Shown: positions 1 through 64,000 of the stretch, one piece after another
How positions within the stretch are numbered: position 1 is the first letter of the stretch
How the letters are laid out: the number at the start of each line of letters is the position of its first letter
Source: Pararhizobium sp. YC-54
Lineage (GTDB): Bacteria > Pseudomonadota > Alphaproteobacteria > Rhizobiales > Rhizobiaceae
Length of the DNA stretch: 64,000 nucleotides
Direction of reading: 5' to 3'
Assembly: GCF_025847205.1 (NCBI RefSeq)
Contig: NZ_JAOYTH010000020.1
Coordinates: forward strand, 46,208-110,207
Notes under the pieces: generated by a model
Databases searched by the model: none
What the model was told of the DNA's origin: nothing
The model's input: only the letters and a program-made list of their open reading frames with translations
Program-made: the position numbers and the translations under genes

Positions 1-824
1 TGCTGGTGGCGCTGCAGGGTGTGAGCATAACCCCGGATTATCGCAACGCGATCTCCAGGCAGTTGGCACTGATGGCGGAATCCCGCGGCCGCTCGCTATC
101 GGACTTCGTCTCGGGCGTGCAGATGCGCGAGATCAAGGACGCACTGCATCACTATACCGTCGATGGTCCGATGGGACAGCTGCTCGACGCTGAGGAGGAC
201 GGCCTGGCGCTCGGCGCCTTCCAATGTTTCGAGATCGAGGAACTGATGAACATGGGCGAGCGCAACCTCGTCCCCGTTCTCACCTACCTGTTTCGCCGCA
301 TCGAGAAACGCCTAACCGGCGCACCCAGCCTGATCATCCTCGACGAGGCCTGGCTGATGCTCGGCCATCCGGTGTTTCGCGACAAGATCCGGGAATGGCT
401 GAAGGTGCTGAGAAAGGCCAACTGCGCCGTGGTGCTCGCCACGCAGTCGATCTCGGATGCGGAGCGCTCCGGCATCATCGATGTGCTGAAGGAGAGCTGC
501 CCAACCAAGATTTGCCTGCCGAACGGCGCCGCGCGTGAGCCTGGAACCCGTGAATTCTATGAGCGCATCGGCTTTAACGAACGACAAATCGAGATCGTCG
601 CGACGGCCTCGCCGAAACGAGAATACTACGTCGCTTCGCCGGAGGGCCGAAGGCTCTTCAACATGGCGCTCGGCCCTGTCGCACTCTCGTTTGTCGGGGC
701 GACCGGCAGGCAAGACCTCAAGCGCATCCGCAGCCTGCACTCCGAACACGGGGCCGCATGGCCTCTCCATTGGCTCCAGCAAAGGGGGATCGCCCATGCC
801 GAGACACTTTTCCCGACATCTTGA
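1..824 (+). CDS. trbE: TrbE conjugal transfer ATPase, C-terminal part (5' end outside window)
   Basis: VirB4-family ATPase that powers assembly of the mating-pair channel and pilus at the inner membrane. Only the last 270 or so residues are present; the frame is open to the left edge. The visible part has the Walker B stretch LIILDEAW followed by the sensor-like segment VVLATQSISDAERSG, both typical of VirB4/TrbE C-terminal domains. The stop codon lies 29 nt inside trbJ, so translation is probably coupled. Gene order (trbE before trbJ) is that of Ti and rhizobial plasmid trb operons. Identification is firm. Confidence 0.93.
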   Translation, partial: LVALQGVSITPDYRNAISRQLALMAESRGRSLSDFVSGVQMREIKDALHHYTVDGPMGQLLDAEEDGLALGAFQCFEIEELMNMGERNLVPVLTYLFRRIEKRLTGAPSLIILDEAWLMLGHPVFRDKIREWLKVLRKANCAVVLATQSISDAERSGIIDVLKESCPTKICLPNGAAREPGTREFYERIGFNERQIEIVATASPKREYYVASPEGRRLFNMALGPVALSFVGATGRQDLKRIRSLHSEHGAAWPLHWLQQRGIAHAETLFPTS

Positions 825-1605
825 AACCGTACCTATGGTCGTCGCCGTTGCGAGCGCCCTTGCGATTGCATTGCCAGCTTCGGCCTCGGCCGGCGGCGTG
901 ACGGGCGAAGCAACCGAATGGACACAGCTCGCCAACAATACCGAGCTGATCTCACTGGTCGGCAAATCGACTGAGCAGGTCAACAACCAGATCACCCAGA
1001 TCTCGCAGCTTGCCGAGCAGATCCAGAACCAGATCAACATCTACAACAACATGCTGCAGAACACCGCACAATTGCCAAACCACATCTGGGGTCAGGTCGA
1101 AAGCGACCTCAAGAACCTGCAGAACGTTGTCGCGCAGGGGCAGGGGGTCGCCTTCTCGATGGGCAATATCGACGACGTGCTCAAGCAGCGGTTTCAGAGT
1201 TTTTCCGAAATGAAGAGCAACCTGCCTCACGGAGCAAGCTTCTCGTCCACCTATCAGAACTGGTCCGACACCAACCGTGACACGATCGCCGGATCCTTGA
1301 AGGCCGCAAACCTGACGGCCGACCAGTTCTCAAGCGAGGAAAGCACGATGTCATCGCTGCGCTCGATGTCGGAAACGGCCGACGGGCAGATGAAGGCGCT
1401 GCAGGTCGGACACCAGATCGCCGCCCAGCAGGTCGCGCAAATGCAAAAACTGCGTGGTCTGGTTTCCCAGCAGATGACGATGATGGGCACGTGGTTTCAG
1501 TCGGAGCAGGCACAAAAGGATCTCGCCCAGGCTCGCCGTGAACAGTTCTTCAGCGGAAGCGAGCATGACATCCGCGGTGGGCAGACGATGGAGCCCCGCT
1601 GGTGA
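796..1605 (+). CDS. trbJ: TrbJ, periplasmic VirB5-like mating-pair protein
   Basis: Predicted 269-residue secreted protein: signal peptide at about residues 1-32 ending in ASASA, then a long helical, Gln/Asn-rich domain (QITQISQLAEQIQNQI), as in the VirB5/TrbJ family of minor pilus components. The ATG at 796 is chosen because it overlaps the trbE end and gives a complete signal peptide; an upstream in-frame extension would lie inside trbE. In RP4-type systems TrbJ acts in mating-pair formation and has been linked with entry exclusion together with TrbK. Odd feature: its last residues (FFSGSEHDIRGGQTMEPRW) closely match the tail of the next gene product, TrbK. Confidence 0.9.
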   Translation: MPRHFSRHLETVPMVVAVASALAIALPASASAGGVTGEATEWTQLANNTELISLVGKSTEQVNNQITQISQLAEQIQNQINIYNNMLQNTAQLPNHIWGQVESDLKNLQNVVAQGQGVAFSMGNIDDVLKQRFQSFSEMKSNLPHGASFSSTYQNWSDTNRDTIAGSLKAANLTADQFSSEESTMSSLRSMSETADGQMKALQVGHQIAAQQVAQMQKLRGLVSQQMTMMGTWFQSEQAQKDLAQARREQFFSGSEHDIRGGQTMEPRW

Positions 1606-1829
1606 GCCCGCGTCTTGTTATCATCCTCGCTGTCGTGGGGATCATCGCATCCGGCGTCGGCATCGCCAGGTGGATCATCCAGCCGCCTCTAGCACCCCAA
1701 TCGGGAGCGGGCGAGGCGTCGCCCCAAGCTGCACTCGACGCAGACCGACGAGCTCACCGGGAGAAGTTCTTTGGCGGCGACACCACTCGCAACATTCGCG
1801 GCGGCCAGGAAATGAAGCCGAGATGGTGA
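1602..1829 (+). CDS. trbK: TrbK, small entry-exclusion-type protein
   Basis: Small 75-residue protein with one N-terminal hydrophobic segment (residues about 3-22) and a charged C-terminus. It starts with GTG at 1602, overlapping the trbJ stop by 4 nt, and runs 7 nt into trbL. Position between trbJ and trbL and the size fit the rhizobial TrbK family, annotated as entry exclusion by analogy with RP4 TrbK. The mature part ends [20 protein letters not shown], strikingly like the TrbJ tail. There is no lipobox cysteine, unlike RP4 TrbK, so it is probably anchored by its membrane helix. Function is inferred from position. Confidence 0.8.
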   Translation: MSPRLVIILAVVGIIASGVGIARWIIQPPLAPQSGAGEASPQAALDADRRAHREKFFGGDTTRNIRGGQEMKPRW

Positions 1830-3013
1830 TCGTTCCTCCTTCCCGGCGCATCGAAATCGCCTTCGTTGCGATCGGCCTCATCCTGATCGCGAGCACGCCG
1901 GCTTTGGCGCAGCAGGGTCAAGTGCTGACGACCCTGGAGAACTCGGTCGTCGCGGCCGCCAAGGGCTGGGAGACAACGGTGATGGATGCGGCGCGGTCGT
2001 TGTTCTGGATCCTGGCGGGCATCGAGGTCGGCATCGCTGCGGTATGGCTGGCAATTAACGCCGCCTCGCTCGACAGCTGGTTTGCCGAGCTCGTGAAACG
2101 CATCATGTTCATAGGTCTCTTCGCCTTCATCCTCGATCGGGGGCCGGCGTTCGCCAAGGCTGTCGTCGACAGCCTCTACCAGATTGGCGCTGGCGGCGGG
2201 TCGGCCTCCCCGGCCAACATTTTCGACGCGGGCATTCGTATTGCAACCAAGATGTCGGAACAGGCGAAGTTCGGTCTCTGGGAAGACAACGCGCTGGCGA
2301 TTGCGGCCGTCTTTGCCATGGTCGTGGTCGTCGTCTGCTTCTCGCTCGTTGCCGCCATCTTCGTCTCGGTCATGGTGGAGATGTATGTCGGTCTGCTCGC
2401 GGGAATGATCATGCTCGGATTGGGCGGCACGTCCTACACCAAGGATTTTGCCATCAAATATCTGGTCTACGCCTTCTCCGTCGGCATGAAGCTAATGGCG
2501 CTGGTGATGATCGCCAAGATCGGCTCGGACATCCTGCTTGGCTTGGCTGAGGCACCGACAGCAACCTCCGAGCAGTTCATCACCACGCTGGCGATCGCCG
2601 GCATTTCGGTCGTGGTCTTTGTCATCGCAATGTACGTGCCACCGATCCTGCAGGGTGTCGTTCAGGGCGCATCCGTTTCCGGTGGCATGGAATCGATCCG
2701 CCACGGCGGGCAGGCCGCTTCGTTTGCGGCGGGCGCCGGCTTTTTGGCGACGGCAGCAGCCAGCAGAGGTTTTCAGGCCGCGAGTGCGGCGATGGCAGGT
2801 GGAGCGTCCCTCGGCAGTGCCGCCATGCGGGGCATGGAGGCAGGCATCGGCGGTGCTGCCGGCGCGGTCGGTTCTGCCGCGAAAGACAAGGCGGTCGGGT
2901 CGCCCGGCGCCTATGCCGGATCTCTGCTTGGGCTTGCCAATGCCAAACTCGACCAGCAGTCGGGTCGGAGCCTATCGGCAGCTCCACCGCCGCCGATCAA
3001 CGAGACCAAATAA
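1823..3013 (+). CDS. trbL: TrbL, polytopic inner-membrane channel protein (VirB6-like)
   Basis: 396-residue polytopic membrane protein of the TrbL/VirB6 family, the inner-membrane part of the type IV secretion channel. Several long hydrophobic segments are visible between about residues 35 and 290, followed by an Ala/Gly-rich soluble tail that is typical of the family. The ATG at 1823 is chosen because it lies just before the trbK stop (coupled translation) and is followed by a signal-like segment ending ALAQQ. Longer in-frame extension upstream would cover trbK entirely and is not credible. Confidence 0.9.
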
Positions 3014-3030
3014 CTGGAGGCCGATCAGCC

Positions 3031-3708
3031 ATGGCCGGACACAATCCGCTTGATAATCCCGATTTTGCCAATCCCTATATCGCCGCGCGCAACGAATGGA
3101 ACGAGCGCTATGGCTCCTATGTGAGATCAGCCGCCGCCTGGCGCATTGTCGGCATAGCCGGCATGACCATGGCCGTGATCGGCTTTGGCTACGCGCTTTA
3201 CCAAAGCACGCAGGTGAAGCTCGTTCCCTATATTGTCGAGGTCGACAAACTCGGCACGGCCGTCGATGCCGGCTTTCCCCAGCAGATCGAATATGCCGAT
3301 CCGCGTGTCGTGCGCGCCACCCTCGGCAGCTTCGTTTCGAGTTTTCGGAGTGTGACGCCGGATGCGGTCGTCCAGAAGCAATATATCGACCGAACCTATG
3401 GGCTGCTCAGGACATCCGATCCGGCGACCGAGAAGGTCAATGCCTGGTTCCGCTCGAACTCGCCGTTCGAGAAAGCGAAGAACTCGACCGTTGCTATCGA
3501 GGTCAACAATATCGTCGCGTTGTCGAACCAGAGCTACCAGATGGACTGGACCGAGTTCGAGCGCGACCGTCGCGGCAAGGAAACCGCCGTCCGCCGCTTC
3601 CGCGGTATCGCGACCGTGACACTGACCCCACCACAGGACGAGGGCGTCATTCGCTTGAACCCCATCGGTCTCTATCTCCGCGACTTCGACTGGACAGCTC
3701 AGCTTTGA
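3031..3708 (+). CDS. trbF: TrbF, VirB8-like inner-membrane channel protein
   Basis: 225-residue bitopic protein with a short cytoplasmic N-terminus, one transmembrane helix at about residues 38-58 and a periplasmic VirB8-like domain ([14 protein letters not shown] is the usual start of that domain). VirB8/TrbF bridges inner-membrane and core complex parts of the conjugation channel. It follows trbL by 17 nt with a purine-rich TGGAGG ribosome site, and trbG follows directly. Length and order agree with Ti-type trb operons. Confidence 0.92.
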
Positions 3709-3713
3709 AAGGC

Positions 3714-4577
3714 ATGGCCCCGAACATGATCATCCCGCGCACAAGAACACGGGCCACGCTGACGGGCGCTCTCGCCTCGGCACTGTTGGCGTCTTCGGTG
3801 GTCGCTCCTCTGCATGCATATGCTGCCGATGGCGTCACGGCCAACGAAGCGAAGGGCATGGGAATCTCCACCCAGTGGCGCGGGTCGCGCGGTTTGGTGA
3901 CCAAGGGTGCCGACGGCAAAGTGATTTTCCTCTACGGCGAGGTCCAGCCATCCGTTGTCTGCTCGCCGCTACAGGTTTGCGACATTGAACTGCAAGGAGG
4001 CGAGGTGGTCCGCGACGTGCTGGTCGGCGACACGGTGCGCTGGAAGGTGGAGCCTGCGAGTTCGGGTGCCGCCGGCGGTCAGGCCATCCATCTGATCGTC
4101 AAACCGTCGGAGCCGGGTCTTGTGACCTCGATGGTGGTGACAACGTCGCGTCGCACCTATCACATCCAGCTCAAGTCTCATTCGACCCAGTATATGGCGC
4201 GCGTGGGTTTCGAATATCCGGAGGATGTTTCGACAAAGCTCGCTGACATCAATGCCCGGATCGAGGCAAGCACCATCCCGGGCGCAGGCGTCCCCGCCGA
4301 ACAATTGAACTTTTCCTATTCGGTTTCGGGCAGGGCGGGCTGGCGGCCGACACGGGTCTATTCCGATGGGCTCAAGACCTACATCCAGTTTCCGCGGTCG
4401 ATCTCCGGCCAGGACGCGCCGGTGCTGTTCGTCACGTCCGGTGGGCAGAACCGGATCGTCAACTACCGGATGAAGGGCGACATGATGGTCGTCGATTACC
4501 ATGTCGATCGCGCAGTGCTCGTCTCCGGGGTCGGTTGGAAACAGGAAAAGATCACGATCAGAAGGGGAGGGAGATAA
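3714..4577 (+). CDS. trbG: TrbG, VirB9-like core-complex protein
   Basis: Secreted VirB9/TrbG-family protein, part of the outer-membrane core of the channel. A signal peptide ends near LHAYAADG and the mature part has the beta-rich VirB9 pattern; the C-terminal domain ([19 protein letters not shown]) is the conserved region that contacts the VirB7-like lipoprotein. Two in-frame ATGs are possible, 3714 and 3726; the second is better spaced from the AAAGG at 3708, so the true protein may be 283 rather than 287 residues. Its stop overlaps the trbH start by one base (TAATG). Confidence 0.9.
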
Positions 4578-5053
4578 TGGACACCGTGCTTTCCCGTTCG
4601 CGCGCCTTGCGACCCGTCCGTATTTTTGCCGTAGCCTTTGGTTTCGCCATCCTTCTTTCCGGATGCCAGTCGATGGGAACCGATGGCCTCGCCGTCAGCA
4701 ACGCGCCGCCAGAAATATCCGGTCCCGCTGCCAGCGCCATCGCCGGCGATATGGTGAGCCGTCTCGCCGAACAGATCGGGCCGGGAAAGGCGACCGTCGC
4801 GCTGAAGGCGGATGCCTCCCCCTTCGGCCAGGCGCTGGAAGCGGCGCTGAAGGGATGGGGCTATGCCGTCATCACTGACCAGAAGACGGATAGCGGCGCG
4901 ACGGTCATCCCGCTCGCCTATGTGATCTTGACTGTTGATGGTCAGGTGCTGGCGCGCCTTTCGACAAACAGTGTCGAGCTCGGCCGTGCCTATTCTGTGA
5001 CAGTGAACGGTGCGACGCCAGCGAGCGCCCTGTCGCTGATGCGGCGTGGGTGA
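4577..5053 (+). CDS. trbH: TrbH, lipoprotein of the mating-pair apparatus
   Basis: 158-residue predicted lipoprotein: a positively charged N-terminus, a hydrophobic stretch and a lipobox ILLSGC with the lipidated Cys at about residue 28. The start ATG at 4577 overlaps the trbG TAA and is preceded by a strong GGGGAGGGAG site; a longer in-frame start at 4535 lies inside trbG and lacks such a site. Position between trbG and trbI and the small size match TrbH, thought to fill the VirB7-like role in these plasmids. Confidence 0.88.
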
Positions 5054-5064
5054 GGGAGGATCAC

Positions 5065-6411
5065 ATGGCGCAATCACTCAATCTCGGCGGCGCGCAAAAC
5101 AGCCAGCCCCAATCGGCTATTCGGCGGATCAATCGCCTGCCGATCGTCGTCATCATCGTCCTGACGGTCGCGTTTCTTGGCGTGATCTTTTACGGGCTCG
5201 CCTCGCGCGGGCTCTACTTTGGCAAGGACAACGGTCCGGAGACAAGTTCGGGCAACCCCGCCTCGACATTCGCCGACCAGATCAAACGCGGCGTCACTGA
5301 TGGTATTATCGGCGAGCCGCAGCAGCAGACCGTCTTCCAGCCGACACCGGTTGAGATGAAACAAGTTGACGAAAAGGCGAACAATCCCTTCACGCCGCAG
5401 CCGCGGGAACGCGATGTGCAGCAGCGCGGCCAGGAGCTCGAAGCGGAAGGGGTTTGGCGTGCCCGGCTGAAGCGGGAACAACAGGAACAGGTTCTGCGGG
5501 AGCAGCAGCGCCAGCGGATGGCTCGCTTGCAGGCGAACAATGCCGCATACGATGCGCCTCTCGCCATCGATCGCAGCACGTTGGAACGGCGCGACGGAAC
5601 GAATGATGCGACTGCGGACACGGCAGCGAGAGCCACGACGACATCGACAAATACTGGAGGCGCACCCGATCTCTATGCGGCCGCATTGCGCGCGGGGCTC
5701 GGTGGTCAAAACGTTGATCCCAATGCGCAAGGCGCCAAGGAAGACTTCTTCAACGCCGACCTGAAAGAGCTTGGCTACCTGCCGAACCGTGTTGTGCCTC
5801 AGCAATCGCCCTTCGAGCTCAAGCGCGGGTCGGTCATTCCTGCAACACTGATCACGGGCATCAATTCAGATCTTCCGGGCCGGATTACGGCCCAGGTGAG
5901 CCAGAGCGTCTACGACAGCGCGACAGGACATCGTTTGCTCATTCCACAAGGGACGAAACTATTCGGCCGTTACGACAGCAAGGTATCCTTTGGTCAGAAA
6001 CGCGTTCTCGTCGTGTGGACCGACATCATCTTCCCGAACGGCTCGACACTGCAGATCGGCGGCATGTCGGGGACGGATGCGCAAGGGTATGGCGGTTTCA
6101 ACGACAAGGTGAACAACCATTATTTGAAAACGTTCGGTTCGGCCGTGCTGATCGCCCTGATCGGGACGGGTATAGACATGGCCGTCCCCGAAAGCTCGAC
6201 GCTCGCGACGCAGGACACGGCCTCGGATGCGACGCGGCGGAATTTCGCCGAGACCTTCGGGCGGGTTGCCGATCGAACCATCCAACGGAACATGGATGTA
6301 CAGCCGACCCTCGAAATTCGACCCGGCTATAAGTTCAATGTGCTCGTCGATCAGGATATTGTCTTCCCGGGAGCATACAAAAATTTAGGCGGTTCCGTCG
6401 CAGAGGAATGA
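5065..6411 (+). CDS. trbI: TrbI, VirB10-like core-complex protein
   Basis: 448-residue VirB10/TrbI-family protein that spans from the inner membrane to the outer-membrane pore and senses energy from the ATPases. One transmembrane helix at about residues 27-48, then a Gln/Arg-rich linker (roughly 90-170) and the conserved beta-barrel domain (GSVIPATLITGINSDLPG, LIPQGTKLFG). The ATG at 5065 is preferred over the earlier in-frame start because GGGAGGA sits 5 nt upstream. It is the last gene of the trb operon here; no clear hairpin terminator follows. Confidence 0.93.
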   Translation: MAQSLNLGGAQNSQPQSAIRRINRLPIVVIIVLTVAFLGVIFYGLASRGLYFGKDNGPETSSGNPASTFADQIKRGVTDGIIGEPQQQTVFQPTPVEMKQVDEKANNPFTPQPRERDVQQRGQELEAEGVWRARLKREQQEQVLREQQRQRMARLQANNAAYDAPLAIDRSTLERRDGTNDATADTAARATTTSTNTGGAPDLYAAALRAGLGGQNVDPNAQGAKEDFFNADLKELGYLPNRVVPQQSPFELKRGSVIPATLITGINSDLPGRITAQVSQSVYDSATGHRLLIPQGTKLFGRYDSKVSFGQKRVLVVWTDIIFPNGSTLQIGGMSGTDAQGYGGFNDKVNNHYLKTFGSAVLIALIGTGIDMAVPESSTLATQDTASDATRRNFAETFGRVADRTIQRNMDVQPTLEIRPGYKFNVLVDQDIVFPGAYKNLGGSVAEE

Positions 6412-6469
6412 AGGGGGTTGGTTCTGGCTGAGGCCGGAATCGTACGTTAGCGAGCGTTTCTCATTCGCC

Positions 6470-7031
6470 TTAGGTACTTTGACGTCCTAAGGTCCGATAG
6501 ACGGTCGGCCGCGAGATTGCAAACACCTCTGCAAGACCGCTGATCGAATACTCGCCGGTGTCGTGCATGCGCCGCAACTCCTTCTGCTGCCGATCCGATA
6601 ATTTTGGTTTTTTACCCCGTAATTTCCCCTTGGCGCGGGCGATCGCCATCCCTTCACGAGTTCGCATTTTGATGAGGTCGGCCTCGAATTCAGCGAAAGT
6701 GGCAAGAATGTTGAAAAACAATTTGCCCATCGGGTCGGATGGATCATGGACGCTAGCTTCGATCTGCAATTTTATCCAACGCGCGACGAGATCATCACCT
6801 ATTGCGTGCGTCAGAAACGGAGCGGGCAAGGCGGTCCAGCTTCGGTATCGCCGGAACGCACGGCAGCTATTGCATGATCGAGGCCGGGGGTGCCCGGTTC
6901 GTGCCTGTGAAGCCCCGATCTGTGTCGATGCAATCTACCGTGACACCGAACTTGATCGAGGTCTCTTGCTGTACGGCGAGGTCCTGCTTGTCGGTTGAGC
7001 GGCGGGCATAGCCGATCAATGTGTTCGTCAT
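6470..7031 (-). pseudogene. Decayed serine recombinase (resolvase/invertase family)
   Basis: Relic of a small serine recombinase. The N-terminal part starts at the ATG ending at 7031 with the family signature IGYARRSTDKQDLAVQQ (catalytic Ser in RRST) and runs to a stop near 6867. The C-terminal part resumes in other frames (KLDRLARS, then IGDDLVAR...PMGKLFFNILATFAEFEAD...) and ends with a helix-turn-helix (ISRPTVYRTLG). At least three frame changes separate the pieces, and a few conserved residues between the catalytic arm and KLDRLARS are missing, so no functional protein can be made. It sits exactly between the trb operon and the first cargo block, and may be what remains of the element that brought the cargo. 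Confidence 0.82.
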
Positions 7032-7412
7032 ATCAAAAATGTAACGTATGAGGGACCGTCTTTGCAATAAATATAGGACCATCTTAACTTGACAATCGGA
7101 ATCCTGCATTTACTGGACGGAATCTGGAGGTGGCAGAATGTCCGTTGAAACGAACCTCTTTCGGACACGTGAAGTAACGCGCCATTAAGGATGATCATGC
7201 AGGTGCGTTCCAGCTTGTGTAGGAGCGCAAAGTTTCGATATTAAAGTTCTATGCGCCAACCAGCCGGGCAGAAAATTTTTCTGTCTGCGATAATATGCGA
7301 CAACAAAAGCACTGCAAAACGACCGGATTTCGAACGATAAAGATACGGGCTGCGCTGATAATCACTTCCCAGCAGGCTCCGTCCTGCTTAACAATTAAAA
7401 TGGGGAATGAAA
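7032..7412. other. Intergenic region upstream of the ABC transporter operon
   Basis: About 380 bases without a convincing gene, between the recombinase relic and the ehuB-like gene. It is AT-richer than the flanks. A TTGACA at 7089-7094 could serve as a -35 box, but no good -10 box at the usual spacing was recognised. The promoter of the transporter operon is expected here; no operator was identified. Confidence 0.4.
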
Positions 7413-8255
7413 ATGGGTAGACAATCACTTATGGTCGGCCTGTCCGTTGCCATCGCGATGGCCGCATCAGCTCAGGTCAGCGCAGCCGATCTCGAAAGCA
7501 AAGCCAAGACGGATGGTCTCACTTATGCGATCATCAACGCGAAACCTTGGTACTACAACGACGATCAGGGCACGTTAACGGGTGCCGATGTCGAGAACCT
7601 GCGGGCAGCACTGGCAGCCATGGGTATAGATAAGTTCAATCCCACCGTTACTGAATGGTCCTCCATCGTTCCAGGCGTAAAGTCGGGCCGCTTTGATATC
7701 GGCGCTGGGATGTACATCACCCCAGAGCGCTGCAAGGAAGTCGCGTTCACGATGCCGTATGCGGTCATTATACCGGCGCTGGTGGTCAAGAAGGGCAATC
7801 CGGATGGGGTCAAGAGCTGGGAAGACCTAAAGAACAAGCCCGAGCTAAAAGCAGGAGCCTATGCAGGCGGTGCCGAAGTCGGCTATATGGTTAAGTCAGG
7901 TGTCGCTAACGAGAACATCGTGCAGCTTCCCGATCAGAATTCTCTTGTTCAGGCTCTGGTCAATAGCCAGATCTCGGCCTTCAACGTGGGTGCAGGACAA
8001 GCCGCCGAGATAGTGGCGCAGGTCGAAGGCCTGGAGGTGGTTAAAGAGTTCAATCCGCCAGAATGGTCGTTTTCGTACAACGGGTGGCCGTTCGCAAAAG
8101 CAAATGCAGATTTCGTTGCGAAACTGAACGAGCAGATCCGCAAACGCGTAGAGTCTGGCGAAGCTGAAGCGACCAATCAGAAATTTGGCGTGAAGGGTGC
8201 GGATCTAAGACCCTTTCTGAAGAAAGTGAACATCAACGACATCTGCTCACGCTGA
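7413..8255 (+). CDS. ehuB: ABC transporter substrate-binding protein, EhuB-like (polar amino acid/ectoine type)
   Basis: Periplasmic binding protein of the SBP_bac_3 superfamily, about 280 residues. A signal peptide ends near AQVSA-ADLE. The segment GMYITPERCKEVAFTMPYA and the final Cys near the C-terminus resemble EhuB, the ectoine/hydroxyectoine receptor of Sinorhizobium, although general polar amino acid receptors share much of this. The ATG at 7413 is preferred over the one at 7407 because GGGGA lies 6 nt upstream of it. First gene of a four-gene importer operon with two permeases and an ATPase. The ectoine assignment leans on the more EhuC-like permease and on the DoeA-like enzyme nearby. 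Confidence 0.6.
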   Translation: MGRQSLMVGLSVAIAMAASAQVSAADLESKAKTDGLTYAIINAKPWYYNDDQGTLTGADVENLRAALAAMGIDKFNPTVTEWSSIVPGVKSGRFDIGAGMYITPERCKEVAFTMPYAVIIPALVVKKGNPDGVKSWEDLKNKPELKAGAYAGGAEVGYMVKSGVANENIVQLPDQNSLVQALVNSQISAFNVGAGQAAEIVAQVEGLEVVKEFNPPEWSFSYNGWPFAKANADFVAKLNEQIRKRVESGEAEATNQKFGVKGADLRPFLKKVNINDICSR

Positions 8256-8281
8256 ACTTCAGTAGCTTAAGGTAATCGGTA

Positions 8282-8923
8282 GTGCGGTTTTCAAGCGAAC
8301 TGTTTTGGGCAACGCTGTCTACGATAGAATTAGCGGGGCTCTGTATCGTATTGTCTTCGCTGATCGCCCTGTTAGCTGGTTTGGCGCTTATGTCGCCAAA
8401 CCGCTACCTGCGCGGTTTCGTTCGGACTTACGTAGAGGTAGTCAGAGGCACCTCGCTCGTCGTTCAGCTTTTCTGGCTGTATTTCGTACTGCCGGAGCTT
8501 GGCATTATACTCAACGGTTTTACCGTGGGCATCATCGGACTGTCCTTGAACGGGGGAGCCTATGGAGCTGACGTGTTCCGGTCGGCCTTCGAAGCGGTTC
8601 CCCGAGGGCAAAGCGAGGCAGCGTACGCTCTGTGCATGCCCCGCCGCATGGCCCTTTGGACAATCCTTACGCCGCAGGCTTTGGTGAGGCTTATACCGCC
8701 GTGGTCGAACGCTATGATCGATATCCTGAAGGGAACATCCATCTTCTCGATGATCGGCATCTATGAGCTGACGTTCGCGAGCACGCAGTTGAACGCCACG
8801 TTGTTTCAGCCGTTCAAAATCTTCCTCATTGTGGCTGCGATCTACCTCGTCCTTTCTCAGATTATCGCTCGCTCGATGTTTTTCATGGAAGGCGTAGCGC
8901 GAAGACGGATGGGGCTAAGGTAA
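8282..8923 (+). CDS. ehuC: ABC transporter permease, EhuC-like
   Basis: 213-residue inner-membrane permease of the His/Glu/Gln/Arg type, with about five transmembrane helices and the EAA loop (EAVPRGQSEAAYAL) that docks the ATPase. The stretch VVQLFWLYFVLPELG and the later PPWSNAMIDILKGTS are very like EhuC of the ectoine/hydroxyectoine importer, as I recall that family. Translation starts at GTG 8282. The stop overlaps the next ATG (TAATG), so the two permeases are made together. Confidence 0.65.
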   Translation: MRFSSELFWATLSTIELAGLCIVLSSLIALLAGLALMSPNRYLRGFVRTYVEVVRGTSLVVQLFWLYFVLPELGIILNGFTVGIIGLSLNGGAYGADVFRSAFEAVPRGQSEAAYALCMPRRMALWTILTPQALVRLIPPWSNAMIDILKGTSIFSMIGIYELTFASTQLNATLFQPFKIFLIVAAIYLVLSQIIARSMFFMEGVARRRMGLR

Positions 8924-9582
8924 TGAGCGAGTTTTTCTCCATAGACTTCGCCATCTCGATACTGCCGAGGCTTCTTTACGCCGCGGGAGTCACGGTTCAG
9001 TTGACCCTGACCAGCTTTGCTATTGCGATGGTCGTTGGCTTGCCATTGGCGCTTGGTCGGCTGAGTTCCTTTAAGATCGTCTCCTCCGCGGCGGGGGCGT
9101 TCATTGAGTTTGTCCGTGGAACACCGATGCTTGTGCAGCTGTTCCTGGTTTTCTTCGGCTTGCCGAAGCTGGGCTTGTCGTTGCAACCCGTCACCGCTGG
9201 TGTGTTGACGTTGAGCGTGCATTACGGATGCTACATCGCTGAGGTATACCGAGGCAACCTGCAGGCAATTAATCCCACCCAGAGAGAGGCTGCCTGGTCG
9301 TTGAGCCTGTCACCGTTCGACACATTCAAGAGCGTTCTGATACCGCAGACGATCCCGCCGATGATACCAATTCTCGGGACGTATCTAATCGGGATGTTCA
9401 AAGACGCGGCGCTTCTTGCGAGCATTTCGGTATTCGAGCTCCTGACGACGGCCAAACTCATCGGCACCGAAAGCTTTCGCTACACGGAGCCGATGACTAT
9501 CGCAGGCCTGCTCTTTCTTTTCATGTCTCTTGCGGCTGCGGGACTGACCCGCCTGCTTGAGCGGCAATGGACGAATCGATGA
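8923..9582 (+). CDS. ehuD: ABC transporter permease, EhuD-like
   Basis: 219-residue second permease of the importer, again with about five helices and an EAA loop (AINPTQREAAWSLSLS). The usual FVRGTPMLVQLFLVFFGLP signature of polar amino acid permeases is present. It overlaps the preceding permease by one base and the following ATPase gene by 16, so the four genes form a tight operon. The EhuD label follows from position next to the EhuC-like protein; on its own it could be any HisM/HisQ-type permease. Confidence 0.6.
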   Translation: MSEFFSIDFAISILPRLLYAAGVTVQLTLTSFAIAMVVGLPLALGRLSSFKIVSSAAGAFIEFVRGTPMLVQLFLVFFGLPKLGLSLQPVTAGVLTLSVHYGCYIAEVYRGNLQAINPTQREAAWSLSLSPFDTFKSVLIPQTIPPMIPILGTYLIGMFKDAALLASISVFELLTTAKLIGTESFRYTEPMTIAGLLFLFMSLAAAGLTRLLERQWTNR

Positions 9583-10406
9583 CCCCCCACGTTTTCCTAC
9601 CCACTACGAAGGATGCTTTCGTCGTAGCAAGCGAAGTCCCGGCATGTGAGTTCATCCATGTGGGGAAACAGTTTGGCACGCTGGAGGTGCTGCGCGACAT
9701 CAACCTTGAGGTGAGGCGCGCGGAGAAGGTCGCCCTGATCGGCCCGTCCGGCTCCGGAAAATCGACGCTGTTGCGGACCCTGATGACGCTTGAGACAATC
9801 AATGCAGGCGAGATCAAGGTGAACGGCGAAACCTTGACCAATGGCTCCTGGACACCTGATCAGCAGCGCTCAGACAAGCCCGCTGCCCGTGCTCGGCGCC
9901 GGCGCATCGGTATGGTCTTCCAACAGTTCAACCTGTTCCCGCATATGACCGCTGCCGAGAACGTCGCCGTGGCACCGCGGAAGGTGCTCGGCCTCCCGCG
10001 CAACGAGGCTGAGGAGCGGGCGCAGAAGTACCTGTCGATGGTCGGGATGAGCGCCAAGGCGAACGAACTGCCCCTGAGGCTTTCCGGTGGCCAGCAGCAG
10101 CGCGTCGCCATAGCACGATCGCTGGCGATGGAGCCTGAGATCATGCTTTTCGACGAAGTCACTTCGGCGCTTGACCCCGAACTCGTCGGCGAAGTCCTTG
10201 CCGTGCTTCGCAAGCTCGGTGAGGAGAGTGATCTGACCATGCTGCTCGTGACACACCAGATGGAGTTCGCGCGTAACTTCGCCGACAGGGTCGCCTTCCT
10301 CTGGCAGGGTCAGATCCACGAAGTCGCCGAAGCAAAGTCGATCTTCGATAACCCGACCGAAGAACGCACGAGGCAGTTCCTGCGTGCAGTTCTAGAATCT
10401 CACTAG
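9567..10406 (+). CDS. ehuA: ABC transporter ATPase, EhuA-like
   Basis: 279-residue ATP-binding subunit of the importer. Walker A is GPSGSGKST, the ABC signature LSGGQQQR, Walker B IMLFDEVTSALDPE, with a Q-loop FQQFNLFPHMT. A short insert around ARARRR separates Walker A from the Q-loop, as in EhuA and HisP-like proteins. Starts at 9567 or at the in-frame ATG 9579, which overlaps the permease stop as ATGA. It is the last gene of the operon. Confidence 0.7.
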   Translation: MDESMTPHVFLPTTKDAFVVASEVPACEFIHVGKQFGTLEVLRDINLEVRRAEKVALIGPSGSGKSTLLRTLMTLETINAGEIKVNGETLTNGSWTPDQQRSDKPAARARRRRIGMVFQQFNLFPHMTAAENVAVAPRKVLGLPRNEAEERAQKYLSMVGMSAKANELPLRLSGGQQQRVAIARSLAMEPEIMLFDEVTSALDPELVGEVLAVLRKLGEESDLTMLLVTHQMEFARNFADRVAFLWQGQIHEVAEAKSIFDNPTEERTRQFLRAVLESH

Positions 10407-10478
10407 TCGCCCGCGAAGAACGACGATTAGCCGGTTGCGGTTGGAATATTGGGGCTGGCAGTTTGTATAAAGCGAGAG

Positions 10479-10706
10479 CTACGCAGATGATTGGCAGGCA
10501 AACCTGATCCCTTCGAGGAAGCGGCGGAAGTTGTAGCCCACGGCTGCGAGGACAGCGTTGGCGGCGTCGCCGTTTGGTCTCGCAAGATGGTTGCGGCCAA
10601 TGCGGTGGTCTTCTTTTAAATGTCTAATGACGTGTTCAATGGCGGATCGTCTTCGCATCAGGCGTTCTAGGTGTTCGGTTATCCCGCGTTTCTGACGCAA
10701 CTGCAC
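10479..10706 (-). pseudogene. IS5-family transposase C-terminal remnant
   Basis: About 75 codons that match the C-terminal end of IS5-family DDE transposases: a charged stretch (RRRSAIEHVIRHLKEDHRIGRN) followed by GDAANAVLAAVGYNFRRFLEG. The catalytic N-terminal part and inverted repeats are not visible, so it is a dead fragment. It lies between the transporter operon and the GlxA-type regulator gene, and marks past insertion activity in this cargo block. The rest of the stretch 10707-10903 holds nothing I recognise apart from the presumed promoter of the regulator gene. Confidence 0.75.
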
Positions 10707-10903
10707 GGCAAGGGCCGCCTTCCGATCGGGTCGACCATTAAAAAAGCAAAAGCCTTACCGGACGATTTTTCGATGGGCGTGTCGAGCGTGGCGAAGATCG
10801 GTTCTTTCGACTGATACATACATCCAAGTATCGGCGCTTGGGCACTTGTGATCGGACACAACACGATTTTAGTTAATGATCGCCGAGGCGAGGGAGTGAT
10901 ACG

Positions 10904-11944
10904 ATGCGACATGAGCAGGCTAGGAAGGATGACGCGAAGGGTCAGGTAAGCCGGCTCAAGGTCGGTTTCGTGATTTCCCGCTCATTCACGCTTTCCGCCT
11001 TTGCCATGTTCATCGATACGTTGCGTCTTGCAAGCGACGAGCAGGACCGGTCCGGCAGGATCAGGGCCGATTGGCAAGTGTTGGGCAGCACGCGTCATCT
11101 GATCGCGTCGAGCTGTGGCGTGCGGGTCGCACCAACATCGGATTTCGTTGATCCCAGCCGCTTCGATTACATCGTCGTCGTCGGGGGCTTGCTGAACAGG
11201 GAAGAGCCTGTCGATCGGGAAACCGTAGCGTTTCTGAAGCTAGCCGACACCAGGAAGGTGCCTTTGCTCGGTTTGTGCACCGGCACCTTCATTCTCGCCG
11301 AGGCCGGCCTGATGAAAAACCATGAGGTCTGCGTGAGCTGGCTGCATGCCAGGGCGTTCAAGGAGCGGTTTCCGGATCTTTCTGTCCGCGGGGACAGGAT
11401 CTTCAATCTCGATCGACGCCGTGGATCGTGCGCCGGCGGCAGCAGCGCGGCTGATATGGCAGCCGCTCTCGTGCGACGTCATATCAGCCCGGAGGCCGAG
11501 CGCAACGCGCTCGAAGTGTTGCAAATCGAAAAGGCACGCTCTCCTCTGGAAATCCAACCACGCCGGCCCCTTTTTTACGAAGAGTACAAGGATTCACGAC
11601 TGCAGGCGGTGATGATCATGATGGAGCAGAATCTGGACGGTAACATGCCGATTGTCCAGCTGGCGGCATCCGTGGGGGTGACGCGTCGGCAGTTGGAGCG
11701 GATTTTCGAGAAGGAGGCTGGGATGTCGCCTGCGCGTGCCTATGCACGTGTTCGGCTGGAGCGTGCCAAGGTGCTACTGTCGCAGACCAAGCTACCGCTT
11801 ATTGATATCGCGATGGATGTTGGCTTTAACAGTGCCTCGCAATTCACACGCTCATTCCGCAAGGAGTTCGGACAGACACCGTCACTGGTGCGTTCTGCAC
11901 TGCAAGTGAACCGCGCCGGGTTTGCCGGAGACCGTTTGGTTTAA
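10904..11944 (+). CDS. GlxA-family transcriptional regulator (DJ-1/PfpI domain + AraC HTH)
   Basis: 346-residue regulator: residues about 18-200 form a class-I-glutamine-amidotransferase-like (DJ-1/PfpI) sensor domain with the nucleophile-elbow sequence LLGLCTGTFILAEAG, and residues about 240-330 carry two AraC-type helix-turn-helices (IVQLAASVGVTRRQLERIF and LIDIAMDVGFNSASQFTRSFRKEFG). Relatives control catabolism of choline, betaine, carnitine, arginine and similar nitrogen compounds. It is convergent with the M24 hydrolase gene and likely regulates the surrounding catabolic cluster. A close relative sits at 48275-49309. Confidence 0.85.
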   Translation: MRHEQARKDDAKGQVSRLKVGFVISRSFTLSAFAMFIDTLRLASDEQDRSGRIRADWQVLGSTRHLIASSCGVRVAPTSDFVDPSRFDYIVVVGGLLNREEPVDRETVAFLKLADTRKVPLLGLCTGTFILAEAGLMKNHEVCVSWLHARAFKERFPDLSVRGDRIFNLDRRRGSCAGGSSAADMAAALVRRHISPEAERNALEVLQIEKARSPLEIQPRRPLFYEEYKDSRLQAVMIMMEQNLDGNMPIVQLAASVGVTRRQLERIFEKEAGMSPARAYARVRLERAKVLLSQTKLPLIDIAMDVGFNSASQFTRSFRKEFGQTPSLVRSALQVNRAGFAGDRLV

Positions 11945-11991
11945 GTTATGAATCCCGGCACTGCGGGTGCGGTGCCGGAATATTATCAGGA

Positions 11992-13170
11992 CTAAACCGT
12001 GAAGAGGCGTCGGTCCACATTGGTCAGGCGCTCGCCGCCGCGCTCGGTGACAACGAAGGATTCCGAGATGGCAACGCCGTAGTCCTCCAGCCATACGCCC
12101 GACTGGAAGTGAAAACACATTCCTGACTGAAGAACGGTCTTCTCACCTGGACGGATGCTCACGGTCTTCTCGCCCCAGTCCGGCGGGAAGTTAATACCGA
12201 TCGAGTAGCCTACGCGGCTGTCCTTGCGGTAACCGTACTTGCGGAGGATGGCCTGCCACGTAGCCTCGACATCTTCTACCACAGTGCCTGCCTTGGCAGC
12301 CGCCAAGGCAGCATCTCCGCCCTCGACGATCGCGTCCGCAAGGCGCCTGACATCATCGCCCGGCTTGCCGATCGAAATCGTGCGCGACAGGGGCGCATGG
12401 TAGTGGCGTCGAACACCCGCCAGCTCCATCACCACCAACCCGCTGTCAGGCAGCGGCGAGCTGGTCCAGGTAAGGTGCGGGGTGCTGGTGCCCTCGCCCA
12501 CCTGGATAAGGGGCACGCAGCTCGCATAGTCTCCGTGCTTCCCGTCGATGCCCCGAACCTGAGATTGATAGACCTCTGCGATGATCTCGTTCTCCGGGAC
12601 GCCGGGCCTCAGCAGCCCGATGGCCTCGTTCATGACCTTAGTGACCAAGTGTCCGGCCTCGCGCATATAGACGAGTTCTGCGTCGGACTTGACCAGACGC
12701 GCCCAATTGACCAATTCGCGGCTGTCCGTGATTGTCGCCAACGGTAGTCCCTTGACGATATGGTGGTGGGCTCGGGCGGTGTAATAGAGTGCATCCAGCT
12801 CCACACCAACGCGCGCCTTTTCCCAGCCGCGGGACTTGATCAGGTCACACAGCTCGTCGAACGCATGTTCCTCTGGATGATGGACGAGGCGTTCGGAGAA
12901 GGAGATTATGTTGTCAGCAGAAAGGTCAGTCGTGATCACGGCGGACTTCGCATCCTGAGCGCGACCGAACCAAATCGGTTCATCCTGATCGACATGAACG
13001 ACCACGGCCTGCGGGGTGTAGAATGACCAGCCGTCAAACCCGGTGAGCCAACTCATGTTGGCGGGGTCCTCGCAGATGAGCAGATCTATGCCTGCTTTGG
13101 CCATACGGCCTTTCACATCCGCTACCCGTCCCTGATATTCAGCAGCGCTAAAAGCCTTTTCGAACGCCAT
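11992..13170 (-). CDS. doeA: M24-family hydrolase, ectoine hydrolase (DoeA/EutD)-like
   Basis: 392-residue protein with the pita-bread (M24 aminopeptidase/creatinase) fold. Signature stretches NMSWLTGFDGWSFYTPQ, HYHAPLSRTISIGKP and FPPDWGEKTVSIRPGEKT correspond closely to DoeA of Halomonas and EutD of Sinorhizobium, which open the ectoine or hydroxyectoine ring to N-acetyl-diaminobutyrate species. Other members are Xaa-Pro peptidases or creatinases, so the substrate is an inference. The gene lies 45 nt behind the aldehyde dehydrogenase gene on the same strand and is probably cotranscribed with it. Confidence 0.65.
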   Translation of the reverse strand: MAFEKAFSAAEYQGRVADVKGRMAKAGIDLLICEDPANMSWLTGFDGWSFYTPQAVVVHVDQDEPIWFGRAQDAKSAVITTDLSADNIISFSERLVHHPEEHAFDELCDLIKSRGWEKARVGVELDALYYTARAHHHIVKGLPLATITDSRELVNWARLVKSDAELVYMREAGHLVTKVMNEAIGLLRPGVPENEIIAEVYQSQVRGIDGKHGDYASCVPLIQVGEGTSTPHLTWTSSPLPDSGLVVMELAGVRRHYHAPLSRTISIGKPGDDVRRLADAIVEGGDAALAAAKAGTVVEDVEATWQAILRKYGYRKDSRVGYSIGINFPPDWGEKTVSIRPGEKTVLQSGMCFHFQSGVWLEDYGVAISESFVVTERGGERLTNVDRRLFTV

Positions 13171-13215
13171 AGTTTTATATCCCTTCTTACTCGATATTTA
13201 TTTCAATGGGTGTCA

Positions 13216-14718
13216 TCAAACGTAAAGGTCGTTGCCGACCGCCGACCATATCGTTTTGGTTTGCTGATACTGCTGCATGGCCTCGAGACCCTTGTCTCGC
13301 GCAGACGAACCCGAGAGCTTATATCCACCGAAAGGCGTCGTAACATCGCCCTCAGAGAAAGAGTTTATGGACACAGTCCCGCAAGGTATCCGGCGCGCGA
13401 GAGCGTAGCCCTTCGAGAAGTCTCGCGTGAAAATCGAGGCGTGGAGGCCATATTTGGTGTCACATGCAATCCGGAGTGCCTCCTCGGCCCCATTGGCAGC
13501 GATGACACCCAAGACGGGGCCGAAGATCTCTTCCTTGGCAATCGTCATATCGGGTGTCATGTCATTGAACAGGATCGGAGAAACAAAAAAGCCCTTCGAC
13601 GGCGCCCCTGGACCTTCAATCACGGTCGCGCCCTCTTTTCGACCCAAGGCGATGAAATCGGCCACACGGTCTCGGTGGCTCCTCGTGATCATCGGACCCA
13701 GCTCCGTCTGTGGATCCAGCGGATTCCCCACTTTAATCGCTTTGAAACGCACCTGCAGCTTTTCCACGAACTCGTCGCGTCGTGACACATCGACAAGCTG
13801 ACGCATGTTTGCCGAACAATTCTGGCCCGCATTCCAATATGCTGCGAGTGCTGCGTGGTTGATTAGGTCATCATTGATCTCAGCATCTGCCAAAACGATC
13901 AGTGGGCTCTTGCCACCCATCTCCAAAGCAACGCGCTTCAGGTTGCTCTCCGAAGCGTACTGCAGAAAGAGCGCCCCCACCTCCGACGAGCCAGTGAAGG
14001 AGACCGCGTCGACATCTCCATGAAGACCTAGTGCCCTTCCAGCGACCTCGCCCGTTCCCGGCACGACGTTAAATACGCCGGAGGGCAAGCCCGCCTCGAG
14101 AGCGAGTTCGGCTAGCCTGATCGAAGTCAAAGGCGATTGCTCAGCTGGCTTCAGAACGACAGAGCAACCGGATGCCAATGCTGGAGCAACTTTCCAGGCA
14201 GTAATGAGAAGAGGAAAATTCCAAGGCAGGACCAGACCTACAACGCCGACGGGCTCCTCGATCACCAATGCCAAAACGTCGTTGTCCGTTGGCGCAACCT
14301 TGCCGTAGGTCTTGTCCAGCAGTTCAGCGTACCAGCGGAAAAACTTCGGGACCTCGTTTCCGATCTCATTGAGACAATCCGTGATGGGCTTTCCCGTGTC
14401 GATCGACTCCAGTACCGACAACTCTTCTGAATTCGCCCTTATCAGATCAGCCAGCTTGAACAGGACATCCTTACGCTTCGAGATGTTTGCCCTTGACCAT
14501 GAACCGCCTTCAAATGCCCTCCGCGCCGATCTCACAGCTTCATCAATGTCGTCGGCTCCGCAGCTCGTCACCGAGGTGAGCACAGCTTCAGTGGCTGGAT
14601 TTACTGTCTCGAAGCTTTGCCTCGACTTTGCATCAACAACCTCGCCACCAATGACGGCATTTCGTGGAAGACTGATTTTAGAAGCAATCTCTTCATAACG
14701 GGCTGTAAGTGTGGCCAT
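13216..14718 (-). CDS. NAD(P)-dependent aldehyde dehydrogenase
   Basis: 500-residue member of the aldehyde dehydrogenase superfamily. Visible landmarks: oxyanion Asn in PWNFPLL, cofactor motif FTGSSEVG, general-base Glu in LEMGGKSP, catalytic Cys in NAGQNCSANM, and the C-terminal PFGGYKLSGSS. The type resembles PuuC/betaine-aldehyde enzymes and DoeC (aspartate-semialdehyde oxidation in ectoine breakdown). It heads a two-gene operon with the M24 hydrolase and is divergent from the threonine-aldolase-like gene across a 222-nt promoter region. It may oxidise the aldehyde released by that enzyme. Confidence 0.8.
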   Translation of the reverse strand: MATLTARYEEIASKISLPRNAVIGGEVVDAKSRQSFETVNPATEAVLTSVTSCGADDIDEAVRSARRAFEGGSWSRANISKRKDVLFKLADLIRANSEELSVLESIDTGKPITDCLNEIGNEVPKFFRWYAELLDKTYGKVAPTDNDVLALVIEEPVGVVGLVLPWNFPLLITAWKVAPALASGCSVVLKPAEQSPLTSIRLAELALEAGLPSGVFNVVPGTGEVAGRALGLHGDVDAVSFTGSSEVGALFLQYASESNLKRVALEMGGKSPLIVLADAEINDDLINHAALAAYWNAGQNCSANMRQLVDVSRRDEFVEKLQVRFKAIKVGNPLDPQTELGPMITRSHRDRVADFIALGRKEGATVIEGPGAPSKGFFVSPILFNDMTPDMTIAKEEIFGPVLGVIAANGAEEALRIACDTKYGLHASIFTRDFSKGYALARRIPCGTVSINSFSEGDVTTPFGGYKLSGSSARDKGLEAMQQYQQTKTIWSAVGNDLYV

Positions 14719-14940
14719 GACGTTCCCTATTATTTTCTGCGACTTGCCGCGCGTTAGGCGCGAGAGCTGCCGGAAGTTTCATCGAGATTCGACGGAAACT
14801 CCGTCCGTTAACGCGAGCCAACGCGGAAAAACTGCATCGAATTTAACCTCAATCCAGAACGTATGGGCGCTGACAGTTTGCGACTGTGCTCACGATGCGC
14901 CCTTAAGGGCTAGACTAAGATTTAGAGAAGGGTTGGATAG

Positions 14941-15984
14941 ATGGACTTTCGCAGTGACAACGTTTCGAGCGTGTCTCCGGAAATCCTTGATGGTCTGCTT
15001 CGCACAAACCATGGGACTAGCACATCATACGGTGATGATAGCCTTACGCATGACGTGACGGCTAGGCTCCAAGAAATTTTCGAACACCCCGTGCGCTTTT
15101 TCCCTGTTCTAACCGGGACAGCGGCTAATGCATTGGGTCTATCAATCATCACTCCGCCTTACGGCGGGATATACTGCTCTGAGGACGCACATATTTACTA
15201 TGACGAATGTGCCGCCCCGGAGTTCTATACTGGTGGAGCGAAGCTTATCGGCCTCCCCAGCGTAAACGGTCGCTTCTCACAAGAAACGGTCGATGTCGCT
15301 GTGAAGAAGGGCTTCGACAATGGAGTGCATCATGCGAAACCGTCTGCTATCAGCATTACCCAAGCTACCGAGTTGGGTACCGTTTACTCTCCCGGCCAGA
15401 TTGGGGAGATATCGAACGTCTCGAAGAAATTCGGCATGTATCTACATATGGACGGAGCGCGCTTCGCGAACGCCGTTGCATCTCTAAACGTCTCCCCGGC
15501 AGAACTTACCTGGAAAGCCGGAGTCGACGTTTTGTGCTTTGGAGCTACGAAAAACGGTGCGCTTTCCGCTGAGGGCGTTCTTGTCTTCAACAAAGACATT
15601 GGCGAGGACCTGGCTTATCGCGTGAAGCGGTCCGGACATCTCACATCAAAATCTCGATTCATCTCAGCGCAGTGGCTTACGTACCTTTCTAACGACCTCT
15701 GGTTGAAAAATGCCCGTTGGGCAAACAAGATGGCACAACGCCTGTCGACCGAGCTTGGCCGCCTCCCATGCGCCAAGATCGTCTACCCCACTGAAGCAAA
15801 TGAAGTCTTCGTGTCAGTCAACAATCGGACGCTTGAAGCCCTGACGAGCAAAGGGGTCAAGTTTTCGCTCTGGAGCGCCGGCGAAACGAACGTTCTTCGC
15901 TTCGTGACATCCTTCAATACACCGGAAGCGGATGTCGATGCCTGCATCCGCGCATTCGCAGCGGACACTCTGATCGCTAGCTGA
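14941..15984 (+). CDS. Low-specificity threonine-aldolase-like PLP enzyme
   Basis: 347-residue fold-type I PLP enzyme of the LtaE (beta-eliminating lyase/threonine aldolase) family, which cleaves beta-hydroxy-alpha-amino acids to glycine plus an aldehyde. The PLP lysine is in CFGATKNGALSAEG, the cofactor-stacking region is PVLTGTAANALGL, and the conserved Asp precedes GARFANA. Starts at ATG 14941. First gene of the rightward catabolic operon, followed by a DadA-like oxidase; this pairing suggests glycine or another small amino acid is processed further. Real substrate unknown. Confidence 0.8.
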   Translation: MDFRSDNVSSVSPEILDGLLRTNHGTSTSYGDDSLTHDVTARLQEIFEHPVRFFPVLTGTAANALGLSIITPPYGGIYCSEDAHIYYDECAAPEFYTGGAKLIGLPSVNGRFSQETVDVAVKKGFDNGVHHAKPSAISITQATELGTVYSPGQIGEISNVSKKFGMYLHMDGARFANAVASLNVSPAELTWKAGVDVLCFGATKNGALSAEGVLVFNKDIGEDLAYRVKRSGHLTSKSRFISAQWLTYLSNDLWLKNARWANKMAQRLSTELGRLPCAKIVYPTEANEVFVSVNNRTLEALTSKGVKFSLWSAGETNVLRFVTSFNTPEADVDACIRAFAADTLIAS

Positions 15985-16040
15985 CCACCTTCAAACGACC
16001 AAAACCAAGGCTGCCGCCATATTGTTTCCAGGAGAGTGAA

Positions 16041-17294
16041 TTGCCTCATATAGTTGTGATTGGCGCTGGTATTACTGGCGTAGCAACTGCCTATGCCCTG
16101 TTGCAACAAGGCTTCAACGTAACAGTATTGGAGCGGCAGCGTTATGCAGCGATGGAAACATCGTTTGCCAACGGTGGACAGCTTTCTGCGAGCAATGCGG
16201 AAGTCTGGAACCACTGGTCCACCGTCCTCAAGGGCATACGGTGGATGGCTACGCGGAATGCTCCGCTTCTCATGAATCCAAGACCTTCCTGGCACAAGTA
16301 CAGTTGGCTTGCTGAATTCGTTTCCGGAATCGCGCGGTATCGAGATAACACGATTGAGACAACTCGATTGGCCATTGCCGCGCGCGATCACATGTTCACG
16401 ATTGCGAAGGACGAAGGCATCGAGTTCGACCACGTGCGTCGTGGCATTTTGCACATCTACTGGGACAAACCGGGCTTTGATCATGCGACGAGGGTCAATC
16501 GGCTTCTCGTTGAGGGTGGTCTTGACCGAAGACCTGTCACGCCTTCAGAGCTCGCAGATATTGAGCCTACACTTCACGGAAACTTTTACGGAGGTTTCTA
16601 CACGCCGTCCGACTCGACCGGTGACATTCATAAATATACGACTGGGCTCGCCAAAGCCTGTGTCAGGTATGGCGGAAAATTCATATATGATGCGGATGTC
16701 GTTGGGTTCGTTCGACGTAACGGCCAATGGACGACACGCTATCTCGCAGCACCGAGCGATGGTTCGACCGAAGCCAGTATTTCCTCGGACGGCATCGTCA
16801 TCTGTGCCGGCTCAGGGAGTCGGAAGTTTGCAGCTATGTTGGGTGACCGAGTCAACGTATACCCCGTCAAAGGCTACTCCATTACCGTTCACTTAGATGA
16901 CGAGGTGTCGCAAGCCGCTGCGCCGTGGGTAAGTCTGTTGGACGACAAGGCAAAAATCGTCACCAGTCGCCTTGGCGCGAACCGATTCAGGGTGGCTGGC
17001 ACTACTGAGTTCAACGGCCTGAATAGAGATATTCGCCACGACCGTGTGAAGCCGTTGGTGCAGTGGACACGCAGTCTTTTCCCTCAGGTAAGCACCGATC
17101 GTGTCGTGCCTTGGGCAGGCCTCCGACCAATGATGCCCAACATGATGCCTCGTTTTGGAGCGGGACGCTCCAATGGCATTTTCTATAACACTGGTCACGG
17201 ACATTTGGGCTGGACGCTGTCAGCTGCGACATCGGCATTGCTCGCTGAAACCATCGCGAAACGTATGCTCATTGAGCGCAACATGGCCGCCTAG
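16041..17294 (+). CDS. FAD-dependent D-amino acid dehydrogenase/glycine oxidase-like (DadA family)
   Basis: 417-residue DAO-type flavoprotein with an N-terminal dinucleotide fold (VVIGAGITGVATAYAL) and the C-terminal NTGHGHLGWTLSAATSALLAE typical of DadA. Such enzymes oxidise D-amino acids or small amines to oxo acids and pass electrons to the membrane. Start is TTG at 16041 with GGAGAG 4 nt upstream; no in-frame ATG or GTG start is nearby. Lies 56 nt after the threonine-aldolase-like gene, so one operon is likely. It could oxidise glycine to glyoxylate, but that is inference. Confidence 0.78.
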   Translation: MPHIVVIGAGITGVATAYALLQQGFNVTVLERQRYAAMETSFANGGQLSASNAEVWNHWSTVLKGIRWMATRNAPLLMNPRPSWHKYSWLAEFVSGIARYRDNTIETTRLAIAARDHMFTIAKDEGIEFDHVRRGILHIYWDKPGFDHATRVNRLLVEGGLDRRPVTPSELADIEPTLHGNFYGGFYTPSDSTGDIHKYTTGLAKACVRYGGKFIYDADVVGFVRRNGQWTTRYLAAPSDGSTEASISSDGIVICAGSGSRKFAAMLGDRVNVYPVKGYSITVHLDDEVSQAAAPWVSLLDDKAKIVTSRLGANRFRVAGTTEFNGLNRDIRHDRVKPLVQWTRSLFPQVSTDRVVPWAGLRPMMPNMMPRFGAGRSNGIFYNTGHGHLGWTLSAATSALLAETIAKRMLIERNMAA

Positions 17295-17343
17295 CGAGAC
17301 AACACCATGAAGAAACTCGATAGCGTTACATACACGAATTCGA

Positions 17344-17577
17344 TTTCAATATTTGGCGGGAATTGCCCGATTTCATCCGTAAGAAAGTCCTGCCCGGCAG
17401 CAGAACGCCAGCGACCCTCTTTACACGGCGATGGCGCCCAATTCGGTCGCCTTCCTGGCCGCCTGCGAGCTCGTGTTCAAGGGCCGCGAGCAGCCGAGCG
17501 GCTATATAAGCCGGCGCCCTGCATTTCGCAGAACTGAGCGAAAACCTCAGCAAACGAACCCTGTGAGACTTTCATGA
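17344..17577 (+). pseudogene. Malate synthase G C-terminal relic
   Basis: In one frame the DNA encodes [35 protein letters not shown] and [10 protein letters not shown], which resembles the extreme C-terminus of malate synthase G (glcB). An in-frame TAA lies at the left side (after FARFHP-like codons) and a few residues appear lost after MAPN. The frame ends in a TGA that overlaps the ATG of the following GlcG/HbpS gene as ATGA. In glc operons glcG and glcB are neighbours, which supports the assignment, but the match is from memory of the family and is short. Confidence 0.45.
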
Positions 17578-18005
17578 ATTCAATCAGTTTAACCCTTGCC
17601 AACTCCATCATCGGTCGTTGCTTTGCCCACGCAAAGGAAATGGGCTTCAAGCCGCTCAGTGTTGCCGTTCTAGATGCCGGGGGGCATCTAGTCGCCTTTC
17701 AGAAGCAAGACGGGGCATCTATGCTTCGATTTGAGATTGCATTTGGTAAGGCCTACGGTGCCTTGTCCGTCGGATTCGGTTCCCGTTGGCTCGAGAAGGC
17801 CGCAATTGACCGCCCTCATTTCGTTGCGGGTCTCACCGCCGTGTCTGGTGGGCAGATAATTCCGGTTCCGGGTGGTGTGCTCATTAGGGACCAAGACGGG
17901 GTCCTTATAGGTGCTGTTGGCGTGACCGGCGACACCTCGGATAACGACGAGGCTTCTGCAACGTCAGCGATTATAAGCGTCGGATTCGTATCTCAGGCGG
18001 ACTAG
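17574..18005 (+). CDS. GlcG/HbpS (DUF336) family protein
   Basis: 143-residue protein of the GlcG/HbpS/PduO-C family. Visible family pattern: [15 protein letters not shown] [18 protein letters not shown], the central [12 protein letters not shown], and [27 protein letters not shown]. Family members bind haem or cobalamin-like ligands or accompany glycolate/diol metabolism; the enzymatic role is not settled. It starts 4 nt inside the malate-synthase relic and would be transcribed from the threonine-aldolase promoter or its own. Confidence 0.8.
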
Positions 18006-18371
18006 TGAGAGACAGCATCGCGTCAGTTGATTGACGTGGTGCTGTCTGTCTGTCGGCGAACTCCCCGACCAGAATAAATTGCGCAGAGCGTGGCCAGACG
18101 GACCCGACGGGTGCGAAACCGATTGCACGCTTTGTTAAAATGACACGGTTACGATATCACCGAGGGCACTGGTGCGCGCAACGTTCAACGTGTGATCCTC
18201 AACTTCTACACGCTCCGAGATTAAGGAATTTCTGCACAACATGGGATTGATTTCCTGCGATCCAACCCGGGCGACATCCGCTTCGCTTTTCCGACAGTCG
18301 GATGGTAAAACTTTGCCGCAATGGAAATCCGTTCAACAACATGCTTTGCAAATTTCCCGACAGGCCGCTCG
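18006..18371. other. Intergenic region before the Lrp-type regulator gene
   Basis: About 365 bases with no credible reading frame. It should contain the promoter for the Lrp-type regulator; I saw no strong hairpin, repeat or recognisable operator in it. Confidence 0.4.
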
Positions 18372-18851
18372 ATGAAACTAGACAATTATGATATCAAGAT
18401 CCTGCAAGCCATTCAGAAAAATGGAAGAATCACGAAAGCAAAACTTTCGGAGTTGGTCGGTTTGTCGGTGAGTCCATGTTTCGAAAGGCTCCGACGCCTC
18501 GAGCGGGCCGGCATAGTCCGAAGATACTTGGCTGACGTGGACATCGACCGCCTCTTCAGGTCGATCACGATGGTCGTAGAGTTTACCTTGCGTGACCATA
18601 CTACCGCGAGCGTTTTGCAATTTGAGACAGCGATTATAAAATGCCGGGAAGCTGTGGAATGTCATGGCGTGAACGGCCAAATCGACTACGTGGTAAAGTT
18701 TGTTTTCAGGGACATCGACCACTACCAAAGTGTGATAAGCAATCTAATCGAATTAAACGTCGGTATCGACAAGGTCACCACCTTCATTGTTACCAAGAAC
18801 GTAAAGCGCTTCAGCGAATATCCGATCGACGATTTGCATTCGGCGTCCTGA
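18372..18851 (+). CDS. Lrp/AsnC-family transcriptional regulator
   Basis: 159-residue regulator: N-terminal winged HTH (DNYDIKILQAIQKNGRITKA then LVGLSVSPCFERLRRLERAG) and a C-terminal RAM ligand-binding domain. The ATG at 18372 is chosen over the in-frame start at 18321 because MKLDNYDIKIL is the usual Lrp N-terminus. Ectoine-degradation clusters carry an Lrp-type regulator (DoeX/AsnC), so this gene adds to the resemblance. It probably senses a catabolic intermediate and controls the neighbouring operons. Confidence 0.85.
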   Translation: MKLDNYDIKILQAIQKNGRITKAKLSELVGLSVSPCFERLRRLERAGIVRRYLADVDIDRLFRSITMVVEFTLRDHTTASVLQFETAIIKCREAVECHGVNGQIDYVVKFVFRDIDHYQSVISNLIELNVGIDKVTTFIVTKNVKRFSEYPIDDLHSAS

Positions 18852-19016
18852 TTTTCGCGAAAGTCAGCGGAACTATGATAGAAGTTTCCCGGCAAAGATT
18901 TTTTCGACTTTGGGCACCATTCAGAAAATTGCACTGTCCCGGCGGCTGCTTTCGGAACTCTCCGAGCTTCAGGATGGTCCTAAATGCCTCGATTGTAACT
19001 CAAGGCAGGATGTCCG

Positions 19017-20192
19017 ATGCGCGACAACCAGATATTGTCAGCAACCGAGGCTGCAGCGGTCCTCGAACTGCGGCACGCGATGCATCGTCGCCCAGAACTG
19101 TCCAACCAAGAGACAGCAACCCAGCAACTGATCCTTTCGATCCTAGATCGCTTTGGCCTTCGCGAAACCAAAACGTTCCACAAGACGGGCGTCTATGTGG
19201 ACATAGTGGGCAACGCGGAGGGTAAGGGGAAAGTGGTCGCAGTGAGGGGAGACATTGATGCCCTACCTATCCACGAGGAGCGAGATGATCTCCCATTCCG
19301 GTCTGAGGTACCCGGACTGATGCACGCTTGCGGACACGATGTACATGCCTCCGTCGCGCTAGGCACGGCATTGGCGTTTCATCGCCTGCGCGACAATTTC
19401 GCCGGGCGGTTGCGGGTATTCTTTCATCCGGCCGAAGAAGCTGAACCCGTTGGTGGACGTTCCGTTAGACAGGAGGCGTTGCTGGATGGGATCGATCATT
19501 CGGTGGGCTTCCACGTCACACCCGATTTGCCAACTGGTACGTATGCAGCCCGCCCCGGTGCCGCAACGAAATCAGCCGATCAGTTCACCGTCACTTTCAC
19601 AGGAACCAGTAGTCATGGAGCGATGCCCTATCGCGGTGTGGATGCAATCTCGGTCGCCGCCGCATTTATCAACGAAGTGCAGAAACTCGTTTCTCGCGAA
19701 GTGTCCACGGAGGACGGTTCAGTCGTCTCGATAGGCACCATTCGGGGTGGTGAGGCTGCCAACATCATTTGTCCTTTAGTGGTGATGGAAGGCACCATTC
19801 GGACCAAGCGTACCGAAACCCGTGCGATGCTGTGCCGACGCGTTCGCGAGATTGCCGAGGGCATTGCCGTACTGCATCGGGCATCGGCCGTCTGTCATTT
19901 GACCGAGGGCGAGCCCCCCGTTATCAATGACGCGGATATGGCTGCGCGGTTCCAAAGCTTGGTCAGGGACACGCTTGGAGCTGAAAGTCTCCATGAAGGC
20001 TTGCCCGCTGAAGGGAGCGATGATTTTGGATACTATTCCGAGACCACTCCTTCCTTATATTTCTGGTTCGGTACAGGTGAGAACGGCAAGAGGTCCGGAC
20101 TGCATACGCCGACTTTTGCGGTCTCTGACAGCGTAGTCGTCCCGACCACCGAGCTGGCCGTGCGATACTGCTTTGACCTCATTAGCAGGTAG
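19017..20192 (+). CDS. M20-family amidohydrolase (N-acyl amino acid deacylase-like)
   Basis: 391-residue metallohydrolase of the M20D (hippurate hydrolase/aminoacylase) family. Metal ligands are visible in HACGHDVHASVALG, in FHPAEEAEPVGG and in the C-terminal HTPTF; the dimerisation/lid domain starts with TGTSSHGAMPYRG. ATG 19017 follows an AAGGCAGGA ribosome site. In an ectoine-type pathway it could remove the acetyl group that DoeB removes in Halomonas. It may equally hydrolyse another N-acyl amino acid. Last gene of cargo block 1. Confidence 0.8.
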   Translation: MRDNQILSATEAAAVLELRHAMHRRPELSNQETATQQLILSILDRFGLRETKTFHKTGVYVDIVGNAEGKGKVVAVRGDIDALPIHEERDDLPFRSEVPGLMHACGHDVHASVALGTALAFHRLRDNFAGRLRVFFHPAEEAEPVGGRSVRQEALLDGIDHSVGFHVTPDLPTGTYAARPGAATKSADQFTVTFTGTSSHGAMPYRGVDAISVAAAFINEVQKLVSREVSTEDGSVVSIGTIRGGEAANIICPLVVMEGTIRTKRTETRAMLCRRVREIAEGIAVLHRASAVCHLTEGEPPVINDADMAARFQSLVRDTLGAESLHEGLPAEGSDDFGYYSETTPSLYFWFGTGENGKRSGLHTPTFAVSDSVVVPTTELAVRYCFDLISR

Positions 20193-20564
20193 CTAATACC
20201 AAGGGTCACAGTGTTTGACAGCCACGGCTCGCGCAATCAGCGACGCGTTCAGAGCCGCACCGGTGCGCGGACCTGGTCGCTACAGCGAAGCCTGCACGCG
20301 CCTACCATTTGGACCGAGACCTACCGGACGCCAACAGAAAAGTCGGTTGAGCTTGTAGGATGCTATCGTAGATTTTGATGGGGCAAGTGGGATCCACGGC
20401 ATTTTAAGTTGCGATAAGCGAAAGGGATAACTTATTGCAGCACGGTAGTTCCATAATGAACCTTATACAATCGCTAGTTGCATTTTTGTGCATTTTTGCT
20501 AGATACAGCTTTAACCCTGAAAGGCTCACCGTGACCTGTTCCACCTGACCACATGGAGTAGACA
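20193..20564. promoter_or_regulatory. traR upstream region with a 10-bp tandem repeat
   Basis: 372 bases without a gene between cargo block 1 and traR. At 20479-20498 a ten-base unit, TGCATTTTTG, occurs twice in tandem and is bracketed by GCTAG on both sides. TTGCAT at 20478-20483 and TAGATA at 20500-20505, 16 bases apart, could form a weak promoter for traR. In Ti plasmids traR is driven by opine-regulated promoters; here no opine regulator gene is adjacent, so control is unknown. The left part (20193-20400) shows nothing I recognise. Confidence 0.4.
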
Positions 20565-21269
20565 ATGCAATATTGGCTGGACAAGCTGACCGACCTCACC
20601 GCGCTACAGGGCGACGAGAGCATCCTCAAGCAAGCCCTTGGCAACCTCACCAACGAGGCTGGCTTCGGCGGCTATGCCTACCTTCACATCCAGCCTGGCC
20701 ATACGCTTGCGGTCTCGAACTATCATCCCGAATGGCGGTCGATCTACTTCAAGCAGAAACTCGCGTCCGTTGACCCTGTCGTGAAACGTGCCAAGACCTT
20801 GAAGCAGGCTTTTGTTTGGGGCAACGAGCAGGACAGCACCCGACTTTCGAAAGCCGAGCGTGCCTTCTACGCGCAGGCCGCCGACTTCGGCATCCGCTCC
20901 GGCATTACCATCCCTGTGAGGGCAGCCAACGGGTCGATGTCGATGTTCACCCTTGCATCGGAAAGTCCGGTGCTTGATCTCGATCGCGATATCGATGCCA
21001 TCGCGGCCGCAGCTGCCGTCGGACAACTCCATGCCCGCATGTCCCTTCTGCCACTTACGCCCAGCGCACAGTACCCGGCATGGCTCGACGCGAAGGAAGC
21101 CGCCTATCTTAAATGGATCGCCGTCGGCAAGACCATGGAAGAAGCGGCCGATCTGGAAGGTGTCAAATACAACTCGGTAAAGAGCAAGCTCTACGAGACC
21201 AGGAAACGCCTCGAGATCCACACCATGTCCCATTTGGTCGCTCTGGCGGTCCGCGCAAAACTCATCTGA
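20565..21269 (+). CDS. traR: TraR, LuxR-type quorum-sensing activator of conjugation
   Basis: 234-residue TraR, same length as in Ti plasmids. The acyl-homoserine-lactone pocket residues known from TraR structures are kept: Tyr53, Trp57, Tyr61, Asp70 and Trp85. The C-terminal LuxR-type HTH (about 170-234) includes [21 protein letters not shown]. With its 3-oxo-C8-type signal it dimerises and binds tra boxes such as the one at 27708-27725. The gene is convergent with traM, its antiactivator, with only 9 nt between stops. Ribosome site GGAG 6 nt before the ATG. Confidence 0.96.
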
Positions 21270-21278
21270 GAACCTGGT

Positions 21279-21587
21279 CTAGTTCACCGGCACTTTCGGG
21301 ATGTAGCCGAGAATCCCGAGTAATGTGTTGACCGCCTGCATCTGCGCGTGCATCGCGATCATGGCCTCGATGTAGGCGAGATGCTGAGCGCCACCGACGA
21401 CAATTCCTGTCTTGTAGTCATCGGGCAAAGCCTGGAACAGCTGATCCGCCTTCCCGACGAGTTGCCTGTGAGTGCGGATCGCGTCGACCGTCAAAGTCTC
21501 TAGGTCCGCCCCGGACAGCCCGCGCGTCAGCCCGATCACCGGGCGAAGTTCGCATGTGTCCGTCAGTGTTTCATTTTCCAATGACAT
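21279..21587 (-). CDS. traM: TraM, antiactivator of TraR
   Basis: 102-residue protein, the same length as Agrobacterium TraM, which binds TraR and blocks DNA binding until the signal is abundant. Characteristic stretches are ELRPVIGLTRGLSGADLETLT and the C-terminal LLGILGYIPKVPVN. The start at 21587 gives the family length; an in-frame extension to 21629 is not needed. It is convergent with traR, the standard arrangement, which sets a threshold for plasmid transfer. Confidence 0.95.
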   Translation of the reverse strand: MSLENETLTDTCELRPVIGLTRGLSGADLETLTVDAIRTHRQLVGKADQLFQALPDDYKTGIVVGGAQHLAYIEAMIAMHAQMQAVNTLLGILGYIPKVPVN

Positions 21588-21900
21588 GCCTGATCCACCC
21601 CGAGTATTGTCCGCGGTCCGCCCCCGCAAACGTTAATCCCTGATCCCAAGCCGGGGGTTGGAAACTGTCCTAGACAGTCCTGAGACCTTTAGCACCGAGG
21701 CGCCTGGACATACGTCACAGGCCCCCGGCCACAAGGTCAGAGGATTCTGGCACCGTCTCGGCCGGTGCCAACCGCTAGGAGGGGTTTCCACACCCCGGGA
21801 CAGCGCGTACTGCCCTACCCGCCTTTATAACGGGCGAATGCTATTTTCGCCAGTGCGTACAGGTGGATAATCATTGATGGCCGACGAGATTTTCTCGACT
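21588..21900. other. traM-traH intergenic region with inverted repeats
   Basis: About 310 bases without a convincing gene. Two inverted repeats stand out: ACTGTC-CTA-GACAGT at 21664-21678, in the likely traM promoter area, and TGGCACCG-7 nt-CGGTGCCA at 21748-21770, a perfect 8-bp stem that could end traH-side transcripts. The second has no T-run on either side, so its role as a terminator is doubtful. No tra box was found here. Confidence 0.45.
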
Positions 21901-22527
21901 TCAAGGCTGTTTTGCACCGATCCCTGAAAGGTCAATTCTTATGCCGGCATTGTTCGGGTTGGACATAACAGATTCCCCGGAATCAGTTTCGCTTGGATCT
22001 TTGTCATGATCGCCCTGAACTTCGGCTGGCTCGTCTTTCTCCGGCTCCGGGACCGCGAGTTCCGCTTCTCCAGGATCCGGGGCTCGAAACACGGCGGTCC
22101 CCTCGAAATACCCCGTCTGCCAGGCGATGATGGCGTCATCGAACACCTGAGGCAGGACCTCCTTGGCTGTCGGGTTTCCATACCACTTGGTGACGATCCT
22201 ATAGACCTTGGCGAACAGTGCCGTGCCCATGCGGATGTTTTCGCAAGGCTCGATGAGGTCAGGCTTCAGTTGCCCTGCCTCGATGATGCCGAGGCCCGCA
22301 GGATATTGCGTGATACCGACACGCACCGTATTGCGGCCGAGGTTGTCACGGATCAGTGCCAAGGCCTCGTCCGGCGTCGTGGGCCTCTGTACGAGCACGA
22401 TACGGTTTCCCGAGCGGACGGTCACGGCAAGCGGATCCTGCGACCCTGCCCGCTCGATGAACATCTCCACGATCTCAGGCTTTAGAGCCTTGTCGGCGCA
22501 TTGCTGAATAAGGGCTGCATCGATCAT
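21901..22527 (-). CDS. traH: TraH, conjugal transfer protein
   Basis: 208-residue soluble protein with an acidic, Pro/Glu-rich C-terminal third. Sequence and position as the last gene of a traA-F-B-H operon match TraH of Ti and rhizobial plasmids; the N-terminal part (about 1-140) has a transglycosylase/VirB1-adjacent architecture in some descriptions, but I see no catalytic motif that settles this. It overlaps traB by 4 nt (ATGA). It accompanies DNA processing genes and is TraR controlled in relatives. Confidence 0.88.
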   Translation of the reverse strand: MIDAALIQQCADKALKPEIVEMFIERAGSQDPLAVTVRSGNRIVLVQRPTTPDEALALIRDNLGRNTVRVGITQYPAGLGIIEAGQLKPDLIEPCENIRMGTALFAKVYRIVTKWYGNPTAKEVLPQVFDDAIIAWQTGYFEGTAVFRAPDPGEAELAVPEPEKDEPAEVQGDHDKDPSETDSGESVMSNPNNAGIRIDLSGIGAKQP

Positions 22528-23792
22528 CTGGTCATTCCCCGATATTCTGAGTGAAAGCTGTTCTGATTAAAGGCCGTGATGACCGGCACGCCGAATAGCC
22601 GCGACCAGCCGACAGAGTTCGCCTGCTGGATGGCAACGATCGACGTGCCAGATGTCCACCAGCCGTTGCCAGTCGCGACGATGATGTCTGGAGCGTGAAG
22701 CATCGACTGCAGGATTGGCCAGAGGATGAGCTGCTCGTAGCAGATCAACGGAGCGATCCTGATGCCGGCAACCTCGACGACGGGATTCGCAAAAAAGTGA
22801 GCACGTGCGCCGACGTCTTCGCCCATCCAGACCCGCCACGGCTGCCACATAGAGACTGGGACCGGCATGCGCTCGCGATAGAGAATACGGGCATCGGCTG
22901 CCGAGATCGCCACCATGACGTTGTCGTAACCAGCCGCATCGATGACCGCCGCACCGGCGATCGCGGTAACAGCCGACCCTTGCAAACCATCTTGCCAGAG
23001 ACGCGCCACGGTCGGCGTCCAGAAGCCCAGCGCGCTCTCAGGCAAAACAACGACATGAGCGCCTTCACCCTCCGCACGGGCGGTTGCGATCAGGCTCCTA
23101 TGATATCCAAGCGAGGCGTCGCGACCGAGGCTTTGCCCGAGCGCAAGGTCGATCCCCTTCCATCTGTCTGGTACCTTTGGCTGCGTCCAGTCCGTGGCGG
23201 ACAAGGCGTATAGTCCGAACAGTACCGCGACCGCGATTTGCCACCTTCGTCCTGATATGACGACCAATAGGATCGCGGTCGCGCCGAGGCCAAACCATCC
23301 CCATCCTGGGAACAGGATGCCGGCAGCGGTTAATGGATGCGCCCACCCAACAATGCCGAACGGCGGCAGGGCCATGAGCACCATGGCAAGCAAATACCGT
23401 AGGCCCGTTCGCCTTCCCGGATGCCCCGTCCAGAGGATGGCATGCACCAGGGTAAAGCTCACCGAGGCCATCACCCATAGCAGGAGGCCTGGCCAAAGAT
23501 CGGCGGCGTAGAAGTTTGCGACACCCTGCGGCAAGCCGCGGGAAGCGGCGAGGAAATAGCCTGCCGAGACGGCAGTCGCGATCACGCGCGTTGGCGATTT
23601 CGCCCAGAGCAGCGGGAACAACATGGCGACCGGAAGGGTCATCATGTTTCCACTCCAGGCGATGGTGCCCACCGCGATCGACAGACCGATCAGCATCGGT
23701 CCGCGCAAGCGGTCATGGATCGAAGGTGAGGATCGGCCTGGCAAGTCCGAGGAGGCCGCTGTCGGGGACCGGTCCAAAATATCGGGAGTCAT
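22524..23792 (-). CDS. traB: TraB, conjugal transfer membrane protein with nitrilase-like domain
   Basis: About 422 residues. The N-terminal half (about 35-200) holds several transmembrane helices; the C-terminal half is a carbon-nitrogen-hydrolase-like domain ([12 protein letters not shown], then [13 protein letters not shown], then [11 protein letters not shown]), resembling apolipoprotein N-acyltransferase and matching TraB of Ti plasmids, which raises transfer frequency. Glu, Lys/Cys landmarks of the family are partly visible. Start is uncertain: ATG 23792 is taken; TTG 23804 or ATG 23696 are alternatives, the last of which would avoid overlap with traF. Confidence 0.88.
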
Positions 23793-24243
23793 AGGAGCTC
23801 GCAAAGGATGAGTGGAGAAACATATGGCCCGGCGGCACGATGCCGCCGGAATAGGGGATCATCGGACGGCCCTGCCCGTCGCTTTTGCTGACGCGTGACG
23901 CGCTGAGAACGGCGCCGTCGATCCTGACGGTGTCGCCGATCGCGATGCTCTGGCCGGGGAGTGCTGCAACGGTCTTGATGAGGGGTGCAAAGCCGCCAGC
24001 GCACAGTCCGCGGCGGAGATAACCGCGCAGCCATGCCTTCTGGAACTGCGGCGTTGCTGGAGGGCAGATGAACACAAGGTCACCCACAAGCAGGTCTCGG
24101 CTTACAGGCTCGATGCGCCAGATACCAAGGGGCTCGCTCGGAGTCAGGTTCAGCCTGATGCCGCCGATAATCCCGATCGCCGCAAGAGCCGCCATGACGG
24201 TTGCGCTTGCAGCGGCGAACGCAATCACCCCTCGCCTGTTCAT
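23713..24243 (-). CDS. traF: TraF, S26-type pilin-processing peptidase
   Basis: 176-residue membrane-anchored peptidase of the S26 (signal peptidase I) family. The N-terminal helix spans about residues 7-29; catalytic Ser36 lies in TPSEPLGIW and the general-base Lys90 in IKTVAALPG. In RP4 and Ti plasmids TraF cleaves and cyclises the TrbC pilin. The gene overlaps traA at its start by 4 nt and traB at its end, as expected for a traAFBH operon. Confidence 0.93.
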
Positions 24244-27200
24244 TGCTTGATCACCGGGGTCTGGCGCTGGGCGAGCTTCAAGTCCTCAACCTGCTTTAGC
24301 GTTGACACAGTGCGCTCATGGGCCGACAGCTGCTGGGCAGTCCGCATCACCGGCCAGGCTTCCTTCAGCCGCTCCTTCTCCTGAGGTGCCAGCCCATCGG
24401 AAAGCTTGTCGAACAGCTGGCCTTGTGGTTCGCGCGCGGTGTTGGTCAGAAGCGTACGCTCACCAAACCGCTCGGTCACCGCCTTGCCAAAACCGTCGAT
24501 CTCGGCCTTGGTTTCCCGATTGCTGAGTGCGTATGCCATCGCTGCGGGAAGATCGTTGCGGTCGATCGCGTCGCGCACGCGTTCCAGCACGCTCTGCGCG
24601 GCCGGCGACAGCGCCGGGATGTCGATCGCGACGCGTTGGCGCTGTGTCTTCTCCTCACCCTCGATCCGCTGCACGGCGGCCTCGCGGATGCGAAGGTAGG
24701 TTTCGATGTCGCGCTTCAATGCCGGCACGTTGACCTCGGCGACACGACGGGCTTCCCGGTCAGACTTGCTGGCGAGAATACCGGTCTTTCCCTTCAGCGG
24801 GCCGACCGACGCGGGCTCCACGGCAAGCTTGTCGAGTGTCTGCATTGCTACCTGTTTGTCGGCGAGGACCGCGTCGAAGTTCATGGCGCGGAAAGCCGTC
24901 TCGGGATCGGCGAATACGTAGCGGAACCGTGTCGAGACCTCCTCCCACTGCTTCTTAACAGCAGGATCGTCGGAAACCTTCCGATCGACGGCGTCGCTCA
25001 GTGGTACTGGAAAGAGTTTGACGCCTGACACCATCGGACGGGTCTCCTTTGTCGTTTGAGTTTTCAGAGTTTGCAGCAGGCGGAGACTTGTCCCCGCGGC
25101 TCGAAGACGGATAGCCAGATCGGCAAGTTTCGAGCTCTGACGCAGCGTCCAGTCGAGCCGGTCGCGCAACAGGGTTCTGGCGACCTGGACGATGTGCAGG
25201 CCCCGGTTTTCGGCAAAGGCGAGCGCCGAGCGATAGAGGCCGCCGCGCTCGTAATCGAGCGTGGTCTCCTTGGCATTCCTGCGCGACAGGATTTGCGTCA
25301 GGCCGCCTGCCTTCGCGAAGGAACGGCGGCCATAATAGAGCGCCAGATCCTCGCGGTGGCGGGTCATCGCGACATAGGTGAGATGACGATCGAGCGACAG
25401 AGACGCGAGCACCTTCACTCGATCAACGGTCGCGCCCTGGCTCTTGTGGATCGTCGTGGCATAGCCGTGATCGAGATTGTTGTAGAAGCGCTGCTCGACC
25501 GACACCTGGCGTCGCTGATCGCCCTCGCCCACCACGACGGATATCCGGTTCGACGCGGCCTCGACGACACGACCGATCATGCCATTCTTGACGCCAAGCG
25601 AGCCTTCGTTTTTGAGGAAGACGATCTGGTCGCCGGCATCGAAATGCCGGATGCCGTCGGCTGTCCTGAAGGCATGGCCTTCACTGAGAATGCCGCGCTC
25701 GACCAGTTTCTCTCGCGCCATCACATTGAGCATGCGGACGTCGCGACGCAGGTGCGCCAGCATCAGCGTAGACTTTGCCGGATCGTAATCACGGTTCCAG
25801 TCAGCGATCAGGTTTTCGACGGCCTGAGCCTTCAGCTCCGAGCCAAGCACCCTGCCCTCGGAACGATAGGCGGCGAGCGCATCGGCAACGCGCCCACGCG
25901 CCAGATCGAGCGAGGCCTTGCGCATCCAGTCATCACGCTGGCGATAAATGGTTTCGAGTTCTGCATAGCCAACACGATCCGCAATGGCCCGAAACGCAGC
26001 ACCCGCTTCGATCGGCTGGAGCTGCTCGGGATCGCCCACAAGCACAAGCTTGGCACCGGACTTGACCACGGCCTCGACAAAGCCGGCCATCTGTCTGGAC
26101 GCGACCATGCCGGCCTCGTCCATGACGAATACTGTTTTGGCATCGAGCGTGTCGCGGTCCTTCCTCCAGCGCAGCTCCCACGATGCCAGCGTGCGGCTCT
26201 GGATCCCTGCTTCGCTCGAAAGACCCTCTGCCGCCTTGCCGGCCAGAGCGCCGCCGACGACACGATAGCCCGCCAGTTCCCAGGCTTCGCGGGCCGCCTT
26301 CATCATCGTGGTCTTGCCGGCACCGGCGCGTCCCACGACGGCGGCGATGCGCGCGGAGCCTGCGACGTGCTCGATTGCGGCTCGCTGCTCATCCGACAGC
26401 CGGGTATGGCGCGCGAAGGTCGCCTCCAGCAGCGTGTTGGAAACACCATGGGTTTCCCGCGCGGACAGCCAGAGCGACCGGCGCGCCATCTCTGCTTCCA
26501 GCCGGATCAGCTCGCGCGTCGTGTATCGCGCCGCTAACCTCTGCCCGGTCGCAAATTCGATTGTATCGCGCTGCAGACGCAGGGTTTCCGGGCTTTGCAG
26601 AATGCGTGCCAAAAGCTGCTGAAAAATGCCGGGATCGTCAACATAGCGAAGCAGCACCTTGCCAACGTCGCGTTCATCAAAGACGCTCTTCTCGCGGGTG
26701 ATCAGGTCAAGCACGATGCCCGGACTGCGAAGAATGCGGCGGGCATTCTCACTACGCCGCTGCTCGTTCAACTCGATCCGCTCGAGCTCTGGACGCACGC
26801 CCTGTTCTTTGCTCTTGCGCTCGATCGCCTTGGCGCCAACGCCGAGATGGATGGTCGGCTCCAGACCGATGCCCTGCTTCTCGTAAGAGCGACCGTCGAT
26901 GCGAAGATCGATACCGCCCAGCGCCAGGTGATGGTTCTGGCGTTCGAACCAACCATCCCGCAGCTTGTTGAAATCCTCCGTCGAACCGGCCCAGAGTTCG
27001 TAGGCGATCTTGCCGGATTTGGTGCGGACCTGCTGGCCGTCCTCGCCAATGACCGCGACCCTCTTTGCGCCAAAACCATCGTCGGTCAGCGGGCGCAATG
27101 TCGTCATCAGATGGATGTGTGGATTGCCTGGATTGTCGTGGTAGACCCAATCGGCAACCATGCCCTTGGCGAGCATGTGTTTTTCCACGAAGTCGCGTAC

Positions 27201-27542
27201 CAATGCGATGTTCTGTTCGGGCGTGAGCTCCAATGGAAGCGCAATTGTGATGTCCCGGGCGAGCTGCGCGTCGGAGCGTTTCTCGAACGCCTCGACCTTG
27301 TTCCAGAAGGCTTCGACCGCTCCCGAGACCGACCGATCGGCGATTAGCGCCCGCGCCCATTTCGGGGCGTCAGTGGGCAAGACAAACTCCTCGTGCAGCA
27401 GGCCCTGCTTGCGGGTGTAGTCGATGGTGCGGGCCTCCCGCTCATATTCCATCTTCGCGCAGTGCCGGTAGGCAGCAGACAGCACGGCGCTACGGCCGTC
27501 GCCGCGGCTGACAATACTGGCTGAGAAATGGGCAATGGCCAT
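24240..27542 (-). CDS. traA: TraA, MOB-Q relaxase with helicase domain
   Basis: 1100-residue bifunctional relaxase-helicase of Ti/rhizobial plasmids. N-terminal MobA/MobL nuclease: candidate nicking Tyr25 in [10 protein letters not shown] and the metal-binding HxH in [10 protein letters not shown]. Middle region: RecD/TraI-type helicase with Walker [14 protein letters not shown], motif II VMDEAGM and the C-terminal ATTIHKSQG motif. It nicks oriT and unwinds the transferred strand. The ATG at 27542 (MAIAHF) is the family start; an in-frame upstream extension to 27620 would run into oriT. Divergent from traCDG. Confidence 0.96.
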
Positions 27543-27614
27543 GGCGCAAAGAACTCCCGGTTCGAACCTTCGTTCGTCAGGAGCGGCGGTCCAGCCCGGC
27601 CCCGCCAGGGCCTG

Positions 27615-27660
27615 ATGCAAGCACGTCGCGTCAGCGACGTATAATTGCGCCCTTGGAACC
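27615..27660. other. oriT: Origin of transfer (oriT), Ti/RSF1010-type nick region
   Basis: The intergenic region between traA and traC holds a 7-bp inverted repeat, ACGTCGC-GTCA-GCGACGT, at 27623-27640, followed by ATAATTGCGCCCTT at 27641-27654. Read on the minus strand this gives AAGGGCGCAATTATACGTCG, which matches the conserved oriT of Ti plasmids and the core nick sequence of RSF1010-like origins as I know them. The nick would fall inside GGGCGCAATTAT. It lies about 75 nt upstream of the relaxase start, the standard position. Confidence 0.9.
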
Positions 27661-27707
27661 GCTCCTTCGGAACGGCGGGATCATCCACGAAAGAATCGGC
27701 TTTGCCG

Positions 27708-27725
27708 ATCTGCAGATCTGCAGAT
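27708..27725. promoter_or_regulatory. tra box (TraR operator) between divergent tra operons
   Basis: ATCTGCAGATCTGCAGAT is a perfect 18-bp palindrome. The inner twelve bases, TGCAGATCTGCA, equal the core of the canonical Ti tra box (ATGTGCAGATCTGCACAT as I recall it), with one symmetric change per arm. It sits between oriT and traC, where a single tra box activates both the traAFBH and traCDG operons in Ti plasmids. Confidence 0.88.
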
Positions 27726-27799
27726 TCCCTTTGTCGGGCATCCGGGGAATTCTTGGCGTCGCAACAGCAACGCCAATGACCTCAAGGAGAGCATCCGGA

Positions 27800-28096
27800 A
27801 TGAAGAAGCCATCATCCAAGATCAGGGAAGAAATCGCCAGATTGCAGGACCAGTTGAGAGCGGCTGAAACACGCGAGGCTGAACGCATCGGCCGGATCGC
27901 GCTGAAGGCCGGCATTGGTGAGATCGATATCGACGAGGCAGAGCTTCAGACGGCCTTCGAGGATATCGCGGGACGGTTTCGCGCAGGCCAAGGACAGGCG
28001 ACGGCAAAAAAAAATGGGAGCGGCGTCAGGACCAGTAGCGAGGCCACCTCGACGCTCACGTCTGGCGCGGGTGCGGGCAGCGTTAGTGAGGCTTGA
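27800..28096 (+). CDS. traC: TraC, DNA-processing accessory protein
   Basis: 98-residue protein, the size known for Ti TraC. It begins [20 protein letters not shown] with a coiled-coil-like N-terminus, then an acidic middle ([23 protein letters not shown]). TraC works with TraD and TraA in the relaxosome at oriT. The ATG at 27800 is preceded by AAGGAGAGCATCCGGA and chosen to give family length; an extension upstream would cover the tra box. It is 4 nt from traD. Confidence 0.9.
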
Positions 28097-28100
28097 GCGG

Positions 28101-28316
28101 ATGGCGAAGGGGATGACGACGGAAGAGCGCAAGAAGGACACGCGCGAGAAGATCGAGCTTGGAGGCCTGATCGTGAAGGCGGGCTTGCGCTACGAGAAGC
28201 GGGCGCTGCTGCTGGGGCTGCTGATTGATGCAGCCGAACGAACCAAAGGCGATGAGGCCGAGCGCTCGCGCCTGGCCACGATCGGTGCGGAGGCCTTTGG
28301 CAATGACAGCGAATAG
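28101..28316 (+). CDS. traD: TraD, small conjugal transfer protein
   Basis: 71-residue protein, exactly the family size. The core [23 protein letters not shown] is typical of TraD of Ti and rhizobial plasmids (unrelated to F-plasmid TraD). It probably helps the relaxosome contact the coupling protein. ATG 28101 lies 4 nt after the traC stop; its end overlaps the traG start by 14 nt, so the three genes are cotranslated. Confidence 0.9.
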
Positions 28317-30276
28317 GCTGTTTCTCGCGATCCTTCCGGCGGTCATTATGCTCGTTGCCATGTTTGCGACATCCGGGTTCGAAAACCGGCTCGCGGGCTT
28401 CGGATCATCGGCCCAAGCAAAGCTCCTGCTTGGGCGTGCCGGTCTCGCCCTTCCCTACATCGCAGCCGCCGCGATCGGGGTGATCGCGCTGTTCGCCGCA
28501 AATGGATCGTCCAATATCAAGGCAGCCGCACTTAGCGTGCTTGCCGGAAATGGTGCGGTCATTGTCATCGCAGTCGCCCGGGAAGCAATCCGGCTCGCCG
28601 GCATCGCCAGCAGAGTGCCAGCGGGACAATCAGTCCTCGCCTATGCCGATCCGGCGACGATGGTCGGTGCCAGCGCCGCACTGTTCGGCGGGGTGTTTGC
28701 GTTGCGCGTCACAATCAGAGGCAACGCCGCCTTCGCCGAGGCCGGGCCAACGCGGATCGGTGGCAAACGTGCCGTGCATGGCGATGCCAACTGGATGACC
28801 ATGCAGGAGGCACTGAAGCTTTTTCCAGACGCCGGCGGCATCGTCATTGGCGAGCGATACCGAGTCGATCGAGACAGTGTCGCGGCCGTGGCTTTCCGTG
28901 CCGATGACCCGCAGAGCTGGGGTGCCGGCGGCAAGTCGCCGCTGCTCTGCTTTGACGGCTCATTCGGCTCGTCGCACGGCATCGTCTTCGCCGGGTCGGG
29001 CGGCTTTAAGACGACATCTGTCACGATCCCGACCGCACTCAAATGGGGCGGCGGGCTCGTTGTACTCGATCCGTCGAGCGAGGTCGCGCCGATGGTCGTC
29101 GAGCATCGGCGCAAGGCTGGCCGCAAGGTGATAGTGCTGGATCCCGGTAAACCTGCGACCGGCTTCAATGCCCTCGACTGGATCGGCCGGTTCGGTGGTA
29201 CCAAGGAAGAGGACATCGTCGCGGTCGCCACATGGATCATGACCGACAACGCACGCGCCGCCTCGGCCCGCGACGACTTCTTCCGCGCGTCGGCCATGCA
29301 GTTGCTGACCGCGCTGATCGCCGATGTCTGCTTGTCCGGGCATACCGACGCAAAAGACCAGACGCTGCGCCGTGTCCGGGCGAACCTCTCCGAGCCCGAA
29401 CCCAAACTGCGCGAGCGGTTGACGCGGATTTACGAGCAGTCGGAATCCACCTTCGTGCGCGAGAACGTTGCCGTGTTCGTCAACATGACACCGGAGACGT
29501 TCAGCGGCGTTTACGCCAATGCGGTCAAGGAGACGCACTGGCTTTCCTATACGAACTATGCCGCCCTCGTGTCAGGCGACAGCTTCTCGACCGACGAGCT
29601 TGCGACCGGCGTCACAGACATCTTCATCGCCCTGGACCTGAAGGTTCTGGAGTCGCATCCGGGGCTGGCAAGGGTGGTGATCGGATCCTTCCTGAATGCG
29701 ATTTATAATCGCAATGGCGAGGTTGCGGGCCGCACCCTGTTTCTGCTCGATGAGGTGGCGCGCCTTGGCTATTTGCGCATCTTGGAAACCGCCCGCGACG
29801 CAGGACGGAAATACGGCATCAGCCTGGCGCTGATCTTTCAGTCGATCGGGCAAATGCGCCAGGCCTATGGCGGCCGCGATGCCAGTTCGAAATGGTTCGA
29901 GTCTGCATCGTGGATTTCGTTTGCGGCGATCAACGACCCGGAAACGGCCGAATACATCTCGAAGCGCTGCGGCGACACCACGGTCGAGGTCGACCAGACG
30001 AACCGTTCTTCCGGAATGAAGGGATCGTCGCGCTCACGATCGAAGCAATTGACCCGCCGCCCGCTGATCTTGCCGCACGAGGTGATGCGCATGCGCGGGG
30101 ACGAACAGATCGTTTTTACTGCAGGCAATGCACCATTGCGCTGTGGGCGCGCGATCTGGTTAAGACGCAAGGATATGAGTGCGTCGGTCGGTGAGAACCG
30201 GTTTCACAAGCAAGCCACAGAAGGGGTGAAGAGTTATAAGGCCGCCCCGAAAGATAATGAGGAAACGAAAGCTTGA
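28303..30276 (+). CDS. traG: TraG, type IV coupling protein (VirD4 family)
   Basis: 657-residue coupling protein that links the relaxosome to the Trb channel. Two to three N-terminal transmembrane segments (within about 1-150) precede the ATPase domain. Walker A here is the [13 protein letters not shown] type usual in TraG/VirD4, and Walker B is [12 protein letters not shown]. Late landmarks include [15 protein letters not shown] and the C-terminal [12 protein letters not shown]. Length and order match Ti plasmids. Its stop overlaps the start of the thermonuclease fragment. Confidence 0.96.
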
Positions 30277-30446
30277 AAATTCCGCCGGCCGTCGCCGCCC
30301 TATCCACCCTAGTCATCTGCATTCACGCATCTGCGGCTTCGGCGCAGCAGCCGAATAGCTCGAGCAAAGCATTCTCTATTTGCGGAAACGGGCAACGGAT
30401 CACCTGCGTGGTGGATGGGGATACCTTCTGGGAATGCTCATCATAG
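30273..30446 (+). pseudogene. Thermonuclease (SNase family), N-terminal fragment
   Basis: A TTG start overlapping the traG stop opens a 57-codon frame: signal peptide ending ASAASAQQ, then SICGNGQRITCVVDGDTFW, the opening of SNase-like thermonucleases that commonly follow traG on rhizobial plasmids. After GDTFW homology stops abruptly at about 30433 and the frame closes with ECSS. The matching C-terminal end of such a nuclease is found near 49388-49507, so the gene has been split by cargo block 2. Confidence 0.8.
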
Positions 30447-31403
30447 CTGGTTCTCAGTCTCGGTTGTTAGTAGCCGTTTGCCGCTGTTTCCCAAACCTTC
30501 AACAACAGCATCTGGCATCCGCCTGTTCAAGCTGCGCTCCCTGAAGAAAATATAAAGGCCCGCTGCAATAATAAGCCCTGCCCCGATGAACTTGGCTGGG
30601 GATGGAAAGTCGCCGAACACGAACCAGCCAAACACGATTGCCCAGAACAGCTGCGTGTACTGCAACGGCGCGACTACGCTTGCATCGGCCAATTTGAAGG
30701 CCCAGTTTACCAACACATGCGCCAGCATTCCCAGGATGCCCAGTGTGCATAGTGCCGGGATATCCCCAAGTTGGGGGGGCGCCCAGTAGAAGGGTGCCAA
30801 AAGTGTTCCTACTATCGCCGACGCTGCAGTCTGCCAGAAGATTAAGGTGATGCCTGGCGTACCTTTGAGCGTGCGGGCCGAAAGGAGCATGAAGCCGTAC
30901 GCCATGCTGCCGACGATTGATGCCAGGGCGGGCAGCGTAAACATCGCACCGGAAGGTTCAAGTGCGACAAGAACGCCTGCAAATCCCAGTGCGATTGCGC
31001 TCCATCGACGCCACCCGACATGTTCTCCAAGAACCAAGGGCGCAAAAGCGGCAACATAGATCGGAGCGGCAAGGAAGTAGGTCATTACATCGGCAAGAGG
31101 AAGATAGGAAACCGCGTAATAGAAGGCAAAGGTATCCACCATCGTCAAAACGGCTCGCAGGAGCATGATCCATGGTCGCTCCACATCGAAAAGTGCCTTC
31201 GCGCCGACTCTTCGAAGAAGCGGTGCCAATATGAGGAGCCCGACGATGCCGCGAAACAAAACCAGCTGGCTGATGGAATAAGACGACGTAAGCCATTTGC
31301 CCACCGTGTCGTTTGCGGTGAACACGAACATCGCAGTGAGCATGATCAGTACGGCCGCTCCGGGCTTGGTCGGTGTGGCAGATAGGGTGCGGGAGGCAGT
31401 CAT
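30441..31403 (-). CDS. EamA/DMT-family transporter
   Basis: 320-residue membrane protein with about ten helices in two EamA repeats (first about 15-145, second about 155-295), of the RhaT/YdcZ-like drug/metabolite transporter superfamily. Members export amino acids or metabolites. Its stop codon lies only about 8 nt inside the cargo edge, so the gene abuts the junction with the thermonuclease fragment. Substrate unknown; in this setting it could relieve an intermediate of the nearby catabolic genes. Confidence 0.85.
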   Translation of the reverse strand: MTASRTLSATPTKPGAAVLIMLTAMFVFTANDTVGKWLTSSYSISQLVLFRGIVGLLILAPLLRRVGAKALFDVERPWIMLLRAVLTMVDTFAFYYAVSYLPLADVMTYFLAAPIYVAAFAPLVLGEHVGWRRWSAIALGFAGVLVALEPSGAMFTLPALASIVGSMAYGFMLLSARTLKGTPGITLIFWQTAASAIVGTLLAPFYWAPPQLGDIPALCTLGILGMLAHVLVNWAFKLADASVVAPLQYTQLFWAIVFGWFVFGDFPSPAKFIGAGLIIAAGLYIFFRERSLNRRMPDAVVEGLGNSGKRLLTTETENQL

Positions 31404-32028
31404 GTCTATCCTAATTTCATTTCAATATCTGGCATCGAAAGCTTGTCTGACGGTGGTGTTAGATCGCGATGCTTGCGAGCTAGGTTCACCAAATGCATGA
31501 GCCTAAAAGCAATCGCTCCGTGTAGCAACGTCGATATGGAATGTTGCCAAGAGCGCGCGTCGTATCGCCGGTCGCCAATGAAGATGATGCCAGCCGCCCT
31601 GCAGGCATCGACGAATTCCGGGCTTTCTGACAGGAGGCCATAGCCAAGGTGAATCGCATCTGCGCCCGAAAACTTAGCGAACCGAATGATTTCCTCGGTC
31701 GACAGGTAGCTTTCGATCGGCCCTCAGGTCGTGTTGCGGCCCGCGATCAACCCGATAACTTTCATCTGCCTTGAAACGATGGTGGGTCGGCTCCGCCGGC
31801 TTGATGTCGTCCACGCATAAATTTTCCCCTTGCGGGACGCGGTATCGAAGTCGAAGGTGGCGAAGTCAACGTGGCACCACAGACTCCGCTGATCTGCCTC
31901 CTACCGAGGCTAATCGACGAGATCGTCAGCCGTCGCAGCGATCCTATCTGCAAGCGCACAGCTTTCAAGGAACCAACAACGGTGTAATCAGGACCGCTAC
32001 CGAACACGCCGCAATCCTATAGGTGGTT
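31404..32028. other. Gene-poor stretch with a pyruvate carboxylase relic
   Basis: About 625 bases without an intact gene. The only recognisable content is the short biotin-carboxylase-like fragment listed separately at 31568-31724. The remaining sequence (31404-31567 and 31725-32028) shows no frame, hairpin or repeat I can name. Confidence 0.5.
31568..31724 (-). pseudogene. Pyruvate carboxylase N-terminal fragment
   Basis: Minus-strand codons read [37 protein letters not shown] and [15 protein letters not shown], matching residues early in the biotin carboxylase domain of rhizobial pyruvate carboxylase (consensus [18 protein letters not shown]). The Pro of HPGYG is Leu here. A stop precedes GPIE directly and homology ends after IFIGDR, so only about 52 codons survive. 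A captured chromosomal gene piece. Confidence 0.8.
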
Positions 32029-33135
32029 TTACTGATAAACCGCGAGCACAGCTCCTAAAGTCTCTTCGTCCGGTGCGACACCAAGTCCAACTTCGTCGGG
32101 CAATGTGAGGGCACCATTTGTCAATCGTGGCCCGCGCCCTGCGGCGACCTCGGCAGCAATAAGAGGCTGGCAAGCCCACAGGCCAAGGCATCGTTCAGGT
32201 GGGATGGTGCTGGCGAGATGGAGAGATTCGGCGTCCGCCAAGACAGTGCCACCCGTGGGCATCACATAGCAGTCGATGTCATGGGCAAGCGCCAGATCTC
32301 TAATCCGCTTCGCTTTCGTCAAACCGCCGACACGGTTGAGCTTGATGCAGACCATTTCCGCGATGCCCTCGCGAGCGATCCTTGCCATATCCAAGATCGT
32401 GTGGAGGGCTTCGTCAACACTAAATGTCGCATTCGTTTTTTTCGAAATCGCCGCAAGATCGTCTAGGGTTTCACCGGGCTGTTCGAAACGCACATTGAGA
32501 TGAGCGGTAGCATTCATTACTCGGACAGCCTGCTGGCGTGTCCAAGCACGATTGACATCATAGAGCGTGGTCTCATCTGGTCGTCGGCGTTCTTCGATAT
32601 GGTGAATGCGAGCGATGTCGTCATCGACGTTGGCTCCCACCTTGATCGAATGCAGCCTGTAACCGTTGGCCCGGTGAGCGTCGATGTTGGCCATAATATT
32701 GTCGGGCGTTCCCGATGAGATGGAAGAGGCTCCGAGAATCGGTTCGCGATATCCTCCGCCTAAAAGGTCTGCAATTGGAAGCCCCGCTGCCTGTGCCGCT
32801 ATATCCCAACACGCCATATCGATAGGCGCCTTCGCGTACAGATGCCCCGGCAGCGCGATGTCCATCGCGCGCTCGACCTTGTTCACCTGGCGCGGATCGA
32901 GCCCAAGCACGGCATGCGCCATTGTTTCGACACCAGCGCGCACGCCGGGTCCATGCGCTGGCAGATAGGTGTGGCCCCAAGGTGTCGCTTCCCCCCAGCC
33001 GACAAGATCAGCGTCTGTTTCAATTTTAATGAAGGTTGCATCGAGAACGTCAAAACGTAGGCGGCCACCCGAGAGCCAGTAAGGATCTTTCAGCGGCAAA
33101 TTCTTCTTAAAGACACTAATTTTTGTAATTTTCAT
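32029..33135 (-). CDS. Enolase-superfamily enzyme (MR/MLE), hydroxyproline dehydratase/epimerase-like
   Basis: 368-residue mandelate racemase/muconate cycloisomerase family member. Visible active-site positions: Lys in HSIKVGA, metal ligands Asp in DVNRAW, Glu in EQPGE and Asp in SVDEAL, and a second Lys in CIKLNRVGGLTK, the muconate-cycloisomerase pattern. GWGEATPWGHTYLPAHGPG resembles cis-3-hydroxy-L-proline dehydratases and proline-betaine racemase/epimerases. ATG 33135 is preferred to an upstream TTG. It ends the leftward group with aconitase X, SDR and a betaine-type binding protein. Confidence 0.75.
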   Translation of the reverse strand: MKITKISVFKKNLPLKDPYWLSGGRLRFDVLDATFIKIETDADLVGWGEATPWGHTYLPAHGPGVRAGVETMAHAVLGLDPRQVNKVERAMDIALPGHLYAKAPIDMACWDIAAQAAGLPIADLLGGGYREPILGASSISSGTPDNIMANIDAHRANGYRLHSIKVGANVDDDIARIHHIEERRRPDETTLYDVNRAWTRQQAVRVMNATAHLNVRFEQPGETLDDLAAISKKTNATFSVDEALHTILDMARIAREGIAEMVCIKLNRVGGLTKAKRIRDLALAHDIDCYVMPTGGTVLADAESLHLASTIPPERCLGLWACQPLIAAEVAAGRGPRLTNGALTLPDEVGLGVAPDEETLGAVLAVYQ

Positions 33136-33200
33136 CGGCTGCAAGTTCTCCTAAAATGAGGTAGTGGAACGAGTCTGCCCCAAGAGGTAAAGACGATCCG

Positions 33201-33626
33201 TCAGAACGATACGGAGCCATCGACCCCAATTCTCAGATGCGGCTCTTTTGACCGGCGCAAAGCTTGCGTGAGTTCGTCAAACTGCGCTTCAGCAATCGCG
33301 ATCACTGGACAGTGCTGATCATACAGTGTTGCAACCACCAACGCGGCCGCAGTCACATTGATATCAGCTTTCGACAAGATGATGCCGCACGGTCCTGTCT
33401 TAAGGCGTAATGCTTCCCCGAGCACGCCCGGCGTGCCAGACGACCCGCGGGAACCAGGCATGACGATTATCTTCCCGGTCATTGTTTCACCGACCTGAGG
33501 GTGTTGCCGATCGATAATAGTGCCAGTTTCGGGATCAAAGCCGCCCCAAAAACTTAAAGGCTCATCAATAAGCAGAGCGTCAGCGTCAGCTACTCCAGCA
33601 TTTAAAATTTGTCCGGCTATATGCAT
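33201..33626 (-). CDS. Aconitase X small (swivel, DUF126) subunit
   Basis: 141-residue protein of the DUF126/AcnX swivel family: begins MHIAGQILNAGVADADALL, then the characteristic LSFWGGFDPETGTIIDRQHP and GSRGSSGTPGVLGEALR. Together with the large subunit encoded just upstream it forms a two-part aconitase X; known members dehydrate cis-3-hydroxy-L-proline (bacteria) or mevalonate 5-phosphate (archaea). The ATG at 33626 lies one base after the large-subunit stop; a longer in-frame start would overlap that gene. Confidence 0.85.
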   Translation of the reverse strand: MHIAGQILNAGVADADALLIDEPLSFWGGFDPETGTIIDRQHPQVGETMTGKIIVMPGSRGSSGTPGVLGEALRLKTGPCGIILSKADINVTAAALVVATLYDQHCPVIAIAEAQFDELTQALRRSKEPHLRIGVDGSVSF

Positions 33627-33627
33627 T

Positions 33628-34923
33628 TCACGACCTTCCCCAAAAGGCACTACTCCACAAGCGTGGATCGCGCCAAATCTTGCCACGGATTGCCGATTCC
33701 ACACACTCTGCCATGCTACCGAAAGCAACTTGGAGCTTCAGCATTCCTGGCGCATAGTAAGCCCACTTGCCTGAATTCGTCATGATGCGGCCATTCAGTT
33801 TGTTCACCACGGGTGTGAAGTAGGTGCAGGTATCGAGAACTAGGGTTATTCCGGCATCCTCAACGATCTGTTTCCAGCCCTTGTCTTCGATTTTTTGGAG
33901 AATGAACCGGCTTGTCGCAATGTAAAATTTGATCTGCGGATGCACCTTGCGCCCGCGGATCATGGGTATCAGCTTCTCGAACTCCGTAAGCGAGAAATGT
34001 GGCGTGCCGAGACAGACGCCGCCGAGGGCATCACCAGAATTCGCGCTACCTGTTGTGAGAATTTCACGGGCCGACACAAGCATCTCTGGAGTGATCTCGA
34101 CAATACGCGTGGGCTTATGACCTTGGAACGCATCTTCCAAGGTACGTGCCTCTGGTGTTACCCCAACTGCATGATAAAGCATGACGGAGCCGGACGCGGC
34201 AGCAGCGGCCGAGAGCGCTTTCAGTCTATCTTCGGTGGTATCGGAGGGCAAACCGTCGACAACCGGAATACTAACACCACTTTCTCTACCCAAAATAATG
34301 CCAAGCACATGATAGAACATATCCTCCTGCAATAGTTCCTGTGACACGCCTTCTAGACGGAACAGGATCTCGCCGCGCCGCTTCTCGAATTTGTGCAGTC
34401 CAGCAAGGGGCACGCGGCCGCTGACAGCGGCGCAAATGTCCAGGAAATCACCATACTTATTGGTTCTTGCGCCAAGAACCGAATTGTAGAACGACACTGC
34501 GTTCGATTCCGCCACAACAATTTGATCACCAAGCCCAGGCCGTTCATCCAACTGATATGGTGCGCATGTCCAAACAACCTTGCAACCCAGCTTTTCGTAG
34601 ATTGCCATCAGCTCGCGGGCACCTTGCACCTCGACCGGATTTGCCTGTTCAGGGCGCAATTCCGGATGAAGCAGATCGATAAGTCCCACATTCGTGAGCG
34701 TTGGGCAGGCAACCTGCCCACCCTCAGCCAGAAGGAATTTCGCAAAATCTAGGCCGACCTGTCCACTATAGAAGCACGAGTTAACGTGCGCCATTGCAAC
34801 GTCGATCAAGCTATCCGCTCCCGAAATCTCAGCGGTGCGGATCATCATCTTGATCGCTAGCTCTTTAGCTTTGCCCTCAGCTCCCGATAGGAGCCGATCA
34901 TCGTGCCTACTCAACTGAACCAT
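33628..34923 (-). CDS. Aconitase X large (catalytic, DUF521) subunit
   Basis: 431-residue AcnX large subunit. Cysteines that could hold the iron-sulfur cluster lie in SANSGDALGGVCLGTPHFS and VLDTCTYFTPV, with an N-terminal AMAHVNSCFYSG. A separate small subunit shows this is the two-subunit form rather than the fused one. Expected reaction: dehydration of a hydroxyproline-type substrate to an enamine/imino acid. Coupled to the small subunit gene, 21 nt downstream of the SDR gene on the same strand. Confidence 0.88.
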   Translation of the reverse strand: MVQLSRHDDRLLSGAEGKAKELAIKMMIRTAEISGADSLIDVAMAHVNSCFYSGQVGLDFAKFLLAEGGQVACPTLTNVGLIDLLHPELRPEQANPVEVQGARELMAIYEKLGCKVVWTCAPYQLDERPGLGDQIVVAESNAVSFYNSVLGARTNKYGDFLDICAAVSGRVPLAGLHKFEKRRGEILFRLEGVSQELLQEDMFYHVLGIILGRESGVSIPVVDGLPSDTTEDRLKALSAAAAASGSVMLYHAVGVTPEARTLEDAFQGHKPTRIVEITPEMLVSAREILTTGSANSGDALGGVCLGTPHFSLTEFEKLIPMIRGRKVHPQIKFYIATSRFILQKIEDKGWKQIVEDAGITLVLDTCTYFTPVVNKLNGRIMTNSGKWAYYAPGMLKLQVAFGSMAECVESAIRGKIWRDPRLWSSAFWGRS

Positions 34924-34944
34924 GTCCGCCTGCCTTCTGTCGAC

Positions 34945-35715
34945 TCAGCTGCGCAGGTAAAGCGTTTCTGTGTGACCATCGACGCCAACGACCTGACCCG
35001 AAACGTGTTTGGCATAGTCCGAGGAAAGGAAGCATATCATGTCGGCAATTTCGCTTGGATCGACATAGCACTGCATCGATGTGCCGAGGGCATACATTCT
35101 ACGAACCACTTCAGGCTCAATCCCGTCATTGGCAGCATGAGCATGGATCACTCGTTCCATGCGATCGCCGGAGACATTACCCGGAACAATACCATTCACC
35201 CGTATGTTGTTTGGACCCAGCTCCATCGCCATCGTTTTTGTAAAGCCGGTTACGGCCCATTTTGCTGCAACATAAGGCGCCCGTGTCGGGTAGCCCATTA
35301 TGCCGGCTGCAGAAATGAGATTGATGATCACACCATGCCCCTGCTTCTTGAAAACGGGTACGGCCCGGCGCGTGCAATAAAACTGAGAGTCGATGCAAAT
35401 GCTCATGCATTGCGCCCACTCAGCGTCAGTTATGTCTTCAATAAGTTTGGTTGGACCGGCAATTCCAGCATTATTAACGAGGATGTCGAGCCCTTCGGGG
35501 AGGATCTCGTCAAAGATGGCATCTAGTTCGCTGGATTTGGCAACGTCGCACTTGAACGTCGTGATACCTTCTGGCAACTCCGCGAGCGCTTTCTCGTCGA
35601 CGTCACAGGTGAAGACCTTCGCGCCGATCCCGTTCATCGCAATCGCCGTCGCCGCCCCCATACCAGCACCTCCGCCGGTGATAAAGACGCGTTTTCCTTC
35701 AAGAGAAATTTTCAT
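34945..35715 (-). CDS. Short-chain dehydrogenase/reductase
   Basis: 256-residue classical SDR: cofactor motif TGGGAGMG, structural NNAG, catalytic Tyr and Lys in APYVAAKWA with an upstream Ser in LISAAG, and a C-terminal SGQVVGVDGH. The ATG at 35715 is chosen because MKISLEGKRVFITGGG is the usual start; the frame extends further upstream without support. It lies directly upstream of the aconitase X genes, so it likely acts on the same compound, e.g. oxidising a hydroxyl group or reducing an imino/oxo product. Confidence 0.83.
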   Translation of the reverse strand: MKISLEGKRVFITGGGAGMGAATAIAMNGIGAKVFTCDVDEKALAELPEGITTFKCDVAKSSELDAIFDEILPEGLDILVNNAGIAGPTKLIEDITDAEWAQCMSICIDSQFYCTRRAVPVFKKQGHGVIINLISAAGIMGYPTRAPYVAAKWAVTGFTKTMAMELGPNNIRVNGIVPGNVSGDRMERVIHAHAANDGIEPEVVRRMYALGTSMQCYVDPSEIADMICFLSSDYAKHVSGQVVGVDGHTETLYLRS

Positions 35716-35858
35716 GGATGAATCCTGATTAGCGCGCTGCGCCGAGATCGTTGATATATGCCGCGGGATAGGTTTCGGCAGGCCGCGTTTTCCATCGTGC
35801 CACTTCCGAGAGATCATCTGAAGACGGTTTTTGCACCGTCTTCAAAATGTCGATCCGC

Positions 35859-36827
35859 TTACTTTGTTAGCTCTGCAAGCTTCTCAGCTGCTTCCGGGCT
35901 AAGCCAGCTTTTCCAAACCTCTTTGTATTTGGTCAGAAAATAAACGGTCGTCTCCTGAGTTGAGGCCTTGTTGTCCTCCTGCCAGGCAAGCAAATCGTTC
36001 ATTTGCGGATTAGTGAAAGAGAGATTGGACAATAGCTTGGCAATTTCAGGCTCGCGCTTTTCAAAAGCGGTCGTGATACCAGTCAATACCTCGGTCGCCA
36101 CATCGCCGGTGGGCTTGGGATCTGCGCAAACCGGCTGCGACGCGCAAGCGAATGCGGCCGCATCGTACGGTCCGCGATCGACACGTACCATCGGGTATTT
36201 ACCCAGGATCGAGGTTGGTCCCCAATAATAGCCGAACCATGGTTTCTTGTCCTGATATGCCGACGCTATCGCCGTGGCTAACGTTTCTCCCGAACCAGGA
36301 TTGAAGACCTCGATACCATGCTCCTTGAAACCGTATACCGGAATGAGATTGTCCCACCGGGTCCGGCAACCCCAACCTTCAGGGCAGTTATAGAACCGGC
36401 CCCCGACCAATTCAGGGTTCTTGAGGACGCCATCGAGTGTCTTGAGTTCCGGATGCTCCTCGGCGAGATATGCAGGGATCCACCAGCCTTCCTCACCTCC
36501 GTCGGAAAAGACCTTAGCCACAGTTTTGATCTTGCCGGCCTTTTCCAGGTCCTTGTAGGCTGGGACAGTACTCACCCAGATTTCCGTCAAGATGTCGGGC
36601 TCTCCCGTCTCAGCAACGGACGTCACCGCCGGAATAGTTGATGATGGAACAACAGTCACGGTGCATCCGTAACCCTGCTCCATTAGGAATTTCGCGACGC
36701 CTGTCGTGATCGCGCCCGACGCCCAGTTCATTTCCGTGATTGTGACCTTGCCACACTCAGCGTGCGCGGACGTGCCGATGCCGCAAAACGCGGCGGCCCA
36801 CAGTGCCTGCTTGAAAGAGATTCTCAT
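35859..36827 (-). CDS. Quaternary-amine/glycine betaine-type ABC substrate-binding protein (copy 1)
   Basis: 322-residue periplasmic protein of the OpuAC/ProX family; signal peptide ends near GTSAHA-ECG. Trp/Tyr-rich segments (ITEMNWASGAITTG, EEGWWIPAYL, KPWFGYYWGPTS) can form the aromatic cage for a trimethylammonium or dimethylprolinium group. Two Cys pairs (NCPEGWGC and CASQPVC) suggest disulfides. ATG 36827 follows GAGGATAGGATCA. Clearly paralogous to the protein at 41102-42070, which has the same length; the ProVW genes are on the far side of a relaxase relic. Confidence 0.85.
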   Translation of the reverse strand: MRISFKQALWAAAFCGIGTSAHAECGKVTITEMNWASGAITTGVAKFLMEQGYGCTVTVVPSSTIPAVTSVAETGEPDILTEIWVSTVPAYKDLEKAGKIKTVAKVFSDGGEEGWWIPAYLAEEHPELKTLDGVLKNPELVGGRFYNCPEGWGCRTRWDNLIPVYGFKEHGIEVFNPGSGETLATAIASAYQDKKPWFGYYWGPTSILGKYPMVRVDRGPYDAAAFACASQPVCADPKPTGDVATEVLTGITTAFEKREPEIAKLLSNLSFTNPQMNDLLAWQEDNKASTQETTVYFLTKYKEVWKSWLSPEAAEKLAELTK

Positions 36828-37001
36828 TGATCCTATCCTCCTGTTCGCTCTGTGTGAGCAACTTCCTGTTCCCATTATGATTTTTGCCTTTTGATCGTAC
36901 TTTCGCGCCAGCAGAAATTTGACCGATTGTGCTAGAACGTGCAAACGAATATAATTGCTGGTTAATATCGAATATCTCGATGCATCTCCCATGCGATGCC
37001 T

Positions 37002-37920
37002 TTAAAGGGAAGCGAAGTACCCGCTCTTCTGGTTCCCCTTCGGCAGCAGCGGCAAACCGATTGGCCGCGTTATCACTAGGGGTTTTACGCCGACCTTTTT
37101 GAGAGCGTCTACAGTCGCTCGCCATTGCGGCGCCAACGTAAGACTACCGCTGACGAGCAAGGAGCGATCCACGATGGCCCGCTTGCGCTCGACACTCTTA
37201 TTGGCTGCGGACGTTTTGAGATAACTCGGATCAGTGAGACCAAGCTGATAAGCGCCGGCCTGCGCCTGGCTGTACGGCCGCGTTACCGCGACGTCGGCCC
37301 GGCGTTTCGCCACCATGGCGATCCCATCCCCGCGCGCTTTTGCCGCGAACCGCTCCCGCCATTGATAAAGTTCGGGCTCGGCCAGTCGCAGCGCCGTACC
37401 GACATCATCGCGCGCGGAAATCATCGCGTGGACGTGCACGTGCCCGGTTTCCGATGATGGGCTGTCACCCCGGTGCCCCGCAACCTCCTCGCCGAGAAAA
37501 TCGCGCACGGCGCGGCTCCACGGTGCGAATATGTTCAGACCAGCTCTGGCAAATCCCATCTGCTGCGTTCTTGATAGACGTTCCGTGCTTTACCGCTTCG
37601 CCCGCACTCGAAGTGACCGGTCTTTCGGCACGAAGAAACTTTTCGAGGAAATAGCGGCCCGACTTTTCCGAAGCCGCAGCCCCGAGAATGCCAACATCCG
37701 CCCGGCTGCCAGCCTCTGCCAACCGAGCCGCAAGATCCGCTTCGGCAGTTTTCGCCAACCGCACCGAACCGTCGCCCTTCTCACGGGGTTTCAAAGCGAC
37801 AGCCAGTTTTCCCGCCGGCAGGTCCGTGACCGTATAGACAGAAACCTCCCCGTCCGGGCGACGGGAATAAAAGAACGGCTTTGAGCCGAAAGCAGCGTTC
37901 AGTGCCTTATAAAGATCGTC
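37002..37920 (-). pseudogene. Degenerate relaxase (VirD2/mobilisation nuclease-like)
   Basis: Minus-strand frames carry pieces of a mobilisation relaxase: upstream LNAAFGSKPFFYSRRPDGE and KSGRYFLEKFLRAERP, then in another frame TGHVHVHAMISARDD, the metal-binding HxHxH-like motif, and RPYSQAQAGAYQLG. At least one frameshift near 37480-37560 joins them, and the start and end are missing. It is dead and lies inside cargo block 2, between binding protein copy 1 and the rest of the transporter operon, pointing to assembly of the cargo from more than one mobile source. Confidence 0.7.
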
Positions 37921-38001
37921 GTCTCCAACAGGTCGTCAACGGCCCACGAGGTTGACTGGTCCTGACGGTGTGGGAGGCAGAGGATGATATCTCTAATGAG
38001 A

Positions 38002-38175
38002 TTAATGGGCGAGGTCCAGGTCGGACGCTCCCGAGGTGGGTTTGATAGGCGCCATCACTACCCATGACATTGGGCCGCCGAAATACACTATTGCATCTTT
38101 ATTGCTTGCCAACAAAGTTCGCGAGGAGCAAACAACTTCGATCAATCGGCGAAACATGCTTTTAAAGCTTTCCAT
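38002..38175 (-). CDS. Small hypothetical protein
   Basis: A 57-codon frame begins at ATG 38175, 8 nt after a strong TAGGAG ribosome site, and reads MESFKSMFRRLIEVV, then a middle with SSRTLLASNKDAIVYFGG and an end at SGASDLDLAH. The N-terminus is basic and amphipathic; no domain is recognised. It lies downstream of the HxlR-type gene on the same strand and beside the relaxase relic. The good ribosome site argues for translation; otherwise unsupported. Confidence 0.4.
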   Translation of the reverse strand: MESFKSMFRRLIEVVCSSRTLLASNKDAIVYFGGPMSWVVMAPIKPTSGASDLDLAH

Positions 38176-38233
38176 AGTCGTTCTCCTAAAACCTTCAGAA
38201 GCCTAGCGCGGTGCGTGTGCTCTTTTCGGGCGG

Positions 38234-38641
38234 CTACATCAATTTGGGGTTGGCTTCAGCATCAAATACGCTACGGGCACTCTCTATGAGCTGCTGGTTT
38301 TTGCGAATCCACTTCATCACTTCTTCAAGCGGACCGATGAGAGAACGGCCTAGAGGGCTCAGCTCGTACTCGACATTAGATGGAGCCGTTGCCAACGCCC
38401 GGCGCTCAACAATGCCATCACGTTCGAGGCCACGAAGGGTTGAGATCAGCATTCTGTGCGATACACCGCCGATGTCTCTCATAATGGTGTTGTAGCTGAC
38501 AGGGCCATCCGCGAGCGTGCCAACCAACAGAATTGTCCACTTATCACCCACCCGGTCAAGCAACTGCAAGATCGACTGACACTGGCTGTGGTCGCTATCC
38601 TCGAGATGAGATTGATCGGCAGCGGCTGGTAGCTCGGGCAT
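38234..38641 (-). CDS. HxlR-family transcriptional regulator
   Basis: 135-residue winged-helix regulator of the HxlR type: CQSILQLLDRVGDKWTILLVGTL followed by VSHRMLISTLRGLERDGIVER and YELSPLGRSL are the family hallmarks. Such proteins respond to electrophiles or aldehydes and usually repress a nearby oxidoreductase gene. Here it follows the proVW genes on the same strand at 230 nt. What it controls is not evident; the 38642-38870 gap shows no clear operator. Confidence 0.87.
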   Translation of the reverse strand: MPELPAAADQSHLEDSDHSQCQSILQLLDRVGDKWTILLVGTLADGPVSYNTIMRDIGGVSHRMLISTLRGLERDGIVERRALATAPSNVEYELSPLGRSLIGPLEEVMKWIRKNQQLIESARSVFDAEANPKLM

Positions 38642-38870
38642 CGCTATTCTCCTAGGTCAGACTCTTGCCAAGAAATCTATGTTGCTCCAGATGGGCCGAC
38701 AACTTAATTACAGCGGCAACGTTTTTCCGACCGCAGTTGTTAGATGCGCTTCCGGCTTTTGGTGAGAACCCTTGAAACCTTCAGTCGAAGGAGGTGAAAG
38801 CGCTTCCCAAGAAGGGGACGCGGCAGCAGCGTTATCCATTCCATCGACCCACGCCAGGGAAAACCCATTG

Positions 38871-39923
38871 TTAAGGCCCCTCTTTAGTAGTGGCACTGCG
38901 CCTTGCAGCAGGAACGAGTGCCTTAAGCACCTCGGTCATCCTCAAGGTGCCAACACGCATTCCGTCGGAGTGCACTGCGAATGTTTTGTCCGCTTCCCCA
39001 CTAGCCCGCAGTATTGCGAGTTCGAGGTTTTCATCTCCGTCCAGTATTTCTAATCCATCGTCATCGGTCGTAACTTCCGTCATGATCGAGCGGACGCGAA
39101 GCACTCTGGCTCGATTGATATCGCCAACAAAATCTTCGATGTACGGGTCGGCTGGGTTGAGGAGAATGTATTGTGGCTCCCCTTGCTGGACAATCTCGCC
39201 ATCCTTCAGGATCACGAGATGGTCCGCTATCTTAAGCGCTTCATCCAGGTCGTGGGTGATGAACACGACCGTCTTTTGAAGGTCGTTCTGAAGCTCCAAT
39301 AGCAAGTCCTGCATGCTGGACCTGATGAGCGGATCCAGTGCGGAATATGCCTCGTCCATGAGCATCACTTCAGAATTCGAAGTTAACGCCCGCGCGAGAC
39401 CGACGCGTTGTTGCATACCGCCGGACAGCTGGTGAGGATAGAGTGCTTCTGCACCGGAGAGCCCAACACGGTGTAGCCAATTTCGCGCCGTCTCTTCGGT
39501 TTTCTTTCCGTCTTCTCCGCGAACGGAACAAGGCATTCCAGCGTTTCTCAATACTGTTTCGTGAGGTAGCAAAGCAAACTTTTGGAACACCATCGACATT
39601 TGTGTCCGTCGAAGGTGTAGCAGTTGACGTCGGTCTAGTTTCAAAATGTCGGTGCCGTTAACAAAGACCTCTCCGGAGGTCGGATCGATTAACCGATTAA
39701 GATGGCGGATTAAAGTGGACTTTCCTGAGCCCGAAAGGCCCATGATCACGGTGATTTCGCCCTTTTTAATCTCGATATTGATATCGCGCAGGCCAAGAAC
39801 ATGCCCGAACTCTTTTAGCATGTCAGCCTTATGCATTCCGGCTTTTGCGCGGGAAATCATGGCCATCGAGTTTGTGCCAAAAATCTTGTAAAGGTTGCGG
39901 ATCGATACGAAGCTCTCTGTCAT
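38871..39923 (-). CDS. proV: Glycine betaine/quaternary-amine ABC transporter ATPase (ProV family)
   Basis: 350-residue ATPase of the ProV/OpuAA type: an N-terminal extension (about 1-40) before the core, Walker A GLSGSGKST, signature LSGGMQQR, Walker B VMLMDEAYSALDPL, and a C-terminal regulatory domain of about 80 residues. It starts 2 nt after the permease stop. With the ProW-like permease and one of two binding proteins it imports a betaine-like compound, for osmoprotection or, given the neighbours, as a nutrient. Confidence 0.9.
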   Translation of the reverse strand: MTESFVSIRNLYKIFGTNSMAMISRAKAGMHKADMLKEFGHVLGLRDINIEIKKGEITVIMGLSGSGKSTLIRHLNRLIDPTSGEVFVNGTDILKLDRRQLLHLRRTQMSMVFQKFALLPHETVLRNAGMPCSVRGEDGKKTEETARNWLHRVGLSGAEALYPHQLSGGMQQRVGLARALTSNSEVMLMDEAYSALDPLIRSSMQDLLLELQNDLQKTVVFITHDLDEALKIADHLVILKDGEIVQQGEPQYILLNPADPYIEDFVGDINRARVLRVRSIMTEVTTDDDGLEILDGDENLELAILRASGEADKTFAVHSDGMRVGTLRMTEVLKALVPAARRSATTKEGP

Positions 39924-39925
39924 GT

Positions 39926-40957
39926 TCAGGCCCCCGGCTGATGCATCTTGTTGACGCGTTGGAGGGCAGCCCGGCTGACACGGTCCAGGACAATCGCCAG
40001 GACAACGATACCAAGGCCTGCGACGAGGCCAACGCCGAGTTCGAGCTTGTTTATCCCTCGCAGCACAAGAGTCCCAAGCCCTGGCGCAGATACAAGCGAT
40101 GCAATAACCACCATCGATAGCGAAAGCATAATTGTTTGATTGATGCCCGCCATGATGTTTGGCAGGGCGAGGGGAAGTTGAACGCGCAGTAGCTTTTGTC
40201 GCGATGTCATACCAAATGCATCGGCCGCCTCAAGAACATCGCCATCGACGAGACGGATGCCGAGATTGGTCAGCCTGATCGAGGGCACGATTGCGTAAAG
40301 GATGATCGCGATGCCGTAGAGCTTCGGCTCTGTGACGCTGAACAGGAAGATAAGTGGGATCAGGTAGACAAAAGTGGGAAGTGTCTGGAGCATGTCGAGG
40401 ACAGGGGTCAGCCACCGCTCCAATGTATTGCTGCGAGACATTGCTATACCAATGGGCACACCAATCAAAACGCAGATCACAGTGCAAACCAAAATGATCG
40501 CCAGCGTTTCCATCGCGTAACCAAAATGGTCGATGAACGCGAGCCCTAAGAACGACGCCAAAACGAAAAGCGTAACTCCAACGCGGCGACCGGCGAATTG
40601 AGCAATCGCTACCAGGATGATTATAGCTGCCCACCAGGGAAGCGATTGCATCACTTCAATGGAATTGCGTAACGCCCAACTCAATGGTTGCGTCAACGGG
40701 TCCAGAACAACTTTGATAGGGTCCTTCACGTCGAGAAAGAACCGTTCCAATCCTGCCGTCATATCGCGCGTACGCGGGAATGCACCGCATGCCTTATGGA
40801 GGACGTCAAGCGACGGAAAAGGTATCGCTTCACCCTCAGCTGTCTTCCCACCAGCTTTGCTGACGAGTTCGCTAAGTGTCATGGGGCCACCGGTGGCGCC
40901 CGCGTCACACCAAGTTCTCAATCCCAGCGTGTCAAAGAGTTTCTCGTAAGATGCCAT
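39926..40957 (-). CDS. proW: Glycine betaine/quaternary-amine ABC transporter permease (ProW family)
   Basis: 343-residue permease with an unusually long soluble N-terminus (about 1-115) as in ProW, then six or so helices and the EAA loop LEAADAFGMTSRQKLLRVQLPLALP. The ATG at 40957 is chosen for the family-like start MASYEKLFDT; the frame stays open upstream to 41101 without a ribosome site. Translationally next to proV and preceded by binding protein copy 2, giving the order binding protein-permease-ATPase. Confidence 0.9.
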   Translation of the reverse strand: MASYEKLFDTLGLRTWCDAGATGGPMTLSELVSKAGGKTAEGEAIPFPSLDVLHKACGAFPRTRDMTAGLERFFLDVKDPIKVVLDPLTQPLSWALRNSIEVMQSLPWWAAIIILVAIAQFAGRRVGVTLFVLASFLGLAFIDHFGYAMETLAIILVCTVICVLIGVPIGIAMSRSNTLERWLTPVLDMLQTLPTFVYLIPLIFLFSVTEPKLYGIAIILYAIVPSIRLTNLGIRLVDGDVLEAADAFGMTSRQKLLRVQLPLALPNIMAGINQTIMLSLSMVVIASLVSAPGLGTLVLRGINKLELGVGLVAGLGIVVLAIVLDRVSRAALQRVNKMHQPGA

Positions 40958-41101
40958 TGCCTGCTGCTCGTGATGTGGAGATATCGAGACGGTTTCACCA
41001 ATTCGCGGGCCAGCATGTTGCTTTACCAAGCTGCCAGAGATAAAAGGTGTCGCCCATGATGTGATAAGCCGCCGGAGCCTATGGCACCGGCATCCTCGCA
41101 A

Positions 41102-42070
41102 CTACTGCAGCACAGCGCTGAGCTTTTCTTTCGCCTCTGGGCTCAGCCAACCAGCCCAGACATCCTTGTAGGTTGTCAAAAAGTGCACCGCGGCTTCCTC
41201 GGCAGAAGCTTTTTTGTCTTCTTGCCAGGCGAGCGTTTCGCTCATCTGCGCATTGGTGAAGCTCACTTTCGACATCAACTGAGCAATCTCTGGCTCGCGT
41301 TTTTCGAAATCAGTCGTCGTGGCGGTTACGACCTCGGCCGGCGGATAGGCCGACACACCAGGCTTCGAACAGGATTCAGCCGCGTTACAGGCGTGGACAT
41401 CTGCGACATAGGGACCAATGTCGACCTTTACCATGTCGTATTTACCCAATACCGAGGTCGGACCCCAGTAGTAGCCAAACCAGGGCTGTTTATTTTCATA
41501 TGCGGCTGCAATGGCCGCCGCAAGTGTTTCGCCCGAGCCGTGGTCAAACACGGTAATGCCGTGGCCCTTTAGATCGAACGCCTCTGCCAGATGGCCATTG
41601 GTGATCTTGCATCCCCAGCCTTCGGGGCAGTTGTGAAATTTGCCGCCAACCCATTCGGGATGGGCCAGTATGCCGTCAATCTTCGCGAGCTCCGGATGCT
41701 CCTCGACCAGATATTTTGGCACCCACCACGCATCGATTCCGCCGTCAGAAAGGACCTTTGCCAAGGTTTTGACTTTGCCGGCCTTTACGAGATCAGGATA
41801 AGACGGCGCCCCGTTCAACCAAAGTTCGGTTACGATGTCTGGCTGACCCGTTTCGGCGACTGATGTCACAGCGGTTGCTGTTGCCGAAGGAGCGACCGTC
41901 ACCTTGCAGCCATAACCTTGTTCCATCAGAAATTTCGATATTCCAGTGACAATCGAGCCGGAGGCCCAGTTCATCTCCGTGATCGTCACATCTTCACATT
42001 TCGCTTCAGCAGCGGTGGCGGCAATTGTCGCCAAAAACGCGACAGCGGTCAATTTTAGCGTAAATGACAT
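41102..42070 (-). CDS. Quaternary-amine/glycine betaine-type ABC substrate-binding protein (copy 2)
   Basis: 322-residue ProX/OpuAC-type binding protein, signal peptide ending near AAEA-KCE. It shares with copy 1 the segments VTITEMNWASG, FLMEQGYGC, NCPEGWGC and PWFGYYWGPTS, with differences spread along the length. It heads the transporter operon (copy 2, permease, ATPase), so it is the likely main receptor. ATG 42070 follows CAGGAGAG at good spacing. The aromatic residues point to a quaternary-amine ligand; its identity is not known. Confidence 0.87.
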   Translation of the reverse strand: MSFTLKLTAVAFLATIAATAAEAKCEDVTITEMNWASGSIVTGISKFLMEQGYGCKVTVAPSATATAVTSVAETGQPDIVTELWLNGAPSYPDLVKAGKVKTLAKVLSDGGIDAWWVPKYLVEEHPELAKIDGILAHPEWVGGKFHNCPEGWGCKITNGHLAEAFDLKGHGITVFDHGSGETLAAAIAAAYENKQPWFGYYWGPTSVLGKYDMVKVDIGPYVADVHACNAAESCSKPGVSAYPPAEVVTATTTDFEKREPEIAQLMSKVSFTNAQMSETLAWQEDKKASAEEAAVHFLTTYKDVWAGWLSPEAKEKLSAVLQ

Positions 42071-42220
42071 CGTTATGCTCTCCTGTTGGTTTTCCATTCA
42101 GGTGACCAATCCCCAGATTTCGGCCTGAGGCGTTCCCAAAATAACGGTTACAGGAACAACGAGAATTTAACTAACAAATATAATTCGACCCTGACATCGG
42201 TTTTCTCGATGGCCGAACGC

Positions 42221-43303
42221 CTAGAGTGCAAACTTTTCCACTGCAGATTCATCAAACGTGAATCCTGTACCTGGACGGGTGGGAATCAGTATGTCGCCGT
42301 CAACGATTTCCATCTGTTCTTGGAAGAGCGGTGCATACCAAGGCATGTGTTCGACTGAGATGCAGTTTGCAGCCGATCCGGCAATGCACAGGCTGTGTTC
42401 TGTGAAGATATGGGTGGAAATCGGCAAGCTATACGCTTCCGCCAAGGCGCCAACGCGTCGCATTTCGGTCAACCCACCGATCCGTTGGAGGTCGGGCATC
42501 AATACATCAGCCGCGCGCGCGTCAATCGTGTTGCGGATTCCGAAACGGGTCCACTCAGTCTCTCCGGAGGCAATATCCATACTAAGAGCGTTGCGCACCT
42601 CGGCCTGGCCAGCCAGGTCGTGAACGGACACTGGCTCTTCTAACCATCCGACATCAAGCTCTTCGAGCATTCTTCCAAGACGGATTGCTTGTTTCGGCCG
42701 CAATGCCTGGTTCGCGTCGGTCAAAATCTCAACGGATTGCCCTACCGCTTCCCTGACAGCCTTAACGCGCTCGAAGTCCGTTCGCGGGTCAGAGTTGCCA
42801 ACACGAACCTTCATTGCGAGGAAGCCTTGATCGAGAAATCCTACCGCTTCACGCACAAGCTCATCGATGCTTTGCGAAAGCCAGAGTCCGCCACTGGCGT
42901 AAGTCCGGATGCGATCGCGGCAGGCACCGAAGACGTAGTGCAAAGGTCGATCCATACCTTTTCCGACGAGGTCCCAGCAGGCGGTATCGAGCGCTGAAAG
43001 AGCCGAAATCGTCACGCCAGCATAACCTGTCGGGTTGATGTCCGCCCAGATGGATGAATTTATCGCCGTCACGAAATGAGGGTCTTGACCAACGAGCCGA
43101 TGTTCGAAGCCTCGCACCATTTCGTCGAAGGCCTTCAGACGGACAGCATTAAGCGTGAAGATGTAGCTTTGTCCGACGAGACCAACGTCGGTCTCGAGGT
43201 AGACGAGAAGACAACCGACTGACCGCATGTCGTGGATTGCGGTCCTGATTGGCTCTGCAAACGGAACGTTGGTGAGCCGGGTCTGGAGTGCTGTAATCTT
43301 CAT
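42221..43303 (-). CDS. Enolase-superfamily enzyme (MR/MLE), mandelate-racemase-like
   Basis: 360-residue enolase-superfamily member. Visible positions: Lys in AMKVRVG, metal ligand Asp in ILTDANQAL, Glu in WLEEPVS, Glu in SGETEW, and a His in LPISTHIFTEHS, the mandelate-racemase/acid-sugar-dehydratase pattern, unlike the muconate-type enzyme at 32029-33135. Such enzymes dehydrate or epimerise hydroxy acids. It lies 150 nt upstream of the binding protein gene and 30 nt after a LysR gene, so it is probably part of the same transcription unit. Confidence 0.8.
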   Translation of the reverse strand: MKITALQTRLTNVPFAEPIRTAIHDMRSVGCLLVYLETDVGLVGQSYIFTLNAVRLKAFDEMVRGFEHRLVGQDPHFVTAINSSIWADINPTGYAGVTISALSALDTACWDLVGKGMDRPLHYVFGACRDRIRTYASGGLWLSQSIDELVREAVGFLDQGFLAMKVRVGNSDPRTDFERVKAVREAVGQSVEILTDANQALRPKQAIRLGRMLEELDVGWLEEPVSVHDLAGQAEVRNALSMDIASGETEWTRFGIRNTIDARAADVLMPDLQRIGGLTEMRRVGALAEAYSLPISTHIFTEHSLCIAGSAANCISVEHMPWYAPLFQEQMEIVDGDILIPTRPGTGFTFDESAVEKFAL

Positions 43304-43332
43304 GGCTTGCTTCCGAACGGTTGATTGAAATT

Positions 43333-44178
43333 TCACGCAATGGCGGCCCGTAGGGCGTCGACGGCTGTTTCGATGTTTTCAGGCGTAATGGCGTCAATGC
43401 GGATGGCAAGGAAAACGGTTCGTTGAAAGCTCGGAGCCCCGTCAACGAGATGCAGTCGCCCGCTTTTGAGATCGGCCTCTACCGATGCTGCCAAAAAATA
43501 CCCGGACCCGTTATTGGCCAAGATGTGTTCCATCGCGACGGCCGAATTGCGAATGGTCAGTTTGTGACTGAAGACGCCTGGGAAATGCATGCTGTGCTGG
43601 GCTCGAAAAGTCTCGCCCCAATCGACGAAGACGTAGCCCGGCACCACGCCGCTTTCTACTGCGCGTGGTCGCGCCGATACCATAACAAGTTCCTCGGTGA
43701 GGAGCGGTTCAATACGAGCTTCCGCGCAATGACGTGGATCGTACAAGACGGCGATATCGAGAAGGCCCGCCCGCAGTTTCTCCATGAGTACGTCCGAGTG
43801 CTCAGCGATTGCGCTGGCGACGCCGTCGGGCAAAGCATCGCTCATGTGCTTCAACCAGCCCGGCACAATGCGAGCCCAGTGGTTGTCCTCAACCCCTAGC
43901 GATATGAAAGCGTTCGAGCCTTCCGGCAGCGTTGCGACCTGCTGTCCTCGTTCCCACGCTCGTACGATATTCACCGCGCTCGGGTGAAATTGATGGCCGC
44001 CTGTCGTAAGGGCAACCCCGTTTCTTTTGCGATGGAAAAGCTGACGGTTCAAACGTTCTTCCAAGGCCTTTATTCGGGCACTGATCGTTGACTGTGTAAC
44101 GTTCAACTGGTCGGCAGCATGCTGAAAACTGCCGGTCGTGGTGACCTCCAGAAATGCTCGAATGTGCTCAATATTCAT
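43333..44178 (-). CDS. LysR-family transcriptional regulator
   Basis: 281-residue LysR-type regulator: N-terminal HTH (EHIRAFLEVTTTGSFQHAADQL then QSTISARIKALEERL) and a periplasmic-binding-like effector domain. The ATG at 44178 is the family start. It is divergent from the dehydrogenase gene at 44352 with a 170-nt shared promoter region that contains an AT-rich segment (TTAATTATATTCGC), a likely operator site. It probably controls both the leftward uptake/enolase genes and the rightward dehydrogenase-aldolase genes. Confidence 0.87.
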   Translation of the reverse strand: MNIEHIRAFLEVTTTGSFQHAADQLNVTQSTISARIKALEERLNRQLFHRKRNGVALTTGGHQFHPSAVNIVRAWERGQQVATLPEGSNAFISLGVEDNHWARIVPGWLKHMSDALPDGVASAIAEHSDVLMEKLRAGLLDIAVLYDPRHCAEARIEPLLTEELVMVSARPRAVESGVVPGYVFVDWGETFRAQHSMHFPGVFSHKLTIRNSAVAMEHILANNGSGYFLAASVEADLKSGRLHLVDGAPSFQRTVFLAIRIDAITPENIETAVDALRAAIA

Positions 44179-44351
44179 TGCAGGGTCCCAGTCAAATCGA
44201 GAAACTCGATATGACCAGTTAATTATATTCGCTTGCCACGTCAACCGCTGTGCGAAAGAGTGCGTGTTGGAAACTCAAATTACCAGCAGCAGATGAAGGT
44301 CGGCAGCGGTTGGGTCAACGGGCTGTGAGCCGATTACAAATGGAGATAATT

Positions 44352-45260
44352 ATGCGCATCGCATTCGTCGGTTTGGGTAATATGGGTGGACCAATGGCTT
44401 GCAACCTCGCCCGTGCAAATTATGAACTTGCCCTATTTGATCTGGATGCTGACAAAGTTGAAACTGTCCGTGCGACTGGTGCAGCGGCGGGAAACAACAA
44501 GATCTCTGTTGCCAAGACAGCCGCCGCTGCAGCAACCGGTGCGGACATTGCCTTCACATCGCTCCCCAATCCTAAGATTATCGAGTCAGTCGCCCTGTCG
44601 GACGACGGCTTGCTTGCGGCATTACCGAAGGGCGCGGTTTGGATTGATCTGTCCACCAACAATCTTGAATGCGAGCGGCGTATTCGTGCGGCGGCGGACG
44701 CAAAAGGGATCAACTTTCTCGATGCGCCGATTTCTGGTGGCATAGAAGGCGCTGCTGCCGGCACGCTAATGATCATGGTTGGCGGAGACGCCACGGTGTT
44801 CGATCGCTGCAAACCTGTGCTGGACAAGATCGGCAATCGGGTGATGCATCTCGGAGATCACGGCGCGGGCTATGTGGCGAAGATTGCGCAGGTCGTGCTG
44901 TGCTATCTCAATTCAGTGGCGCTTAGCGAGGCCCTCATGCTTGGCGTGAAGGGAGGCGTTTCCGCTGAAACAATGCTCGGAATTATTCAAGGCAGCACGG
45001 GGGCGAGTTACGTTGCCGACCGCTACGGTCCGGCGATCCTTGACGGCAGCTACGACCCTGGATTTGCTCTCGGCCTTGCACACAAGGATATGGCCCTCAC
45101 TTTGGAACTGGCGGGATCGGTAGGAGCCACCCTGCCGATGTGTGAGCAGGTCGAGGCGATCTATAAAAAAGCGGTCGATCGGTTTGGTTTCAACCAAAAC
45201 CACCTCATGGCCGTAAAGCTTCTCGAAGAGCAAAACGGCACGTTCCTCCGTTCAGCATAA
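44352..45260 (+). CDS. Beta-hydroxyacid dehydrogenase (3-hydroxyisobutyrate dehydrogenase family)
   Basis: 302-residue NAD(P)-dependent enzyme: Rossmann start FVGLGNMGGPMA, substrate-binding DAPISGGIEGAAAGT and catalytic Lys in GAGYVAKIAQ. In most relatives the residues after that Lys are Asn (KxxNN); here they are IAQ, a small deviation. The ATG at 44352 is preceded by GGAG at 6 nt spacing; a start at 44340 is also in frame. It oxidises or reduces a 3-hydroxy acid such as tartronate semialdehyde or threonate; exact substrate unknown. First gene of a rightward three-gene set. Confidence 0.83.
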   Translation: MRIAFVGLGNMGGPMACNLARANYELALFDLDADKVETVRATGAAAGNNKISVAKTAAAAATGADIAFTSLPNPKIIESVALSDDGLLAALPKGAVWIDLSTNNLECERRIRAAADAKGINFLDAPISGGIEGAAAGTLMIMVGGDATVFDRCKPVLDKIGNRVMHLGDHGAGYVAKIAQVVLCYLNSVALSEALMLGVKGGVSAETMLGIIQGSTGASYVADRYGPAILDGSYDPGFALGLAHKDMALTLELAGSVGATLPMCEQVEAIYKKAVDRFGFNQNHLMAVKLLEEQNGTFLRSA

Positions 45261-45285
45261 CTCACAGCGATAGAAAGGAAAAACC

Positions 45286-46059
45286 ATGGCTTATGAAATG
45301 AAGTCCGACGACTTTAGCGTCGAGGGTGGGCACGCAAATATTTCGAAAGAAGAGTGGGAAGCGCGTGTGGATCTCGCCGCGCTCTACCGGCTCGCCAACA
45401 TTTATGGCTATGACGATCTGATATGGAACCACATCACGATGCGTGTTCCAGGCACTGATCACCAGTTTTTGCTTAATCGCTTCGGGTTGCTTTATAATGA
45501 GGTTACCGCGTCAAACCTCATCAAAGTCGACGAAAACGGCAAAGTTCTGTATGGGCCTCCAGACGTCAATACGGCGGGCTTTGTGATCCACTCCGCCATT
45601 CACAACACACATCACGACATGAAAGTCGTTTTCCACAGCCACGCCCCGGCTGGCCTCGCAATAACCGCTCTTAAAGAGGGTCTCGAATTCCTTACACAAG
45701 ACGGCTCGATGCTGTGGGGTGATATTGGCTACCACGATTGGGAAGGTCTTTCCCTGACGCTTGAGGAGCGTGACCGGCTAGCCAAGAATATTGCTGGGAA
45801 AAAATGCCTTATTATGAAGAACCACGGATTCCTTGCGGTCGGGGCAACCGCTGGCGAAGCGTTCATGAATCTTTACTACACGGTCCGTGCCTGCCGGGTA
45901 CTGATCGACGCCTACTCCACGGGTTTGAAACTCGAGAAGAGCACCGAGGAAATCTGGCGGCTGGCACATCGTCAGTATGACGACTTCCCGCTTGGCAAAT
46001 ATGAGTGGCCCGCATTGCTGCGCCAGGCTGATCGGGTTGACACCTCTTATCGGTACTAA
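45286..46059 (+). CDS. Class II aldolase/adducin-family protein
   Basis: 257-residue protein of the zinc-dependent class II aldolase/adducin family. Metal ligands are in VVFHSHAPAG and in IMKNHGFLAVG with a later His; NHITMRVPG is the usual substrate-phosphate region, although no kinase gene is nearby. Family members cleave or decarboxylate sugar-acid derivatives, or act as epimerases. It follows the hydroxyacid dehydrogenase gene by 25 nt with a GAAAGGAAAA ribosome site, so both probably act in one pathway. Confidence 0.83.
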   Translation: MAYEMKSDDFSVEGGHANISKEEWEARVDLAALYRLANIYGYDDLIWNHITMRVPGTDHQFLLNRFGLLYNEVTASNLIKVDENGKVLYGPPDVNTAGFVIHSAIHNTHHDMKVVFHSHAPAGLAITALKEGLEFLTQDGSMLWGDIGYHDWEGLSLTLEERDRLAKNIAGKKCLIMKNHGFLAVGATAGEAFMNLYYTVRACRVLIDAYSTGLKLEKSTEEIWRLAHRQYDDFPLGKYEWPALLRQADRVDTSYRY

Positions 46060-46189
46060 AACACCCGAGCTGGAAACTGGATAGATAGGCCGGTTTCCAG
46101 CACCCTTCCCATCTTGAAATTCTTGGGATGACCTTTCTGGTCATGCTGCATTTCCATGCCTTTTTTCACCTCAACCGGGACACCAATCC

Positions 46190-47119
46190 ATGACCATCCT
46201 TCTGAACAATCATGGCTACGATAACGAGAGCTGGCGAAAAGAGCTATGTCTCCAGCTCCCTGAGTTCCCGGTGAAAGTGTTCGGCGAGCACCCCATCGAC
46301 CCGGAAGAGGTCGTGTACGCGATGGTCTGGAACCATCCGCCCGGGGATCTTCGGCGGTACCCCAAACTTAAGGCAATCTTCTCTTTAGGAGCTGGCGCGG
46401 AACATTTTGTGAGCGACCCGACGTTACCTGACGTACCGGTCGTACTGCTTGCCGATCCCGCCGTCGCCCGCGACATGTCTGCACACGTTCTTTATTGGGT
46501 TCTCACGTTTCACAGACGTTACGGAGAGTATCGGGCACAGCAGCAAGACCGCATCTGGCATCGCAAGCCGATTGTTCCGACAGACCGGTTCCGTGCCGGG
46601 GTGGTTGGTCTGGGGCGTATTGGGACAGAAGTGGCCCGACGTTTGGGGGGCTTCGGCTACGTGGTGAGCGGTTGGGATGCAAGCCAACGCGAAATCGAGG
46701 GCGTACAATGTTATTCCGGTATGGAGGCTCTTGGAGAGTTTCTCGACAATAATGATGTCGTCATCAACGCACTGCCGCTATCGCATCAAACTCGGCATTT
46801 CTTGGGCGGAGGGGTCTTTGCGGCAATGCGAAAGGGAAGCTTCTTCATAAATATCAGCCGGGGGGCTGTCGTTCATGACGATGCACTTCTCGAGGCCCTT
46901 GACAGCAGCCATTTGGCGGGCGCGGCGCTTGACGCTTTTGCTGAAGAACCTCTTCCTGCCGAGCATCGTTATTGGTCGCATCCGAATGTATTTGTCACTC
47001 CACATATGTCCGGAGCAACGTTTCCTTCTAGCGCTGTCGCGGTAATTTCAAACAACGTACGTCGCTTTGAGAAAGGTCTCGAGGTCTATCCTTTATTCAA
47101 CCGAGAGGCTGGCTACTAG
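46190..47119 (+). CDS. D-2-hydroxyacid dehydrogenase (GhrA-like glyoxylate/hydroxypyruvate reductase)
   Basis: 309-residue member of the D-isomer-specific 2-hydroxyacid dehydrogenase family. NAD-binding motif GVVGLGRIGTEVARRL, catalytic Arg in INISRGAVVHDDAL, Glu in DAFAEEPLP and His in VTPHMSGAT. Relatives reduce glyoxylate or hydroxypyruvate. It comes 130 nt after the aldolase gene on the same strand; a product such as glyoxylate or hydroxypyruvate from the aldolase step would fit, but this is inference. Confidence 0.85.
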   Translation: MTILLNNHGYDNESWRKELCLQLPEFPVKVFGEHPIDPEEVVYAMVWNHPPGDLRRYPKLKAIFSLGAGAEHFVSDPTLPDVPVVLLADPAVARDMSAHVLYWVLTFHRRYGEYRAQQQDRIWHRKPIVPTDRFRAGVVGLGRIGTEVARRLGGFGYVVSGWDASQREIEGVQCYSGMEALGEFLDNNDVVINALPLSHQTRHFLGGGVFAAMRKGSFFINISRGAVVHDDALLEALDSSHLAGAALDAFAEEPLPAEHRYWSHPNVFVTPHMSGATFPSSAVAVISNNVRRFEKGLEVYPLFNREAGY

Positions 47120-47168
47120 CTTTGCGCGTCCCAGACTCTCGGCGGTATCAATACGGCGTTGTAGGCAC

Positions 47169-48179
47169 TTAGACGGCAACTAATTTGCGCGCTTCATGCG
47201 GTGCTATACGATTGGCGTCGCGGAAGGTTTTAGAAAAGTGGGACGCGGAGACAAATCCGCAGGAGATCGCTACCTCCACTACCGAGAGCGCCGACTGGGT
47301 AAGCAAAAGCTTTGCGCGTTCTAGCCTCAATTCCCGGCGGTAGCGGCATGGTGATTGGCCAAGTTCTTGTCGAAAAAGGCGTTCGACTTGCCGTCTTGAG
47401 AGATTGACCGCGGCGGCCAGTTTATCCATTGGGAGAGGATTCGAGAGATTATTCTGCATCAATTCGATCAGCGTGATTATGGTAGGATTAACTGGTCCCA
47501 GCTTGCGCAAGAGAGGCAGTCGCTGACGCTCTTTCCCTTCGCGAACCCGGCCCGCCGTGGTGAATTCACAGATTCTCGTTGCGATGATTTCACCACAATT
47601 CTGCTGGACCAACGCGACCATCATATCGAAAACCGCGGTACCCCCGGGGCACGTCCAGATATTGTCATCAATTTCATAGACGGTGGTCGCGGTTTGGACG
47701 CGCATGAACCGCTCGTCAAAGGCAGGTTGCAGCTCCCAATGGATCGAGCATTGACGGTCATTCAACAAGCCGGCGCTGGCCAGTGCGAACACGCCCTTTT
47801 CGAAGGCTCCAAGGCCGATCTTGCGTTGCCTGCATTCGCGCAACCAAGCGTTCAGGGCCTTGTCTCCACCGCCACTCAAACGCTCGTCCCCGCAGATAAT
47901 TGCCATGATCGGCCGTCCTGGGTCGGTCAGACGTTGGCGCTCTTGTCTCAAGTCACTATGGGCGGCGACCTCCAAGCCACAACTTGCCGCGACTGTATCC
48001 CCCGTTTTCGAGACGAGCCGCCATCGGAAGATGTCGTGCCCCGCTGCGGCATTTGCGTGCCTCAAAACATCCAAAGCAGACGACAGGGCCATCAGCTCAA
48101 ACCCTGGGTTCAGATAGAACGTGATGGTCTTTACATCGACCGAAGGAGGGAACGCTTCTGGCAGCCAGTGTTGAGTCAT
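47169..48179 (-). CDS. GlxA-family transcriptional regulator
   Basis: 336-residue regulator with a DJ-1/PfpI-like N-terminal domain (about 20-190, motif IGLGAFEKGVFALASAG, where the usual Cys position is Glu-Lys) and a C-terminal AraC HTH pair (DKLAAAVNLSRRQVERLF and VVEVAISCGFVSASHFSKTF). The pattern resembles GbdR/CdhR-type regulators of betaine and carnitine use. The ATG at 48179 is taken; divergent from the next GlxA-type gene across 95 nt. Confidence 0.83.
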   Translation of the reverse strand: MTQHWLPEAFPPSVDVKTITFYLNPGFELMALSSALDVLRHANAAAGHDIFRWRLVSKTGDTVAASCGLEVAAHSDLRQERQRLTDPGRPIMAIICGDERLSGGGDKALNAWLRECRQRKIGLGAFEKGVFALASAGLLNDRQCSIHWELQPAFDERFMRVQTATTVYEIDDNIWTCPGGTAVFDMMVALVQQNCGEIIATRICEFTTAGRVREGKERQRLPLLRKLGPVNPTIITLIELMQNNLSNPLPMDKLAAAVNLSRRQVERLFRQELGQSPCRYRRELRLERAKLLLTQSALSVVEVAISCGFVSASHFSKTFRDANRIAPHEARKLVAV

Positions 48180-48274
48180 CGCAAATACTCCGCAAGTTTT
48201 TGGCCGCTGCATGGCAACCGATCTGCACCATCAGATCGGACAGGCGGTCTTTCGAATAGGAGAGTTGCGTCATC

Positions 48275-49309
48275 ATGGCAGTAATTTTGCGACAAGGTAG
48301 GGCGCTCTCAGACCTAGGGTGTTCGATGGTCAAGGATCAGGTAGCGCTGTCAGTCGGCTTCCTACTTTTATCTCGCTTTACCCTTGGTGCCTTCGCTAAC
48401 TTCGTCGATGTCCTGCGGCTTGCTGCTGATGAAGGAGACCGAAGCCGACCCATTCGCTGCCAATGGCGCGTTTTATCAGCTGACATGTCGCCAATCATGG
48501 CGAGCTGCGGCGTATCGATCACTCCGCATGAACGACTAGGAGACCTTCGCCGCTTCGATTATCTGGTTATTGTGGGTGGTCTTTTAGACGAGGAAAGTTT
48601 TGCGGTAGACGCTCGTTTTGACGGATTTCTCAGGGAGGCGGCAGCACTTCGAATTCCGCTGGTCGGCCTCTGTACCGGCTCCTTCGTATTGCATCGTGCC
48701 GGACTTATGGATGGATATCGCTGCTGCGTAAGCTGGTTTCATACCTCTGATTTTCTTGCTCGGTTTGATGGTCTCCAAGCGGTGTCAGATCAAATCTTCG
48801 TCGTGGATCGTGACCGTTTGACTTGCTCGGGAGGCGCGAGCACCGCCCACTTAGCGGCCTTTCTGGTCGATCGACACCTGGGCAAGGCTCTAGCTGCCAA
48901 AAGCTTGCGGATAATGATGTTCAATGAGGCAGAGAGAGGCGAGACCGCTCAGCCCACGGCGACTCTCGAACTAGTTGTACACGACGAAGTTTTAAAACGG
49001 GTTGCCCTGTTGATGCACCACCACTTGGAGGTCCCCCTCAAGGTTGAGGACATTGCCAAAAGGCTCGGTGTGAACAAGCGCTTGATTGAACGGCGTCTTC
49101 GCGCAAAAATGGCTACCTCCCCGCAAGCCTTGTACACGCAGATCAGACTCGATCACGCGTGCCACCTACTCTCACGTTCGGATCAATCCATTGCGACAAT
49201 TGCTCTAGAGTGCGGTTTTTGCGACAGCTCTCACCTTACCCGAGTGTTTCGCAATCGTTACCATATCACGCCACAGCAGTTTCGAGCTCAACCCTCCGTG
49301 CCACATTAG
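48275..49309 (+). CDS. GlxA-family transcriptional regulator
   Basis: 344-residue GlxA-type regulator (327 if started at the in-frame ATG 48326). The sensor domain has LVGLCTGSFVLHRAGLMDGY, very like the regulator at 10904-11944 (same LRLA-DE and YLVIVGGLL segments), so the two cargo blocks share a regulator lineage. AraC HTH motifs follow (VEDIAKRLGVNKRLIERRL, IATIALECGFCDSSHLTRVF). Its stop is about 20 nt from the right edge of cargo block 2. Confidence 0.85.
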   Translation: MAVILRQGRALSDLGCSMVKDQVALSVGFLLLSRFTLGAFANFVDVLRLAADEGDRSRPIRCQWRVLSADMSPIMASCGVSITPHERLGDLRRFDYLVIVGGLLDEESFAVDARFDGFLREAAALRIPLVGLCTGSFVLHRAGLMDGYRCCVSWFHTSDFLARFDGLQAVSDQIFVVDRDRLTCSGGASTAHLAAFLVDRHLGKALAAKSLRIMMFNEAERGETAQPTATLELVVHDEVLKRVALLMHHHLEVPLKVEDIAKRLGVNKRLIERRLRAKMATSPQALYTQIRLDHACHLLSRSDQSIATIALECGFCDSSHLTRVFRNRYHITPQQFRAQPSVPH

Positions 49310-49332
49310 GATCAGAACTCCGATCGAAATAT

Positions 49333-49507
49333 AAATCTCGTGCCGCAGCGCTTCTTCACCTTCGTTGGCACGATTGGCGATACTTAAGTGCCAAACGACA
49401 GGAAGCTCAGGATCGTCTACCGGGATCAGCGCTCGGTCGGAGATATTCTCGTCGCCGAAGGCTTGGCTCGGAAGTGGCAAGGATCGCGCCGGAGTTGGTG
49501 CGAATGA
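49333..49507 (+). pseudogene. Thermonuclease (SNase family), C-terminal fragment
   Basis: One frame reads KSRAAALLHLR near 49333; after a frame change and an in-frame TAA at 49385, another reads PNDRKLRIVYRDQRSVGDI, LVAEGLARKWQG and SRRSWCE then stop. DRKLR, SVGDILVAEGLARKW and a final RxxWC are hallmarks of the C-terminus of SNase-like thermonucleases of rhizobial plasmids. The N-terminal part follows traG at 30273; together they show a single gene interrupted by about 19 kb. Confidence 0.75.
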
Positions 49508-49603
49508 AACCGACGCAGACGGATCAAGTTTGTGAATCAATAATGCCGGTCCGATTCAAAACTCTCATTGGACGGCAGATTCCGAACACGCGATTCTGCC
49601 GGC

Positions 49604-49870
49604 ATGATCACGCAGCCCTACCACCTCTATGTCGAGCGTATCGCGCCGGAAAAAAACATGGCGCGGTTCTACGCGCTAGCTGTTCAGCCGACATTGTTCG
49701 GCGAGGTGTCGCTTATACGCGCCTGGGGCCGGATTGGAACGCGCGGGCAGCAGATGGTGCATCTGTTCGACAGTGAGAGCCAGGCCGTCAGCCTGTTCCT
49801 TGACGTGCTTCGCGAAAAGCGCAAACGCGGCTATCGCCCGAAACCACCTGTGGACATCCAGCGGATCTGA
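49604..49870 (+). CDS. WGR-domain protein
   Basis: 88-residue protein that is almost entirely a WGR domain (RAWGRIGTRGQ, preceded by YHLYVERIAPEKNMARFYAL). WGR domains bind nucleic acids and occur alone in small rhizobial plasmid proteins that usually follow the traG-thermonuclease pair, as here once the cargo is removed. ATG 49604 chosen by conserved start MITQPYHLYVERI. Function in the plasmid is unknown. Confidence 0.82.
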   Translation: MITQPYHLYVERIAPEKNMARFYALAVQPTLFGEVSLIRAWGRIGTRGQQMVHLFDSESQAVSLFLDVLREKRKRGYRPKPPVDIQRI

Positions 49871-49952
49871 TCCCCGTTCCCCTCGTCGCCGATGACAATC
49901 CGGTCATAAGCTGACACGGATTTTGCATTGTTATACTTTGCGAGGAATTTCC

Positions 49953-50231
49953 ATGACCACCACCAATGAAATCGCCGACAAGATTGCCGCCGACAACGGC
50001 CTGACGAAGGTTCAGGCCAAGGGTATCGTTGAAGCCGTATTCCAGGCCATTGCCGATGCAGCAGGCTCCGACGCTGAAACCTCGATCCCCGGCTTCGGAA
50101 AGTTTAAGGTGAAGGCATCGCCCGAGCGCGAGGGCCGCAATCCTGCGACCGGAGAAAAGATGACTGTTGCCGCTTCGAAGAAGCTGACCTTTGCGCCTGC
50201 CAAGGCGCTCAAGGATGCACTGAACAAGTGA
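49953..50231 (+). CDS. HU-family DNA-binding protein
   Basis: 92-residue histone-like protein: helical N-terminal half (IADKIAADNGLTKVQAKGIVEAV), the IPGFGKFKVK turn and the beta-arm REGRNPATGEKMTVAASKK with the Pro that intercalates DNA. HU proteins compact plasmid DNA and assist replication or recombination complexes. ATG 49953 follows GAGGAATTTCC. A plasmid copy may complement chromosomal HU. Confidence 0.92.
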   Translation: MTTTNEIADKIAADNGLTKVQAKGIVEAVFQAIADAAGSDAETSIPGFGKFKVKASPEREGRNPATGEKMTVAASKKLTFAPAKALKDALNK

Positions 50232-50246
50232 TCCCTGACGTGGAGA

Positions 50247-50268
50247 GCCCCGCCTTGTCGGGCGGGGC
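50247..50268. terminator. Hairpin between HU and DUF736 genes
   Basis: GCCCCGCC-TTGTCG-GGCGGGGC forms a perfect 8-bp GC-rich stem between two convergent genes. There is no T-run on either strand, so it may act as a weak bidirectional terminator or a transcript-stabilising hairpin. Confidence 0.55.
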
Positions 50269-50276
50269 ATCCAGTC

Positions 50277-50588
50277 TCAGTCCCGGTTCGACCGGGACCA
50301 GATGAGGGAGAGGCCTTCCTCGCCTTCGACCTCGATCAGCGTGGCGTAGATCGGGGCTGGGAAGCTCGGATCGTCGAGCTTGACCGAGAGGTAGTCGCGG
50401 CCTTCGTTCGAGGTATTCTTCCAGGCTGCGCCGAATTCGACCGTAGCTCCGGCGAGGATGCGGTAGTCCGGGCCTTTCTCGCTAGTGCGCTCGACGGCGC
50501 GGATGGTTGCCTTGACGTTGAGGTTGAGGGTCTTGATGGTGCCGGAGAAGCCGTTGCCGGAAGCGGTGAAAGAGCCGATGGTTGCCAT
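50277..50588 (-). CDS. DUF736 family protein
   Basis: 103-residue small protein of the DUF736 family, common on rhizobial and other alphaproteobacterial plasmids and integrative elements. It starts [21 protein letters not shown] and has a mostly beta pattern ending [12 protein letters not shown]. The role is unknown; family members often lie near plasmid maintenance or transfer genes. ATG 50588 follows AAAAGGATTACGACA, supporting this start over the longer open frame upstream. Confidence 0.88.
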
Positions 50589-51298
50589 TGTCGTAATCCT
50601 TTTCGGTTGTTCGGGCCGCGTCCATCGTGGCCTCGATGGCAGTCGATAGGACCGGAGACGATCGGCCTGCACCTGAAGGGCCGAAACGGAGTGGAGGACG
50701 GCCAAAGGAGAGGCTTTCTTGCCTCGCGAGGAATGGGCGCTTCCGCGCACAGGGGAAGAAAACGATCCGGCCGTTGCGGATGCCGATCGAGCCGAGCATC
50801 GCGAGGCGGTCTTTGGTCAGACATGCCCCATCGAGACCGCAGTGGACGTGCCAGCTGCCAGATCAAGAGGTACGGCAATGGCATCATCGGGTGGTGACCA
50901 ATGGGAATGGATGCATAGCGCCCACAAGACTGGATCGAACGGTCGGAGCCAACGACTGCATGTGGGAGATTGCCGGAAACGGTTCATTGCTTCCTTGGGT
51001 AGCTGGTTGTGGCGTCATGCTTGGATGACAATACCAAAGGGGGCTTACTCCCCCACTCGCAGCTTCAGACGGACCACACCAGGACCACTCGGGGCTTCGA
51101 GCCGCTCGATGTTTTCCGCCGGTCAACCCGTTCCTTAAAACCAAGAAGGCTGGGTCGCGAGGAGCAACCTGGCCGCCAATCGACTTCACCAAATTTGGTG
51201 CTGGCTTGCGTGACATCCGCAAGCGGCGCGGCTTTATTCGCGGGTAAACACTGCTGGATAACGCCAGCGCGATTGCGAAACGTGGAACAGGCGGTCCC
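50589..51298. other. Gene-free region between DUF736 and LysR genes
   Basis: About 710 bases with no reading frame I can support. The part near 50710-50850 (CTCGCGAGGAATGG, ACATGCCCCATCGAG) resembles a stretch at 56330-56490 (CCGCGAGGAATGG, ACCTGCCCCATCGAG), so a diverged noncoding repeat or relic is shared by the two places. 50960-51298 shows nothing recognisable. Confidence 0.45.
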
Positions 51299-52189
51299 TC
51301 ACCTGCCGATGTAAGCCGCCAGTTCATCGGGCGTTCCGTTGGGAAAAGCCTGCTTCAGAAAATCCAGGAAGGCAGATACACGCGCGCTGAGCAGTCGCCG
51401 CGACGGGTAAAGCGCCCACAGCGCGATCTCGGAACCCTTTATATCGCCCCAGTGCAGCAAAGTGCCGTCGGCCAGATCGTGGCTCACCAGCGATATAGGC
51501 ATACGAGCAGCCCCGACGCCCGTTCTCACAGCATCCCGAACCATGATGAGTGACGACAGGGCGAGGATGGGCTCTATCCCGATCGTCGCGGGTCCTTCTG
51601 GCGTCACGACGTTCCAGGTCTGCCGATCGCCGGCGCCGCGGACGACACCTGGCGCCGAGAGATCGGCCATTGGCCGGGGAAGGTCGGGGCTTGCCACGAC
51701 GACCAGACGATCATGCAGAAAGGCTCGGCCGACCAGACTTTCGTCCGGGTCCGGATTGACCCGGATGACCAGGTCATAGCCTTCCTCGATCATGTCTACG
51801 GCTCGGTCCTCCGTGGTGACTTCCAACCGCACGTCGGGATATTTCAGTGCAAAGCCCGCCGCGATCCGACCCATGGCGGTCTGCGAAAACAAGAGCGGCG
51901 CGCTGATCCGCAACCTGCCGCGCGGCTTGTCCCCGCCCGCCGCGATGGTGGCCGCCGTTTCGTCGAGCTCCGTCAGAAGAGCGGCTGTCCGCTTATGAAG
52001 GGCGCGTCCCTCCTCGGTGAGTTTCAGGTTGCGCGCGCCACGTTCAAACAGTCGAAGCTGAAGGGCGGCCTCCAGTTCCGTCACCCGTCGGGACAAGGTC
52101 GCTTTGGGACGGCCGGACGCCCGCGACGCTTTGCCGAAGCCACCGTGACGCGCGACGAGGTTGAAATCGGCAAGGGCGACGAGATCCAT
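51299..52189 (-). CDS. LysR-family transcriptional regulator
   Basis: 296-residue LysR-type regulator with HTH region FNLVARHGGFGKASRASGRP and KATLSRRVTELEAALQLRLFERG, and the usual effector domain. Divergent from the NmrA-like gene at 52296 with a 107-nt promoter region, it probably regulates that three-gene set. Similar regulators in proteobacteria control quinone- or stress-linked oxidoreductases. Confidence 0.88.
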   Translation of the reverse strand: MDLVALADFNLVARHGGFGKASRASGRPKATLSRRVTELEAALQLRLFERGARNLKLTEEGRALHKRTAALLTELDETAATIAAGGDKPRGRLRISAPLLFSQTAMGRIAAGFALKYPDVRLEVTTEDRAVDMIEEGYDLVIRVNPDPDESLVGRAFLHDRLVVVASPDLPRPMADLSAPGVVRGAGDRQTWNVVTPEGPATIGIEPILALSSLIMVRDAVRTGVGAARMPISLVSHDLADGTLLHWGDIKGSEIALWALYPSRRLLSARVSAFLDFLKQAFPNGTPDELAAYIGR

Positions 52190-52295
52190 AGTCGTTCCAC
52201 CTGTGAGACGAACTGTCTAGTTTAACAGTCTATTGGTTCGATGATGAACCATTCATATTCCGGGTGTCAACAAATACCAACTCGGAGAAACTTCC

Positions 52296-53165
52296 ATGAC
52301 CATTCTCGTTACCGGCGCCACTGGCAATATCGGCGGCCAAGTCATCCAGCACCTCGTCGACCGCGGCGCCGATGTCCGCGCGCTCGTCCGCGATCCTTCA
52401 AAGGCCAACTTTCCGGCAGGCGTAACCGTCGCAAAAGGTGACTTTCTTGACGTCGACTCCCTGCGCGCTGCCGTCGACGGTGTCTCGACGCTCTTCCTGC
52501 TGAACGCCGTCGCACCAGACGAATTCACCCAGGCTCTGATCGCCCTCAACGTCGCCCGCTCGGCGGGCGTTGAGCGGATCGTCTACCTATCGGTCATTCA
52601 CCCGGACGTCTATGTGAACGTGCCGCACTTCGCCGGCAAATTCGGCGTCGAGCGGATGATCGAGCAGATGGATTTCAAGGCAACGATCCTGCGTCCGGCC
52701 TACTTCATCCAGAACGATCTGACGATCAAGGATGTCATCACCGGCTACGGCGTCTACCCGATGCCCGTCGGGACCAAGGGCCTTGCCATGATCGACGTCC
52801 GCGATATCGCGGAGATTGCTGCAATTGAACTGCTGCGACGCGAACGGGCCACACAGCCGCTTCCGACCAATCGCATCAACCTCGTCGGTCCCGACACCCT
52901 GACCGGTGCGGATATCGCCGCTATCTGGTCGGACGTTCTCGCTCGCCAGATCAACTATGGCGGTGGCGATACCGCAGCTTTCGAACAGAACCTCAAGCAG
53001 TTCATGCCGCCCTGGATGGCCTATGACATGCGCATGATGGGCGAGCGCTTCCTGACTGATGGCATGCTGCCCGAGGGCGGCGACGTCGAGCGTCTGACCA
53101 CACTTCTTCGCCGTCCGCTGCGCTCCTATCGCGACTTCGCCACGGAAACGGTTGTATCTGCCTGA
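52296..53165 (+). CDS. NmrA-like NAD(P)-binding oxidoreductase
   Basis: 289-residue atypical SDR of the NmrA/HSCARG group: cofactor motif TGATGNIGGQVIQ, VRDPSKANFPAG, then FAGKFGVERMIEQM in place of the classical Tyr-Lys pair, which is normal for this group. Members sense NADP(H) ratio or reduce quinones (YtfG-like). ATG 52296 follows GGAGAAACTTCC. First gene of a set with a DUF1857 protein and a second NAD(P)-binding protein. Confidence 0.85.
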   Translation: MTILVTGATGNIGGQVIQHLVDRGADVRALVRDPSKANFPAGVTVAKGDFLDVDSLRAAVDGVSTLFLLNAVAPDEFTQALIALNVARSAGVERIVYLSVIHPDVYVNVPHFAGKFGVERMIEQMDFKATILRPAYFIQNDLTIKDVITGYGVYPMPVGTKGLAMIDVRDIAEIAAIELLRRERATQPLPTNRINLVGPDTLTGADIAAIWSDVLARQINYGGGDTAAFEQNLKQFMPPWMAYDMRMMGERFLTDGMLPEGGDVERLTTLLRRPLRSYRDFATETVVSA

Positions 53166-53201
53166 GGCAGGCATCCACAATTTCAAACAAGGACAATCGT
53201 C

Positions 53202-53675
53202 ATGATCTATTCGACTGCAACCGTCCCGCTAAACCCGGAAGGCGAAACAAAACTCACCCGGGAGCAGGTCTGGAAGGGCCTGGAGCTGAAGGCGCGCGAT
53301 GCGCGCCTGTTTCTCCCGCCCGGCCTCTGCACCCGCTGTGACGTCGTTGAGGAAAGCCCGACTCACTTCGTGCGCGAAGCGACCATCGCCGGCTCTGACA
53401 TCAAGGAAATCATCACTCTTGAGCCGCAGAGCAAGGTCACCTTCTTCCAAGCTACCGGCCCCCGTGAAGGCGCCATTATCAATGAGCTGTTCGAGGACGA
53501 AGCCGGCGCACTGCAGCTGAAGTTCTACTGCTACCTCGGCCTGCGCGGCAAGGAACCTGATGGACCAGAGGAACAGGCCGAGCAGACGCTGTTCGACAGT
53601 GACAAGGGCTACAAATCGGCCCTCGTATCGACGCTGAAGCGGACCCGCGAGCTGCTCGCAGAGGGCCGACTCTGA
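53202..53675 (+). CDS. DUF1857/AtaL-like SRPBCC protein
   Basis: 157-residue protein of the DUF1857 (AtaL-like) branch of the START/SRPBCC fold, which binds hydrophobic ligands in a deep pocket. Family pattern: LTREQVWKGLELKARDARLF near the N-terminus and EQTLFDSDKGYKSALVSTL at the end. Function is not established. Located 36 nt after the NmrA-like gene on the same strand, and very likely cotranscribed. Confidence 0.75.
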   Translation: MIYSTATVPLNPEGETKLTREQVWKGLELKARDARLFLPPGLCTRCDVVEESPTHFVREATIAGSDIKEIITLEPQSKVTFFQATGPREGAIINELFEDEAGALQLKFYCYLGLRGKEPDGPEEQAEQTLFDSDKGYKSALVSTLKRTRELLAEGRL

Positions 53676-53745
53676 TCACCCCCAGCATCAAACCCAACAC
53701 GACGGCCTCCTGAGAGGCGCCCTGCCTTTCAAGAGGACCAAAATC

Positions 53746-54413
53746 ATGACCACGCCCGTCTCTGAAACACGTCTCGCCGCTATACCGAATATCCTGGTGC
53801 TCGGTGCCACCGGGCCGACTGGCCGCCATATCGTCAGCCAGGCTTTAGCCCGCGGCTATGATGTCACGATACTGGTTCGCTCGCCGGAGAAGGCCGCGGA
53901 CATGAAAGGAGCGAAGATCGTCGTTGGAGACGCTCGGGATGAGACTATGCTGCGCCAGGCCGTCAAAGGCCGGGATGCCGTGATCAGCGCGCTCGGTACA
54001 CCGGCGAGCCCCTTTCGCGACGTCACGCTTCTATCGACCGCGACCCGGGCGCTGGTCAGTGCCATGAAGGCGGAGCATGTCTCGCGTCTCGTCACCATCA
54101 CCGGAATGGGTGCTGGCGATAGCGCAGGCCATGGCGGGTTTCTGTTCGACAAGCGATCTTCCCTCTGCTCCTGCGCAAGGTTTACGCCGACAAGGACCGT
54201 CAGGAGACAATCATCAAGGGCAGCGATCTGGGTTGGACCATCGTCCGTCCTTCAGTTCTCAACAACAACCCTGGACGCACCACGATTCAGACGCTCACGA
54301 ACTTGAACGAGTTCCGCGGAGGCTCCATTTCGCGCGAAAACGTTGCGAGCTTCGTGCTGGATCAAGTCACCACGGATCGGTGGCTACATAAGTCACCCTT
54401 GATCAGCTGGTAG
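53746..54413 (+). pseudogene. NAD(P)-binding oxidoreductase with a frameshift
   Basis: The first part is a normal NAD(P)-dependent epimerase-like start (PNILVLGATGPTGRHIVSQAL, ITGMGAGDSAGHGGFLFDK). At about 54152 one base appears missing (GACAAGCGATCTTC, where a G between AAG and CGATC restores the frame). The correct frame then continues IFPLLLRKVYADKDRQE, GSDLGWTIVRPSVLNNN and ends LHKSPLISW-stop at 54413. The homologous downstream part is otherwise intact, so this is either a very recent mutation or a sequencing error; an unshifted reading of 186 codons ends at 54306. Confidence 0.75.
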
Positions 54414-54623
54414 CGTTGGCTTGAAATGGCATATCGAAGCGAGAATGCCGGAGCGAGGGATCAGCCATCTAAGCCACGAACGCATAGCTGCACTGCACAA
54501 AAATTAGATGCAGCGTGATGAAAATTCGTGCATAAAGACTTCAGCTGATGCACATGGCGGCTTCCTCCCAGTTCCGCCGCAGCAGCTGTTCCCCTCTGGA
54601 GGTCCATGACCTTCACACTTTAT

Positions 54624-54653
54624 GGGCCGCGGTTTTCCGTCGGCCCTTTTTTC
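54624..54653 (+). terminator. Rho-independent terminator (rightward)
   Basis: GGGCCG-11 nt-CGGCCC followed by TTTTTTCTT. It faces the NmrA/DUF1857/oxidoreductase genes, about 210 nt after the last stop, and would end their transcript. Confidence 0.75.
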
Positions 54654-54691
54654 TTGTTCCGAAACACGTCGCCACGGCGTTGCGGGCATTG

Positions 54692-54716
54692 GAGAAAAGC
54701 GGGGCCGAAGCCCCGC
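54692..54716 (-). terminator. Rho-independent terminator of the leftward gene
   Basis: On the minus strand, GCGGGGC-TTCG-GCCCCGC followed by TTTTCT, a 7-bp stem with a stable TTCG tetraloop, directly after the stop of the gene at 54724-55308. A textbook terminator. Confidence 0.85.
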
Positions 54717-54723
54717 CGCTTGA

Positions 54724-55308
54724 CTACTCGAAGGCTGACATCTGGGCCGTCGCGGCTTGTCTGTCGACGGAGTTGGCGGGCTGCTCGACCGTGCGCTCGT
54801 AGGGCTTCCAGGTCTCGCCTGTGATGTCTTCGTAAGCCGAGACGGCGCCTTCGGCTGCCATGCGAAGCACGTGGGCCTGCAGGCCGATGTCGGCTGCGAA
54901 CTCGCGCTTGCGCTGGGCGCGGCTGTCGAAACCGACCGGGCCGTCCAGGTCCTCGTCTCTGGTTTCGTTGGAGAGCTTCGTGGTGAGATCACGGGCCTCG
55001 GTGACCGCGCGGCTGTAGAATTGCCCGGCGCCGTAGGCGGAGCCGACAAACGATCCGACGATGCGCTGCATGTGTATCTGCATGGCCTTTTCGGCGAGGC
55101 CATCCTTCAAGGCATCGGCGCTTTCGATCAACTGGCCGCGGTGGAGGTCGCGGATCCCGTCGCTGTCGATGAGGGCAAGGCCGAAGCTTTCGGAGATGCG
55201 TAGTGCCTGGCTCATGTCAGGGCAGGCGTGCCTGACCATTTCGAGGGTGGTGGCGCGCTGGGATTTGGCGGGACGGTTCTTCTGGGTGGAGCGGTTGAGC
55301 GGTGCCAT
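54724..55308 (-). CDS. Hypothetical plasmid protein
   Basis: 194-residue soluble protein of unknown function. It has no transmembrane segment. The middle is helical (AEKAMQIHMQRIVGSFVGSAY, SRAVTEARDLTTKLSNE) and the end is polar. Start ATG 55308 follows AAGGATCCGATC; a strong terminator follows the stop, so it is likely a real, singly transcribed gene. I do not recognise the family; it lies among plasmid-maintenance genes (DUF736, ParB-like, helicase). Confidence 0.7.
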   Translation of the reverse strand: MAPLNRSTQKNRPAKSQRATTLEMVRHACPDMSQALRISESFGLALIDSDGIRDLHRGQLIESADALKDGLAEKAMQIHMQRIVGSFVGSAYGAGQFYSRAVTEARDLTTKLSNETRDEDLDGPVGFDSRAQRKREFAADIGLQAHVLRMAAEGAVSAYEDITGETWKPYERTVEQPANSVDRQAATAQMSAFE

Positions 55309-55765
55309 GATCGGATCCTTTTGAGCGATGTTTCAGCGAAGCCCGGGGTGCCGGTTGTCGTCCGGCTCAGCCCCTCGGGTGCGGGCAAAAGGACATGGGC
55401 ACCAGCGGCCCGGCCCAAGGTCAGGGCATTGCTAAGAGGAGCGGGGAAGGTTTGCGGATGGTGCGGCCCGCCTTTAAGCGGGCTGCGACAGACGCGGGCC
55501 TGCCTTGCGACGAGGCGATGATCCTGCCGCAACGCGGCGTGGCACACGGCCTTTGACCGGGACGCGCCCATGTCAGACCGCAGCAAAACCGAGGTGCTGT
55601 GCCGGCCGACGATCTGGTTCACGACAGCATGATGCAATCGCCATGGCGATCCCACCTTGGCAACGCCGCGTCACCCACAAAAGGGCACTGATAAATCTCG
55701 ATCCGAGCACACTCCAGTGCATGACGGTTGCCCCGTGCCATGGCTTCCGCGCTTCGATCAACCGT
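55309..55765. other. Gene-free region
   Basis: About 450 bases, rich in G and C, without a credible gene. The promoter of the leftward hypothetical gene should lie near 55320-55360. Nothing else is recognised. Confidence 0.4.
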
Positions 55766-55999
55766 CTACCGTACCCTCCCCGTGGCCGGCTTTCCGCTCT
55801 CACCCGGCTCCGTTGATATGCATGCTGTAATCGGTGGGCGATGCCGTGCCTTGCATTTCCACCGCGCCTTCGTTTGTCGTGTCAACTCAGCCTGCCGGGA
55901 GCGATAATCCCGCTGCCGTGCCCAGATCCTGCGATAGAGCTCGGTGAAATCGATCACCTGATTTCGGGGAGCGCCGATGTCAGTGAACACGACTGCCAT
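55766..55999 (-). CDS. Small basic protein, copy A in the repeat
   Basis: 77-codon frame starting MAVVFTDIGAPRNQVIDFTE and rich in Arg/Lys (YRRIWARQRDYRSRQAEL). Its first 50 or so residues match the protein at 57751-58119, as both lie in the duplicated segment, but the C-termini differ because the repeat ends. In the intact copy the gene is translationally coupled to a DUF7007 gene; here the DUF7007 part upstream is broken, so this copy may be dying. Function unknown. Confidence 0.45.
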   Translation of the reverse strand: MAVVFTDIGAPRNQVIDFTELYRRIWARQRDYRSRQAELTRQTKARWKCKARHRPPITACISTEPGESGKPATGRVR

Positions 56000-56298
56000 C
56001 GTTGCGCCGCCCAGGTCACGAAGCTGGACGGACATCATATGCCTCGTGCTTGACCGGATCGATGACGAAGCCATGCCGGCCGATCACGTAGTCGGAGCGT
56101 GGAACCATAAACCGTTGTTCGCCGACCTCGCCTCGGATCCCGCCCAGCGTCGCGATGCATTCGACGAAACCCGGCTGGTGATCGGAATTGAGGGCTGCGA
56201 TGACCACCCAGTCGTGCGATGTCGCTTTTCGAATTCCTGTCGGTCCCGAATATGCGACTGACCGTCCTTCAGTGTGACGCTCATCACACGCTCGTAGG
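55828..56298. repeat. Direct repeat, copy A
   Basis: About 470 bp that recur in the same orientation at 57945-58420 with scattered differences. It contains the small basic gene copy A and a damaged end of the DUF7007 gene. Shared landmarks: TTTCCACCGCGCCTTCGTTT, CGATCACGTAGTCGGAGCGT and GGTGATCGGAATTGAGGGCT. The two copies bracket the toxin module and DUF1127. Confidence 0.85.
56016..56298 (-). pseudogene. Truncated DUF7007 gene copy
   Basis: C-terminal piece of a DUF7007-type gene in repeat A. The frame VIAALNSDHQPGFVECIATLGG, RSDYVIGRHGFVIDPVKHE matches the intact gene at 58116-58766 nearly residue for residue, but upstream codons are in another frame (SHIRDRQEFEKRHR) because of an indel near 56210, and the N-terminal two-thirds are absent. 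Not functional. Confidence 0.8.
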
Positions 56299-56683
56299 GC
56301 CGCAACATCGTGGAGGGCGGCGTGGAGATACTTTCTTGTTCCGCGAGGAATGGCGGGACCTGGGGTCCCCGCTCGACTGGTAGAGCGGGGTGGGTTACGC
56401 CAGGGGATGGAAGTTTAGGAACGCCGTTGCGGGATGGAGAGCGAGGCGCAGCCGATCTCCGGTCACACCTGCCCCATCGAGCCCTACCTGGAGGTACGGG
56501 AATTCAAGCTAGGGCATATGACTTTGACGGCCCGCAGCAGGTAGATCCGAATGTCGACCGACCGGCCATCGTTTGGAAGTCAGTGTCTCATGACACAGCT
56601 TGCACAAACCCCTGTCGAGGGACAACTCTGCTCTTTTCGCGCAGGAGAATGGTTGCTATATTCGTGGAAAGTTTGGAGCAGAC
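56299..56683. other. Gene-free region before the toxin module
   Basis: About 385 bases with no convincing gene. 56330-56490 resembles noncoding DNA at 50710-50850. The promoter of the toxin module should lie near 56600-56680; no clear autoregulatory operator was recognised. Confidence 0.4.
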
Positions 56684-56926
56684 ATGGCCAGAGTCGTCGT
56701 CAAGAAATTCGGCAATCCAAAGATCGGTGCGCGCGATACTGCTGTGACGCAGAAACGTGTGCGAGATGTAGACAGCGGTCAGTTTCTGACTGTGCGGACG
56801 ATCGACGCGCGGAGCAAGACGCTTGGAAAAGACCTGAGCTATGTGTTCAGCAAGAATGTCGACAAGGCGCGCCGCGACAACAAGGCTGTAACCGGCGTTC
56901 GCGATCGTGCTCCCGTCCAGGACTGA
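56684..56926 (+). CDS. Small protein upstream of zeta-like toxin, probable antitoxin
   Basis: 80-residue basic protein starting MARVVVKKFGNPKIG with a C-terminal segment KDLSYVFSKNVDKARRDNK. It overlaps the P-loop toxin-like gene by 20 nt, the usual order and spacing for antitoxin-toxin pairs. It is not a recognisable epsilon antitoxin; no HTH is obvious. ATG 56684 chosen because of a GGAGCAGAC ribosome site; the frame is open further upstream without one. Role inferred from position only. Confidence 0.55.
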   Translation: MARVVVKKFGNPKIGARDTAVTQKRVRDVDSGQFLTVRTIDARSKTLGKDLSYVFSKNVDKARRDNKAVTGVRDRAPVQD

Positions 56927-57518
56927 ACAGCCGGTCCTCCTGATCATTGCGGGACCGAATGGATCAGGCAAAAGCAGCGTTTACGCAAACGCCGACCTCG
57001 AAATGGAAGGTCGCTCTGTCTGGATCGTCAATCCGGATCTCCTTGCCGCCCGAATTAGCAAGGTTGAAGCCAAACCGCTCCCGGAAGCCAATCTGACCGC
57101 AGTCCAACGCATCGAGGCCTGGCTTGAAGCCTCGATAAAAGTTCACAAGACGATTGGTGTCGAAACAGTCTTATCGACGGGGAAGTACCGGCGCCTGGTC
57201 GAAGTGGCCAAGGAAATCGGCTTTGCGATCTGGTTCCTGTACGTCGTGCTCGACAGCCCGGAACGGTCAATCGAGCGGATAAAGCTGCGCGTGGCGAAAG
57301 GCGGACACCCTGTCCCCGACGATAAGGTCCGACAGCGCTACCAGAGATCCCTGGAGCAATTCCCCTGGTTCCTCGAGCAGGCGGACAAAGCCTGGATTTG
57401 GGACAATAGCGGGGCGAGCCCGAAAACGATTGGTGAGAAATCGGACGGTGTCATCGAACTTGATGAGAGCGCTCTCGAAGCCGTCGCAAGAGCGGTCCAA
57501 TCTATAGCGACCGAGTAG
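56907..57518 (+). CDS. Zeta-toxin-like P-loop kinase
   Basis: 203-residue protein with Walker A IIAGPNGSGKSSVY and the zeta-toxin features NPDLLAARIS, a substrate-binding stretch IGVETVLSTGKYRRLVEVAK, and RIKLRVAKGGHPVPDDKVRQRYQRSLEQF, which carries the conserved lysine/arginine region of zeta/PezT-type kinases. These phosphorylate UDP-N-acetylglucosamine and stop cell-wall synthesis; others have different substrates. GTG start at 56907 inside the upstream gene. Probably a plasmid-stabilising toxin. Confidence 0.75.
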   Translation: MLPSRTEQPVLLIIAGPNGSGKSSVYANADLEMEGRSVWIVNPDLLAARISKVEAKPLPEANLTAVQRIEAWLEASIKVHKTIGVETVLSTGKYRRLVEVAKEIGFAIWFLYVVLDSPERSIERIKLRVAKGGHPVPDDKVRQRYQRSLEQFPWFLEQADKAWIWDNSGASPKTIGEKSDGVIELDESALEAVARAVQSIATE

Positions 57519-57539
57519 CCGCAATTTTTCGGGGATAAA

Positions 57540-57571
57540 AAAGGCCACGCTGGCGCGGCCCATTTTTATTC
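57540..57571. terminator. Bidirectional terminator between toxin and DUF1127 genes
   Basis: AAAAAA-GGCCACGC-TG-GCGCGGCC-CATTTTT: an imperfect GC stem (one A-C mismatch) flanked by an A-run on the left and a T-run on the right, so it can terminate from both sides between the convergent genes. Confidence 0.7.
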
Positions 57572-57587
57572 GTCGAGATCGACGTGC

Positions 57588-57725
57588 TTACAGTCCGCGG
57601 ACCATGCTGTGGATATTTCCACGGGCCACGCCAATGTCGTTCAGCACACGATCGTCAAGGAGGGAGAGCTCGCGGATCGCGCGACGCTCAGCAATGGCTT
57701 TTTTCACCCGTTCAGCGATTTTCAT
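57588..57725 (-). CDS. DUF1127 small protein
   Basis: 45-residue protein, ATG at 57725 and TAA at 57588. It reads MKIAERVKKAIAERRAIREL then SLLDDRVLNDIGVARGNI, the DUF1127 signature (L-D-L-D-LxDIGVxR). Short Arg-rich DUF1127 proteins in Agrobacterium and other alphaproteobacteria affect RNA-related regulation and phosphate or carbon metabolism. A plain ribosome site is not evident (GGTGAATAAG precedes the ATG). Confidence 0.8.
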   Translation of the reverse strand: MKIAERVKKAIAERRAIRELSLLDDRVLNDIGVARGNIHSMVRGL

Positions 57726-57750
57726 CTTATTCACCTATAGAAATTGATGA

Positions 57751-58119
57751 TCACTTTATGGGCAATTTCGCGCTCAAAAAGAAGGCATAAGCTTGCACAG
57801 GAGGCATGTGCAATTCGCGGAGCTCATGAAATTGCCCTACGCGATCGGGGATCGGCAAGCGCCTCAAGGTAGAATGTGCTGGCGTGTCGGCTCTATCTCT
57901 TGTGATCGAGCTGTCCTTAAAACGCCGGAAGTCGGTTTGATGCCTAATCGGTGGACGGCTGTGCCGGGCTTTACATTTCCACCGCGCCTTCGTTTGTCGT
58001 GTCAGCTCTGCCCGCCGGGAGCGGAAATCCCGCTGCCGTGCCCAGATCCTGCGATAGAGCTTGGTGAAGTCGATCACCTGATTTCGGGGAGCGCTGCTGT
58101 TTGTGAACGCGACAGTCAT
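57751..58119 (-). CDS. Small basic protein, copy B, coupled to DUF7007 gene
   Basis: 122-residue protein. Its ATG at 58119 overlaps the stop of the DUF7007 gene as ATGA, so the two are translated together. The N-terminal half (FTNSSAPRNQVIDFTKLYRR, KARWKCKARH) is shared with copy A at 55766-55999; the C-terminal half (about 60-122) differs entirely because it lies outside the repeat. No domain is recognised. Confidence 0.6.
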   Translation of the reverse strand: MTVAFTNSSAPRNQVIDFTKLYRRIWARQRDFRSRRAELTRQTKARWKCKARHSRPPIRHQTDFRRFKDSSITRDRADTPAHSTLRRLPIPDRVGQFHELRELHMPPVQAYAFFLSAKLPIK

Positions 58120-58420
58120 TGCCTTGCCGCCCAGGTCACGAAGCTGGACTGACCGTCATAGGACTCGTGCTTCACCGGATCGATGACGAAGCCATGTCGG
58201 CCGATCACGTAGTCGGAGCGTGGAACCAGAAACCGCCGTTCGCCGGTCTCGCCCCGGATCCCGCCCAGCGTCGCGATGCACTCGACAAAGCCAGGCTGGT
58301 GATCGGAATTGAGGGCTGCGATGACCACCCAGTCATTGCGGTGGACACTCTCGAATTCCTGCCGGTCCCGCATGTGAGACTGACTGCCGTTCAGTATTGC
58401 GCCCGTGACGCGCTCGTAGG
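57945..58420. repeat. Direct repeat, copy B
   Basis: About 475 bp matching 55828-56298 in the same orientation, covering the start of the small basic gene and the C-terminal third of the DUF7007 gene. Because the DUF7007 frame is intact only here, copy B is the likely parent. Confidence 0.85.
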
Positions 58421-58766
58421 CATCAGGGAAATAGTCGCGAAGTGTGCGATCCGCCAAGCGCCGCTCATAGGCGGTGAACAGCTGCGGGAAGGCATGGGCG
58501 ACCTTTGCCCATTCACAATCCTCCTCGTAGAATCCGTCGTCATTGCGATAGAGAGCATGGACGATGGCATTGGCATTCTCGGCGAGATGGAAACCACCAT
58601 GGCTGGCGGTCGAATGCAGAACGATACCGTCGGCGAATTGCCGCGAGACCTGCGCCATACCCCATGGCGTCGACGCTCCTGTTCGTATCGCCGGCCGGTC
58701 CAATGCCTGAAGCTCAGTCCCATGCGCCGCTTGTTCTGCTGCGATCTCATCAAGGATTTCCGCCAT
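58116..58766 (-). CDS. DUF7007-type plasmid protein
   Basis: 216-residue protein with the pattern STPWGMAQVSRQFADGIVLHS, SHGGFHLAENAN, YEEDCEWAKVAHAFPQLFTAY and a C-terminal FLVPRSDYVIGRHGFVIDP. This combination is typical of a family (DUF7007, as I recall it) found on alphaproteobacterial plasmids, function unknown. ATG 58766 follows a strong AAGGAG 8 nt upstream. It lies between a ParB-domain gene upstream and the small basic gene, all leftward. Confidence 0.75.
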   Translation of the reverse strand: MAEILDEIAAEQAAHGTELQALDRPAIRTGASTPWGMAQVSRQFADGIVLHSTASHGGFHLAENANAIVHALYRNDDGFYEEDCEWAKVAHAFPQLFTAYERRLADRTLRDYFPDAYERVTGAILNGSQSHMRDRQEFESVHRNDWVVIAALNSDHQPGFVECIATLGGIRGETGERRFLVPRSDYVIGRHGFVIDPVKHESYDGQSSFVTWAARQ

Positions 58767-58796
58767 GACAAACTCCTTCTGATTGCTGGAAACAGA

Positions 58797-58824
58797 AACG
58801 CCGCCGGCGTGAGCCAGCGGCGTT
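58797..58824 (-). terminator. Hairpin after the ParB-domain gene
   Basis: AACGCCGC-12 nt-GCGGCGTT is a perfect 8-bp stem between the ParB-domain gene and the DUF7007 gene; on the minus strand it is followed by TTTCTGTTTCC. A moderate terminator or processing hairpin. Confidence 0.5.
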
Positions 58825-58847
58825 GGTTCGGATCCTGATGCCTGGTG

Positions 58848-60563
58848 CTATTCGGCAGCCTCGCGGAAACCCTCGTCGGCCTCCTCCTCGACGGCGGAAT
58901 GGTCCACGAGGTCACCACCGGAACGCTGATCTTCGAGCGTGTCGGGATCGTCAGCGGCATCCTCCAATCCGCTGTCGGCGCTTGTGTAACGTCCGACCCA
59001 CGACCGCACATCCTCAGTTGACGGCGCGAGCAGCGCTGCCGGATGCACCAGCTTTCCCTCGGCAAAATGCTCGACCAGAGCCACACGGGTGTCTTTCACC
59101 TTGATCCGGCCGGGCACGCCCGCCGTTTCCGCGGTCGCCTCGAGTGCTGCGCGTGACAGGCATGAGAGGAAGTCTTCGGTCGCCATGTTGGGCAGGAATT
59201 GATCGGCGCCGATCGCATCCCCGGCAATACGGGCCATCAGGCCGCTGTCGGAGCGATTGCGCCGCAGAGACAGGACTTCGATCAGCACCGAGCGCGCAGC
59301 TTGCACCAGTGTCTCGCGATCGAAGGACAGCTTGCCGTCCTCGCCGATCAGCCGGGCAGCATGCGGCGCGCATTTCGCATGACCATAGGGATTGTCCGAT
59401 GCACCGCTGGCGATCGTGACATTCGTCCCGGTGAAGGCCAGAATGAGCAAAGCCATCAGCGTGTCGTCTTCGATCGGCGCGCGGGCAAGCGCCTCGTGGA
59501 GAGCGTCCGTCCGCAAGTCGCCGATCATGTCGAGACCCTTCTGGGTCACATCGGGCCGCGCTTTCGGTGCCTCGACTTCCTCCACGACAGTCTCGGCACC
59601 ATCGGCATCCTTGACCAGCTTCGGCTTCTTCACCTCGGGCATGCGATAGGCAACCGACTGAACCGAGCCGTCACGCGCGTTGATGTACCAGCCGGTCAGG
59701 TCGCCCTTGCCCGGCTTGCCGTAGACCTGTTGAGCTTTTGCCGGCAGTTTTGCCTGACCGTATTCATTGGCCTCGATGACCGAACCACGCTTGGGCAGGT
59801 TGTTGGCAATCCACTCCTGCTGCGCACCGAGAAACGCCTCGACGTCGGTCGTATAGCGGCTGTCCTCGTCAGCGGGTGCAAACAGGTCCTCGACCCAGGT
59901 GATACCATAAGCCAAAGCCAGATCGTCGCCGAAACTTGCATGTTTGGCGAGCATCCGGGTCGTGGTCAGTGCGCGAGCCACCTCCCACCACGAAACCTGC
60001 GGATCCTGCTTCTTCGGCTTGTACTTCTTCCAGACCTCGGCCTGCTCGTCCTGACCGGCGGCGGCGATCGTGCGCAGTTGCTGCTCGTTCGGCATATCGC
60101 CACGCGCCATCTGGTCGAGTATGGCGGGCAGGATATTGGCAAGAAGTCGGAGTTTGCGGATCTGCCGGCTGGGGAGTGCCAGCGCCATGGCGATCGACTC
60201 CTCGGTCCATCCAAGAGCCACCAGCCGTTCGATGGCGCGCCATTGGTCGACAGGGTTCAACGGTTCGCGGGCGATGTTCTCGGCAAAGGACTGCATGGCG
60301 CCGAGATCGTCTGAGGGATCAGCCAGCAGCAGCGGGATTTCCAAGAGATCAGCGGCAATCGCCTGGGCCGCGCGGCGGTGACCGAAGACGATGACGTAGC
60401 TGTTGCCGCCCTCCGGATCGAGTTTGACGATCGGTGGCTGCACGACGCCGATGGCGCGGATCGATGCACACAACAACGCGTCGGACTGGGCCGAAGATTT
60501 CGACTGGCGGGACCGGTCAGGATTGTCCTTCAGGCTGCGGGGATCGGCTGTAATCAACTGCAT
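58848..60563 (-). CDS. ParB/RepB-like nuclease-domain protein
   Basis: 571-residue protein with an N-terminal ParB/Srx-type domain (SIRAIGVVQPPIVKLDPEGG, VIVFGHRRAAQAIAADL, NIAREPLNPVDQWRAIERL) and a predicted HTH region (WTEESIAMALALPSRQIRKLRLL), then a long alpha-helical tail with a Lys-rich acidic linker. Such large ParB-like proteins are frequent on rhizobial plasmids outside the repABC partition locus and are of unknown role. No ParA gene is beside it, so it is not a canonical partition pair. Confidence 0.82.
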   Translation of the reverse strand: MQLITADPRSLKDNPDRSRQSKSSAQSDALLCASIRAIGVVQPPIVKLDPEGGNSYVIVFGHRRAAQAIAADLLEIPLLLADPSDDLGAMQSFAENIAREPLNPVDQWRAIERLVALGWTEESIAMALALPSRQIRKLRLLANILPAILDQMARGDMPNEQQLRTIAAAGQDEQAEVWKKYKPKKQDPQVSWWEVARALTTTRMLAKHASFGDDLALAYGITWVEDLFAPADEDSRYTTDVEAFLGAQQEWIANNLPKRGSVIEANEYGQAKLPAKAQQVYGKPGKGDLTGWYINARDGSVQSVAYRMPEVKKPKLVKDADGAETVVEEVEAPKARPDVTQKGLDMIGDLRTDALHEALARAPIEDDTLMALLILAFTGTNVTIASGASDNPYGHAKCAPHAARLIGEDGKLSFDRETLVQAARSVLIEVLSLRRNRSDSGLMARIAGDAIGADQFLPNMATEDFLSCLSRAALEATAETAGVPGRIKVKDTRVALVEHFAEGKLVHPAALLAPSTEDVRSWVGRYTSADSGLEDAADDPDTLEDQRSGGDLVDHSAVEEEADEGFREAAE

Positions 60564-60884
60564 GGGAATAACCTCTTGAGCTTCGGGCGGACGGACTGTC
60601 CTTGCCTCCTCATCTTCTTTTCGAAGACATCTCCCGAGCCGCAGGACGGGCCGGCGGCTGCAATTGCGCCGGAGCAGACCTGGCTTGCGCGCACGCGAGG
60701 CACACCTGCCTTGCGAGACAAGCTGGCCCGGTTTCGGCGACCGGCGCGATTGAGGGATCCGTCAGCCGTTGGACCGTCCTTGCGAACCGGTTTCCTAGCC
60801 TCCTTCATCCCCTCCCTCGTTGTTCCCCCTTCCATTTCCAAGCGATGTCACACGATTTTAAGCAATTGCTGCTGAACTCAGGCC
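60564..60884. other. Divergent promoter region between ParB-domain and ligase genes
   Basis: About 320 bases without a gene. It must hold promoters for both flanking genes; no strong box, hairpin or repeat was identified. Confidence 0.4.
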
Positions 60885-61931
60885 ATGACAAAGCCGCCGC
60901 GCCAAAAATCTCAGCCGCTTTTGCGGGAGACGGACGCTCCAATCCGCTCGCGACCGCGCAAACCACGTGATCCGGCGCAGCCGCAGCTTCCCTTCGACCC
61001 GATGCCCGATCGCATCGAACCGTGCCTGGCGCTGCTGAAGGCAAAGCCGCCGTCGGGACAGGACTGGATCTACGAGATCAAATGGGACGGCTATCGTATT
61101 GCGGTTCACATCGAGCCAAGCTCGGTGCGGATCATCACCCGCGGCGGTCACGACTGGACCGACAGGTTTCCGGCAATCGCAGCCGCCGCGCGCAAACTCG
61201 GCGTCGGGACCGCCATTCTCGATGGGGAAGCCGTCGTGCTGGATGCCGCGGGCCGCTCGGACTTCGGGGCGCTACAGCGTTCACTCGGCGGACGCGGGGG
61301 GAAGAAGGTGTCAGATGAGGCTATCCTTTATGCATTCGACCTGTTGTATTTCGACGGGCATGACCTGACGAAGATGGAGATGTCCGGACGTCGTCACCTG
61401 CTGGAGGACCTGATCGGCGAAAGCGAAGGAGCGATCCGTGTCTCCGAGGTGCTCGAAGCGGATGGCGCGACACTTCTGGAGGCCGCGCGCGAGCACGGCC
61501 TGGAAGGCATCATCGCCAAGCACCGCGACAGCACTTATCGATCGGGCCGGCTCGGCGACTGGCTGAAGATCAAATGCATCCAGAGTGAAAGCTTTGTGAT
61601 TGTCGGATACGAGCCGTCCACCGCGGCGCGCGGTGGGATCGGCAGCCTGTTGCTGGCGGCCTACCAGGGTGCCGCGTTCGTCTATGTCGGTTCGGTCGGA
61701 ACTGGCTTCAAAGAGAAAGAGGCTGTCGAACTGCGCCGGATGCTGGATACGCTGAAGACCAAGCGCGCTGCGGTGGCTGTCGACAAGAAGGGGGTCGTCT
61801 TCGTTCAGCCGACGTTGATTGCCGAGATCGAATATCGAGCCTGGACCGACGACGGCAAATTGCGGCATGCCTCGTATAAGGGTCTGCGAGAACTGCAGGA
61901 TAACGCAGTGATCTACAAACTCCCGGAATAG
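60885..61931 (+). CDS. ATP-dependent DNA ligase (LigD/LigC-like ligase domain)
   Basis: 348-residue stand-alone ligase. The nucleotidylated lysine is Lys66 in YEIKWDGYRIAV (motif I), followed by ILDGEAVVLD, a motif III-like LYAFDLLYFDG, EGIIAKHRDSTYRSGR (motif IV) and WLKIKCIQSE (motif V), then an OB-fold C-terminal domain. It lacks the polymerase and nuclease domains of full LigD, like rhizobial plasmid ligases that work with Ku-dependent end joining. A basic N-terminal tail of about 35 residues precedes the core. Possibly repairs breaks during conjugation. Confidence 0.9.
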   Translation: MTKPPRQKSQPLLRETDAPIRSRPRKPRDPAQPQLPFDPMPDRIEPCLALLKAKPPSGQDWIYEIKWDGYRIAVHIEPSSVRIITRGGHDWTDRFPAIAAAARKLGVGTAILDGEAVVLDAAGRSDFGALQRSLGGRGGKKVSDEAILYAFDLLYFDGHDLTKMEMSGRRHLLEDLIGESEGAIRVSEVLEADGATLLEAAREHGLEGIIAKHRDSTYRSGRLGDWLKIKCIQSESFVIVGYEPSTAARGGIGSLLLAAYQGAAFVYVGSVGTGFKEKEAVELRRMLDTLKTKRAAVAVDKKGVVFVQPTLIAEIEYRAWTDDGKLRHASYKGLRELQDNAVIYKLPE

Positions 61932-61952
61932 CGCCTGTAGGGCAAAAAACGA

Positions 61953-61984
61953 AAGGGCGCTCGACCCTTCCGGGGAGCGCCCTT
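61953..61984. terminator. Hairpin after the DNA ligase gene
   Basis: AAGGGCGCTC-12 nt-GAGCGCCCTT, a perfect 10-bp stem just 22 nt after the ligase stop and 120 nt before the end of the convergent helicase gene. The T-run is short, so termination may be partial. Confidence 0.65.
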
Positions 61985-62104
61985 CCAACCCGGACAGTTT
62001 CAAACGCGCGGCAATCGCCACTGCAGGAAACCATCGAAACGGGTGATGACCGATAGATGTGTATGGTCCGACCCCGTTTCAAGTGACGATGGATATGCCG
62101 CTGT

Positions 62105-63910
62105 TTACGCGGCTTCCTGGCGATCCTCCTCTGGTTCGTCGGCGGTTGCTGCCAGATCCCTTTCGATCTCGTCCAGATGGCCCAGCTTGAGTTCGAGCTC
62201 GGCTTCGAATGAGAAGCTCTCGCCCAGACGCGGCGTGTAGGAGGCGAGACGCCGTTTCGCATCGGCGAGGCGAATGCGATGGCTCTCTCGTTCCTGTTCA
62301 AACCCACCAAGCGCATGTTCGAGCCGGGAGATCGCGCCGATCGGCGTTGTGGTGACAGCCAGATCGATCTCATAGTCGCCACCGGTGCGTTGAAGAAACG
62401 TGTCATAGCGATAACCGTCCTTGCCGAACCGTTCGCCATGATAGGCGAGATCGAAGCCGCCGATGGTGGCGATGATGACCTCTTTTTCCTCCTGCAGCTG
62501 CACCAGTGTCAGGATCTCCTTCATCAGCGCACGGCCAGCGAGCTTGCGCTCGTCGAATTCCGCGTTCCCGACCTGCATCAAGAAAGCATCCCCCATGGTC
62601 GGGAGCAGATGCTCGATGTCCTTGCCTACCTCCTCGATCCGGCGGCTGGAAAACTCGATATCCCGTTCGGCGTCGCGGATCTGGCGCCGGATCGCATGCT
62701 GATCGTCTATATGGGCGGCCCGCAGCCGATCGAGACGGGCGATCTCGGCCTCGAGCCCGGCCTTCTGCATCAGCCGCTCGTCGCCGGACGCGATCGCCTT
62801 GGCCATGGCAAACTGGTTCGCCTGCCCCTCACCCATATCTTCCAGGCGTCGGACACTGGTATCGCCGGACAGCGCGGCTGCGATGAACCGGGCCTTGCGC
62901 TCATTGTTCTGCCACATGGTGGCATCGAGGCTGCCGAGCGTGGCGTAGGCGAAGACATCCACCTCCTCATGCTGGTTACCCTGGCGAATGATGCGGCCCT
63001 CGCGCTGCTCGATCTGCGATGGCAACCACGGAACATCAAGGTGATGGAGCGCCTTCAGCCGTGCCTGGACATTGACACCGGTGCCCATGGTTTCGGAGGA
63101 GCCGATGAGCACGCGCACCTTGCCGGCATTGAAGTCGTTGAACAGCCTCTGCTTGGCATCCGACTTCTTGTAATCCTGCATGAAAGCGATTTCGGAAAGC
63201 GGCACGCCAAGGCGGACGAGCTCATCGCGGATCCAGCGATAGGCGGAGAAGCCGCGCGGGGCCTCGACATTGATCGTGCCGAGATCGGAGAAGATCAACT
63301 GGCCGGCGCCCGGCCGGGAGAACGGCTTGCCGTCCTTGCGACGATACTCCGCCTCACCCGTTTCCTGCCAGATCCGGTGAGCATTGGTGACAAGCGCGTT
63401 CAGCTTGTTGGCAGCCTCGTTGCCCATCGCCTGATCGACGAGGCGCAGATCGATCGCGGCGTGACGTCCGTCGGTGATGACCGACAGCAGGATGTCATCG
63501 CCGGGCTTGGCCGGGCCTTCGCGCATCTCGATCGCCTTGATCCGCGCGTCCAGCTGTTTCTGGTAGGACTTGAAAGCGGCCGTCGGCTCGGCGGTGACGA
63601 TCTGGCGCTTGCCGCCGGAGACATCGGGGACCTTCACATAGGTCCTGAGATCAACTGGCAGAACAACGTCGGCGAACGACCGGAACATGGCAATCAGTTC
63701 CGGGACGTTGACGAACTGACTGAAGCGGGTGACCGGCTTGTACTTGCCCGACGGCTGCAGTTCGAGTTCGGTTGAAGTGTCACCGAAGGTCGATGCCCAG
63801 GCATCGAACTCGCGCAGACCGCGTTCCGACAATGCTGCCGGATCCATCATCCGCTGCACAGAGAACATCTCGCCGAGCGTGTTGGTATTCTCCCGAGCTC
63901 GGGAGAACAC
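62105..63910 (-). pseudogene. Plasmid helicase/DNA methylase-type protein, C-terminal part only
   Basis: About 600 codons homologous to the C-terminal part of the very large rhizobial plasmid SNF2-type helicase/methylase proteins. Helicase motifs V and VI are clear (IGSSETMGTGVNVQ and QIEQREGRIIRQGNQHE). A coiled-coil tail follows (about 395-480). Homology begins abruptly at the codons for NTLGEMFSVQRMMDP (63888), preceded by the palindrome; the walker motifs and N-terminal half are missing. The remaining frame opens with an ATG at 63910 inside foreign DNA, so a truncated protein might be made but lacks a full ATPase. Confidence 0.8.
63888..63907. repeat. Perfect 20-bp palindrome at the truncation point
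   Basis: TTCTCCCGAGCTCGGGAGAA reads the same on both strands. It begins exactly where homology of the helicase gene ends and precedes AT-rich DNA with a short frame. It could be the end of a mobile element, a site-specific recombination target, or an operator for the next gene. Confidence 0.7.
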
Positions 63911-63932
63911 TAATTATTTGTAGGAGATATTT

Positions 63933-64000
63933 ATGTCGAGTACGCCGAGCAAAGGCGTGGCTTTTCAAGGATAAGACATGGATTTTACTCCGGATAATTA
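63933..64000 (+). CDS. Short leader frame and start of a gene beyond the window
   Basis: After TAGGAGATATTT, an ATG at 63933 opens a 13-codon frame (MSSTPSKGVAFQG, stop at 63974). Three bases later a second ATG at 63978 begins MDFTPDN and leaves the window. The spacing suggests a coupled pair in which the short frame might be a leader peptide or a tiny product. The AT-rich composition differs from the neighbouring backbone. Too short to identify. Confidence 0.35.

Follow-up and report, generated by a model that had tools for sequence, protein, structure and literature searches.

The window, i.e. the whole stretch of 64,000 nucleotides that was analysed, carries a gene island of a Ti-type conjugative plasmid, flanked by trbI and traR. 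Its genes, identified through ORF calls and HMM profiles, are as follows.

7407..8255, +, EhuB-like solute-binding protein, SBP_bac_3 (TIGR02995, 166.2 bits, below the 190.9 cut-off)
8282..8923, +, EhuC-like permease (TIGR03004, 174.6 bits, below the 196.95 cut-off)
8923..9582, +, EhuD permease (TIGR03003, 224.1 bits, over the 205.2 cut-off)
9567..10406, +, EhuA ATPase (TIGR03005, 347.9 bits, over the 345.4 cut-off)
10904..11944, +, AraC-family activator, GlxA/GbdR-like, with a DJ-1/PfpI-like domain (Pfam and NCBIfam)
11992..13170, -, M24a, predicted ring hydrolase of a paralogue clade of DoeA/EutD (TIGR02993, 431.9 bits, cut-off 613)
13216..14718, -, ALDH near the PuuC/KauB aminoaldehyde dehydrogenases (PuuC model, 511.9 bits, cut-off 850)
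14941..15984, +, LTA, low-specificity L-threonine-aldolase family, PLP lysine Lys204 (Beta_elim_lyase; solved-structure matches)
16041..17294, +, DadA-like D-amino-acid dehydrogenase (NF009074, 714.3 bits, over the 494 cut-off)
17574..18005, +, HbpS-like protein (PF03928, 99.5 bits)
18321..18851, +, Lrp-type regulator, DoeX-like (43% identity to the Lrp of a canonical locus)
19017..20192, +, M20 deacylase, candidate N-acetyl deacetylase (TIGR01891, 291.9 bits, over the 153.75 cut-off)
20565..21269, +, TraR, Ti-type quorum-sensing conjugation activator, outside the pathway (NF010444, 433.4 bits, cut-off 250)

The observations of an earlier note on this DNA are partly confirmed. The ALDH, threonine-aldolase-family, DadA-like, Lrp and M20 genes are present as it described, and tblastn of reference proteins found no EutA, EutB, EutC, DoeB or DoeD in the 64-kb window at E<=1e-5, in agreement with its statement that EutABC and DoeD are missing here. 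The EhuBCDA-like importer is present too; EhuA and EhuD score over the Ehu cut-offs and EhuB and EhuC below. The best solved-structure match of the EhuB-like protein is 2q88, a structure named as EhuB (PMC5924519). The supposed malate-synthase relic was not recovered, the sole ORF tested on that strand (17307-17534) having no Pfam match. The GlxA/GbdR-like activator, the HbpS-like protein and traR are additions to the earlier gene list. Promoter- and terminator-like matches are about as frequent as in shuffled sequence and were not used as evidence.

The enzymes of the island

Likeness of the M24 hydrolase to DoeA/EutD, claimed earlier, is borne out by 46% identity to canonical DoeA, whereas its identification as DoeA/EutD itself was rejected on the TIGR02993 score and on its placement in a sister clade. 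The FastTree tree separates a DoeA clade of 18 rows from an M24a clade of 84 rows, both starred; the window hydrolase groups with M24a and not with the characterised DoeA of H. elongata (6twk), and L100 and L108, labelled DoeA by best match, are placed outside the DoeA clade. In the alignment, 97 positions are conserved at a level of at least 90% in both DoeA and M24a, including Glu255 of H. elongata DoeA, which we take to be the catalytic residue and to which Glu249 of the window M24a is aligned. Sixteen positions, each conserved within its group, differ between the two. Creatinase-type chemistry was set aside for the window protein (45.4 bits to creatinase 1chm versus 359.3 to DoeA 6twk). 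M24a proteins come from uncultured as well as rhizobial bacteria and are in part encoded on conjugative plasmids; 11 genomes of the family have M24a, its genomic context having been examined in two of them.

The window LTA matches the solved L-threonine aldolases 7yvr (331.3 bits), 9l9g and 5vye as well as the aldolase 1v72, and its Lys204 is aligned to the PLP lysine Lys212 of 1v72, so that both the family and the PLP lysine are in place. Compared to the low-specificity L-threonine aldolase of the Pseudomonas putida type, presumably represented by 1v72 and 5vye, the match is near full-length with the PLP lysine and motif kept, but the window gene sits within a solute-catabolic module. Most residues of generic LTAs are retained, although some positions differ, e.g. 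Ser309 in place of Tyr/His. The LTA tree, from which L019, L145, L142 and L082 were left out and which L097 and L081 could not enter because their LTAs are too short, places the window LTA outside the clade of LTAs from DoeB-type loci, a single clade not being rejected (p-AU 0.193). In the guanitoxin pathway, GntG PLP aldolases use the threonine-aldolase fold for a retro-aldol reaction on an unusual beta-hydroxy amino acid. The window LTA is not a GntG member (62.4 bits against the NF041359 cut-off of 230) and is predicted to resemble GntG in this type of reaction.

PuuC is the best NCBIfam model for the window ALDH (NF007352), and its solved-structure matches include the PuuC-type 4lih and KauB 6b4r. 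The M20 protein is an amidohydrolase like the M20-type deacetylase DoeB2, yet scores far under the cut-off of that model (NF038260, 223.9 bits against 550); it is 72% identical to its homologue in Ensifer and 60-61% to those in Mesorhizobium. The window Lrp is 84% identical to the Lrp adjoining M20 in Ensifer. The DadA-like protein had been given the step from glycine to glyoxylate, which is unsupported because Ensifer LCM 4579, the nearest relative of the window, has no DadA match at E<=1e-60. For this reason, and because the protein is 64.5% identical to a DadA adjoining traR on another plasmid, DadA was rejected as a core member; judging from these comparisons, it probably lies outside the core pathway.

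Recurrence of the gene set

Ensifer LCM 4579 keeps EhuABCD, M24a, ALDH, LTA, Lrp and M20, with Lrp-M20 on a contig separate from that of M24a-LTA. In Mesorhizobium NZP2077 the identities to the window proteins are 64.5% (M24), 62% (GlxA), 60% (M20), 47% (ALDH) and 47% (LTA), and the cluster adjoins DoeB, EutB and EutC. Mesorhizobium loti DSM 2626 has a set of M24a, DoeB and LTA.

The wider comparison covered 81 M24a loci, the best 80 of 213 confirmed stretches plus NZP2077, whose locus is nearly identical to L082. Five Mesorhizobium loci (L086-L090) are identical in M24a and therefore not independent. Of the 80 scan loci, 50 are at least 14 kb long. Presence at a locus was called by our own identity and length thresholds, e.g. 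38% for LTA, 50% for DoeD and 35% of length. The 40 canonical DoeA control loci comprise 37 of 44 matches and three from a further search; the window's own genome, G155 and five matches below the cut-off were left out of the 44, and G513, G522 and G534, although over the cut-off, out of the further search.

An LTA gene is present at 18 of the 81 M24a loci, L081 with its truncated LTA not being counted, versus none of the 40 canonical loci. In 15 of these 18 it lies downstream of M24a on the same strand with a gap of at most 36 bases, one pair of the mechanically called ORFs overlapping by 4 bases. DoeB accompanies the LTA at 14 of the 18 loci. The others have an M20 of an ArgE-like cluster between LTA and M24a (L039, L057), DoeB elsewhere in the genome (L034) or M20 on a separate contig (L030). 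EutB/EutC are absent from 16 of the 18. The 18 LTA-type genomes, i.e. those of 17 LTA loci (without NZP2077) and of L081, hold DoeB over the cut-off in 15 cases, canonical DoeA in four and EutC over the cut-off in two, and a DoeD-like protein of more than 50% identity in three, with none in the other 15. Neither LTA nor EutB/C/DoeD was detected in 42 of the 81 loci, many contigs being short. A dimethylglycine-dehydrogenase-like or sarcosine-oxidase gene is found in 17 of the 81 versus 2 of the 40 controls. Many LTA-type operons contain further unexplained genes. The PhyH proteins of L062 were set aside as EctD, the best EctD entry matching them at 36.6 and 34.9 bits.

Candidate substrate and pathway

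Hydrolase, deacetylase and LTA together, mostly without EutBC/DoeD, form the pattern predicted by cleavage of a 3-hydroxy-diamino acid. As to the substrate, the regiochemistry, all of the reactions and the regulation of the module, we infer the following. With confidence evenly balanced, the island is read as serving the breakdown of an ectoine-type tetrahydropyrimidine with a beta-hydroxyl group; the likeliest candidate is 5-hydroxyectoine, one of its stereoisomers or a closely related compound. EhuBCDA would import the ectoine-type solute and M24a would open the ring, giving an N-acetyl-3-hydroxy-2,4-diaminobutyrate-like product. M20 would remove the acetyl group, DoeB standing in its place in most LTA-type relatives, and LTA would split the free beta-hydroxy amino acid into glycine and aminoacetaldehyde. 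The PuuC/KauB-like ALDH is predicted to oxidise the aminoaldehyde, as proposed earlier, its nearest relatives being aminoaldehyde dehydrogenases; the GlxA-type and Lrp regulators may control the module. PMC13188858 makes the 3-hydroxy-diaminobutyrate substrate a plausible metabolite. It counts against the cleavage that hydroxy-DABA in R. pomeroyi was apparently turned rapidly into DABA (PMC8739950).

The earlier interpretation, an aldolase route for hydroxyectoine, is thereby partly supported: the repeated association of M24a with LTA and deacetylase, mostly without EutBC and DoeD, favours the route, but hydroxyectoine itself is weakened as the substrate, because canonical DoeA and EutC are already present in both genomes in which the window-type module was found. 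In the window's own genome a canonical EutABC-DoeAB locus (L012) lies elsewhere. This coexistence and the N-demethylating-type oxidases at 17 of the 81 M24a loci suggest that the solute may be a relative of hydroxyectoine.

One such solute would be a cyclic amidine resembling ectoine but carrying an N-methyl group or some other modification, opened by M24a and demethylated in many relatives by sarcosine-oxidase- or dimethylglycine-dehydrogenase-type enzymes, the LTA branch taking the beta-hydroxylated member. This would account for the coexistence of M24a with canonical DoeA. A dimethylglycine-dehydrogenase-like oxidase, assigned by family and solved-structure matches, is encoded at 15 of the 81 loci and SoxA at two; plasmid loci of Shinella, R. 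sullae, S. chiapasense and S. terangae have a further M24 and SoxB/SoxA in addition to M24a, and the S. chiapasense and S. terangae sets adjoin DoeA, DoeB, EutB, EutC and PurU. Even so, such a demethylase is absent from 17 of the 18 LTA loci, no demethylase-type oxidase was found in the window, and we know of no natural N-methylated ectoine, which makes the explanation rather unlikely.

An unrelated substrate, an N-acylated or cyclic form of threonine or another beta-hydroxy amino acid, degraded by peptidase/acylase-type M24 and M20 enzymes and an LTA yielding glycine and a simple aldehyde, is unlikely. M24 and M20 are indeed broad families, the generic-LTA residues are mostly kept, LTAs of around 50% identity are widespread (in 90 of 385 genomes of the class, the own included, E<=1e-95) and the M20-DadA-traR arrangement of pAtl-11a is a different module; the Ehu-type importer, the DoeA-like hydrolase and the DoeX-like Lrp nevertheless indicate ectoine-type solutes, as do DoeB, EutB and EutC within related M24a clusters. 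Ordinary ectoine catabolism, with M24a as a spare ectoine hydrolase and LTA as an unrelated neighbour, agrees with the identity and conserved positions that M24a has in common with DoeA, but is very improbable given an LTA at 18 M24a loci, usually directly downstream, and at no canonical one, and 15 of 18 LTA-type genomes without a DoeD-like protein of more than 50% identity.

Comparison with known systems and significance

The canonical eut/doe system comprises EhuABCD, EutABC, DoeA/EutD, DoeB/EutE, DoeD, DoeC, DoeX and EnuR. The window has in common with it an Ehu-type importer, a DoeA-like M24, an ALDH, a DoeX-like Lrp and a deacylase. In contrast, its hydrolase is of the sister clade, EutABC, DoeB, DoeD and EnuR were not found in the window, and an LTA, a PuuC/KauB-like ALDH and a GlxA-type regulator are present instead. 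In Ruegeria pomeroyi EutABC is required for hydroxyectoine use, its precise activities being stated as unknown (PMC8739950), and eutA is missing from many catabolic clusters according to PMC5924519.

Opine modules of Ti plasmids drive traR. Like them, the catabolic genes of the window precede traR on the traR strand; unlike them, they are separated from it by 372 bases (M20 to traR), co-transcription is unsupported, and no traR link was seen in the related Ensifer LCM 4579. Pairings of nagA-traR and DadA-traR occur on other plasmids.

On a wider reading, offered tentatively as possible rather than probable, there would be a second, retro-aldol route for hydroxyectoine-type solutes, in which M24a, then DoeB or M20, then a threonine aldolase splitting 3-hydroxy-2,4-diaminobutyrate to glycine and aminoacetaldehyde would bypass EutABC, DoeD and aspartate. 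It would extend across proteobacterial lineages, including uncultured groups with PhyH-type oxygenases in their operons that might first hydroxylate ectoine to make it cleavable, and would have arrived on a rhizobial conjugative plasmid at traR like an opine module. Titles and abstract openings of the open PMC literature gave no paper on hydroxyectoine and a threonine-aldolase route, and open PMC literature gave nothing on hydroxyectoine with glycine and aminoacetaldehyde, or on ectoine catabolism with sarcosine oxidase and Xaa-Pro. If true, the aldolase route would be a testable way of using hydroxyectoine-type solutes without EutABC or DoeD, with glycine and an aminoaldehyde rather than aspartate as products, and would assign a role to a clade of hydrolases that fall under the cut-off of the DoeA model.

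Gene content of the island and identity of its hydrolase

The gene set that the earlier note had reported for the island is largely borne out, the importer, M24 hydrolase, aldehyde dehydrogenase (ALDH), threonine-aldolase-family enzyme (LTA), DadA-like enzyme, Lrp regulator and M20 deacylase all being present in the following arrangement:

7407-10406, Ehu-type importer
10904-11944, GlxA/GbdR-like activator
11992-14718, minus strand, M24 hydrolase and ALDH
14941-15984, LTA
beyond the LTA, DadA-like dehydrogenase, HbpS-like protein, Lrp regulator and M20 deacylase, then traR

A DDE transposase fragment lies between EhuA and the GlxA-type regulator (10479-10706, minus strand). The claimed local absence of EutABC and DoeD was upheld: tblastn with reference EutA, EutB, EutC, DoeB and DoeD proteins gave no match in the 64-kb window at E<=1e-5.

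The hydrolase is a DoeA-like M24 enzyme, as had been proposed, but the name DoeA does not hold. It is 46% identical to one canonical rhizobial DoeA. In a FastTree tree it forms, with 83 other rows, a clade (M24a; support 99, starred) beside the DoeA clade of 18 rows (100, starred), in which H. elongata DoeA (6twk) is placed, separate from M24a. This sister-clade placement and a TIGR02993 score of 431.9 bits against a cut-off of 613 rule out its being DoeA. At least 90% conservation in both groups (44 DoeA and 84 M24a rows) is found at 97 positions, including Glu255, which we take to be catalytic in DoeA; 16 positions differ. The host genome also carries a canonical locus (L012), DoeB-DoeA-EutCBA-Ehu-EnuR-DoeX-DoeC, and, on contig C19, a third DoeA-like hydrolase (L013; 592.8 bits, just under the cut-off). 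Ehu genes and an EnuR-like regulator accompany the latter, as does an M20 that shares 51% identity with that of the window and may act there in place of DoeB.

Pairing of M24a with the threonine-aldolase-family gene

The M24a sample comprised 81 loci, the best 80 of 213 confirmed stretches from a contig scan with the M24a alignment plus the Mesorhizobium NZP2077 plasmid locus; 40 canonical DoeA loci, with about 9 kb of flank on each side, served as control. An LTA gene was present in 18 of these 81 M24a loci versus none of the 40 control loci, which held DoeB (36), EutB (25), EutC (25), DoeD (11) and a dimethylglycine-dehydrogenase-like gene (2). With ORFs mechanically called, M24a and a downstream LTA in the same orientation are at most 36 bases apart (one 4-base overlap) in 15 of the 18, the departures being L030, L039 and L057. 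DoeB was found in 14; L039 and L057 have instead, between LTA and M24a, an M20 belonging to an ArgE-like cluster, the genome of L034 encodes DoeB elsewhere, and that of L030 has an M20 on another contig. The search for the gene set without eutABC found M24a with LTA recurring, EutB/EutC being missing from 16 of the 18 loci; the two that have them, NZP2077 and M. loti DSM 2626 (L082), are near-identical. EutB, EutC or DoeD occurred in 21 of the 63 M24a loci without LTA, and 42 of the 81 had neither LTA nor any of these three. Mapped onto the tree of M24 sequences, the presence of LTA requires 8 changes, at least 5 of them forced by starred branches; the pairing is therefore not one clonal block, and gain and loss are indistinguishable. 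Counting against the proposed route, many of the 18 loci have additional genes for which it does not account; these encode two kinds of PhyH oxygenase (8 and 7 loci), two enzymes of the enolase superfamily (8 and 7) and a gamma-lyase-like enzyme (8). DoeB-M24a-LTA is immediately preceded in L062, L071, L073, L077 and L097 by genes for two PhyH oxygenases and one EutA-like protein, which suggests oxidative steps ahead of ring opening.

At the genome level, single absences are weak, because most compared genomes are MAGs of unstated completeness. Among 18 LTA-type genomes (those of 17 of the loci, NZP2077 left out, plus L081), the respective cut-offs were exceeded by DoeA in 4 (L037, L057, L030, L082), DoeB in 15 and EutC in 2 (L030, L082); 3 (L034, L030, L082) encode a DoeD-like protein of more than 50% identity. 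Eleven related MAGs (L062, L065, L071, L072, L073, L075, L077, L079, L081, L091, L097), recorded as Gammaproteobacteria, Acidiferrobacteraceae, Ca. Thioglobus or simply Proteobacteria, gave no canonical DoeA and, at E<=1e-60, no EutC; their best DoeD-like identities were 40-46%, and DoeB passed its cut-off in 10, the remaining one scoring 391.4 against 402.7. Six EutBC-type M24a genomes (L048, L060, L064, L070, L084, L095) all had EutC, which passed its cut-off in 5, as well as DoeD at 65-73% identity; in contrast to the LTA-type genomes, only 2 had DoeB over cut-off.

Candidate pathway and its substrate

In R. pomeroyi growing on 5-hydroxyectoine, hydroxy-DABA is reported at low level and seemingly converted rapidly to DABA, and EutABC is reported as required, its precise activities being stated as unknown (PMC8739950; PMC13188858). 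The LTA could plausibly cleave hydroxy-DABA by a retro-aldol reaction to glycine and aminoacetaldehyde, since this compound is a beta-hydroxy alpha-amino acid and the PLP chemistry is established. The window ALDH is closest to PuuC/KauB aminoaldehyde dehydrogenases. If the acetyl group sits on the alpha nitrogen, deacetylation by DoeB or M20 would have to precede the LTA, which fits their usual presence. In a methanotroph, Nalpha-acetyl-DAB deacetylation in vivo is reported to need a DoeB whose identity to its H. elongata counterpart is just 22% (PMC7192451). That DoeB is presumably of the M20 kind.

A hydrolase-deacetylase-aldolase branch of ectoine-type catabolism, the part of the proposed aldolase route favoured by the LTA counts, is the best explanation, and we give it about an even chance. 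Hydroxyectoine itself as its substrate is less certain and has been weakened: canonical DoeA and EutC also occur in both genomes in which the window-type module (EhuABCD, M24a, ALDH, LTA, Lrp and M20) was observed, so that hydroxyectoine would be handled twice. Window EhuB falls below its family cut-off; aligned to 2q88, it has W, W and Y against F, Y and F at what we take to be the aromatic-box positions, and alanine at a presumed glutamate position. Demethylase-type genes in M24a loci point to N-methylated solutes, a dimethylglycine-dehydrogenase-like gene being found in 15 and SoxA in 2 of the 81 (best 80 of 213 plus NZP2077), and SoxB/SoxA standing together with M24a and a second M24 in four rhizobial plasmid loci.

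Module boundaries and plasmid setting

Ensifer sp. LCM 4579 carries EhuADCB-LTA-ALDH-M24a on one contig (73-84% identity to the window) and, at the start of another, Lrp (84%) and M20 (72%) along with brief GlxA-like remnants. In the LTA tree, the sequences from the window and from Ensifer pair (100/100, starred) outside a clade of 15 DoeB-type LTAs (99/95, starred); a topology uniting the two groups is not rejected (p-AU 0.193), and the window-type pairing may go back to either a separate recruitment or an old association. The suggested DadA step from glycine to glyoxylate is not supported: DadA has no match in this Ensifer at E<=1e-60. It looks like separate traR-linked cargo, judging from 64.5% identity to the DadA immediately 5' of traR on Agrobacterium plasmid pAtl-11a. 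Nor was the malate-synthase relic recovered, the one ORF tested (17307-17534) giving no Pfam match.

Further clusters were seen. A second cargo island (30441-49309) with a betaine/choline-type ABC importer, an SDR, a GbdR-like activator, an enolase-superfamily enzyme like cis-3-hydroxyproline dehydratase and another protein of that dehydratase family has the look of a catabolic set for betaine or hydroxyproline-type compounds. A different type of cluster on rhizobial plasmids (L011, L020, L021) combines a second-type M24, a small ORF with an amidase, sarcosine oxidase, LTA, a threonine-dehydratase-like gene and PurU, with FolD and RidA in L011 and L021 and Ehu genes in L011 and L020; its LTA forms a separate clade in the LTA tree.

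At the left island edge (6470-7109, minus strand), two ORFs each encode a fragment of a serine recombinase (resolvase), likely a decayed mobile element. Upstream, trb genes up to trbI (3000-6420) match 267 plasmid records (best identity 90.2%), and traR lies 3' of M20 on the same strand after 372 bases (19017-21269). Because the trb matches end in trbI and traR stands beyond M20, the flanking genes place the island on a Ti-type conjugative plasmid, with trbI on one side and traR on the other. A catabolic gene likewise lies immediately 5' of traR on further Ti-type plasmids (nagA in L202, DadA in L203). The position of the island adjoining traR suggests that conjugation may be linked to a nutrient.
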